Part shown: positions 1 through 36,783 of the stretch, one piece after another
How the letters are laid out: every line of letters begins with the position of its first letter
Position numbering within the stretch: the first letter of the stretch is position 1
Translations under genes and position numbers: made by a program
The notes under the pieces: generated by a model
What the model was told of the DNA's origin: nothing
Database searches by the model: none
Seen by the model: only the letters and a program-made list of their open reading frames with translations
NCBI RefSeq assembly: GCF_001528745.1
Contig: NZ_BCNS01000123.1
Location: 1-36,783, forward strand
DNA: 36,783 nt
Reading direction: 5' to 3'
Source of the DNA: Marinobacterium profundum
GTDB taxonomy: Bacteria > Pseudomonadota > Gammaproteobacteria > Pseudomonadales > Balneatricaceae

Positions 1-1
1 C

Positions 2-256
2 AAGGGTGCCAAACCCTACTTTCAGGCCTACGAGCGGGGCGTAAAGCTGATTGGTGCCACGGCCCATTATGTCACCGGCGATCTGGATGAAGGTCCGATC
101 ATCGAGCAGATGGTGGAGCGGGTTGATCATGCTCAGGATCCGCAGCACCTGACCCAGGTGGGGCGCGATACCGAAGCCCAGACCCTGGCCCGTGCCGTGA
201 AGTATCACGTGCGTCACCGCGTATTCCAGAACGGCCTGCGCACCGTCGTTTTTTAA
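2..256 (+). CDS. purU: Formyltetrahydrofolate deformylase, 3' end only
   Basis: This open frame enters from the left edge and stops at TAA 254-256, giving about 84 C-terminal residues. The visible part reads [20 protein letters not shown], then [14 protein letters not shown] and VERVDH, which is the end of the formyltransferase fold shared by PurU and PurN. The sequence between AHYV and the VERVDH segment favours PurU. PurU hydrolyses 10-formyl-tetrahydrofolate to formate and tetrahydrofolate in the cytoplasm. The ACT domain and catalytic residues lie outside the window. It is 18 bp upstream of folD on the same strand, so the two probably share an mRNA. In pseudomonads and relatives this pair often sits beside glycine betaine/sarcosine demethylation genes, where it disposes of folate-bound one-carbon units. 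Confidence 0.85.
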
Positions 257-274
257 ATCAAAGGACTCGCACCG

Positions 275-1180
275 ATGACTGATCAGGCAACCAATATTTA
301 CCCAGAGGTCATTCCTGCCGAACGCATCGACGGCAAGGCCTTTGCCGCGGCACTGCGCGCCGAGGTGGCAGTGGGTGCCGCCGGCTTTAAGGCCCAGGCG
401 GGACGCCAGCCGGGCCTGGCCGTGGTGCTGGTGGGGGATGACCCGGCCAGCCAGGTCTATGTGAAAACCAAGATGCGCCAGGCCGCCGAAGCGGGCATCG
501 CCTCTTTTCCGCACCTGCTGCCGGGCAGCACTTCCCAGGCTCATCTGCTGCAACTGATCGACGCACTCAACAGCGATGATCAGGTGGACGGCATCCTGGT
601 GCAGCTGCCGCTGCCGGCGCAGATAGAGGAAGCCGCGGTGATCGAGGCCATAGATCCGGCCAAGGATGTGGACGGTTTTCATCCCATCAATGTCGGGCGT
701 CTCAGTACCGGCCAGCCGGCGCTGGTGCCCTGCACACCGCTGGGCTGCCTGCTGTTGCTGCAGGACCGCCTGGGCGACCTGTCGGGGTTAAAGGCCGTGG
801 TGGTGGGACGCTCCAATATAGTTGGCAAGCCGATGGGGCAACTGCTGCTGAACGCTCATTGCACTGTGACCACTGTGCACTCCCGCAGCCGGGACCTGGC
901 CGCAGAGTGTCGCAGTGCCGACATCCTGGTGGTGGCGGTGGGTCGCCCGGAGATGGTGGATGCCAGCTACATCAAGCCCGGCGCAATCGTGCTGGATGTG
1001 GGCATCAACCGCATCGAGATGGCCGAGGGCAAGTCCCGCCTCACGGGGGATGTCGATTTTGAATCGGCGTTGACCACAGCCGGTGCCGTCACGCCGGTAC
1101 CGGGGGGCATAGGTCCCATGACGGTGGCCTGCCTGTTGCGCAACACGCTGAGTGCCGCACAGGCGCGGGCCGCTCAATAA
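275..1180 (+). CDS. folD: Bifunctional methylenetetrahydrofolate dehydrogenase/cyclohydrolase
   Basis: A 301-residue FolD interconverts 5,10-methylene-, 5,10-methenyl- and 10-formyl-tetrahydrofolate using NADP. The family motifs occur in order: [14 protein letters not shown] around residues 53-66 with the catalytic YxxxK pair Y62/K66, [25 protein letters not shown], the nucleotide-binding [31 protein letters not shown] and the C-terminal [10 protein letters not shown]. The protein is about 13 residues longer at the N-terminus than E. coli FolD (288 aa). ATG 275 has an AAAGGA ribosome site about 9 nt upstream, which supports this start. It lies between purU and etfQO. Together they suggest handling of one-carbon units and electrons released by demethylation. 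A housekeeping role is equally compatible with the sequence. Confidence 0.95.
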
Positions 1181-1201
1181 AGGCCAAAGGCTAAAGGCTA
1201 A
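1179..1201. repeat. Heptamer tandem repeat (AAAGGCY x3)
   Basis: Three head-to-tail 7-bp units, AAAGGCC-AAAGGCT-AAAGGCT, begin inside the folD stop codon and end 2 nt before the AGGGGAG ribosome site of etfQO. Comparable 7-bp repeats with other unit sequences occur at about 18646-18659 and 32111-32155. Confidence 0.6.
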
Positions 1202-1218
1202 CAGGGGAGATCATTAGA

Positions 1219-2901
1219 GTGAGTGATAACGAACGTACTGCCGAACGTGAGTCCATGGAGTTCGACGTTGTCATCGTCGGCGCGGGCCCCGCCGGGCTGT
1301 CGGCGGCCTGCCGGCTGATGCAGCAGGCGAAAGACGCCGAGAAGGAAATAACCGTCTGCGTGGTGGAGAAGGGCGCCGAAGTGGGTGCCCATATCCTCTC
1401 CGGTGCCGTGATCGAGCCGCGGGCGTTGAACGAGCTTTTTCCTGACTGGGCGGCACAGGGCGCGCCGCTGAAAACCGCGGTGACCGAGGATCAGATCTAC
1501 CTGCTCAAGGATGCGCAGGGGGCCCGTCGCATCCCCAATGCCCTGGCACCCAAAACCATGCACAACCAGGGCAACTACGTGGCGAGCCTGGGCAACCTGT
1601 GCCGCTGGCTGGGTGAGCAGGCCGAAGCCCTGGGCGTGGAGATCTTCCCGGGCTTTGCCGCCAGTGAGGTGCTCTATCACGAAGACGGCCCGCTCAAGGG
1701 CAGTGTGAAAGGCATCGCCACCGGTGACATGGGTGTGGGCCGTGATGGCCAGCCCAAAGACAGCTACATGGCGGGTATGGAGCTGCACGCCAAATACACC
1801 CTGTTCACCGAAGGCTGTCGCGGTCACCTGGGCAAGCAGTTGATCAAGCAGTTTGCGCTGGACAAGGACGCCGACCCGCAGCATTACGGCATCGGTATCA
1901 AGGAGTTGTGGGATATCGATCCCGCCAAGCACCAGCCAGGCCTGGTGGTGCACGGCGCGGGTTGGCCGCTTGACGGCGACACCAACGGCGGTTTCTTCCT
2001 CTACCATGGCGACAACAACCAGGTGGTGGTCGGGCTGATTATCGACCTGAACTATTCCAACCCCTGGCTGAGCCCGTTCGACGAGTTCCAGCGCATGAAG
2101 CAGCACCCGCTGTTTGCGCAGTATCTCGAGGGCGGCAAACGGGTGTCCTACGGGGCTCGCGCCATCGCCAAGGGCGGCTTCAACTCGCTGCCCAAAATGA
2201 CCATGCCCGGCGCACTGCTGCTCGGCTGCGATGCCGGTACCCTGAACTTCTCCAAGATCAAGGGCACCCACACGGCGATGAAGTCCGGCATGCTGGCGGC
2301 CGAAGCGGTGTTTGAAGCTGTTGCGGCGGATGATCCAGGTGGCCGGGATCTGGTGTCCTTTACCGAAAAATTCCAGGAGTCCTGGCTCTACGACGACCTG
2401 TTCCGCAGTCGCAACTTTGGCCCGGCGATGCACAAGTTCGGCACCTGGCTCGGCGGCGCCTTTAACGTCATCGACCAGAACCTGTTTGGCGGCAGGATAC
2501 CGGTCACACTGCACGATACCCGGGCAGACCATGCCCAGCTCAAACCCGCGGCCCAGTGTCCGCGGATCGAGTATCCGAAACCGGACGGCAAGCTGAGTTT
2601 TGACAAGCTGTCGTCGGTGTTCCTGTCAAACACCAACCACGAAGAAGACCAGCCCTGCCACTTGCAGTTAACGGATGCCGGCATTCCGCTGGCCACGAAC
2701 CTGCCTACCTGGGCGGAACCTGCACAGCGTTTTTGCCCGGCCGGTGTGTATGAAATCGTGGATGAGCCCAGCGGTCCGCGCTTTCAGATCAACGCCCAGA
2801 ACTGCGTGCACTGCAAAACCTGTGACATTAAAGACCCGTCGCAGAACATCACCTGGGTGGTTCCGGAAGGCGGTGGTGGCCCGGCCTACCCGAACATGTA
2901 A
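1219..2901 (+). CDS. etfD: Electron-transfer flavoprotein:ubiquinone oxidoreductase
   Basis: A 560-residue membrane-associated FAD/4Fe-4S enzyme that passes electrons from reduced ETF to ubiquinone, serving acyl-CoA, dimethylglycine and sarcosine dehydrogenases. The N-terminus has the Rossmann FAD motif VVIVGAGPAGLSAA. The middle shows conserved stretches such as GCDAGTLNFSKIKGTHTAMKSG. The C-terminus carries the cluster cysteines in CPAGVYE and NCVHCKTCDIKDP, then ends QNITWVVPEGGGGPAYPNM. Length is normal for the family (about 550). GTG 1219 is chosen because AGGGGAG lies 9 nt upstream; ATG 1255, directly before the FAD motif, is the alternative. The last 61 bp are repeated 91 bp downstream as a gene remnant (2932-2992). 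The symbol is also written etfQO or fixC-like. Confidence 0.95.
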   Translation: MSDNERTAERESMEFDVVIVGAGPAGLSAACRLMQQAKDAEKEITVCVVEKGAEVGAHILSGAVIEPRALNELFPDWAAQGAPLKTAVTEDQIYLLKDAQGARRIPNALAPKTMHNQGNYVASLGNLCRWLGEQAEALGVEIFPGFAASEVLYHEDGPLKGSVKGIATGDMGVGRDGQPKDSYMAGMELHAKYTLFTEGCRGHLGKQLIKQFALDKDADPQHYGIGIKELWDIDPAKHQPGLVVHGAGWPLDGDTNGGFFLYHGDNNQVVVGLIIDLNYSNPWLSPFDEFQRMKQHPLFAQYLEGGKRVSYGARAIAKGGFNSLPKMTMPGALLLGCDAGTLNFSKIKGTHTAMKSGMLAAEAVFEAVAADDPGGRDLVSFTEKFQESWLYDDLFRSRNFGPAMHKFGTWLGGAFNVIDQNLFGGRIPVTLHDTRADHAQLKPAAQCPRIEYPKPDGKLSFDKLSSVFLSNTNHEEDQPCHLQLTDAGIPLATNLPTWAEPAQRFCPAGVYEIVDEPSGPRFQINAQNCVHCKTCDIKDPSQNITWVVPEGGGGPAYPNM

Positions 2902-2931
2902 AGCCCGACATCAAGGTGCTATCCGGGTGTT

Positions 2932-2992
2932 GCAGAACATCACCTGGATGGTACCGGAAGGGGGAGGCGGGCCAGCTTATCCGAACATGTAA
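2932..2992 (+). pseudogene. Orphan second 3' end of etfQO
   Basis: This stretch encodes QNITWMVPEGGGGPAYPNM and a stop, the same C-terminus as the intact etfQO ending at 2901. It aligns to 2841-2901 without gaps, 52 of 61 bases matching. Of the nine differences, eight are at third codon positions and silent; the exception is one V-to-M change. That pattern means it diverged as part of a functional gene elsewhere and is not a fresh local duplication. No other etfQO sequence is attached to it. It lies immediately upstream of the ABC importer genes and probably marks a recombination joint where foreign DNA entered through homologous etfQO sequence. Confidence 0.8.
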
Positions 2993-3044
2993 GCCTTGAA
3001 AAACGCATGAATATCGACAATCCAACCTTAGAAAGGAAAGTGAT

Positions 3045-3998
3045 ATGAAATCAGTAAAGGCATTTAGCGCTGCAGCGGCATTTTGCTTAACCGGTGGCAT
3101 GGCGCAAGCCGCCGATGTGGTTGTGGGCGTTCCCAGCTGGCCTTCGGCTGCTGCCACTGCCCATATTCTGAAGGTGGTAATGGAGGATAACCTGGGATTG
3201 GATGTGGCTATGCAAAACGGCTCCAACGCCGTTATCTGGGAAGCGATGGATCGGGGATCCATGCACGTACATCCGGAAGTCTGGCTGCCCAATCAGAGCA
3301 ACTTGCATGACAAGTATGTCAAGACCAACGGTACCGTGCTTCAAAACCCTAACGGTGTCGAGGCCTCACAGGGGATCTGCGTTACCAAGGCGACAGCGGA
3401 AAAATATAACATCACGTCTATTTATGACCTGACAGACCCGGACAAGTCGGTACTTTTCGACAACGATGGTGATGGTATTGGCGATATGTGGATCGGTGAG
3501 CCAGGCGCAGCCTCAACGACCATAGAAAAGATCAGAGCCAAAAGCTATGGCTATGACGAAACCATGACCCAGGTCGTCATGGATATGCCGCTCAACTGGG
3601 CTGCGCTGGATGCTGCCGTGATTGCGGACAAGCCCTATGCGTTCTTCTGCTACACGCCACACCATGTGTTTAATATACATGACCTGGTAATGCTCGAAGA
3701 GCCGGCACATAACGCTGACACCTGGAAGGTACTGCAACCCACCGATGATGCTGACTGGCTGGCTAAATCCAATGCTGATAGTGCCTGGGACACGGCCTAC
3801 CTGTACGTGCACTACGCCAAGTCCCTGGAAGCGGACCAGCCAGAAGCTGCGATGTTGCTGAAACACTTCAGCCTAAACGCTGATCAGGTTGGCGAGTTGA
3901 GCTACCACGTAGTGGTCGAGAAAAAAGACCCTGCTGTCGTTGCCAAAGAATGGGTGACAGAGAACAGCAGCCTGGTTGAATCCTGGCTGGGTCAATAG
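3045..3998 (+). CDS. Periplasmic binding protein of a TMAO/betaine-type ABC importer
   Basis: A 317-residue OpuAC/ProX-family solute-binding protein. It starts with a signal peptide (MKSVKAFSAAAAFCLTGGMAQA, probably cleaved before ADVVVG). The mature part begins VGVPSWPSAAATAHILKVVM and continues with NGSNAVIWEAMDRGSMHVHPEVWLP, DNDGDGIGDMWIGEPG and YAFFCYTPHHVFNIHDL. The frequent W, Y and F residues are in keeping with an aromatic cage for quaternary ammonium or N-oxide ligands. The sequence resembles TmoX-type TMAO-binding proteins more than classical E. coli ProX, but the ligand cannot be read from sequence. ATG 3045 follows AGAAAGGAAAG with good spacing. It is the first gene of an importer set with the ATPase and permease downstream, and it directly follows the etfQO tail remnant. 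Confidence 0.88.
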   Translation: MKSVKAFSAAAAFCLTGGMAQAADVVVGVPSWPSAAATAHILKVVMEDNLGLDVAMQNGSNAVIWEAMDRGSMHVHPEVWLPNQSNLHDKYVKTNGTVLQNPNGVEASQGICVTKATAEKYNITSIYDLTDPDKSVLFDNDGDGIGDMWIGEPGAASTTIEKIRAKSYGYDETMTQVVMDMPLNWAALDAAVIADKPYAFFCYTPHHVFNIHDLVMLEEPAHNADTWKVLQPTDDADWLAKSNADSAWDTAYLYVHYAKSLEADQPEAAMLLKHFSLNADQVGELSYHVVVEKKDPAVVAKEWVTENSSLVESWLGQ

Positions 3999-4142
3999 TC
4001 CGGTCCCGTTTGTCCACTGCCTGATAGACATCTGATCATGCAGCGCATGATGGCTTCAGAATTCGATTCTGACGCCATCCGCTGCACCTCAGCCCGATCA
4101 GGTGCCGTAGTGATACCAATACTAGTAGCGAGGGTAGCCAAC

Positions 4143-5189
4143 GTGAGTGCGGATGTCATTCAGCTAGAAAACGTGTGGAAAATCTTTGGCAAGAATTCCG
4201 ATCAGGCAATGAAGGCGGTCGTTGAGGAGGGGCTGGACAAAGCGGCCGTTCTGGAGCGCTTTAGTTGTGTGGTGGGGATCGCCAATGTCTCCTTTACGGT
4301 GCCTCGCGGCGAAATTTTTTGCATCATGGGTTTGTCCGGTAGCGGGAAATCTACGCTGATTCGGCACCTTAACCGCCTCATCGAACCCACCGCCGGCAAG
4401 ATCAAGGTGCTTGGCCGGGATATGTCTGCCCTGTCCCACAATGATCTGCGGGATGTGCGTGCCAAACATATCGGCATGGTGTTCCAGCATATGGCGCTGC
4501 TGCCGCACCGCACCGTGCTGGATAACGTCGCCTTTCCGCTGGAGGTGCAGGGCGTCCCCAAAGCCAAGCGCTGGGAGACCTCCCAGCATGCCCTGTCGCT
4601 GGTGAACCTCGATGGTTTTGAAGACCGTCTGCCCAAGGAGCTCTCGGGTGGCATGCAGCAGCGTGTTGGCCTGGCCCGGGCGTTGGCCAGTGATCCCGAA
4701 GTGCTGCTGATGGACGAGCCCTTCAGTGCACTGGATCCACTGATTCGGCGCGAGCTGCAGAATCAGTTTGTAACGCTGACCAAGACACTGCAGAAAACCA
4801 CCATCTTTATTACACATGATCTTGATGAAGCGATCCGCATCGGCGATCGCATCGCGATCATGAAGGACGGGCACCTTATTCAGGTCGGTACACCCGAGCA
4901 GATCGTGATGCACCCAGCAGACGATTATGTGGCTGATTTTGTCAAAGATATCTCGAACCTGAAACTGGTCTGTGCTCACTCCATCATGCGGGATATCAAC
5001 AGTGAAACGGTGCCTGCGGGCGTGAATCTGGCCGATGCTCCGCGCGTCGATGAGAACACCAATCTCGATCACCTGATTGATATCGCCGTCACTTCAGAGC
5101 TGCCGATCATCATCACCGATGCAGCGGGAGCGGATATCGGTATCGTCAGCAAAAACATTCTGCTGCAGGGCATCAAGGGGGAACAATAA
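4143..5189 (+). CDS. ATP-binding protein of the TMAO/betaine-type ABC importer
   Basis: A 348-residue ProV/TmoV-type ABC ATPase. Walker A GLSGSGKST is at residues 63-71, the signature LSGGMQQRVGLARAL is mid-protein, Walker B LLMDEPFSALDP follows, and the switch His is in FITHDLDEA. Beyond the ATPase, about 85 residues hold a single CBS-like segment (LIDIAVTSELPIIITDAAG, then IGIVSKNILLQG), shorter than the tandem CBS of E. coli ProV. The frame is open from 4038. GTG 4143 is preferred because the protein then begins MSADVIQLENVWKIFGK as in homologues and AGCGAGGG precedes it; the upstream 35 codons look non-coding. It stops one base before the permease start, so translation is probably coupled. 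Confidence 0.9.
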   Translation: MSADVIQLENVWKIFGKNSDQAMKAVVEEGLDKAAVLERFSCVVGIANVSFTVPRGEIFCIMGLSGSGKSTLIRHLNRLIEPTAGKIKVLGRDMSALSHNDLRDVRAKHIGMVFQHMALLPHRTVLDNVAFPLEVQGVPKAKRWETSQHALSLVNLDGFEDRLPKELSGGMQQRVGLARALASDPEVLLMDEPFSALDPLIRRELQNQFVTLTKTLQKTTIFITHDLDEAIRIGDRIAIMKDGHLIQVGTPEQIVMHPADDYVADFVKDISNLKLVCAHSIMRDINSETVPAGVNLADAPRVDENTNLDHLIDIAVTSELPIIITDAAGADIGIVSKNILLQGIKGEQ

Positions 5190-5190
5190 C

Positions 5191-6708
5191 ATGAACGCGA
5201 ACAGTCGAACCTCGGCGCTGATAGAGCAGCGCCAGTCCGTCCATCGCTTTGCCGAGCGTCAGGGGGATTATTACAGCAGGCAGTTCGAGAAGATCCAGTC
5301 CAGCAATCGTATCACTTTCTCCTTTAACCCCCATGCTGCGCTGCTGGGGCCGCTTTGGGCCTCGGCACGTAACGTCTGGGGTTTCTTTTGGATGAGTATC
5401 ATCGCCACCCTGTTTGCGCTGGTCCTGTTGGGTCGGGGATTGTGGGGTGAACTGGGCGCGGACGATCTGGCGCGGGCGGAACGCCTGAGCAGCAAATCCC
5501 AGGAGATGGCCATCAAGGCCCAGACTGCCCTGGAATCCGGGGCATCGAATGTCGAGGTTTTGCAGCGCAATGCCGATAACCTGCAGCGGGCTGCAGATAA
5601 CGCCATGCTTGCCGCTGAGGCGGCGGTTGGCGGCGCGAGCCAGCTGATATTCTGGGGCGCGCTGGCCTTAATTGCCACCATGGTGATCCAGGGATTCATG
5701 GCCAATATTGTTTACGAAATGAAGTACTGCCGCTGGCGTGGGGGGCGCAGTGAAACAAGTGGTTTCAGCCAGATGAACCTGCTCCTGGGTGTCGTGATGC
5801 TGGCCGTGATGGTTCCGCTGACGTTGTACCGCTTTACGGTGGCCACGCCAGTGGCGTGGCTGATCGAGTTTCCCACCGACACATCAATTTTCACCGCAGC
5901 CGCCACTTGGCTGGATGCAGGCTTTGACAGCATCGCCTTAAAGGGAGCCGGCTTTTTTAACGGTATTACCAGCGGCATACGCATGCTGCTTGATGGTTTG
6001 GAAGTGGTACTTGTCGATACGCCCTGGCCGGTGACGGCGATGGTGATACTGGTGATGGCCTGGCGTCTGGCCGGGCCCAGAGTTGCCCTCTTCACACTGG
6101 CGGCACTGGCTTACCTCGCGTTTCTGGGGTTTTGGGAGAAAAGCATGGCAACGGTTGCGTTGCTGGGGGCTGCGGCCACCCTCTGTGTGCTGATCGGCGT
6201 ACCGCTGGGGATTCTGTGTGCGAAGAGTCCCTCTACCTACGCGGTCGCGCGCCCCGTGCTGGATTTTATGCAAACCATGCCGGCGTTTGTCTATCTGATT
6301 CCCATCATCGCGTTTTTTGGTACCGGCAAGCCGCCGGGCATCCTGGCGACGCTCATTTTCGGCATGCCGCCGGTCGTGCGACTGACGGCACTGGGCATCA
6401 AGCAAGTTCCGTCCACTATAGTGGAAGCGGCCTTGGCTTTTGGCTGTACCCGGCGCAAGTTGCTGCTGGATGTGGAAATTCCCCTGGCTTTGCCCAGCAT
6501 CATGACCGGCGTCAACCAGACGATCCTGATGTGCCTGTCGATGGTGGTTATCGCCTCGCTGATCGGCGCTGAGGGCCTTGGTACTGACGTGCTGCAGGCC
6601 CTGCAATACGCGGCGAAAGGACAGGGACTGCTGGCCGGTATCGCCATCCTGCTCTGCGCCATGATTATCGATCGGATCGTGCAGGGACGCTTTAAACGGG
6701 AAGATTAG
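5191..6708 (+). CDS. Permease of the TMAO/betaine-type ABC importer, with long N-terminal extension
   Basis: A 505-residue inner-membrane permease. The C-terminal half is a standard BPD_transp_1 module with the ATPase-contact (EAA) loop EAALAFGCTRRKLLLDVEIP. The N-terminal half is unusual. A basic cytoplasmic start is followed by NPHAALLGPLWASARNVWGFFW and a first membrane segment, which resembles DUF2628-type segments. An Ala/Gln/Asp-rich stretch of about 60 residues (roughly 90-150, DDLARAERLSSKSQEMAIKA onward) then looks like a soluble helical hairpin or coiled coil, and further membrane segments follow. TmoW-like permeases are also long. ATG 5191 follows AAGGGGGA with correct spacing. A strong hairpin closes the transcript after the stop. 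Confidence 0.88.
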   Translation: MNANSRTSALIEQRQSVHRFAERQGDYYSRQFEKIQSSNRITFSFNPHAALLGPLWASARNVWGFFWMSIIATLFALVLLGRGLWGELGADDLARAERLSSKSQEMAIKAQTALESGASNVEVLQRNADNLQRAADNAMLAAEAAVGGASQLIFWGALALIATMVIQGFMANIVYEMKYCRWRGGRSETSGFSQMNLLLGVVMLAVMVPLTLYRFTVATPVAWLIEFPTDTSIFTAAATWLDAGFDSIALKGAGFFNGITSGIRMLLDGLEVVLVDTPWPVTAMVILVMAWRLAGPRVALFTLAALAYLAFLGFWEKSMATVALLGAAATLCVLIGVPLGILCAKSPSTYAVARPVLDFMQTMPAFVYLIPIIAFFGTGKPPGILATLIFGMPPVVRLTALGIKQVPSTIVEAALAFGCTRRKLLLDVEIPLALPSIMTGVNQTILMCLSMVVIASLIGAEGLGTDVLQALQYAAKGQGLLAGIAILLCAMIIDRIVQGRFKRED

Positions 6709-6727
6709 TAAATTTATATAGCCGTAT

Positions 6728-6769
6728 ACCTGATTCCGTGACTTTATCAACCACGTCACGGAATCAGGT
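6728..6769 (+). terminator. 15-bp perfect stem-loop after the importer operon
   Basis: ACCTGATTCCGTGAC at 6728-6742 pairs perfectly with GTCACGGAATCAGGT at 6755-6769 around a 12-nt loop. It begins 20 nt after the permease stop. Only a weak T-rich stretch follows, so termination may be partial. It separates the importer from the Rieske gene. Confidence 0.75.
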
Positions 6770-6788
6770 TAGTGATTTGTGCTTAATT

Positions 6789-6806
6789 GAATTCCAATCG
6801 GAATTC
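6789..6806. promoter_or_regulatory. Inverted repeat GAATTCC-N4-GGAATTC upstream of the Rieske gene
   Basis: A perfect 7-bp inverted repeat with a 4-nt spacer ends 20 bp before the Rieske start codon and 9 bp before its GGAGA ribosome site. Its position fits a regulator-binding site or an mRNA leader hairpin. No protein can be assigned to it. Confidence 0.4.
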
Positions 6807-6826
6807 CCCTCAGCAATGGAGACGGT

Positions 6827-8038
6827 ATGAAATTCTCAGCATCTATTTTGGAAAGTCTCAAGGCGCGCAAACCAGAATACAGCTTATCCCAAAGGTTCTA
6901 TACAGACCCTGAGCTCTTCGACCTGGAAATGGAGCTTATTTTTGCTCAAAGCTGGTTGGCGATTGGGCACGTATGTGAAGTTCCAAAGGCTGGGGACTAC
7001 GTTACAGTCAATGTTGGTAAAGACTCACTGTTGATAGTGCGTAATCAGGAAGGAGGCATCGGTGCTTTCTTCAATACGTGCCGTCATCGCGGTTCGGTGC
7101 TTTGTACCAAGGCCAGTGGCAGCGCTCCAAAAATTGTATGCCCCTATCACCAGTGGACCTATGAGCTTGATGGTCAGCTGATATTTGCCCGTGAAATGGC
7201 CAGTGACTTTGACAAGGCTGATTTCCCCCTGAATAAAGTCAATGTTGAAGTCGCCGGCGGTACCATTTACGTTTGTCTCAGTGACAACCCACCGGACTTC
7301 AGTGAGTACGCGAGATCAATTGAGCCCTATATCGCGCCCCACGGCATGGACGACTTAAAAGTCGCTGCCGAGATATCCATTGTTGAGCAGGGTAACTGGA
7401 AGCTGGTCTGGGAAAATAACCGTGAGTGCTATCACTGCCAGGCTGGGCATCCCTCACTTTTACGCAGTTTGCCCGAGAGTGATGATCCGAATGACCCGGT
7501 TACAACACCTGAAGCCAAGGCCCACATGGAGCAGGCTTTTTCTGCGTGGGAGCAGAAAGACCTACCCTATCGGGCAGTGAACAAGAACGGTTGGCGCATT
7601 GCCCGAATGCCTCTTGTGAAAGGTGCAGTTTCCATGACCATGGATGGCCAACCCGCGGTGAAGAACCATCGATTGGGCACTCTGCCAGATATTGATGTAG
7701 GTACCTTGCGCAATCTGCATTTGCCAAATGTCTGGCTCCACTATCAGGCCGACCATTGTATTTCCTTCCGTGTGCTTCCGATAAGCCCTCAGGAAACGCA
7801 GCTGACCTGCAAGTGGATGGTGCCAAAAGACGCGGTAGAAGGCGTTGACTATGATGTAGATAATTTGACCAAAGTTTGGCGTGATACCAATGATGAAGAC
7901 AGAAGCTTTGTAGAGCGTAACCAATTGGGTATCAATTCACGCGCCTATAAGCCTGGGCCTTATTCACCAACTGCAGAGTTTGGGGTTAAAGCTTTCATTG
8001 ATTGGTACACTGACCGCATGATTGAAAAACTTAGCTAA
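6827..8038 (+). CDS. GbcA-like Rieske non-heme iron oxygenase, alpha subunit
   Basis: A 403-residue ring-hydroxylating-type oxygenase of the subfamily that includes glycine betaine monooxygenase GbcA and carnitine oxygenase CntA. The Rieske 2Fe-2S ligands are C85/H87 (NTCRHRGS) and C105/H108 (CPYHQW). The mononuclear iron site carries H203 and H208 in NNRECYHCQAGHP, with an acidic ligand expected in the later NDEDRSFVERNQ segment. Such enzymes N-demethylate or cleave quaternary ammonium substrates using O2 and reductant from a partner. The partner gene follows 98 bp downstream, after a hairpin. Base composition is visibly more AT-rich than folD/etfQO, suggesting acquisition. No dimethylglycine or sarcosine oxidase genes are in the window, so glycine betaine as substrate is possible but unproven. 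Confidence 0.88.
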   Translation: MKFSASILESLKARKPEYSLSQRFYTDPELFDLEMELIFAQSWLAIGHVCEVPKAGDYVTVNVGKDSLLIVRNQEGGIGAFFNTCRHRGSVLCTKASGSAPKIVCPYHQWTYELDGQLIFAREMASDFDKADFPLNKVNVEVAGGTIYVCLSDNPPDFSEYARSIEPYIAPHGMDDLKVAAEISIVEQGNWKLVWENNRECYHCQAGHPSLLRSLPESDDPNDPVTTPEAKAHMEQAFSAWEQKDLPYRAVNKNGWRIARMPLVKGAVSMTMDGQPAVKNHRLGTLPDIDVGTLRNLHLPNVWLHYQADHCISFRVLPISPQETQLTCKWMVPKDAVEGVDYDVDNLTKVWRDTNDEDRSFVERNQLGINSRAYKPGPYSPTAEFGVKAFIDWYTDRMIEKLS

Positions 8039-8050
8039 GTACTGAGAAAT

Positions 8051-8079
8051 TCTGCTGCAAAATACTTTTTTGCAGCAGA
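8051..8079 (+). terminator. 12-bp stem-loop between oxygenase and reductase genes
   Basis: TCTGCTGCAAAA (8051-8062) pairs perfectly with TTTTGCAGCAGA (8068-8079) around a 5-nt loop. The stem's own T-run and the following ATTTCC give it terminator character. It lies between two genes expected to be co-expressed, so it may set their ratio by partial termination or protect the upstream mRNA end. Confidence 0.65.
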
Positions 8080-8136
8080 TTTCCCCCTGAGTTTAATAAT
8101 TCTATTTTGGGGTTCTTCTTATAGAGGTTTAATGTA

Positions 8137-9225
8137 ATGCGTTCATCGGATCTGGCTAAACTGAAAGATGCTCCGTTTTATTGGAATGATGAGCAGCGTT
8201 TAGAGTGTGTCATGGTTATGCCGGAAACTCAAAACGCCAAGACCTTCTTCTTCAAAGTTGATGACGAGCAGCTGTTTAACTATGAGCCTGGGCAGTTCAT
8301 TACAATCGAAGTGCCGACGGAAAATGGTGTTCTGCACCGTTCGTACACGCTTTCGACAACACCTTCCAGGCCGCTTTCTATTGGTATTACTGTCAAGCGA
8401 CAAGAGGATGGGCAGGGAGGGAGTGCCTGGTTGCTGGATAACCTGAAGCTGGGTGACACTATAAAGGCATATGGACCCTCGGGTATTTTTTCATGTCGTA
8501 AACACCCTGCTAAAAAATACCTGTTTATATCGGCAGGTTCAGGGGTCACGCCAATGATTTCAATGCTGCGTTGGCTTTATGACTATAGCGTACATACAGA
8601 CATTGCTTTTATTCATTGTGCTGCGAGACCATCGGAAATACTTTTTCGTGATGAAGTTGAACATATGTCCAAGCGGGATCCTGATATTAAGGTGAGCTGG
8701 GTCGTAAAAGATACCGATCGCTATGATGTTTGGACTGGTTTTCAAGGGCGTTTTAACCAGATAATGCTGGAGCTGATAGCGCCTGACTTTGCTTCGCGCG
8801 AAATATTTTGTTGCGGGTCCGAAGGCTTCATGCAGAGTGTGCGTGATATTCTTCATGCTGAAGAATTTGACATGAATCATTATCATGAGGAAAGTTTCGG
8901 CGCGCCTATCTATACGCAAGAAGATACACCTGAGCACAATGACGTTATTCCGGCAGATGATGTTGAAGCGCAAATATATTTCAATAGTCTGAGCCGAGGG
9001 GTTGCCTGCAAGCAGACCGATACCCTGCTTTCAGTAGCAAAGGAGGTGGGTGTCGATATTCCCTCAGCCTGCATGTTTGGGGTATGCGGGAGCTGTAAAA
9101 TAAAGAAAGCCTCCGGTGAAGTGCATATGATTCACAATGGAGGTATCTCCGATTCGGAGATCGAGTCTGGATATGTATTGGCCTGTTGCTCGCGTGCCAT
9201 TGGTCGGGTGGTCCTGGAGGTTTAG
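8137..9225 (+). CDS. GbcB-like ferredoxin reductase partner of the Rieske oxygenase
   Basis: A 362-residue flavin/NAD(P)H/2Fe-2S reductase that feeds electrons to the adjacent oxygenase. The flavin-binding RSYTLSTTP motif is in the N-terminal barrel and the nucleotide-binding SAGSGVTPMISMLRWL follows. The C-terminal plant-type ferredoxin domain has ligands in PSACMFGVCGSCK and the last Cys in LACCS. The domain order FAD-NAD-ferredoxin is that of GbcB and phenylacetyl-CoA-type reductases. GAGGTT lies 8 nt before ATG 8137. Like the oxygenase, it is AT-richer than the genes at the left of the window. Pairing with the GbcA-like subunit by adjacency is strong. Confidence 0.88.
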   Translation: MRSSDLAKLKDAPFYWNDEQRLECVMVMPETQNAKTFFFKVDDEQLFNYEPGQFITIEVPTENGVLHRSYTLSTTPSRPLSIGITVKRQEDGQGGSAWLLDNLKLGDTIKAYGPSGIFSCRKHPAKKYLFISAGSGVTPMISMLRWLYDYSVHTDIAFIHCAARPSEILFRDEVEHMSKRDPDIKVSWVVKDTDRYDVWTGFQGRFNQIMLELIAPDFASREIFCCGSEGFMQSVRDILHAEEFDMNHYHEESFGAPIYTQEDTPEHNDVIPADDVEAQIYFNSLSRGVACKQTDTLLSVAKEVGVDIPSACMFGVCGSCKIKKASGEVHMIHNGGISDSEIESGYVLACCSRAIGRVVLEV

Positions 9226-9443
9226 GTTTTTGATTCGGCGCCCCCGGTAACTGCCATCTGTTGCTGAAATAGAGGGTCAGTTAGGTGCTGTAAAGCCTGA
9301 AAAACGATGGGGTTAAATAATATTTTTCGCCTTGGTATCAGGTTGCCGTAATCAACGGACAATCGACTGGCGGGTAAATGCGTTTGCGCCTTTGGAATCC
9401 TGCTTATCAGGCTCGAATAGTTAAATACAGAAGGGTGCCGACA

Positions 9444-11747
9444 TTGAAAAAACACGTAACGTCTAGCCATTGGGGTACGGGAATAGCAGAAGTTGAAGGG
9501 GGACGCTTGGTGGGTGTCGGTGCGCATCCTATCGATCCACACCCTTCATCTATCAATGATAATTTTGTCAATTCGATTTACGGCTCCTCCCGGATACTCC
9601 GTCCCGCTGTGCGTAAAGGTTATCTCGAAAATGGGCCTGGAAAACAGACTGATCGGCGAGGCAAGGAACCTTTTGTTGAAGTCTCTTGGGAAGCCGCGCT
9701 GGATTTGGCGGCGAATGCGCTGAAAAGCACCGGCGAGAAGTATGGTAACGAAGCAATCTTCGGTGGTTCCTATGGCTGGGGTAGCGCCGGACGGTTTCAT
9801 CATGCACAGAGTCAGCTGAAACGTTTTCTCAACTGTGCTGGCGGCTTTGTCAGAGGTGAAGGTAACTACAGCTACAATGCCGCACTCATTTTGTTACCTT
9901 ATATCATCGGTGATTTTGAAAAACTGGCAGTAGCCGGAACCCGCTGGTCGACCCTTGCCAAGGAGGGAGAACTGGTCGTCATGTTCGGTGGCATGCCGTT
10001 AAAAAACGCTCAGGCGGCTCCGGGCGGGTGTTCCAGGCACCGCCTGCGTGATGAGCTGCGTGCTTGCCGTGCCGCTGGAGTGAAATTCGTCGACTTCAAT
10101 CCCTGTAAATCTGACACGCCGGCTGAAATAGAAGCCGAATGGTTGCCTCCGGTACCAGGCTCCGATACGGCAATAATGCTTGGGCTTGCCCACACGCTTC
10201 TGGTTGAGGGGCTTCATAATCAGGATTTCCTCGATCGATACACCCTAGGCTTTGATGAAGTCAAAGCCTACCTTACTGGTGAAAAAGACGGCATACCTAA
10301 AACGGCTGACTGGGCTAGCAAACAATCCGACATTCCCGCAGATCGAATACGTACGCTCGCACGGGAGATGGCAGCGTCGCGAACCTTTATTTGTACTGCA
10401 GCGGGTGTCCAGCGGGGAGAGCACGGTGAACAACCCCTGTGGGGGACGATAACGCTTGCCTCCATGCTAGGTCAGATAGGCTTGCCGGGGAGCGGTTTCG
10501 GGATTGCATACGGCTCCGATGGTGGTATCGGCCTGATGAATCGCCCGATACGGTGGCCCGCTTTGCCTCAAGGCCAGAACAAAGTAGAGTCTTTTATCCC
10601 CGTCGCCTGTATCTCCGATATGCTACTGCATCCTGGTGAAGCCTATCAGTACAACGGGCTGGATTTGACTTACCCTGACATTCGGATGATTTGGTGGGCC
10701 GGGGGTAATCCCTTTCATCATCACCAGGATATAAACAGGCTAATTCAGGCCTTTCAAAAACCAGAGACGGTCATCGTCAATGAAATAAACTGGACGGCAA
10801 CGGCACGCTTTGCCGATATAGTATTTCCAGTGACGTCGACGCTTGAACGAGAGGATATTGGCGGGGGCAAGAGAGACAACTGCCTGGTTCCTATGCCAAA
10901 AATTATCGCGCCCGTAGGAGAAGCCCGGGACGAATACGATATTTTTACATCAATCGCCCAGCGCCTGGGTATTGAAGAGGATTTTACACAGAATAAAACT
11001 TCGCGGCAGTGGCTCGAGGAAATGTGGGCTGATGTCAGTCTTCAGGCGGCTGAAATGGATGTGGAGCTGCCGACATTCGATGATTTTCTGAATGGCGACA
11101 TTATCGAGTTTCCGGATCCAAATCCGGATACCATACTGTTCTCGGATTTTAGGCAGGATCCCGAGAGAAACAGCTTGGAAACGCCGAGCGGAAAAATAGA
11201 ACTCTACAGTGAAATCATAGCCTCATTTGGTTATACCGATTGTCCCGGGCAGGCGACCTGGCTGCCTCCGACGGAATGGCTTAAGTCGGATCGAGCAGCG
11301 TTCTATCCGCTCCATATGATTTCAGGACAGCCTAAAACCAGGCTGCATAGCCAACTTGATTCCGGTGCCTTCAGCCAAGGTAGCAAGGTACAGGGGCGGG
11401 AACCGATAATGATTCATCCAAATGATGCGATGAAGCGCAACATCGTCGACGGTGATGTTGTTACTGTTTTCAATGATCGAGGATCCTGTCTGGCTGGCGC
11501 CGTCGTCACTTCCGATATCCGCGAACAAACCGTCTACCTGTGTACGGGAGCCTGGTATGACCCCGTGAATCCAGAGATGAAAGACTCCCTGGATAAGCAC
11601 GGAAACCCTAATGTTCTGACCCATGACAAGAGAACATCAAGGCTTTCTCAGGGGACTGCTGCGCACAGTACGCTGGTAAATATAGAAAAATTTGAAGGTG
11701 AGCTGCCTTCGATTACCGCATACGTGGCGCCGGTAAGCACGGACTGA
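9444..11747 (+). CDS. BisC-like molybdopterin S-/N-oxide reductase (cytoplasmic)
   Basis: A 767-residue member of the DMSO reductase family, closest in layout to biotin sulfoxide reductase BisC and TorZ. The probable Mo ligand is Ser in FGGSYGWGSAGRFHHA (residue 114 from the start used here). Later blocks include GGDYS-like GEGNYSYNAA, the guanine-dinucleotide segments TAAGVQRGEHGEQ and WWAGGNPFHHHQD, and C-terminal HMISGQPKTRLHSQ. There is no 4Fe-4S Cys motif, Tat signal or other export signal, so the enzyme should be cytoplasmic. The frame is open from ATG 9378, but that ATG has a poor ribosome site. TTG 9444 has AGAAGGG 8 nt upstream and puts the N-terminus just before KKHVTSSHWG, as in BisC. 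Likely substrates are a sulfoxide or amine N-oxide. Electron donors are not encoded nearby. Confidence 0.85.
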   Translation: MKKHVTSSHWGTGIAEVEGGRLVGVGAHPIDPHPSSINDNFVNSIYGSSRILRPAVRKGYLENGPGKQTDRRGKEPFVEVSWEAALDLAANALKSTGEKYGNEAIFGGSYGWGSAGRFHHAQSQLKRFLNCAGGFVRGEGNYSYNAALILLPYIIGDFEKLAVAGTRWSTLAKEGELVVMFGGMPLKNAQAAPGGCSRHRLRDELRACRAAGVKFVDFNPCKSDTPAEIEAEWLPPVPGSDTAIMLGLAHTLLVEGLHNQDFLDRYTLGFDEVKAYLTGEKDGIPKTADWASKQSDIPADRIRTLAREMAASRTFICTAAGVQRGEHGEQPLWGTITLASMLGQIGLPGSGFGIAYGSDGGIGLMNRPIRWPALPQGQNKVESFIPVACISDMLLHPGEAYQYNGLDLTYPDIRMIWWAGGNPFHHHQDINRLIQAFQKPETVIVNEINWTATARFADIVFPVTSTLEREDIGGGKRDNCLVPMPKIIAPVGEARDEYDIFTSIAQRLGIEEDFTQNKTSRQWLEEMWADVSLQAAEMDVELPTFDDFLNGDIIEFPDPNPDTILFSDFRQDPERNSLETPSGKIELYSEIIASFGYTDCPGQATWLPPTEWLKSDRAAFYPLHMISGQPKTRLHSQLDSGAFSQGSKVQGREPIMIHPNDAMKRNIVDGDVVTVFNDRGSCLAGAVVTSDIREQTVYLCTGAWYDPVNPEMKDSLDKHGNPNVLTHDKRTSRLSQGTAAHSTLVNIEKFEGELPSITAYVAPVSTD

Positions 11748-12072
11748 TTTTTAAGGCAGGAACAGGGGGCGGTATCTCGGCCTCCTTTAGTTTTATGGGC
11801 TGTAGCAGTGTGTTGATAGTCTATCCCTCCCGGCTACGCTAGCTGCATGATCGGCAACATGCGCGATTGATAGGCATGCCCATCCTGCCGATCTCGACGT
11901 GCCGCATTTATGCGCAGGTTGGAATGAGCGCCGCGAATTCCGACATCCACCGCGTCGCGGTCGGTGGCGGCGTTTGCAGTTTGCCTCAGTTCGCCTGTCT
12001 CCCCCGGAATTCGCCCGCTCATTCCAGACTACTTGGCTGCATGCTGGTGGGTATCTACCGCAGTGGAGCCAC
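11748..12072. other. 325-bp intergenic stretch, no defensible gene
   Basis: Between two convergent genes lies 325 bp without an ORF that resembles a known protein. Short overlapping frames exist on both strands. Just after the oxidoreductase stop, GGGGGC (about 11766) and GCCTCC followed by TTTAGTTTT could form a weak terminator. The rest is GC-rich and irregular, and might be a decayed gene or mobile-element fragment; nothing in it was recognised. Confidence 0.5.
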
Positions 12073-12984
12073 TCAGGAATAGCCTGGGTTATAGAGCTCG
12101 ACAATATGTTGCCAGAACTTCTCCACCTCGGTCGTACGGGCATGGTTAAAACGGTACAGCTGTATTTTCAGATCCAGGGTGGCGAGCGGCTCATCCAGAA
12201 TACACAGCAAGCCTTTTTCCAGCTCATGGCGCACCAGACTGGCAGGTAGCCAGGCAGCGCCCTGGCCCTGCAGTACCAGGGCTTTGATGCCTTCGGCCAG
12301 TGCCGTCTCCAGTATGCGTCTGTAGGTGAAGCCCGTCGGGATTCTGGGGAGACACTCGCGCTTCACCAGTTCGCCGAGAAAAGAGTCATCGGGATAGGTA
12401 AGCAGTTTCATCGGGCGATCGGGATGCAGGCAGTGACGGGGCTGGCCTGATTCATCGACCGCAGACACCGGAATCAGTCTGTCGGTGCCCACCTGCAGCT
12501 GCTCTATATCGTCTCGATCGAGCTGACTAAAGGCGACGGGGGATGCAAAGCACAACAGGAAATCGCCCATGCCTGACAAAAAGGCTTCCAGTACGTCATG
12601 CAGGTTGTCGGCTTGCAGGCTGATGAGGCTGTCGCCCAGCAGTGACTCGACGTTGTTAATCCAGGGCGGGAAAAACGATACCGCCAGTGAGTGCTGGGCT
12701 AAAAACTGCATACTTCGGCAGGGTTCACTATGCGATTGGATGCGCTCGCGGGTGGCGTAAGTGTCGGCAATCATGCGGCGGGCTTCATCAACAAACTCAA
12801 CCCCTTCGGCCGTCAGCGTCGTGGGGTAACGGTTGCGATCAATCAGGCGCACCCCCAGCCAGTTTTCCAGTGAGCGAATGCGTCGGCTGAACGCCGGCTG
12901 AGTCACATGGCGAGAGTCCGCTGCCTTGGAAAAACTGCCATTCTCGGCCAGCGCTACTATATCCATGAGCCATTTCAGCTCCAT
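12073..12984 (-). CDS. LysR-type regulator divergent from the cysteate operon (cuyR-like)
   Basis: A 303-residue LysR-family transcription factor. The N-terminal winged HTH reads MELKWLMDIVALAENGSFSK, then AADSRHVTQPAFSRRIRSLE, typical of the family; the remainder is the effector-binding domain. It starts at ATG 12984 on the minus strand and faces cuyA across a 140-bp shared promoter region, the classic arrangement for a LysR activator of the adjacent operon. The inducer is inferred to be a sulfonate of the pathway. It converges with the BisC-like gene on its other side. Confidence 0.88.
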   Translation of the reverse strand: MELKWLMDIVALAENGSFSKAADSRHVTQPAFSRRIRSLENWLGVRLIDRNRYPTTLTAEGVEFVDEARRMIADTYATRERIQSHSEPCRSMQFLAQHSLAVSFFPPWINNVESLLGDSLISLQADNLHDVLEAFLSGMGDFLLCFASPVAFSQLDRDDIEQLQVGTDRLIPVSAVDESGQPRHCLHPDRPMKLLTYPDDSFLGELVKRECLPRIPTGFTYRRILETALAEGIKALVLQGQGAAWLPASLVRHELEKGLLCILDEPLATLDLKIQLYRFNHARTTEVEKFWQHIVELYNPGYS

Positions 12985-13124
12985 TAAAACGCCCCTAAGT
13001 GCTTGGTATGCTGGAGTTATGCCGAAAAGTAACCGGTATCGAATAATATAGCATTGGTCTGGGCTCGGGTCTTGTCCCTAGTATCGGTAGACATCAACAA
13101 CACACCGATCACAGGAGCTACAAC
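12985..13124. promoter_or_regulatory. Divergent promoter region lysR / cuyA
   Basis: This 140-bp interval must hold the promoters of both the LysR gene and the cuyA operon. An ATCGGT-N15-ACCGAT inverted repeat spans 13083-13109, close to the cuyA ribosome site (AGGAG, 13112-13116). No convincing -35/-10 pair was picked out by eye. Confidence 0.4.
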
Positions 13125-14135
13125 ATGCATCTGGCCCGCTTCCCCCGTCTGCACTTTGCCCATTTGCCCACCCCTCTTGAGCCGATGACCAATCTTTCCA
13201 AGGCCCTGGGTGGCCCCAACCTGTGGATCAAGCGTGACGACTGCACCGGTCTTGCCGGCGGCGGTAACAAGACCCGCAAGCTGGAGTTCCTGATGGCCGA
13301 TGCCGTTGAGAAGGGCGCTGATACCATCATTACCCAGGGTGCGACCCAGTCGAACCACGCTCGCCAGACCGTCGCGGCTGCTGCGAAGCTCGGCATGAAA
13401 TGCCACATCCTGCTGGAAGACCGCACCGGCTCCAGGGAAGTGGATTACAACTACAACGGCAACGTCATGCTGGATCAGCTGATGGACGCGCCCCTGACCA
13501 AGTTCCCCGCCGGCACCGACATGAACGCGGCTATGGAAGAACTGGCCGAGAAACTGCGCGCAGAAGGCAAGAAGCCTTACATCGTTCCCGGTGGCGGCTC
13601 CAATGAAATCGGTGCTCTGGGTTATGTAAACTGCGCACTGGAAATGCTGAATCAGGCCAATACCGCCGGACTGCGTATCGACTCAGTGGTACACGGCACC
13701 GGATCTGCCGGCACCCAGGCAGGCCTGGTTACCGGCTTTAGCGGTAGCAACAGCCAGATCCCGGTATTGGGTATTGGTGTACGCGTACCGCGTGAACAGC
13801 AGGAAACCAATGTCTTCCGTCTGGCTGAGCGCACCTGCGAAAAACTGGGTATCCCGGGCGCTGTCAAGCGTGAAGATGTTGTCGCCAACTGCGACTACGT
13901 GGGTGAAGGCTATGGCCTGCCGGCAGCCAGCACCCTGGAAGCCATTGAGCTGTTTGCACGTCACGAAGGCATTCTGCTGGATCCGGTTTACTCCGGCAAA
14001 GGCGCAGCCGGCTTGATCGACCTGGTTCGCAAGGGTCACTTTGGCAAAGACGACAATGTGGTCTTCTTGCATACCGGCGGCAGCCAGGCGCTGTTCGGTT
14101 ACCGCACTGCGTTCGACTTCCCCAAGTACGACTAA
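13125..14135 (+). CDS. cuyA: L-cysteate sulfo-lyase (PLP enzyme)
   Basis: A 336-residue fold-type II PLP enzyme of the ACC deaminase/D-cysteine desulfhydrase family. The Schiff-base lysine is K49 in [13 protein letters not shown]. Other family blocks are [47 protein letters not shown] and the C-terminal [13 protein letters not shown]. Sequence alone does not separate D-cysteine desulfhydrase from cysteate sulfo-lyase. The setting decides it: a YeiH-family exporter follows directly, then an HpsN-like sulfonate dehydrogenase, and a LysR gene is divergent. CuyA eliminates sulfite from L-cysteate, giving pyruvate and ammonium. ATG 13125 has AGGAG 8 nt upstream. It is the first gene of a five-gene plus-strand operon. 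Confidence 0.82.
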
Positions 14136-14159
14136 TCGCCCGGCACGAGAAATAAACGT

Positions 14160-15182
14160 ATGAAAGGACTGGCAGTGAATTCCATCGACCGACTGGGTGA
14201 GCTCAAGCAGCGCTACTTCCCGGGGCTCTGCGTCGCCGTGACTATCGGTATCGCAGCGACCTTCCTGGCGCAGCGCTATGGCGCACCGGCCATGCTGATG
14301 GGTCTGCTGCTGGGCCTTGCGTTTAACTTTCTCAGTGACGAGCCCAGAGTCGTCCCCGGTATTGAATTGGCCGCCAAGACACTGCTGCGCCTTGGCGTGG
14401 CGCTGCTGGGGCTTCGTATCACCTTCTCCGATGTACTGACGCTGGGCTGGCCACCACTGCTGATGGTCTGCTCTGCCGTACTGTTTACCATCGGTTTCGG
14501 TATCCTGATGGCACGCATGCTGGGTTTCAGCAGCCGCTTTGGTACCCTGACCGGCGGCTCAGTGGCCATCTGTGGAGCCTCGGCGGCGATGGCCATTAGC
14601 AGCGTACTGCCGCAAAATGCGCAGACTAAAAAAGACACCCTGTTTACGGTGATCAGCGTGACTACGCTGAGTACCCTGGCCATGGTGCTCTATCCCATGA
14701 TCAGTCATGAACTGGGGCTGACACCGGCCGAAGCCGGCCTCTTTCTAGGCGGTACCATCCATGATGTGGCCCAGGTGGTTGGCGCCGGCTACAGCGTGTC
14801 GGCCGAAGTGGGCGATCTGAGTACTTTTGTCAAACTGCTGCGCGTCGCCATGCTGGTACCCATAGTGCTGGTGATCGGGGTGGTGATTCGCCGCTCCATG
14901 GCCAGCCGTGGTGAAGTGGGTGCTGGCAGCGTCGGCGTACCGGGTTTTCTGATCGGCTTCGTGGTGTTGTTCATCTTTAATAGCCTGGGATGGATGCCGC
15001 AGGTAATCGTGCAGCCCATGGCCGACAGCGCCTCCTGGCTGCTACTCACCGCCATCGCTGCTCTGGGTGTACGTACATCGCTGAAGGAAATCCTCACCGT
15101 TGGCATCAAGCCTGTTTTGTTGATCGTCAGCGAAACCATTTTCATCGCGCTGCTGGTGCTGGGTTTTATTGTCTTCGGTTAA
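14160..15182 (+). CDS. YeiH/UPF0324-family putative sulfite/sulfate exporter (cuyZ-like)
   Basis: A 340-residue, very hydrophobic inner-membrane protein with about ten predicted membrane segments, of the conserved-hypothetical-698 (YeiH) family annotated as putative sulfate exporters. Family landmarks include LLGLRITFSDVL, GGSVAICGASAAMAISSVLP and GGTIHDVAQVVGAGYS. It starts 24 bp after cuyA. An exporter of the sulfite released by CuyA is the natural role. ATG 14160 has only a weak ribosome site; GTG 14175 has GAAAGGA before it, but the paralogue at 25920-26942 supports the ATG. The two paralogues differ at about 20 of 340 residues. Confidence 0.85.
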   Translation: MKGLAVNSIDRLGELKQRYFPGLCVAVTIGIAATFLAQRYGAPAMLMGLLLGLAFNFLSDEPRVVPGIELAAKTLLRLGVALLGLRITFSDVLTLGWPPLLMVCSAVLFTIGFGILMARMLGFSSRFGTLTGGSVAICGASAAMAISSVLPQNAQTKKDTLFTVISVTTLSTLAMVLYPMISHELGLTPAEAGLFLGGTIHDVAQVVGAGYSVSAEVGDLSTFVKLLRVAMLVPIVLVIGVVIRRSMASRGEVGAGSVGVPGFLIGFVVLFIFNSLGWMPQVIVQPMADSASWLLLTAIAALGVRTSLKEILTVGIKPVLLIVSETIFIALLVLGFIVFG

Positions 15183-15218
15183 ATATAAAGATATCTACGA
15201 TTAGATGAGGAAAGTGCA

Positions 15219-16532
15219 ATGGAATATCTGAAGCGTGCGGCCCTGGAGTCGGAAGTAGCACAGGAAAACGAGCGTATAGAAGGGGTCGTAAAGGACATGC
15301 TGGCCAATATTCGACGCAATGGCGAATCCGCCGTGCGCGAATATGCGCAGCAATTCGATAATTGGCAGGGTGACTTCATCCTGACCGAAGAAAAGAAAAT
15401 GGCGCTGATTGCGCAGGTTCCGCAGCGCGTCAAGGACGATATCGATTTCGCACATCGCCAGGTTAAGCGCTTTGCCGAGGCTCAGCGCAACAGCCTGACT
15501 TCGTTTGAAATTGAAACTGAAGAAGGCGTGCGTCTGGGTCAGCAAGTATTGCCGGTGCAGTGTGCCGGTTGCTATGTGCCCGGGGGCCGTTATGCACACG
15601 CGGCATCAGCCATCATGAGTGTTGCAACCGCCAAGGCAGCAGGCGTGCCTTTCATCGTTGCCTGCTCACCGCCACGTGGTGACAGCATCAACCCGGCTGT
15701 TGCCTATGCGATGCATGTGGCCGGCGCCGACGTGATTCTGGAAATGGGCGGTGTCCATGCGGTTGCAACCATGGCACTGGGTCTCTTTACCGGAAAACCA
15801 GCCGATATTCTGGTGGGGCCAGGCAATGCGTACGTCGCTGAAGCCAAACGCATGCTCTTTGGTGAGGTGGGGATCGATGTTTTCGCAGGCCCGACCGAGT
15901 CGGCCATCATCGCTGACAAGACTGCGGATCCGATGACCATTGCGGTCGACCTGGTATCCCAGGCCGAACATGGCACCAACTCCCCCGTTTGGCTGTTCAC
16001 CGACAGCCGCGAGATTGGTGAAAAAGTGCTAGAAATCATGCCCCACGTCATTGCTGATATGCCCAATGCCGATGTGTGCGAAGCCGCCTGGCGCGATCAT
16101 GGCGTTGTGATTCTCGGCGAGAATCGCGACGAAGTCGTTCAGATCAGTGATGAGTACGCCTGTGAGCATTTGCAGATATTGGCTGAAGATCTTGAATGGT
16201 GGAAAGCGGAACTCAAAAATTACGGATCCCTGTTCCTGGGTGAAGGCAGCACTGTGTCCCACGGTGACAAATGCTCGGGTACAAACCATATCCTGCCAAC
16301 CAGGAAGGCCGCACGCTACAGCGGTGGCTTGAACGTGCAGAAATTCATGAAGGTCCTGACCTACCAGGAGCTTGATGAAGCGGCAAACCTGGTCTTCAGT
16401 GGCGCCGGCTCACGCATTTCCCGCACTGAAGGGATGGAAGGCCACGCCCGTGCCTGCGACTGGCGCCTGCGCAAATACTACCCGGGTACCGAGTGGGATT
16501 TCGAAGTATACGATCAGAAACGTTACTGCTGA
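15219..16532 (+). CDS. HpsN-like sulfopropanediol 3-dehydrogenase (histidinol dehydrogenase fold)
   Basis: A 437-residue NAD-dependent alcohol dehydrogenase of the histidinol dehydrogenase family. The zinc and catalytic residues align with E. coli HisD: Q248/H251 (SQAEHG), E316/H317 (ACEHLQ), D350 (SHGDK), H357 (TNHILP) and H409 (EGHAR). No other his genes are nearby and the C-terminus extends past the HisD end with YYPGTEWDFEVYDQ. Family knowledge: HpsN oxidises (R)-2,3-dihydroxypropane-1-sulfonate to sulfolactate in two NAD steps. Within a cysteate operon an amino analogue, cysteinolate, is an attractive substrate (inference), since two-step alcohol oxidation would give cysteate. ATG 15219 follows GAGGAAAG. 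Confidence 0.8.
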   Translation: MEYLKRAALESEVAQENERIEGVVKDMLANIRRNGESAVREYAQQFDNWQGDFILTEEKKMALIAQVPQRVKDDIDFAHRQVKRFAEAQRNSLTSFEIETEEGVRLGQQVLPVQCAGCYVPGGRYAHAASAIMSVATAKAAGVPFIVACSPPRGDSINPAVAYAMHVAGADVILEMGGVHAVATMALGLFTGKPADILVGPGNAYVAEAKRMLFGEVGIDVFAGPTESAIIADKTADPMTIAVDLVSQAEHGTNSPVWLFTDSREIGEKVLEIMPHVIADMPNADVCEAAWRDHGVVILGENRDEVVQISDEYACEHLQILAEDLEWWKAELKNYGSLFLGEGSTVSHGDKCSGTNHILPTRKAARYSGGLNVQKFMKVLTYQELDEAANLVFSGAGSRISRTEGMEGHARACDWRLRKYYPGTEWDFEVYDQKRYC

Positions 16533-16577
16533 TCCAAACGCGTGCAGGAAACTGGCCCCGGTATTAGGAAGAGTGAA

Positions 16578-17771
16578 ATGACTAAATTTACCAAATCGTT
16601 TACTCAGCAGGAGCCGATTCCCGAAGCGGGAATCGAGCGGGCGGTTGAGGTGATGCACAGCGGTCGCCTGCACCGCTACAATGCCCTGGGCGACGAGTTG
16701 ACAGAGACCGCACTGCTGGAACAGGAGTTTGCGGCCTACAATGACAGCCGATTCTGCCTGGCCTGTGCCTCTGGTGGTTATGCTCTGCATATTGCCATGC
16801 GCTCGATTGGAGTTAACTCCGGCGACAAGGTCCTGTGCAACGCCTTCACTTTGGCCCCGGTTCCAGGCGCCATCCATAATGCCGGGGCTATCCCCGTACT
16901 GGTTGAAACCACCGACGACTTCACCATTGATCTGGTTGATCTGGAAGCCAAGGCCGCGGCTGACGACGTGCATTACCTGATGTTGTCGCACATGCGTGGA
17001 CACCTGGTGGACATGGACAGCTTGATGGAAATTTGTGACCGCCACGGTGTTAGTGTTATCGAAGACTGCGCTCACACCATGGGTGCCACCTGGAAGGGGC
17101 GCAGAAGCGGCACCTTCGGCAAGGTTGGCTGTTTCAGCACCCAGACCTACAAGCACATTAACTCCGGTGAGGGTGGTCTGCTGATTACCGACGATGAGGA
17201 AGTGATGGCACGCGCCATCATGCACTCCGGCTCCTATATGCTCTACGACCGTCATACCGTGGGTCCTGCCCCTGAGGTGTTTGCGAAAATTCGTTTCGAA
17301 ACCCCCAACTACAGTGGCCGAATGGATAATCTGCGTGCCGCGATCCTGCGTCCGCAACTGAGTGATCTGGATCGCCAGTGCGATCGCTGGAATGAACTCT
17401 ATTGTGCATTGGAGAATGGTCTGCGTGCGATTGAGGGCGTGCGTGTGCCGCTGCGCCCCGAGGCGGAATATTTCGTCGGCAGCTCTTTGCAGTTTTCGTT
17501 GCCTGAACTGAACGCCGAGGCTTTCGCTCGATTCATTCGTCGCTGTGAAGAGCAGGGTGTGCAGATTAAATGGTTCGGTGATGCCGATCCCAAAGGCTAT
17601 ACCAGCCGCTTTGACAGCTGGCACTACCTGGGTGATGCACCGGCACTGCCGGCGACTGAAAAAGTGCTTGCGACCATGTGTGATATTCGTTTGCCGTTAA
17701 CTTTCAATGTTGAAGACTGCCAGGTTATAGCCGCAGTAATTGCAGAAGTTCTGCATGAAATACAGAGCTAA
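16578..17771 (+). CDS. DegT/DnrJ/EryC1-family PLP aminotransferase
   Basis: A 397-residue fold-type I aminotransferase. The PLP lysine is K192 in FSTQTYKHINSGEGG, preceded by the cofactor-holding VIEDCAHTMGA (residues 160-170) and the substrate-side SGGYALHIAMRS. The frame is open from 16542, but ATG 16578 has GGAAGAG upstream and begins MTKFTKSFTQ. Family members usually transaminate keto-sugars, which are neutral ketones rather than alpha-keto acids. In this operon, between an HpsN-like dehydrogenase and a racemase-like gene, a C3 sulfonate such as 3-hydroxy-2-oxopropanesulfonate/cysteinolate is a plausible substrate pair (inference). No sugar-nucleotide genes are present, which argues against a polysaccharide role. 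Confidence 0.82.
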   Translation: MTKFTKSFTQQEPIPEAGIERAVEVMHSGRLHRYNALGDELTETALLEQEFAAYNDSRFCLACASGGYALHIAMRSIGVNSGDKVLCNAFTLAPVPGAIHNAGAIPVLVETTDDFTIDLVDLEAKAAADDVHYLMLSHMRGHLVDMDSLMEICDRHGVSVIEDCAHTMGATWKGRRSGTFGKVGCFSTQTYKHINSGEGGLLITDDEEVMARAIMHSGSYMLYDRHTVGPAPEVFAKIRFETPNYSGRMDNLRAAILRPQLSDLDRQCDRWNELYCALENGLRAIEGVRVPLRPEAEYFVGSSLQFSLPELNAEAFARFIRRCEEQGVQIKWFGDADPKGYTSRFDSWHYLGDAPALPATEKVLATMCDIRLPLTFNVEDCQVIAAVIAEVLHEIQS

Positions 17772-17831
17772 CAGAGCTCGTCTGGCTTTGAGTAAACGGG
17801 AAAAACCAAAGAAGTCATTTAAGGTGCTGCA

Positions 17832-18536
17832 GTGAGTGAAAAAGTAGTCGGTATTATTGGTGGCATGGGGCCTGAGGCGACCGTCGACCTGATGCAGCGA
17901 GTTATTGAAGCGACCTCGGTGGAAGATGACGCCGATCATATTCACATGCTGGTGGACAACAACCCGAAGGTTCCGTCCCGTATTAAGGCGCTGATCGAAG
18001 GCACGGGCATCAGTCCCGGGCCCTGTATGGCGGGGATGGCCCAGGGGCTGGAACAGCAAGGCGCCGACTTTCTGGTCATCCCCTGCAACACGGCGCATCA
18101 CTACTACGAGGAAGTGGCCGCCTCGGTATCGGTGCCCGTGATTAACCTGATTCAGCTGGCGGCAGATACGATCAGGGCCCGGCAGCCTGAGCTTAAAAAA
18201 GTGGGCTTGCTGGCATCCAGTGCGCTGCGGATGATCAAGCTCTATGAGCCCTGGTGTGATGCTCTGGGAATTGAGATTGTTTATCCCGAGACAAGCTGCC
18301 AGGACTCCGTGATGCAGCTGATTCGCGACGTCAAGGCCGGGCGCAGCACCGATGCACAGATAGTGGAATATAACGCCGCGGCGCAGAACCTGCAGGCACA
18401 GGGGGCGCAATGCCTGCTGATTGCGTGCACTGAGCTGTCAGTCCTGGATGACAAGCTTGCATCCGACTTGCCCGTATATGACGCCTCGGACCTGCTGGCC
18501 CGGGAAATTGTCCGGCGGGTAAAGTCTGAGGCCTGA
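17832..18536 (+). CDS. Aspartate/glutamate-racemase-family protein (candidate cysteate racemase)
   Basis: A 234-residue PLP-independent racemase. The two catalytic cysteines are C85 in VIPCNTAHHYY and C199 in LIACTELSVL. The N-terminus GIIGGMGPEATVDLM and the substrate loop VDNNPKVPSR (residues 41-50) are as in aspartate racemase. GTG 17832 is the likely start. It is the last gene of the cuyA operon. Cysteate is the sulfonate analogue of aspartate, so interconversion of D- and L-cysteate ahead of the L-specific CuyA is the best hypothesis. Racemisation of aspartate itself, or an unrelated hydantoin/maleate-type reaction, cannot be excluded from sequence. Confidence 0.85.
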   Translation: MSEKVVGIIGGMGPEATVDLMQRVIEATSVEDDADHIHMLVDNNPKVPSRIKALIEGTGISPGPCMAGMAQGLEQQGADFLVIPCNTAHHYYEEVAASVSVPVINLIQLAADTIRARQPELKKVGLLASSALRMIKLYEPWCDALGIEIVYPETSCQDSVMQLIRDVKAGRSTDAQIVEYNAAAQNLQAQGAQCLLIACTELSVLDDKLASDLPVYDASDLLAREIVRRVKSEA

Positions 18537-18600
18537 GATCTGCGCTGAACCATAAGCTCATCTTCGAGGGCCAAGGCTGCCTGAATGCCTGATTCTTCAG

Positions 18601-18637
18601 GTGCAGGGTACGGCATCTATTATCCCGGACCCTGTAC
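18601..18637. terminator. Stem-loop between racemase and yeiH remnant
   Basis: GTGCAGGGTACGG (18601-18613) pairs with CCGGACCCTGTAC (18625-18637) with one mismatch and one G-T pair around an 11-nt loop. It is 64 bp downstream of the racemase stop. A similarly placed hairpin lies beside the intact yeiH gene at 25879-25907, so this may once have served two convergent genes. Confidence 0.55.
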
Positions 18638-18645
18638 TCTACTCA

Positions 18646-18659
18646 TCGTACCTCGTACC
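18646..18659. repeat. Heptamer repeat (TCGTACC x2)
   Basis: Two direct 7-bp TCGTACC units lie just right of the racemase-side stem-loop and 6 bp left of the yeiH remnant. They match in period, not in sequence, the repeats at 1179 and 32111. Confidence 0.5.
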
Positions 18660-18665
18660 TAAAGC

Positions 18666-18720
18666 GCTTAAGCCAGGGTTATAAAGCCCAGCACCAGCAG
18701 TACGATACAGATGGTTTCGC
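18666..18720 (-). pseudogene. Remnant of a yeiH 3' end (left 55-bp direct repeat)
   Basis: Read on the minus strand this encodes ETICIVLLVLGFITLA and a stop, the C-terminus of the YeiH-family protein at 25920-26942 (ETIFIVLLVLGFITLT). It matches 25918-25972 at 53 of 55 bases in the same orientation, and is closer to that copy than to the cuyA-linked copy. Nothing of the gene survives upstream of this piece. The two repeats bracket a 7.2-kb seven-gene cassette, so it marks the cassette's left boundary. Confidence 0.85.
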
Positions 18721-18769
18721 GGCCCAAGCATTAGCCTGGAGCCCATGACGCAGCAACTCTGCTTTATGT

Positions 18770-18787
18770 ATTAATCTGCGGATTAAT
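18770..18787 (-). terminator. Small AT-rich hairpin at the end of the NHL gene
   Basis: ATTAATC (18770-18776) pairs with GATTAAT (18781-18787) around TGCG, touching the stop codon of the NHL gene on the minus strand. It could end the cassette transcript, although the stem is weak. Confidence 0.35.
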
Positions 18788-19620
18788 TAATCTAGCGGCT
18801 CAAGTTTGGTCAGGCCGTCGGGGATCATATCGGCGATATAGATACTGCCGTTGTCGGCCTGTGCTAGGCCATGCCCATAGGTGCTGAAGGTACGGCATCG
18901 GCCGAGCAGTTCTCCGTCAGCGCTGAAAACCGAGAGGCGTGGAGTTTGATCCGTTACGTAAATCAGCCCCCCATAAACATCGAGTGCCATCGGTTTATGG
19001 ACGCCGGTAATTGAGCTCAGGAAGTCCCCGTCAGAGCTGAAAATTTGCACCCGGTTGTTTTCACGATCTGCGACAGCCACCCGGTTGCCTGCAAGAACGG
19101 CGACAGAGTGCGGCGTGGAAAACTTGCCTTCAGCGGATCCCGCGCCACCAAAAGAGTGGCTATATGTGAGCTCTGCCGTGAAGACGTGAATCTGAGAGTT
19201 TCCATAGCCATCGGATACATAGAGACAGCCCTTGCTGTCGCGCGCGCAGTCGGTCGGGTGATTGAACGGCTGACCCAGGCGAGGGCGGTTGTTGCAATGC
19301 AGGCGGTGAAGCACGCGAAAGCTGGCATCCAGCAGAAGTACCTGGTGCCCGTCTATATCAGTCACCGCCATCATATCTGCGCCCAGAGCGCGGATACCAT
19401 GCCCGAGGATGACTCCCTCGAGCATGATTGTTTTCACAAGCTCTCCATCCAGTGACAGGATGAGCAGCTGCGGTTTTTGTCTGCGCAGGGCTACCACTTG
19501 GCCGTTGAACACCGCCACGTCAGATATGCCTCCAAAGCTATATCCTTCAGGCAACCTGACGGGAGTCCGTTCCACGCGGTAAAAGCGATCGCCGAGACCT
19601 ACAATCTGTTCGTTCGCCAT
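18787..19620 (-). CDS. NHL-repeat beta-propeller protein
   Basis: A 277-residue six-bladed-propeller-type protein. NHL-like blades are clear in FNHPTDCARDSKGCLYVSD, FSTPHSVAVLAGNRVAVADR with ENNRVQIFSSDG, and HGLAQADNGSIYIADM. The blade phrasing resembles peptidyl-alpha-hydroxyglycine amidating-lyase-type domains and SMP-30/gluconolaconase-like proteins. There is no signal peptide, so it should stay in the cytoplasm. It is the last gene of the minus-strand cassette, 9 bp after the amidase. A lyase or lactonase acting on the compound imported by the TRAP system is possible; a binding role is equally possible. Enzyme activity is not shown by sequence. Confidence 0.75.
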   Translation of the reverse strand: MANEQIVGLGDRFYRVERTPVRLPEGYSFGGISDVAVFNGQVVALRRQKPQLLILSLDGELVKTIMLEGVILGHGIRALGADMMAVTDIDGHQVLLLDASFRVLHRLHCNNRPRLGQPFNHPTDCARDSKGCLYVSDGYGNSQIHVFTAELTYSHSFGGAGSAEGKFSTPHSVAVLAGNRVAVADRENNRVQIFSSDGDFLSSITGVHKPMALDVYGGLIYVTDQTPRLSVFSADGELLGRCRTFSTYGHGLAQADNGSIYIADMIPDGLTKLEPLD

Positions 19621-19629
19621 GGGGTGCCC

Positions 19630-20799
19630 TTACAGTGTGGGTTCAATTTCTGCTGCGGCATCCAGCAGGGCCTGATCCCGATAAGCAGGTGCAGTCAGCA
19701 TCAGGCCTGAACCCGCTGTGGTCTTGATTGGCAGCGAGAGCGAGCAGCCGTCCATGACATTGGCCAGAGTGGTGTTACGCAAAGCCAGCAGGTTTAAACG
19801 GTCGAACTCGGCGGGATCATCAAAAACGCCCAGCTGCGGTGGCAGAATCGCTACCGTGGGTAGCAGTATGCCTTGATCGCCCAATTCGGCGCGTGCCTCG
19901 GCGACGATGACTTTGCGCAGTGCCAGCGTCTGGGCGTAGGCGACGGCGCTGACCTCGTCGGCTCGATCCATACGAGCTTTGACGCGTGCGTCTATCAGTT
20001 CTGGCATCTGTTCATATTGGGCAGCGTGGTGCACGCGACTTTCCACCGCCGAGAAATGCCAAACGGGCAGTTTCTTGTAATTTTCAAGGAAGGCCAGCTT
20101 GCGCCGTTCTATGGTGAAGCCCAGAGCCTTCAGCTTTAAAACTGAGGCTTCAAACGCGGCAGCAACAGCATCGTCCAGATCGTTCATCCCAAAATTTTCG
20201 GGCACGATAAGGTGACGCAAAGGTGCGAGATTTTGCGCCGTGTCTATAGCCAGCACTTCGTAGGCCTTGCGCACTGTCGCCACATCTCGGGCCATTGGCC
20301 CAACGCAATCAAGTGTGTGGGATAGCGCTACGGCCCCGCGGGATGAGATTGTGGCCGCCGTGGGTTTCATGCCCACAACGCCACAAAATGCCGCCGGAAT
20401 ACGTAGCGAGCCACCGGTATCGGTGCCAAGCGCTATATCGATCTGCGCCGATGCCAAAGCCGCTGCGCCACCTGCTGTGGAGCCGCCTGCGATCGCCCCT
20501 GCAACAATCGGGGAAAGAGGCGTGCCGAAATGGGGGTTCAGGCCGAGACCGGAATAGGCGAACTCGGTCATATTGTTATGGCCTACCAAAAGACCTCCGG
20601 CTGCGCGTAGCCTGGCAACTGCATCGGCGTCCTGAGCAGCGGCTGGCAGATTCGCCCGGGCCCGTGAGCCCGCTTTGGTCACGTATCCGGCTACATCAAA
20701 GAGATCTTTGATGCCAAGCCGCAAGCCCGATAAAGGCCCTTTGGGCATATCTGCGGGGGCGAAAATCTGGGTGAAATTAATATTCTCTGAGGTGCTCAT
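19630..20799 (-). CDS. Amidase-signature family hydrolase
   Basis: A 389-residue amidase with an intact Ser-cisSer-Lys triad: K31 in LGIKDLFDV, cis-Ser S107 in GGSTAGGAA and nucleophile S131 in GTDTGGSLRIPAAFCG. The S107-S131 spacing of 24 equals that of FAAH. The protein is short for the family (GatA about 480), and no gatB or gatC is present, so it is not the tRNA amidotransferase. It lies between the TRAP large subunit and the NHL protein in one minus-strand operon. It probably releases ammonia or an amine from an imported amide. The exact substrate is unknown. Confidence 0.85.
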   Translation of the reverse strand: MSTSENINFTQIFAPADMPKGPLSGLRLGIKDLFDVAGYVTKAGSRARANLPAAAQDADAVARLRAAGGLLVGHNNMTEFAYSGLGLNPHFGTPLSPIVAGAIAGGSTAGGAAALASAQIDIALGTDTGGSLRIPAAFCGVVGMKPTAATISSRGAVALSHTLDCVGPMARDVATVRKAYEVLAIDTAQNLAPLRHLIVPENFGMNDLDDAVAAAFEASVLKLKALGFTIERRKLAFLENYKKLPVWHFSAVESRVHHAAQYEQMPELIDARVKARMDRADEVSAVAYAQTLALRKVIVAEARAELGDQGILLPTVAILPPQLGVFDDPAEFDRLNLLALRNTTLANVMDGCSLSLPIKTTAGSGLMLTAPAYRDQALLDAAAEIEPTL

Positions 20800-20810
20800 A
20801 GGTCAGGCCT

Positions 20811-22109
20811 TCAGTAGCTTAGTTCGACCAAGCCGGTTGCAATGACGGGGAAGAGGGTGAGCAAGACCACTGCCAGCACGAGCAGGCAGAAAAAGGGCGT
20901 TACCATGCGGGTGATTTCAAAGATGCTACGGCCTGTGAGGCCTTGAATCACGAACAGGTTGAAGCCCAGTGGCGGGGTAATTTGCGCCATTTCCACCACT
21001 ATGATCAGGTAGATGCCGAACCAGATAGGGTCGATGCCCGCAGCGATGACCGAAGGCAGAACCACGGAAGTGGTTAGAACCACAATGGAAATTCCATCCA
21101 GGAAACAGCCGAGCAGGATGAAAAACAGGGTCAGCACCGCGATCAGACCATAGGTGCTTAGCCCGCTGCCCGAGATGATCTGCGCCAGGGCGGCTGGCAG
21201 GCCGGAGAAACTCATGGCCGAGGTTAGAAATGCGGCACCCAGCAGGATGAAGCCGATCATGGCGGATGTGCGTGTGGCACCCATCAAGGCCTCGGTAAAG
21301 GCGCTCATGGTCAGTGATCGGCTCAGTGCCGCGATAACCAACGCACCCAGCACACCCAGGGCCGCAGCTTCGGTTGCAGTGGCGATACCCGCGTATATCG
21401 AACCGATGACGCAGAGGATCAGCCCCACAACAGGGATCAGCAGCCGCAGGCCACGGATGCGTTCGCCAATTGGCACGCGGGCTTCAGGGGGTGGCATTGC
21501 CTGCCGGTTCATCAGGGACCAGAAGATGATGTAACTCGAGAACATTGCCATCAGCATCAGTCCGGGCACCACACCTGCGATAAACAGGCGGTTGATCGAT
21601 ACCTGTGCTGCAACCCCGTAAACGATCATTACAACCGATGGCGGGATTAGCAGACCCAAAGTACCCGAGCCCGCGAGCGAGCCAATCGACAGCCGGTCGT
21701 CGTAGCCACGGTTCGATAATTCTGGCAGGGATATCTTGCCTATGGTCGCTGTTGTTGCCGCCGAGGAGCCGGACACAGCTGCAAAGATTCCGCAGCCTGC
21801 AACATTAACGTGAGCCAGACCACCGGGCAGTCGACCCAGCCAGGGGGCGAGACCTGAGAACAGGTTTTCGGCCAAGCGGGTGCGGTAGAGAATTTCGCCC
21901 ATCCATATGAAGAGGGGCAAGGCGGTGAGGGTCCAGTTGGCGGAGGCCGCCCACATGGTGGTCGCATAAATGGCGTCGACAGGGGTGGAGGTGAATAACA
22001 GAAAAACCACTAGCCCTGCGATCAGCAGTGCGACGCCGACCCAGACGCCAAGGCCCAGGAGCAGGAAAAGCACGCCCAAAAGGGTCGCGGCTTGAATTAA
22101 GCTGTCCAA
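20811..22109 (-). CDS. TRAP transporter large permease (DctM type)
   Basis: A 432-residue inner-membrane protein with about 12 hydrophobic segments and the DctM landmarks GCGIFAAVSGSSAATTATIGKI near residue 105 and LGLLIPPSVVMIVYG near 155, as well as MAQITPPLGFNLFVIQGL towards the end. It carries the sodium-driven transport channel. Its ATG lies 1 bp after the small-subunit stop, indicating coupled translation. Substrates of TRAP systems are organic acids, including sulfonates and N-acyl compounds; the adjacent amidase suggests an amide acid here. Confidence 0.92.
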   Translation of the reverse strand: MDSLIQAATLLGVLFLLLGLGVWVGVALLIAGLVVFLLFTSTPVDAIYATTMWAASANWTLTALPLFIWMGEILYRTRLAENLFSGLAPWLGRLPGGLAHVNVAGCGIFAAVSGSSAATTATIGKISLPELSNRGYDDRLSIGSLAGSGTLGLLIPPSVVMIVYGVAAQVSINRLFIAGVVPGLMLMAMFSSYIIFWSLMNRQAMPPPEARVPIGERIRGLRLLIPVVGLILCVIGSIYAGIATATEAAALGVLGALVIAALSRSLTMSAFTEALMGATRTSAMIGFILLGAAFLTSAMSFSGLPAALAQIISGSGLSTYGLIAVLTLFFILLGCFLDGISIVVLTTSVVLPSVIAAGIDPIWFGIYLIIVVEMAQITPPLGFNLFVIQGLTGRSIFEITRMVTPFFCLLVLAVVLLTLFPVIATGLVELSY

Positions 22110-22110
22110 G

Positions 22111-22707
22111 TCAGATCTCCGTCGTGGGTGAGGTGGGGGCGGTGATTTCGACCGGCAGGTTCAGCATCAGGCGAATAGCGCGTTCGGCCATAGCTGCGGC
22201 AAACAGAATGCTGCCTACGACCATCGCCAGCTGCGGTATCCACAGGGGCACTGCGACCAGTCCGATGCTGACGTCGTTGTAGCTGTAGCTTTCCTGGACG
22301 AACTGAAACAGCGCGAAGCTGCCCCAGACGAGCATCGAGCATGCGATCAGGCTGGCGAGGATATCGACCCAGCGCCCGTATGGCTCAGGGATCAAGCCCC
22401 GCACTGAGGTGACGCGGATGTGGTCGCCGTGGATCAGTGCCGAAGGCAAGGCGAGGAAGATCGAAGCACTCAAGGCCCAGGCCGCAAAATCGTCGGCTGA
22501 GGGAATTTGCTGGCCCACCAGACGCAGTGCAATCTGCGCTACGATCAGCAGTGCGATTAAGCACAGTGTGGCGGCGGCCAGGGCCCCGCAGCCTTTGTAA
22601 ATAGAGCGCGAGAGCGCCAACGGGTGTCTTGTGCATCCCTCTTTTGAGAAGAGGTGCCAGCGCTGGGCTGGCTCCTCTCTCGGCGTGGATTGAGTCGCCT
22701 TACTCAT
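22111..22707 (-). CDS. TRAP transporter small permease (DctQ type)
   Basis: A 198-residue protein with four membrane segments, beginning after a soluble N-terminal stretch of about 35 residues; conserved Q and D residues occur in RLVGQQIPSADDFAAWALSA. Its start codon overlaps the DctP stop codon (ATGAGTAA, 8-bp overlap), and its stop is adjacent to the DctM start, so the three TRAP genes are translationally linked. The N-terminal extension is longer than in many DctQ proteins. Confidence 0.9.
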   Translation of the reverse strand: MSKATQSTPREEPAQRWHLFSKEGCTRHPLALSRSIYKGCGALAAATLCLIALLIVAQIALRLVGQQIPSADDFAAWALSASIFLALPSALIHGDHIRVTSVRGLIPEPYGRWVDILASLIACSMLVWGSFALFQFVQESYSYNDVSIGLVAVPLWIPQLAMVVGSILFAAAMAERAIRLMLNLPVEITAPTSPTTEI

Positions 22708-23668
22708 GCAGTGCCTCTATTACCATCCGACCATCTTCACCTGCTTGCTCGGCCCATTCGGCGCTCATAGTGGCGGCTATTTTGGTGAAGTCAGCCTTCA
22801 GGCCCTCTGGGGTTGGGATAACCTGCATGCCATTCTCGGCCAGGGTCGCAGTGGCCTCTGAAGTGGCCTTTTCTGCCATTTCCCAGCCGCGTACTTCAGC
22901 CAATTCGGAGGCTTCCTGCAGTGCTGCGATTACATTTTCGGGCAGCGCATCGTAGGCCTTTTTGTTGACCAGAATGATGTTCTTCGGGATGAAGGCCTGC
23001 ACATCGTAGTAGTAGGGCACGTAGTCCCAAGCCTGACTGTCCACACCTGTTGTGGGTGAGGTGATCATCCCTGAGATAACACCGGTCGAAAAGGCTTGCG
23101 AAATCTCTGAGGTGGCGATGGTCGCAGGCACAGCGCCCAACATTTCCGCCAGGCGTGCAGTCGATGGGTTATAGGCGCGGAATTTCACGCCATTAAAAGA
23201 AGAGGCGTCTGTGACTTCGGACTTCATGTAGATGCCCTGGGGAGGCCAGGGTGCGGAATACAGCATCACCAGTCCCTCTTCAGCGAAGTTTTTCTCGTAA
23301 ATGGGTTTGGTCACGGCCCAGAGTTTTTTCGCGTCTGTAAAGTTGGAGGCCAGCAAAGGCACTGCGTCGGCGGAATAGATCGGGTCTTCGTTGCCCAGCG
23401 CCGAGACCAGAATTTCGCCGATGGGTACGATGCCGCGCTGGACACCGCGCTTGAGTTCCGCACGTTTTAGCAGAACCGAGTTCGAAACGACCTCAATGTT
23501 CAGCTCGCCATTGCTCAGGCGGGCCACGTCTTCAGCAAAGCTGCGGGCTGTTTGTGTCAGGTAATTATTGTCGGGCGCATGTGCTGACATTTTCCATGTT
23601 TCGGCAGATACGGACAGAGGCAGGGCAAGCATCGCCAGGGCGCTGGCGGACAAAAGAATTTTTTTCAT
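22700..23668 (-). CDS. TRAP transporter substrate-binding protein (DctP type)
   Basis: A 322-residue periplasmic binding protein. Signal peptide MKKILLSASALAMLALPLSV ending at SA (residue 22) precedes ETWKMSAHAPDNNYLTQ. The family's carboxylate-binding arginine is probably R164 in NGVKFRAYNPSTARLAEMLG, followed by ISQAFSTGVISGMITSP. The Arg indicates a ligand bearing a carboxylate or similar anionic group. First of the three TRAP genes, 75 bp after the EthD-like gene. The ligand cannot be named from sequence. Confidence 0.92.
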   Translation of the reverse strand: MKKILLSASALAMLALPLSVSAETWKMSAHAPDNNYLTQTARSFAEDVARLSNGELNIEVVSNSVLLKRAELKRGVQRGIVPIGEILVSALGNEDPIYSADAVPLLASNFTDAKKLWAVTKPIYEKNFAEEGLVMLYSAPWPPQGIYMKSEVTDASSFNGVKFRAYNPSTARLAEMLGAVPATIATSEISQAFSTGVISGMITSPTTGVDSQAWDYVPYYYDVQAFIPKNIILVNKKAYDALPENVIAALQEASELAEVRGWEMAEKATSEATATLAENGMQVIPTPEGLKADFTKIAATMSAEWAEQAGEDGRMVIEALHE

Positions 23669-23743
23669 AAGTGACTCTTATTGGGTTGAAAGTCGGGGAG
23701 GTGGCAGCGAGCTTGTGCCTGCTGTCCACCGGCCATGATTGCC

Positions 23744-24415
23744 TTAGGCAGACAACTCGCGCTGGTCCAAGGACCAAAGCAGGGAAAAGGTTTGTGCATC
23801 GTCGACCGCGTCGCCGAGTGCTTCACGCAGCAACTGCAACGCAGCCGCAGCGGCGGACTCGGAGCTGGTGTCTATGACAATGGCCGGTGCCAGAACACGG
23901 TTTTCGGTGTCCTCGGATGGCAGAGGGGTCGAGAGTTTAGTGTCGGGCACCAGGTATTGCCCATGCAGAACACCATCTATCTCCAGCGTGTTACTGATGA
24001 GTTTGGCGATCTGCGTAGCATCTATGCCAACTTCGCCAACCGGCTTGTTCAGCACAACCATGGCGACCTTGCTACCCGCACCAAAGCCTGCTTCCAGTGC
24101 CACCGACATAACACGGCGGCGGGTGTTCGACATGCGGGAGAAATTCAGATTCGACCAGCTGGTCTGCTGAGTGAAGGCCTTGCGGTATTCAGCAGTAGTG
24201 AAGCAGTCCAGTGCCTCGGCACGGTAAAGCGCCAGATAGCGGCGCGCTGTGCCTGAGTCTGCGCGGTAACGTCGAGCACCGCTGAAACCGGGGAGGCTGA
24301 CGCGCTCTTCCATGTGTTCGCGGTCATACCACTGGTTGAAGTCGGTCTCGTGGGTTGGGTCAATGTCGCTCCAAACGAAAAGTTGAGCGGCGTTCGTCGT
24401 ATCTGGCTTGGTCAT
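23744..24415 (-). CDS. EthD-like (dimeric alpha-beta barrel) protein
   Basis: A 223-residue cytoplasmic protein. Its N-terminal half, FVWSDIDPTHETDFNQWYDR then EHMEERVSLPGFSGARRYRA, matches the EthD/DUF4286-type ferredoxin-like fold with the WYdrEH signature. The C-terminal half (LHGQYLVPDTK, APAIVIDTSS) looks like a second, diverged copy. No catalytic function is established for most members; they recur in small-molecule catabolic operons. It is the first structural gene of the minus-strand cassette, separated by 195 bp from the LysR gene upstream. Confidence 0.65.
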   Translation of the reverse strand: MTKPDTTNAAQLFVWSDIDPTHETDFNQWYDREHMEERVSLPGFSGARRYRADSGTARRYLALYRAEALDCFTTAEYRKAFTQQTSWSNLNFSRMSNTRRRVMSVALEAGFGAGSKVAMVVLNKPVGEVGIDATQIAKLISNTLEIDGVLHGQYLVPDTKLSTPLPSEDTENRVLAPAIVIDTSSESAAAAALQLLREALGDAVDDAQTFSLLWSLDQRELSA

Positions 24416-24529
24416 AGGTGCTCTTTCAGTCAGTCAAGTCCCGCCGGGCCCGAGGCCACAGTTGCCTGCGGCGCATCGCAACGTTTGGCAGACGGTGTGA
24501 GTGTTGAAAACAGCATTGCCCGCAGCAGG

Positions 24530-24550
24530 TTTATTCACAAACGGAATAAA
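24530..24550. promoter_or_regulatory. Inverted repeat TTTATTC-N7-GAATAAA, candidate operator
   Basis: A perfect 7-bp inverted repeat with a 7-nt spacer lies in the 195-bp gap between the LysR gene and the EthD-like gene, about 115 bp upstream of the latter's start. Position and dyad form suit a LysR-type site for the cassette promoter. This is a candidate only. Confidence 0.4.
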
Positions 24551-24610
24551 TCGAACGGGCGTGATCAGATTTTCTGCGCAGGGATATTTCGAGCTGTGGT
24601 TGGCGGCCCG

Positions 24611-25507
24611 TCAGGCTTTGCTGGCCAGTGCGTGAGCCTGCGCACAGGCCGCCGCAAGCTCTCCAATCGCGCGATATAGCGACGAGTCAGAGGTCTCGCG
24701 CCATGTGCAGTAAAGCGGCAAGGCTGGCAGTTGGGCCTCCAGATCCAGTCGCACCAGTGAACTGGACTCCAGATCGGAGCCGCACGGCAAGGTGGCCACG
24801 CCCAATCCACGTTCGGTCAGGCGCACAATTGCGTCCAGTGAGGTGACGCAATGCATCACCGGCGGTCGCAAACCATGCTCGTTGAACAGCTCCAGAGTCG
24901 CAAGATAGGGGCGTGACTTGCGGGTGAAAGTGATCAGCGGGTAGGCCGCAATCTGAGGGATGCTAAGGGTGCCTGCGGGCAGCGTGCTGGCCAGTTCGAT
25001 GCCGGCATACCAGGCTAACTCCAGAGGGTGCAAACTTATGCTCGAGACCGCCTCGGCGGGCGTTTCATCGGTGGTGAGAAGCATGTCCAAAGAGCCGCGC
25101 TCGAACTGCGTAGCAAGGTTGCTGGTGGGCTCGACCGTCAGCTCCAATTCAAGCTGGGGGAATGCGGTCGCCACTTCGGCAATCAGATCACATAGCCAGG
25201 TATGCACCACCGAGCTGACCAGTCCCAGTCGAACCCGCCCGGAGCCAATGACCGCGGTGTTCATAGCCGCGCGCAGGGAACGTTCCGCTGCCAAAACGCG
25301 CAGCGCCTTATCCATCATTATCGTGCCCGCTGCGGTGAGGCGAATCTCGTGATGCTCACGATCAAAAAGCTGAGTGTCGAACTCGGTCTCGAGTGCCAGG
25401 ATGCGGCTGGAGACTGCAGCTTGCGACACGTTTAGCTGCGCCGCAGCTGCCCGGAAGCTACCCAGGGAGGCGACACGCACGAAGGTCTCGAGAAATCGGG
25501 TGTTCAC
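24611..25507 (-). CDS. LysR-type regulator of the TRAP-amidase cassette
   Basis: A 298-residue LysR-family protein. Its HTH reads MNTRFLETFVRVASLGSFRA then AAAQLNVSQAAVSSRILALE. It is unusual in being co-directional with, and upstream of, the genes it presumably controls. The effector domain begins near GSGRVRLGLVSSVVHTWLCD. It lies inside the 55-bp repeats that bracket the cassette, so it travelled with it. The inducer is probably the imported substrate or an intermediate. Confidence 0.88.
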   Translation of the reverse strand: MNTRFLETFVRVASLGSFRAAAAQLNVSQAAVSSRILALETEFDTQLFDREHHEIRLTAAGTIMMDKALRVLAAERSLRAAMNTAVIGSGRVRLGLVSSVVHTWLCDLIAEVATAFPQLELELTVEPTSNLATQFERGSLDMLLTTDETPAEAVSSISLHPLELAWYAGIELASTLPAGTLSIPQIAAYPLITFTRKSRPYLATLELFNEHGLRPPVMHCVTSLDAIVRLTERGLGVATLPCGSDLESSSLVRLDLEAQLPALPLYCTWRETSDSSLYRAIGELAAACAQAHALASKA

Positions 25508-25919
25508 GGGAGGCCCTTTAGCTAATGAGTCGGTGTGTCTGTGGGGCTAGCCCGTAAAAGTAAAAAGGGCGGCCGGACTGTAGCAGGATACCTGCAAAAG
25601 CCAGCGCCAGCACATCAGGTCAGGGTGATACTTGTGACGGCTACTGCGGGTATTGCCAAAGCGGCTAGGCGATAGCGACTGCAATCTGTGCGCATGGATA
25701 ATGCTGGGCTTGTTCATCCAGAGGGCATAACGGGCGTTTTATGCAGTTTTCTGCTGCGAGGGATTTTATCTAAGCCGCTGAAACTGGGCGCTAATTGGCT
25801 GACTCAGCTATATGCAGCAGGGGGGCTGTGATGTAGTTGTTGCGGGGGGTATTTTGGCGAGCGGATGGATGGGCGTTGCAGGTGCAGGATGTCTAATCCT
25901 GCACCTGGATTTCAAGAGC
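25508..25919. other. 412-bp intergenic region at the right end of the cassette
   Basis: No gene is supported here. The left part should contain the lysR promoter; the right end contains the yeiH-side hairpin (25879-25907) and the start of the right 55-bp repeat. A few short inverted repeats such as GCAG/CTGC are present. The cassette's right boundary is expected somewhere in this stretch. Confidence 0.5.
25879..25907 (-). terminator. 12-bp perfect stem-loop after the second yeiH
   Basis: CAGGTGCAGGAT (25879-25890) pairs perfectly with ATCCTGCACCTG (25896-25907) around a 5-nt loop. On the minus strand it begins 12 nt after the yeiH stop codon. A long T-run is lacking. Confidence 0.65.
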
Positions 25920-25972
25920 TTAAGTCAGGGTTATAAAGCCCAGCACCAGCAGTACGATAAAGATGGTTTCGC
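25918..25972 (-). repeat. Right 55-bp direct repeat (3' end of yeiH)
   Basis: This is the partner of the remnant at 18666-18720, matching at 53 of 55 bases in the same orientation. Here it is the intact end of the yeiH gene. The pair brackets 7.2 kb. Confidence 0.8.
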
Positions 25973-26942
25973 TGACGACCAGCAACACCGGCTTGATTCC
26001 CACGGTGAGGATTTCCTTCAGCGAGGTGCGCACGCCCAGAGCGGCGATGGCGGTGAGCAGCAGCCAGGAGGCACTGTCGGCCATGGGCTCTACGATCACT
26101 TGCGGCATCCAGCCCAGGCTGTTGAGGGTGAAGAGCACCACGAAGCCGATCAGGAAGCCCGGCACGCCGACGCTGCCACCGCCCACTTCACCACGACTCG
26201 CCATGGAGCGGCGAATCACAACACCGATCACCAGCACTATGGGCACCAGCATGGCGACGCGCAGCAGCTTAACGAAAGTACTCAGATCACCTACTTCAGA
26301 CGAGACGCTGTAACCGGCACCAACCACCTGGGCCACATCATGGATGGTGCCGCCGAGGAAGAGCCCGGCTTCGGCCGGTGTCAGCCCCAACTCATGGCTG
26401 ATCATGGGGTAGAGCACCATGGCGACGGTGCTCAGGGTGGTTACGCTGATGACGGTAAAGAGGGTGTCTTTTTTGGTCTGTTCGGTTTGCGGCAGCACGC
26501 TGCTGATAGCCATGGCCGCCGAGGCGCCACAGATGGCGACCGAGCCGCCGGTGAGGGTGCCAAAACGGTTGCTGAAGCCCAGCATGCGTGCCATCAGAAT
26601 ACCGAAACCGATGGTCAGCAGTACGGCTGAGCAGACCATCAGCAGCGGTGGCCAGCCGAGCGTGAGTACATCGGAAAAGGTGATGCGCAGTCCCAGCAGC
26701 GCCACACCCAGGCGCAGCAGCGTCTTGGCGGCCAGCTCAATGCCCGGCACAACACGGGGCTCGTCACTGAGAAAGTTGAACGCCAGTCCCAGCAGCAGGC
26801 CCATCAGCATGGCCGGCGCGCCGTAGCGCTGGGACAGGAAGGTCGCGGCAATCCCTATAGTCACGGCGACACAGAGCCCGGGGAAGTAGCGTTGCTTGAG
26901 CTCACCGAGTCTGTCGATGGGATTTGCGACCAGCTGTTTCAT
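25920..26942 (-). CDS. YeiH/UPF0324-family putative sulfite/sulfate exporter, second copy
   Basis: A 340-residue membrane protein with about 320 of 340 residues identical to the exporter at 14160-15182, but encoded on the opposite strand. At the DNA level there are many silent differences (visible in the first 130 bp), so the duplication is not recent or the copies came from related strains. Substitutions cluster at the termini: MKQLVANPIDR against MKGLAVNSIDR, and GFITLT against GFIVFG. It is not linked to a sulfo-lyase gene. It originally faced the racemase gene convergently, judging from the remnant at 18666. A role in sulfite or sulfate efflux is inferred from family. Confidence 0.85.
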   Translation of the reverse strand: MKQLVANPIDRLGELKQRYFPGLCVAVTIGIAATFLSQRYGAPAMLMGLLLGLAFNFLSDEPRVVPGIELAAKTLLRLGVALLGLRITFSDVLTLGWPPLLMVCSAVLLTIGFGILMARMLGFSNRFGTLTGGSVAICGASAAMAISSVLPQTEQTKKDTLFTVISVTTLSTVAMVLYPMISHELGLTPAEAGLFLGGTIHDVAQVVGAGYSVSSEVGDLSTFVKLLRVAMLVPIVLVIGVVIRRSMASRGEVGGGSVGVPGFLIGFVVLFTLNSLGWMPQVIVEPMADSASWLLLTAIAALGVRTSLKEILTVGIKPVLLVVSETIFIVLLVLGFITLT

Positions 26943-27156
26943 GGGCGAGTAACTCGAATTTTATTGGGTTTATGAACGATGAGTACTGCCTGTTTGCCGG
27001 TTGCGAGAAGCCCGCACCGGGTCGCAGCAAGATGCAGCGTCACGGGGTTTGAGTCCATTCTTATGGATCCAACCGCCAACTGTTAGGGCCAGATACCCGA
27101 ATGATTAATGCCAGTGCGCCTGCAGCACAGGCGTGGAGGGGTGAGGGCAGGGAGCT

Positions 27157-28233
27157 TCAGGAGTGGAACTGCACCACATTGATGGGTGGCAGGTGGCTGG
27201 ACAGGCAGAGCCAGTGATCGCCCTGATCTTCACTTATCCACAGGCCGCCGGTGGTTGAACCGAACGCCAGCAGCTTGCCGCCGGCATCTACCGCCAGCGC
27301 ATGGCGATAGGTCAGGTCGTAGGCCGGAGCCTCGGGCAGGCCGCTGTCGAGTGTGGTGAAGCTTTGGCCGCCATCCCGGGTGCGGGTGACGACCAGTTTG
27401 GCATCTACAGGCACGCGGCATTCATCCTTCACGGCCGGGACAAACCAGGCGCAGTCGGGGTCTTTGGGGTGCACCGCCACGGCGAAACCAAAGACGGAGG
27501 GGCCGGCCTCGGTAATCTCGGACCAGTTGTGGCCGCCATCGGTGGACCGAAAAATACCATTGTGGTGCTGAATCCACAGATGATCGGGTGCTGCGGCACA
27601 GCGCACCATGCGGTGCGGATCCTGGCTGGTGGGGTTATAGGCCTGGTCTGGCGGCAGGAAGGCGGCGCGCAGACCCTGACCAATCAGCTGCCAGTTGGTG
27701 CCGTCATCCAGACTCTCCCAGACGCCGCCACAGGAGACGGCCAGGGTCAGATGGCGGCTGTTGTGGGGGTGCACGCAGATGGAGTGAATACCCGGCGCAT
27801 CATAGCCGCCGCCAAACCAGAACTCGCGTTCCGGCCGCGCCCAGAGCGATTCGATCAGCTGCCAGGAGTCGCCCCTGTCGGTGGATTTGAACAGGCCGCC
27901 AGGAATGGTACCGGCCCAGAGGGTGTCGGGCTGATCGACGCCGCCCGGACTCAGCTCCCAGATTTGTTCGACGGCGGGCCCATCTTCTGCATCTGTTTTG
28001 GGAAAGGCCGGAGTGCAGATTTCAACCCAGTTATCGCTGCCAGCGTCTGCCCGGTAGAGTTTGACGCCAAAGTGTCCCAGGTTCAGCGCGGCAAACTGAT
28101 CGCCGCTGCGCGGGTCGGTTAACAGCATGGTGACGGGGTCGCCCAGCAGGGCCGGGGCCTGTGGTTGCCACTGGTCGGCCGCGACGCGGTCGAAAATAAA
28201 TAGCCCCTTGCGTGTACCGACTCTGAGTTGCAT
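27157..28233 (-). CDS. BNR/Asp-box beta-propeller protein
   Basis: A 358-residue cytoplasmic protein with repeated Asp-box motifs: FKSTDRGDSWQLI, WESLDDGTNWQLI, FRSTDGGHNWSEI, VTRTRDGGQSFTTL and WISEDQGDHWLCL. It begins MQLRVGTRKGLFIFDR without a signal peptide. The arginine triad of true sialidases is not evident, so a glycosidase role is unlikely. It is followed upstream on the same strand by a MoaD/ThiS-like gene 49 bp away, a pairing I recall as recurrent in bacteria but unexplained. Function unknown. Confidence 0.72.
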   Translation of the reverse strand: MQLRVGTRKGLFIFDRVAADQWQPQAPALLGDPVTMLLTDPRSGDQFAALNLGHFGVKLYRADAGSDNWVEICTPAFPKTDAEDGPAVEQIWELSPGGVDQPDTLWAGTIPGGLFKSTDRGDSWQLIESLWARPEREFWFGGGYDAPGIHSICVHPHNSRHLTLAVSCGGVWESLDDGTNWQLIGQGLRAAFLPPDQAYNPTSQDPHRMVRCAAAPDHLWIQHHNGIFRSTDGGHNWSEITEAGPSVFGFAVAVHPKDPDCAWFVPAVKDECRVPVDAKLVVTRTRDGGQSFTTLDSGLPEAPAYDLTYRHALAVDAGGKLLAFGSTTGGLWISEDQGDHWLCLSSHLPPINVVQFHS

Positions 28234-28282
28234 TTTGCTGTCCCCGCAGTTGGGTGTTTGTCGTCAGGCGCGCAGGGTTTTG

Positions 28283-28552
28283 TCAGCCACCGGAGAGCGC
28301 CTGCAGTATATAAATTTCGGATTGGGGTTTGAGCCTGTCGCTCAGGTGACGGCGATCCTGAATCTGCTGCCCATCAATGAAGATGGCGACGTTTTTGCGC
28401 AGTCGTTGCTGGTCATCGAGGATATAGCCCGCCAGGCGGGCATTGCCGGCAAAAGCCTGGCTGAGGGCTTCGCGCAGGGTGCCTGCACTGACGTTCAGCG
28501 AGGGGCAGTCGAGATAGCGCTGCAGGTGGGAAGTGAAGCTGATAGTCGCCAT
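28283..28552 (-). CDS. MoaD/ThiS-like ubiquitin-fold small protein
   Basis: An 89-residue beta-grasp protein. It has VSAGTLREALSQAFAGNARL and IFIDGQQIQDRRHLSDRLKP, ending IYILQALSGG. The terminal Gly-Gly is the hallmark of MoaD/ThiS-type sulfur carriers that are adenylated and thiocarboxylated by an E1-like enzyme. No moaB/moeB/thiF or moaE gene is nearby, so it is not an obvious molybdopterin or thiamine gene. It is transcribed with the BNR propeller protein. It may act as a sulfur carrier or protein modifier with that partner, which is inference. Confidence 0.78.
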   Translation of the reverse strand: MATISFTSHLQRYLDCPSLNVSAGTLREALSQAFAGNARLAGYILDDQQRLRKNVAIFIDGQQIQDRRHLSDRLKPQSEIYILQALSGG

Positions 28553-28630
28553 GGGCAGGGTGCAACAACAGGCCGTGAATCGTCTTTTGATAATAGTACA
28601 GCCTGCTTCATGGGGTGGGTGCAGACTTGA

Positions 28631-29032
28631 TCAGTCATCAAATCGGCTGGTACTGCCGCAGTCGGTGCAATGCACGGCGTTACGCACCGGAAATAGCGGA
28701 AAATCGAGCCCCAGAAATACCAGAAAGGCCAGGCGACGCCCCACCGGCTGGTAGTGGGTGTTACTGCTGCCACAGCAGGGGCAGACCAAAGGGTCGCTGC
28801 CTTCCTGGTCTTCCACATCCTGGCTGCGGTCCTGGGCCAGAATCTCCTGTGCCCGCCATAGCTGTTGGGGCTTGACCTGCAGTCGAATACCACCCAGAGC
28901 GTTGCTGTAGAGCCACTGCATGCTGATGGTGAATTCATCGGCGACCCAGGCGTCTATGCCTTCGGCTTCGAGTTGAGAGCGGGCAATCTGGGCCTGATAG
29001 GGGAAATCGAAATGGGCGACGGTGAGCAGCAT
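28631..29032 (-). CDS. DUF2007 domain protein with C-terminal zinc ribbon
   Basis: A 133-residue protein. The N-terminal DUF2007 (putative signal-transducing) domain runs from LLTVAHFDFPYQAQIARSQL to about residue 70 and resembles a ferredoxin-like regulatory fold. The C-terminus carries a four-cysteine zinc ribbon, CPCCG and CTDCG, about 40 residues apart, with a hydrophobic stretch LAFLVFLGLDFPLFPV between. Function is unknown. It is read in the same direction as the MoaD-like gene. Confidence 0.72.
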   Translation of the reverse strand: MLLTVAHFDFPYQAQIARSQLEAEGIDAWVADEFTISMQWLYSNALGGIRLQVKPQQLWRAQEILAQDRSQDVEDQEGSDPLVCPCCGSSNTHYQPVGRRLAFLVFLGLDFPLFPVRNAVHCTDCGSTSRFDD

Positions 29033-29129
29033 GGTTGTATCCGGGCTGGCGACTTAACGGCGGCAACGCTCAAGCGCTGCACTTGCCCTTAAGCATAGCC
29101 AATGGCCCACTCCCCGGAAATGCCGCAGT

Positions 29130-29855
29130 TCAGCTAAAGGCAAACAGCTTGATGGCGGCCAGGCTCGCCATGATGCGGATGAGCCATTTGAACTGTGACA
29201 GTTTCAGCCGGCGTAGCAGCCAGTAACCGATGCTGGCGCCAAGAACCAGGGCCGGCAGGCCGTAGAGGCTGAGCCTGAGGCTGTCCTGGGTGATCAGACC
29301 CAGGGTCCAGAGCATCGGCAGTTTGGCACCGTTGATGATCATGAAACCCCAGGCACGGGTGCTGACGTAGGCGTCCTTGGACAACCGCTGTTCCAGCAGA
29401 TAGAGACTGAACAGAGGTCCGGCGGCATTGGCAACCATGCTGATAAAGCCCGCGGCAAGGCCGGTGATATTGGCCGCCAGCGGGTGGCGCATGATGCCGG
29501 TGGGCCTGTGATCCAGCCAGAGCCCCAGTGCAATCATGGCCAGAATCAGCCCGCCGAGCATGGGTGTGAAGGCACTGGTATCCAGGCTGCCGAGCAGCCA
29601 GGTACCCAGCAAGACGCCGATCAGCGCCGGCGGCAGCAGCGCAATCAGCACCGCCCAGCTGATATCACGTCTGTACATGGCGATGGCCATCAGGTCGGTG
29701 GCAACATACATGGGCACCAGTATGGCCAGAGCTTGTGGGCCGGTCACGGCAATCATCAGCACTGGCAGGATGAGCAGCCCCATGCCGCCAACGGAAAACT
29801 TGGAGAAACCGGTGATCAGGCCCGCGGCCAGTACGCACAAGAGTGTCAGATCCAA
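29130..29855 (-). CDS. TauE/SafE-family membrane permease
   Basis: A 241-residue inner-membrane protein with about seven or eight membrane segments. The family's N-terminal motif GFSKFSVGGMGLLILPVLM is present, and a second half repeats the pattern with ITGLAAGFISMVANAAGPLF. TauE/SafE proteins are proposed exporters of sulfite, sulfoacetate or related anions. It faces a LysR gene across a 131-bp divergent promoter region, so it is probably controlled by it. In this sulfonate-rich window a sulfur-oxyanion substrate is plausible but not shown. Confidence 0.85.
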   Translation of the reverse strand: MDLTLLCVLAAGLITGFSKFSVGGMGLLILPVLMIAVTGPQALAILVPMYVATDLMAIAMYRRDISWAVLIALLPPALIGVLLGTWLLGSLDTSAFTPMLGGLILAMIALGLWLDHRPTGIMRHPLAANITGLAAGFISMVANAAGPLFSLYLLEQRLSKDAYVSTRAWGFMIINGAKLPMLWTLGLITQDSLRLSLYGLPALVLGASIGYWLLRRLKLSQFKWLIRIMASLAAIKLFAFS

Positions 29856-29926
29856 CGCAGGGTGCTCCTTGGCTTGAAGATCGCTTTAACAAGCCGCTAG
29901 AGTAGACCGGTTTATGAACGTAAGAT

Positions 29927-29955
29927 AACGATATGTTTAGCTCATTATGATCGTT
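29927..29955. promoter_or_regulatory. AACGAT-N17-ATCGTT dyad between tauE-like and lysR genes
   Basis: A perfect 6-bp inverted repeat with a 17-nt spacer lies in the divergent promoter region, 32 bp before the lysR start. It is a candidate binding site for the adjacent LysR protein. The surrounding sequence is strongly AT-rich compared with the genes. Confidence 0.4.
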
Positions 29956-29986
29956 TTTATCATTCATTAACTGGGGCGTCGTCAGC

Positions 29987-30868
29987 ATGACCAACGAGCA
30001 GCTAAGGGCGTTTATTGCCGTGGTGGAGCGGGGCAGTTTTCGCGCCGCTGCAGGCCAGGTGTTCAAGACCCAGTCCACGGTAAGTGCTGCGGTGCGGGCG
30101 CTGGAAGATGAGTTCGAGCTGCAGCTGTTCAACCGTGACAGCTACAGGCCCGCGCTGACGCCGGCGGGTAAGTCGTTCTACCGTGAAGCCCGAAAATTGC
30201 TGGGGCAGGTGCAGCGCCTGGAAACCCTGGGGCACCACCTGGCCCAGGACGCGGCGCCTTCGCTGGCACTGTCCCTCAGTGCCATGTGTGCCTATCCGCT
30301 GTGGCTGGAAACCGTAAAGGAGTTCTGTGGGCGTTATCCGCAGATGCACCTGAGCATCAATACCCAGCACCTGTCGGGCATAGTGGAATCCCTGCTGCAG
30401 GAAAAGGCCGATCTGGCCATGGGCCCCCATACGGGTCTGGATGAACGCTTCGACTTTGTACGTGTGGGCGACATCGACATGCTGACGGTCGCAGCACCGT
30501 CCTATCTGAGCGGTGCGGGCGAGCGCATTATCGGCCAGGCCGAGCTGCGCGGCTGCCCGCATATTCTGCTCAGCGACAGTGGATCGGTATCACAGTTTGA
30601 CCACGTCCATGTGATTCCGGGCGGGCAGCGCTGGTATGTGGGAGATTACCAAATGAAAAAAGCCCTGCTGGTGGCGGGCATGGGCTGGGCACGCATGCCG
30701 GCGCAGATGGTGCAGACCCAGCTTGCAAACGGGGAGCTGGTGGCACTGGAGGTGGAAAATTTCAGCTCCCGCAGCCGGGTGCCGATTTACCTGATCCGGC
30801 TGCGGGACATGCCGTTGAGCGAGCTGGCGCAGGGGTTCTGGCAGGAAATGACCGCAGCGCGGGGCTGA
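29987..30868 (+). CDS. LysR-type regulator divergent from the TauE/SafE gene
   Basis: A 293-residue LysR-family regulator. Its HTH reads MTNEQLRAFIAVVERGSFRA then AAGQVFKTQSTVSAAVRALE. The effector domain includes LALSLSAMCAYPLWLETVKE. Divergent orientation to the TauE/SafE permease suggests it controls that gene, perhaps together with itself. It converges with the GreA/GreB-like gene, 15 bp away. Confidence 0.88.
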   Translation: MTNEQLRAFIAVVERGSFRAAAGQVFKTQSTVSAAVRALEDEFELQLFNRDSYRPALTPAGKSFYREARKLLGQVQRLETLGHHLAQDAAPSLALSLSAMCAYPLWLETVKEFCGRYPQMHLSINTQHLSGIVESLLQEKADLAMGPHTGLDERFDFVRVGDIDMLTVAAPSYLSGAGERIIGQAELRGCPHILLSDSGSVSQFDHVHVIPGGQRWYVGDYQMKKALLVAGMGWARMPAQMVQTQLANGELVALEVENFSSRSRVPIYLIRLRDMPLSELAQGFWQEMTAARG

Positions 30869-30883
30869 GCTGCTGCGGGTCTT

Positions 30884-31384
30884 TCAATCGAGACAACCGC
30901 TGTCGATGGCGGTGATCTCGATCTCAAGATCACCGGCCGGGCGCTGCCAGCGCACGCAATCGCCAAGGCTGCGACCCAGCAGTGTCTTGGCCAGTGGCGA
31001 GGTCCAGCTGAGCAGGCCCTGGGCTATATCGGCTTGGTCTTCGCCAACAATGCGAAACCGGTGTTCGTTATTCTGTTCGTCGACAAAGTGCACGCTGCAG
31101 CCAAAGCGTACGCTTGTTGCTGTGGTGCTGGCAGGTTCCAGCACCTGGGCCGTTTTCAGGCGGGCGCGGTAGTAGCGCAGATCCCGCTCCAGTGCCGGCA
31201 ACCGGGTGCTGGCGGCCCAGTCATCACCGGCCTTGAGAGCCGTGATTTCCTGTTCGCACTGCTGCAGTTGTGCCTGCATCCGGCGATGGCCCTCGAGGGT
31301 CATGTAATTGGGGTGCGGACTCAAGGGCCGGTCGGGCAGATGCTCCGGCTGATCACTGTCTTCTTTTACAAAGGCTCGGTTCAT
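30884..31384 (-). CDS. GreA/GreB-family transcription factor-like protein
   Basis: A 166-residue protein. The N-terminus MNRAFVKEDSDQPEHLPDRP, then HPNYMTLEGHRRMQAQLQQC, corresponds to the GreA/GreB coiled-coil family. The C-terminal half VRFGCSVHFVDEQNNEHRFR to LLGRSLGDCVRW is the FKBP-like Gre domain. Acidic tip residues are not obvious in the coiled coil, so transcript-cleavage activity is uncertain. ATG 31384 is chosen over the upstream GTG 31396 because family members begin M(S/N)RAFVKE. It may act on RNA polymerase through the secondary channel. Confidence 0.8.
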   Translation of the reverse strand: MNRAFVKEDSDQPEHLPDRPLSPHPNYMTLEGHRRMQAQLQQCEQEITALKAGDDWAASTRLPALERDLRYYRARLKTAQVLEPASTTATSVRFGCSVHFVDEQNNEHRFRIVGEDQADIAQGLLSWTSPLAKTLLGRSLGDCVRWQRPAGDLEIEITAIDSGCLD

Positions 31385-31544
31385 GGCAGGCTTCACTGGG
31401 TTAAAGTCTTAAGCTAATTCCTGGCGGACCTGTTGGCCAGCCGCAAAGCCCCGCAGGGCGCAATTGGCTACTTGGGTGTCGCTCTTTAACCGCAACCTGG
31501 CACTCTCTGGCATTGAGCGCCGGAAACCTTTTGGGGCTGAACGC

Positions 31545-31976
31545 ATGAAAAAATGGCTGTTGCTGGTGGTTCTGGTGGTGGGTGGGTTCAGCGCATTTGA
31601 GCGCATCGCCCCAACCGGCCCTGTGGCTGAATCTTCCGGTGTCTCGAATGCGGCTCTGATGCAGGTGATCGCCAGGCGGCAAAGCGATACGCAGGTGCGC
31701 GGCAGTGGCCGGGTGTCGCGATTGCTGGCAGATGACCTCAAGGGCAGTCGGCATCAGCGTTTTATCCTGGATCTGCCCGGTGGCGGCACCCTGCTGATCG
31801 CCCACAATATCGATCTTGCGCCCCGCATCGACAGCCTGCGCCAAGGCGATGAGGTCGAGTTTTACGGCGAATATGAGTGGAATGACCGCGGTGGTGTGGT
31901 CCACTGGACGCACCATGATCCAAGGGGAAGCCATGAAGGCGGATGGCTGCGGCACAATGATCGCACCTATGAGTGA
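31545..31976 (+). CDS. DUF3465 family membrane-anchored protein
   Basis: A 143-residue protein. One N-terminal hydrophobic helix (MKKWLLLVVLVVGGFSAF) acts as signal or anchor. The remainder, GSGRVSRLLADDLKGSRHQR to VEFYGEYEWNDRGGVVHWTH and a conserved HHDPRGSHEGGW, is the DUF3465 domain, which has an OB-like beta pattern. ATG 31545 is preferred over 31464 because it places the hydrophobic helix at the N-terminus and GGGG precedes it. Expected in the periplasm. Function unknown. Confidence 0.72.
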   Translation: MKKWLLLVVLVVGGFSAFERIAPTGPVAESSGVSNAALMQVIARRQSDTQVRGSGRVSRLLADDLKGSRHQRFILDLPGGGTLLIAHNIDLAPRIDSLRQGDEVEFYGEYEWNDRGGVVHWTHHDPRGSHEGGWLRHNDRTYE

Positions 31977-32110
31977 GTCCTGCTGGCAGGCAGAGACTTG
32001 ACCGGCAGGGTGGGTGCACTGGAGCTATCTCGATGAACCATATGATCCCCGAGGACGCCTCGAGGATGGCTAAGGCACAAGGGACGGACTTATGAGTAAA
32101 TACCTAATAC

Positions 32111-32155
32111 TTACAGCTTACAGCTTATCGCTTTCGACTAGCCCCTAGCCCCTAG
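32111..32155. repeat. Heptamer repeats (TTACAGC x2, TAGCCCC x2)
   Basis: TTACAGC occurs twice head-to-tail at 32111-32124, followed by a third diverged unit. TAGCCCC occurs twice at 32139-32152 followed by TAG. The last unit supplies the CTAG at which the MITE-like element is inserted. Confidence 0.6.
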
Positions 32156-32223
32156 GAGGCTGTCCGAGAATGCTTGCCGTAGCGAGAGCCGACTGATTTG
32201 AGTATTGTCGGACAGCCTCCTAG
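32152..32223. mobile_element. 64-bp MITE-like element with CTAG flanks
   Basis: The element spans 32156-32219 between CTAG direct repeats at 32152-32155 and 32220-32223. Its terminal inverted repeats GAGGCTGTCCGAGAAT and ATTGTCGGACAGCCTC match at 15 of 16 positions. It encodes nothing. Its left 47 bp match the sequence starting at 36715 with one difference, after which the two diverge. It therefore looks like an internally deleted relative of a larger insertion sequence. A 4-bp CTAR-type target duplication is characteristic of IS5-group elements, so that family is suggested by inference. Confidence 0.8.
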
Positions 32224-32401
32224 CTACTTGCAGCTAGCAATGCCGGCCACTGGTCCCAGCATCGGGCTGCAACTGGTTCTTCGATCCCCTGAACATTGAT
32301 CGTTATAGTGTTGGCCCTTTGCTGGCCGGATGATCGCTTTTGCGGTGCTACCCGGTTGGGGCCTTTACTCCTAACAAGAACAACTTTCGGGAGCCAGCCC
32401 A

Positions 32402-34012
32402 ATGGCCTTTATAGCTGTTGTCTGTCGACAGGCGGGCGTTCGTGCCCGTCATATCAGACGTTTTCATATTGTTCAGCCGCTCGGGCTGCTGCTCATGCTA
32501 CTGGCGCCTGTATGCCGCGCCCAAGGACTGGATGCCCAGATCAATGCACTGCTTGCGCCGCTGAGTGAGATGTTTTCCAGCCTGGTGTTTTACAGCGTTG
32601 AGCTGATGGGCGTGCAACTGCCGCTGGTGGTGCTCTGGCTGGTGGCTGGAACCTTGTTCTGCACCCTCTATCTGGGCTTTATCAACCTGCGTGGCTTGCC
32701 CCATGCGCTGCGTCTGGTGCGTGGTGATTTTTCGACCCCCGGTGAGACGGGGGAGGTGTCGCACTTTCAGGCGCTGGCTACGGCGCTCTCTGGCACAGTG
32801 GGGATAGGCAATATCGGCGGTGTGGCGGTGGCGATTGCCATTGGCGGCCCCGGCGCCGTGTTCTGGATGCTGGTGGCGGGCTTTCTCGGCATGTCCACCA
32901 AGTTTGTCGAATGCACCCTGGCGGTGATGTTCCGTCAGCACAATAAGGACGGCTCCATTTCCGGTGGCCCCATGTATTACCTGCGCGATGGCCTGGCCCG
33001 TCGGGGCTTGCCGCGCATGGGACGGCTGATGGGGCTGCTCTATGCCTGGGGTATCGTTATCGGTGCCATGGGGATCGGTAACATGTTCCAGTCCAACCAG
33101 GCTTTCGCGCAGTTTGTGGCGGCCACCGGTGGCCAGGAGCAGAGCTGGTTCAGTGACAAGGGTTGGCTCTTCGGTGTGATTATGGCTGCGGTGGTGGGTT
33201 ATGTGATCATCGGTGGCATTCGCAGCATTGTTAAGGTCACAGAGAAGGTGGTGCCCTTTATGGCCGTGCTTTACGTGGGCCTGGCGCTGCTGCTTATCAT
33301 CCTCAATCGTGAAGCCCTGCCTTTTGCGCTGCAGGCCATCTGGGACGGGGCTTTCACCTCGACAGGCGCCGCCGGTGGCGCTCTGGGCGCCATGATTGTT
33401 GGTTTTCAGCGCGCGGTGTTTTCCAACGAGGCGGGCCTGGGGTCGGCGGCTATCGCCCATTCAGCGGTGCGTACCCGTGAGCCTGCGACCGAGGGTTACG
33501 TCGCCCTGCTTGAGCCCTTTATCGACACCATTGTGATCTGCAGTCTCACGGCGCTTGTCATCATCACCACGCTCTATTACCAGCCTGGCCTGACAGACAT
33601 AGAGGGCGGCGTGGCCATGACCTCGGCGGCCTTTGAACGTCAGCTGAGCTGGTCGCCACCACTACTGGCCTTTGCCGCCATGCTGTTTGCGTTCTCGACC
33701 ATGATTTCCTGGTCCTACTATGGGCTCAAGGGCTGGACCTACATCGTGGGTGAAAACCCGCGGGCGGATCTGGGCTTCAAGCTGGTGTTCTGTATATTTG
33801 CAGCCTTGGGCAGCATGATTCAGCTCGAAGCCGTATTGAGCTTCTCCGATGCCATGGTGTTTCTGATCTGTGTGCCTAACGTACTGGGTATTTACCTGCT
33901 GGCACCGCTGGTACGACGGGAGTTGCGGGCCTATCGGAACCGGCTGCAGCAGGCGGCCGCAGAGCCTGCAGCTAGAGCAGAGTCGGCTTTGCCCTTATCG
34001 AAGCCGCGTTAG
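32402..34012 (+). CDS. AGCS-family sodium:alanine/glycine symporter
   Basis: A 536-residue inner-membrane symporter. An N-terminal hydrophobic segment (about residues 22-40) precedes LDAQINALLAPLSEMFSSLV. Family blocks include ATALSGTVGIGNIGGVAVAI, the substrate/sodium-site NEAGLGSAAIAHSAVRT and ISWSYYGLKGWTYI. About 11 membrane segments are visible. GGGAG precedes ATG 32402. These carriers import alanine, glycine or similar small amino acids with sodium, which suits a marine bacterium. It is a single-gene unit between the MITE and a bidirectional terminator. Its relation to the sulfonate genes, if any, is not indicated. Confidence 0.92.
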   Translation: MAFIAVVCRQAGVRARHIRRFHIVQPLGLLLMLLAPVCRAQGLDAQINALLAPLSEMFSSLVFYSVELMGVQLPLVVLWLVAGTLFCTLYLGFINLRGLPHALRLVRGDFSTPGETGEVSHFQALATALSGTVGIGNIGGVAVAIAIGGPGAVFWMLVAGFLGMSTKFVECTLAVMFRQHNKDGSISGGPMYYLRDGLARRGLPRMGRLMGLLYAWGIVIGAMGIGNMFQSNQAFAQFVAATGGQEQSWFSDKGWLFGVIMAAVVGYVIIGGIRSIVKVTEKVVPFMAVLYVGLALLLIILNREALPFALQAIWDGAFTSTGAAGGALGAMIVGFQRAVFSNEAGLGSAAIAHSAVRTREPATEGYVALLEPFIDTIVICSLTALVIITTLYYQPGLTDIEGGVAMTSAAFERQLSWSPPLLAFAAMLFAFSTMISWSYYGLKGWTYIVGENPRADLGFKLVFCIFAALGSMIQLEAVLSFSDAMVFLICVPNVLGIYLLAPLVRRELRAYRNRLQQAAAEPAARAESALPLSKPR

Positions 34013-34048
34013 CCATGGATATTGCGCATCCCCTGGAATATTTTACTT

Positions 34049-34068
34049 ATTTGTTTTAAAAAACAAAT
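34049..34068. terminator. Bidirectional A/T-rich terminator hairpin
   Basis: ATTTGTTT (34049-34056) pairs with AAACAAAT (34061-34068), and flanking T and A runs allow termination of either convergent gene (symporter on the + strand, tetR on the - strand). Confidence 0.65.
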
Positions 34069-34198
34069 GCTTAAGTATATTTCGGCAATCCGGTCATAGT
34101 TGCCCTTTGCACTGTTACACAGAGTGAATTGTCCCGGTGTAAAAGCCGCAACATTGAACCTGATTTCGAAGCTGCGGGGCGCCACACAAAACTGTGCT

Positions 34199-34789
34199 TC
34201 ACGTTTGGCGTACAAAACAACTTCTGGCCATGGCTGTCATTCGTTCGACATATTGTTCTGTTGACCAGCCGCAGTGCAGTGTGAGGTTTTCCCAGTTAGT
34301 GATATGTAGTTGCGTCCAGAGCGCATCGGTTGCCTGCTGGGGTTGCCACCCATCAGCCAGCATTCCATCTGCAACAAGTGCTTCTATGGCTGCCTGACAT
34401 CCCTCCCGTACAGCGTTGCATCGGTCCTTCCAAGCGGCGGCGGCGGCCTCATCACTGGCTTCGGCCAGCATGAGCGCCTTAACTATTGCATATATATCGG
34501 GAATGTAATGGCCCCAGAACTGGATGAAGAGTTCAAGCCGCGAGACTCCGCTGGCGGCGTTTCGGGATCCATGCAGACGCTTGCCCAGGTCCAGCTGTTC
34601 GTCCAGATATCGTGTGGCGGCGATAAGTAGCTCGGCTCTTGAGGCAAAGTGCAGATAGAGCGCTTGCCGGGAGACTCGGGAATGAGTGGCAATATCGCTC
34701 ATTCTGACCCCGCGCCCCCCTTTCTGCTCGAGCAGGCGAACGGTTGTTTCCAGAATGCGATCACGTGTTGAATTAGGTTCTCTTGACAT
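34199..34789 (-). CDS. TetR-family repressor
   Basis: A 196-residue TetR-type regulator. The N-terminal HTH spans TRDRILETTVRLLEQKGGRG to VRMSDIATHSRVSRQALYLH. The ligand domain is rich in W and A and not similar to any particular subgroup I recognise. It is divergent from an NmrA-like oxidoreductase gene. Its own start codon lies inside a perfect dyad (34782-34798), consistent with autorepression. Confidence 0.9.
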   Translation of the reverse strand: MSREPNSTRDRILETTVRLLEQKGGRGVRMSDIATHSRVSRQALYLHFASRAELLIAATRYLDEQLDLGKRLHGSRNAASGVSRLELFIQFWGHYIPDIYAIVKALMLAEASDEAAAAAWKDRCNAVREGCQAAIEALVADGMLADGWQPQQATDALWTQLHITNWENLTLHCGWSTEQYVERMTAMARSCFVRQT

Positions 34790-34798
34790 AGTGTCAAG
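34782..34798. promoter_or_regulatory. TetR operator candidate 1, CTTGACA-N3-TGTCAAG
   Basis: A perfect 7-bp dyad with a 3-nt spacer overlaps the tetR start codon. Its TTGACA/TGTCAA arms recur in the second dyad 20 bp away. Confidence 0.6.
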
Positions 34799-34812
34799 TT
34801 TAGATCTAATGT

Positions 34813-34840
34813 TTACGCAGTGTCAATTGACACTGTGTAA
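34813..34840. promoter_or_regulatory. TetR operator candidate 2, 28-bp palindrome
   Basis: CAGTGTCAATTGACACTG (34818-34835) is a perfect 18-bp palindrome, extended to 28 bp (34813-34840) with one mismatched pair. It shares the TGTCAA arm with dyad 1. It lies 19 bp upstream of the NmrA-like gene start, where bound TetR would block its promoter (TTGACA at 34827). Confidence 0.65.
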
Positions 34841-34859
34841 AGTTAATGCGGAGGTCGTT

Positions 34860-35708
34860 ATGAAGTCACTGGATAATCAAGTAGCAGGGCCAATTGTAGT
34901 GATCGGCGGGACCGGCAAGACCGGGTCTCGGGTGTTAGAGAAACTTGAGGCGAAGGGAGTGGATGTGCGTAGTGCTTCGCGTTCAGGCCCGGTGCCGTTT
35001 GACTGGCGCAAGCCGGGCACATGGGCTGATGTGGTTGCAGGGGCAAAGTCGATTTACATCACCTTTGCACCCGATCTTGCGGTACCAGGCAGCTTTGAGG
35101 CTATCTCCGCCTTTGTCGATCTGGCCGTGCGGGAGGGTGTTCAGCGTCTGGTCCTGTTATCAGGACGGGGCGAGGATGAAGCGCAGCGCTGTGAAAAAAT
35201 CGTGATGGAATCGGGCGCTGAATGGACAGTGGTACGTGCCAGTTGGTTTAGCCAAAACTTCTCGGAAGGCGAGTTCTCGCCTATGGTGCAGCAAGGCGTT
35301 ATTGCGCTTCCTGCAGGCAAGGTCGCCGAGCCATTTATCGACATTGAAGACATCGCCGATGTGGTGGTGGCTGCGCTGGTCCAACCAGGCCATAGCGGCG
35401 AAGTGTATGAGGTTACAGGACCGCGCTTGCTCACTTTCAGCCAGGTCGCGCAGGAGCTTGCGCTCGCGACAGGGCGAGAGGTGCGCTATGTGCCCATTAG
35501 TCTCCAGTCTTTCAGCCAAGGATTAGAAGAGAATAATGCGCCTGCAGAGATGCGCTGGCTGTTGGAGTACCTGATGGGAACGGTTCTGGACGGTCGCAAC
35601 GCTCAACTCGCAGATGGCGTTCAGCGGGCGCTGGGCCGTGAACCGCGAGATTTTAGACAGTTCGCTCAGGCTGTCGCTGAAACCGGTGTTTGGGAGGAGG
35701 TAGCATGA
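34860..35708 (+). CDS. NmrA-like NAD(P)-binding oxidoreductase/regulator
   Basis: A 282-residue atypical short-chain dehydrogenase. The nucleotide-binding motif IVVIGGTGKTGSRVLEKL is at the N-terminus, and SASRSGPVPFDWRKPGTWAD, LVLLSGRGEDEAQRCEKIV and VVRASWFSQNFSEGEF follow as in NmrA-like proteins such as QOR2-type quinone reductases. The frame is open from 34686, but ATG 34860 has GGAGG 6 nt before it and starts the domain. It is the target of the divergent TetR gene. It may be a quinone or aldehyde reductase, or a redox-sensing protein. Confidence 0.82.
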   Translation: MKSLDNQVAGPIVVIGGTGKTGSRVLEKLEAKGVDVRSASRSGPVPFDWRKPGTWADVVAGAKSIYITFAPDLAVPGSFEAISAFVDLAVREGVQRLVLLSGRGEDEAQRCEKIVMESGAEWTVVRASWFSQNFSEGEFSPMVQQGVIALPAGKVAEPFIDIEDIADVVVAALVQPGHSGEVYEVTGPRLLTFSQVAQELALATGREVRYVPISLQSFSQGLEENNAPAEMRWLLEYLMGTVLDGRNAQLADGVQRALGREPRDFRQFAQAVAETGVWEEVA

Positions 35709-35843
35709 GTAGCGCATTGGCGGTCGGAGGGTATTCTGTGCACTCTCAAGTATCAGCCATAAGCGTTGAGCCAGGTCACTGTCGTGGTGGCAATCTCGGC
35801 AATGCAGTCGATTAAGCGGATAGTCATCCATCGACGATTTATC

Positions 35844-35864
35844 GCCCGTTTTAGGATAACGGGC
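35844..35864 (+). terminator. Stem-loop upstream of the hydrolase
   Basis: GCCCGTT (35844-35850) pairs with AACGGGC (35858-35864) around a 7-nt loop, 136 bp after the NmrA-like gene and 22 bp before the hydrolase start. It may terminate or attenuate read-through into the hydrolase. Confidence 0.4.
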
Positions 35865-35885
35865 TATTCGAGCTGGAGAATCATC

Positions 35886-36755
35886 ATGAGAGCAAGTGAC
35901 AAAAAAGTTGCGGCGCAGCGCGTATTATTGCGGCTGTTTGCGCTGGTCTTTCCCTCATTGGCCGCCAAAATGCTGGAAGCACGATTCCTGACACCAGGGT
36001 GTTACGCGCTACCTGAGTGGGAAAAACGTCTGGCCGAGACAGCCAGCATTCGCTGGTGCTCCACAACGTCGGGTAAGCCATTTCCTGTTTACAGCTGGGG
36101 AGAAGGCCCTGTCGTGGTGCTGGTGCACGGATGGTCCAGCCGAGGGACGCAGCTGGGGCGTTTCATCGCGCCTCTCGTCCAGCAAGGGTTTAGTGTCGTG
36201 ACCTTCGACGCCCCAGGACATGGACTCAACGAGCCAACGCTGACCGGGTTGCCGGAGATGATAGCGGCCACTGAGCGCGTGTTTGCGGACCACGGTCAGG
36301 TGGCTGGCGTGATTGCGCACTCGCTGGGTACAGTGGCGGTTTCTGCAGCGCTAAGTCGGCTGCCGTCGGTTACCCACGCAGTTTATATAGCGCCGCCTGA
36401 GGAGCCCGGTCGGTATTTGGCACAAGCCGGCCATTTTTTGAATATGACCTCGAAGGTCATATCGCTTGCACAGAAGCGGATCGAACATCGCTTTCAGGTT
36501 AACTTTGAGGAGCTGAATCACCTCTGTCTCGCCCAGGCTGTAGAGGGGCGTGTGCTGGTGGTGCACGACCAATGCGACAAGGAAGTTAACCATTGCGAGG
36601 GCGTTCGGATCGCACAGGCTTTACCAAGGGGGGAGTTATTGTCAGTGGAAGGGTTTGGGCATCGACGAATACTTCAATCCAGTGATGTAGTCGCGATTGC
36701 TGTCAAGTATCTAGGAGGCTGTCCGAGAATGCTGGCCGTAGCGAGAGCCGACTGA
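35886..36755 (+). CDS. Alpha/beta-hydrolase, C-terminus altered by an IS end
   Basis: A 289-residue alpha/beta-hydrolase. The oxyanion-hole strand VVVLVHGWSSRG, nucleophile elbow IAHSLGT, acid D in VVHDQCDKEV and histidine in VEGFGHRRIL give a complete triad. ATG 35886 has GGAGA upstream and is preferred to the earlier in-frame ATG 35766. The native sequence ends in DVVAIAVKYL. The final 13 residues (GGCPRMLAVARAD) and the stop are encoded by the insertion element beginning at CTAG 36711. All catalytic residues are left of the joint, so the protein could still be active. Substrate unknown. Confidence 0.82.
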   Translation: MRASDKKVAAQRVLLRLFALVFPSLAAKMLEARFLTPGCYALPEWEKRLAETASIRWCSTTSGKPFPVYSWGEGPVVVLVHGWSSRGTQLGRFIAPLVQQGFSVVTFDAPGHGLNEPTLTGLPEMIAATERVFADHGQVAGVIAHSLGTVAVSAALSRLPSVTHAVYIAPPEEPGRYLAQAGHFLNMTSKVISLAQKRIEHRFQVNFEELNHLCLAQAVEGRVLVVHDQCDKEVNHCEGVRIAQALPRGELLSVEGFGHRRILQSSDVVAIAVKYLGGCPRMLAVARAD

Positions 36756-36783
36756 TTTGAGCGGGTTTTTGCGGTGTTTTAAG
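36711..36783. mobile_element. Left end of an insertion-sequence-like element, runs off the window
   Basis: Beginning with CTAG (36711-36714), the next 47 bp (36715-36761) match the MITE-like element at 32156-32202 with one difference, including its terminal repeat GAGGCTGTCCGAGAAT. Beyond that the sequence is unrelated to the MITE. A transposase gene would be expected just past the right edge. The element is inserted in the 3' end of the hydrolase gene. Confidence 0.75.

What the first reader, a model, noticed from the sequence alone, without database searches (positions are those of the whole stretch)
12073..18536. Cysteate operon extended with HpsN-like dehydrogenase, DegT aminotransferase and racemase
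Seen: a LysR gene faces cuyA, a YeiH exporter, an HpsN-like enzyme with intact HisD-type zinc residues, a DegT aminotransferase (K192) and an Asp-racemase-family protein (C85/C199), all co-directional with short gaps. Known: CuyA acts on L-cysteate; HpsN oxidises dihydroxypropanesulfonate. Inference: the added enzymes let the cell feed cysteinolate or D-cysteate into CuyA. The HpsN-like enzyme would oxidise the alcohol to cysteate, the racemase would invert D-cysteate, and the aminotransferase would connect amino- and keto-propanesulfonates. An operon with exactly this set would be a compact route for abundant algal sulfonates.
Basis: partly seen in the sequence, partly recalled or inferred. 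Interest (0 to 1): 0.78.

Follow-up and report, generated by a model that had tools for sequence, protein, structure and literature searches.

The report
Predicted operon for degrading algal cysteinolate
A cluster of bacterial genes looks like a route for breaking down cysteinolate, a common sulfur compound of marine algae, and it is sometimes joined by genes that strip methyl groups off nitrogen; the steps are predicted, not yet tested in the laboratory.

Summary
In detail: LysR facing cuyA-yeiH-hpsN-degT-cuyB, gaps of 24-60 bases, catalytic residues intact. CuyA and CuyB pass curated cut-offs. The HpsN-like enzyme keeps the sulfonate-binding residues of DHPS dehydrogenase. The set recurs: ten of ten plasmids with this DegT carry all four enzymes (and regions). 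It excludes the DHPS set: 0 of 39 degT+hpsN loci hold hpsO/hpsP; of 25 HpsN-selected loci 19 have hpsO/P without degT and 3 the reverse. Five loci replace CuyA by a PLP decarboxylase; the one compared is nearest cysteine-sulfinate decarboxylase. Best reading: cysteinolate -> L-cysteate (HpsN) -> D-cysteate (CuyB) -> pyruvate, ammonia and sulfite (CuyA); DegT probably exchanges cysteinolate with its ketone. Upstream lies an N-demethylation module (GbcAB-like, ETF-QO, FolD, ProXVW; DMGDH-like and ETF on another contig), found in part beside the same operon on Pseudomonas and Paracoccus plasmids, so N-methylated aminosulfonates may be substrates. No experiment supports any substrate. Known enzyme kinds, new combination.

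The parts
2..259 (+). 3' end of purU (formyl-THF deformylase), cut by the contig start
   Evidence: frame translation resembles the PurU C-terminus by eye; in G004 purU directly precedes folD
275..1180 (+). folD
   Evidence: PF02882/PF00763; 78% to MPC6 plasmid folD
1219..2901 (+). ETF-ubiquinone oxidoreductase
   Evidence: PF05187, PF21162; 75% to MPC6 plasmid copy
3045..3998 (+). proX-like betaine-type substrate-binding protein
   Evidence: PF04069 OpuAC
4038..5189 (+). proV-like ABC ATPase
   Evidence: PF00005; 80% to MPC6 plasmid proV
5077..6708 (+). proW-like permease (start uncertain, homology from 5191)
   Evidence: PF00528; 69% to MPC6 plasmid proW
6827..8038 (+). GbcA-like Rieske oxygenase, one of three strong GbcA-type genes of the genome
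   Evidence: NF058607 561 bits, under its cut-off of 670; genome copies: C85 727 (over cut-off), this 562, C83 498, then five at 141 or less
8137..9225 (+). GbcB-like reductase
   Evidence: NF058606 360 bits, under its cut-off of 500
9378..11747 (+). molybdopterin S/N-oxide reductase (BisC/TorA family), role unknown
   Evidence: TIGR00509 942 bits, under its cut-off of 1018; same place in G004
12073..12984 (-). LysR-type regulator facing the operon
   Evidence: PF00126, PF03466; a divergent LysR relative stands upstream in 11 of the 88 loci scanned (two further LysR hits there do not face the operon)
13125..14135 (+). cuyA, D-cysteate sulfo-lyase
   Evidence: NF052482 567.6 bits, cut-off 450
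14160..15182 (+). yeiH, putative sulfite/sulfate exporter
   Evidence: PF03601; below the TIGR00698 cut-off
15219..16532 (+). hpsN-like NAD-dependent zinc dehydrogenase, predicted L-cysteinolate dehydrogenase
   Evidence: PF00815; best solved-structure match sulfopropanediol 3-dehydrogenase, 520 bits; His126/Lys353
16578..17771 (+). DegT-family PLP aminotransferase, predicted cysteinolate/2-oxo-3-hydroxypropanesulfonate aminotransferase
   Evidence: PF01041; model pLDDT 91.5 with DegT-type matches in the PDB; K192
17832..18536 (+). cuyB, cysteate racemase
   Evidence: NF052483 285.4 bits, cut-off 190
25920..26942 (-). second yeiH copy, 94% identical to the first
   Evidence: PF03601, identity; both copies also in G004
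29130..29855 (-). TauE/SafE sulfite exporter family, possible accessory part
   Evidence: PF01925; no NCBIfam match

Best explanation
The operon is a catabolic route for cysteinolate (2-amino-3-hydroxypropanesulfonate). The HpsN-like enzyme oxidises the terminal alcohol twice with NAD+, giving L-cysteate. CuyB racemises it to D-cysteate. CuyA cleaves D-cysteate to pyruvate, ammonia and sulfite, and YeiH (perhaps also TauE/SafE) exports the sulfite. DegT most likely exchanges the amino group between cysteinolate and its ketone, 2-oxo-3-hydroxypropanesulfonate, much as HisC works before HisD in histidine synthesis; its direction is open. In this genus and some others a neighbouring module (ProXVW or another importer, a Rieske GbcAB-like or MttB-type step, a DMGDH-like dehydrogenase, ETF/ETF-QO, FolD/PurU) may strip N-methyl groups from methylated forms first. 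Shown here: gene content, curated family assignment of CuyA and CuyB, conserved residues, recurrence and exclusion patterns. Inferred: every substrate and direction.
For: CuyA/CuyB pass curated cut-offs. His126 and Lys353 of HpsN are kept in 37 of 37 degT-linked HpsN rows. Cupriavidus HpsN binds L-cysteate in a crystal as it binds R-sulfolactate, and does not oxidise histidinol (PMC11382572). Ten of ten plasmids with this DegT at E <= 1e-90 carry cuyA, degT, a racemase gene and hpsN (with 30 and 35, 18, 61, 62, 69, 70, 73-75); the racemase was scored on the CuyB model in three of these ten (Paracoccus seriniphilus, Polaromonas, Mesorhizobium) and passed in all three. Of 39 degT+hpsN loci 0 have hpsO/hpsP. 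Of 25 HpsN-selected loci 19 have hpsO and/or hpsP without degT, 3 have degT+cuyA without hpsO/P, 3 have neither. DegT-linked HpsN forms a clade of 27 rows plus 10 rows elsewhere (3 label changes), so the partnership probably arose more than once. Five loci lack CuyA but have a PLP decarboxylase; the L011 protein is nearest cysteine sulfinic acid decarboxylase among solved structures, pointing to cysteate as the HpsN product. RidA in four loci suits an aminoacrylate-releasing CuyA. Algae contain both cysteinolic acid and the ketone (PMC11131964 passages).
Against: No activity or growth data. The named active-site residues do not differ between degT-linked and hpsO/P-linked HpsN, so sequence does not prove cysteinolate over DHPS; PMC11382572 did not test cysteinolate (no occurrence of 'cysteinol' in its main text) and L-cysteate inhibits weakly (IC50 2.4 mM). 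Eight of the 39 loci show neither cuyA nor the decarboxylase in the stretch held. DegT also occurs alone: of 28 DegT genomes in a sample of 398, 14 have no HpsN at E <= 1e-140, all in one family. Four loci have cuyA-degT without hpsN nearby (two of them lie on contigs under 7.2 kb); two of these four genomes have an HpsN of 57-58% elsewhere, one only a 44% relative, one none. The decarboxylases are below every NCBIfam cut-off.
Confidence: 0.68

Rival explanations
1. DHPS route: HpsN oxidises R-DHPS to R-sulfolactate, an unlinked dehydrogenase gives sulfopyruvate, and DegT is the missing aminotransferase that makes L-cysteate for CuyB/CuyA.
For: Named HpsN active-site residues are the same in both contexts. 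PMC11382572 describes a DHPS-sulfolactate-sulfopyruvate-cysteate route in R. pomeroyi with the aminotransferase gene unknown (passages).
Against: 0 of 39 degT+hpsN loci carry hpsO/hpsP, and none shows slcD or comDE at the thresholds used. The own genome has only distant HpsO/HpsP relatives, best 39% and 32%. Sulfolactate dehydrogenases were not searched for in the own genome. The solved relatives of DegT are mostly ketosugar and cyclitol aminotransferases.
Confidence: 0.17
2. The upstream betaine module is an independent (for example glycine-betaine) island that merely travels beside the cysteinolate operon. This can be true together with the best explanation's core.
For: The DMGDH-like clade in 11 other genomes of the phylum sample (58-61% identity, one family) lies near none of the operon genes and next to MttB in 5 of 11. 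Six of ten close plasmid copies are not with the whole operon as far as opened (three opened). No special GbcA clade was seen on plasmids.
Against: The own genome has a separate GbcA over the curated cut-off on contig C85. The module is next to the operon in G004 (with one minus-strand block between) and contiguous with it on the MPC6 plasmid (no GbcAB in the stretches seen). A Paracoccus seriniphilus plasmid has DMGDH-etfBA-folD-purU, the operon and GbcAB-like genes side by side. DMGDH directly precedes hpsN-degT in L037 and L066. R. pomeroyi has it next to a CuyB.
Confidence: 0.4
3. DegT is anabolic: it makes cysteinolate (for example for roseobacter sulfonolipids or osmoprotection) and its place here is secondary.
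For: Standalone DegT of Rhodobacterales forms a clade of 42 rows; in the examples opened it lies beside a phosphoglycolate-phosphatase-like gene and glmU/glmS or moaA. Cysteinolic acid is reported in R. pomeroyi with its synthesis unknown (PMC8319176 passages).
Against: Ten of ten plasmid DegT genes sit with cuyA, racemase and hpsN (and regions).
Confidence: 0.1

Closest known systems
HpsN DHPS pathway (HpsN-HpsO-HpsP with SuyAB, or ComDE/Xsc)
   Same: HpsN-family zinc dehydrogenase with His126/Lys353; C3 sulfonate
   Different: no hpsO/hpsP; DegT, CuyA and CuyB instead
CuyB-CuyA cysteate dissimilation
   Same: both enzymes at curated cut-offs
   Different: extended upstream by HpsN-like and DegT enzymes
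HisC-HisD in histidine synthesis (analogy from general knowledge)
   Same: a transaminase and a HisD-fold 4-electron dehydrogenase acting on an amino-alcohol end
   Different: sulfonate in place of imidazole; DegT fold in place of HisC; His126/Lys353 in place of the Tyr residues of the own HisD
Glycine betaine demethylation (GbcAB, DMGDH)
   Same: family members and cofactor genes
   Different: GbcA/B-like scores fall below the curated cut-offs and the genes lie beside a desulfonation operon

Membership tests
CuyA D-cysteate sulfo-lyase | score over curated model NF052482 | tested here: met
   567.6 vs 450 bits
CuyB cysteate racemase | score over NF052483; two catalytic cysteines | tested here: met
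   285.4 vs 190 bits; C85, C199
HpsN-type sulfonate dehydrogenase | His126 and Lys353 for the sulfonate; Glu318, His319, Asp352 for catalysis | tested here: met
   residues named in PMC11382572
HpsN-type sulfonate dehydrogenase | oxidises R-DHPS to R-sulfolactate | not testable with these tools
   no assay
HpsNOP DHPS pathway | hpsO and hpsP in the locus or genome | tested here: not met
   none in the window stretch; best relatives in the genome 39% and 32%
Histidinol dehydrogenase (HisD) | lacks the sulfonate-binding His126 | tested here: not met
   His126 present; the other HisD-family gene of the genome, on contig C207, has Tyr at both positions
DegT/DnrJ/EryC1 aminotransferase | PF01041 fold with catalytic Lys | tested here: met
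Cysteinolate aminotransferase | interconverts cysteinolate and the hydroxyketone | not testable with these tools
   inference from linkage and fold
GbcAB glycine betaine monooxygenase | over curated cut-offs NF058607/NF058606 | tested here: not met
   561 vs 670 and 360 vs 500 bits
YeiH sulfate exporter family | over TIGR00698 cut-off | tested here: not met
   147 vs 232.6 bits, though PF03601 is met

The most novel reading that the evidence does not exclude
The whole cluster is a route for N-methylated cysteinolate, up to the trimethyl betaine. ProXVW imports it. The quaternary methyl is removed by a Rieske (GbcAB-like) or an MttB enzyme, and the remaining N-methyls by the DMGDH-like dehydrogenase with ETF, ETF-QO, FolD and PurU. 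The freed cysteinolate then goes through HpsN, CuyB and CuyA. This predicts an undescribed natural sulfonate betaine in the sea, eaten by a pathway that in some bacteria is plasmid-borne.
Probability: 0.35. Interest if true: 0.85.

Novelty: new variant of a known kind. Interest (0 to 1): 0.68.

Why it matters
Cysteinolate is described as a widely distributed compatible solute of marine microalgae (PMC8703288, title, start of abstract and passages), and it forms the head group of a roseobacter lipid (PMC11631085 passages). I found no account of genes for its breakdown in the open-access library searched; of the 13 papers that name it I looked into passages of four and saw nine only as listings. 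A defined gene set, present in Pseudomonadota, relatives of sulfate reducers, SAR324 and a planctomycete, and separable from the DHPS set by DegT versus HpsO/P, would let metagenomes be scored for cysteinolate use apart from DHPS use. It also yields a candidate CuyB in Ruegeria pomeroyi, stated as unknown in PMC11382572, and a candidate aminotransferase for the cysteinolate-ketone step.

Tried and rejected
DHPS as direct input: weakened by the absence of hpsO/hpsP. A sequence signature that separates degT-linked from hpsO/P-linked HpsN: only three columns are shared by the two main degT-linked groups against the other (165 Met, 166 Asp, 205 Tyr); 205 corresponds to the adenine-stacking Phe205 of CpHpsN, and two of the three are not shared by the third small group; none is decisive. 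A special GbcA subfamily on plasmids: best match 52%, no clear clade (20 of 149 records listed). The DMGDH-like gene as a marker by itself: not linked to the operon in 11 of 11 other sampled genomes. Roseobacter neighbourhood of DegT gave no direct function. Crude longest-ORF gene calling under-counted neighbours and was replaced by tblastn. Papers on methylated taurines or cysteinolates: 33 hold a term, 15 listed, none relevant by title.

Thresholds are mine. The Fisher tests ignore relatedness. Both trees are quick ones without bootstrap. Loci L007 and L016 gave no row in the HpsN tree because their hpsN genes are split. Of the more distant HpsN places I fetched 11 and left the rest. For the genome-level check I chose 16 of 56 loci that have DegT without hpsN in the stretch.
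Full report
What is there. The six genes exist as described. CuyA and CuyB pass the curated NCBIfam cut-offs for D-cysteate sulfo-lyase and cysteate racemase; the HpsN-like protein is HisD-family, the next protein is a DegT aminotransferase, and YeiH is PF03601 but below the NCBIfam YeiH cut-off. K192 (with the ATG at 16578), C85 and C199 are right, and the gaps are 24-60 bases. The genome has one other HisD-family gene, a HisD-like one at 32% identity, and only this DegT at E <= 1e-20 to the query. In the genus 2 of 7 genomes have an HpsN relative at E <= 1e-100, so the operon is accessory.

HpsN. The best solved-structure match is sulfopropanediol 3-dehydrogenase. In the Cupriavidus enzyme His126 and Lys353 hold the sulfonate, and Glu318, His319 and Asp352 matter for catalysis; L-cysteate binds like R-sulfolactate, and L-histidinol is not oxidised (PMC11382572: abstract, passages and section 9). 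All 37 degT-linked rows, the window's among them, keep His126 and Lys353, as do 22 of 22 hpsO/P-linked rows; the own HisD has Tyr at both. R-DHPS and L-cysteinolate have the same spatial arrangement (my CIP derivation, not from a call), hence L-cysteinolate -> L-cysteate as the default prediction.

Context in other genomes. A DegT-based scan of genome contigs kept the best 80 of 583 relatives. Together with plasmid and genome-sample loci, 39 loci (the window included) hold degT and hpsN. At my thresholds 24 of them show cuyA (two further plasmid stretches cut into an annotated one), 25 cuyB, 5 the PLP decarboxylase, 4 RidA, 13 a TRAP binding-protein relative, 5 TauA, 9 YeiH, and 0 hpsO or hpsP. 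Eight of 39 show neither cuyA nor decarboxylase in the stretch held: L010, L014, L026, L037, L046, L051, L066, L071. Ten of ten plasmids matching the DegT at E <= 1e-90 have cuyA, degT, an amino acid racemase and hpsN in one cluster. In the Polaromonas record hpsN and cuyA are not annotated and are split by frame breaks, but are found by translation. The racemases of three of the ten were scored and pass the CuyB cut-off.

A test chosen on HpsN instead of DegT. I fetched the neighbourhoods of the 25 HpsN places, the window's own excepted, that were listed at E <= 1e-150 in a class sample of 369 genomes (6) and at E <= 1e-139 in a phylum sample of 398 (19). Nineteen have hpsO and/or hpsP and no degT of this subfamily; three (L169, L174, L176) have degT and cuyA and no hpsO/P; three (L163, L175, L180) have neither. 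Named canonical cases are Sulfitobacter S190 with ComDE, Paracoccus versutus and Cupriavidus. The HpsN tree (74 rows, quick method) puts 27 degT-linked rows, the window's among them, in one clade (SH-aLRT 99), and the other ten in the part of the tree that holds the hpsO/P-linked enzymes; three label changes are needed. So HpsN enzymes were probably combined with DegT more than once.

What cysteate says. Five Oceanospirillaceae loci (L011, L013, L015, L018, L022) show no cuyA and have a PLP decarboxylase relative (no cuyA or cuyB either). Pfam was run on L011, NCBIfam on four of the five, all below every cut-off, and a solved-structure search on L011 alone, whose best matches are cysteine sulfinic acid decarboxylases, 313-314 bits. 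A second enzyme type that could consume cysteate beside hpsN-degT supports cysteate, rather than sulfolactate, as the HpsN product.

DegT. A model with mean pLDDT 91.5 matches DegT sugar and cyclitol aminotransferases; the 50 listed are 19-26% identical (profile search). These act on ketones beside a hydroxylated carbon (general knowledge), which fits 2-oxo-3-hydroxypropanesulfonate better than an alpha-keto acid. Both this ketone and cysteinolic acid were detected in DHPS-producing diatoms and coccolithophores (PMC11131964 passages). DegT is not tied only to this operon. In the 398-genome sample 28 genomes have it and 19 have HpsN (E <= 1e-140); 14 have both. The 14 with DegT alone are all in one family. 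Of 16 genomes chosen among 56 loci with DegT but no hpsN in the stretch, 13 have an HpsN of 53% or more elsewhere, one has only a 44% relative and two have none at the threshold. Rhodobacterales carry a standalone DegT clade of 42 rows, in the examples opened beside gph-like, glmU/glmS or moaA genes. A biosynthetic role there is possible: cysteinolic acid is reported in R. pomeroyi with its synthesis unknown (PMC8319176 passages).

The N-demethylation module. In the related complete chromosome G004 the order is DMGDH-like, etfB, etfA, purU, folD, ETF-QO, proXVW, gbcA, gbcB, bisC, a block of other genes mostly on the minus strand, LysR, cuyA, yeiH, hpsN, degT, TRAP genes, cuyB. In the own genome DMGDH-etfB-etfA lie at the start of contig C96, running outward, and the window begins inside purU, so the same order is likely but spans an assembly gap. 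The MPC6 plasmid carries LysR-cuyA-yeiH-hpsN-degT-TRAP-cuyB-DMGDH-proX-etfB-etfA-purU-folD-ETFQO-proV-proW; no GbcAB was seen in the stretches opened. P. seriniphilus has DMGDH-etfB-etfA-folD-purU-(another ABC transporter)-cuyA-degT-cuyB-hpsN with GbcAB-like genes beside it, and no ETF-QO or ProXVW in the stretch. Nine of the 39 loci go with this DMGDH clade: seven in the stretch held (L005, L008, L037, L058, L066, L150, L151, the last about 15 kb away), plus the own genome (on C96) and G004. MttB stands near it in L008, L037, L058, L060 and L151. Against: in the phylum sample the clade's 11 other members (58-61%) are not near the operon, 5 of them next to MttB. On plasmids 4 of the 10 close members (56.7% or more) are linked to the whole set. 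I opened three of the other six; one of these, R. pomeroyi, has the gene beside a CuyB (276 bits, cut-off 190), the other two do not have operon genes in view. The own genome keeps a separate GbcA over the curated cut-off with a reductase-like ORF beside it by eye. I therefore hold N-methylated substrates at about 0.35.

Novelty. CuyA, CuyB and HpsN are known. PMC11382572 selected its 272 HpsN sequences by having hpsO and hpsP nearby (passage), so the DegT set lies outside its sample. I found no gene-level account of cysteinolate breakdown in the open-access library, most of whose hits I saw only as listings. Two likely relevant papers could not be read: the JBC 2024 paper cited for CuyB and a 2022 review on cysteinolic acid seen only in a reference list. 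Verdict: a real, widespread, well-delimited gene set with a good pathway prediction; a new variant built of known enzyme kinds.

Noticed in passing
L149:14546-15244 (Ruegeria pomeroyi DSS-3 megaplasmid): The amino acid racemase beside the DMGDH-like gene scores 276 bits on the CuyB model (cut-off 190); PMC11382572 says CuyB of R. pomeroyi is unknown.
   Followed up: partly
window 17771-17832 versus L102:4520-7856: In G004 TRAP transporter genes sit between degT and cuyB; in the window the two genes are 60 bases apart, so the transporter was gained there or lost here.
   Followed up: no
window 14160-15182 and 25920-26942: Two yeiH copies 94% identical in one window; G004 also has both.
   Followed up: partly
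window 9378-11747: BisC/TorA-type S/N-oxide reductase next to gbcB here and in G004; in L029 a molybdopterin oxidoreductase-like ORF set follows degT (by eye).
   Followed up: no
L112:6347-7147, L113:6303-7079, L155:14004-14840: An alpha/beta hydrolase stands between hpsN and yeiH in three alphaproteobacterial plasmids; it may free cysteinolate from an ester or amide.
   Followed up: no
L066:3-1364: A threonine synthase paralogue (NF006050, 620 bits) beside LysR-DMGDH-hpsN-degT, in a stretch without cuyA.
   Followed up: no
L036, L040, L041: RidA lies between degT and cuyA in these three loci (RidA was found in four loci in all).
   Followed up: partly
L153:16217-17407: A serC-annotated gene follows DMGDH-etfBA-folD-purU on the SC52 plasmid, hinting at another N-methyl substrate for this clade.
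   Followed up: no
L182-L192: A further HpsN/HisD-family clade (about 45-50% identity) has Met or Leu in place of His126 in 11 of 11 rows but keeps Lys353; function unknown.
   Followed up: no
window 18787-23668: A minus-strand cluster of NHL-repeat protein, amidase and TRAP transporter with unknown substrate lies next to the operon.
   Followed up: no
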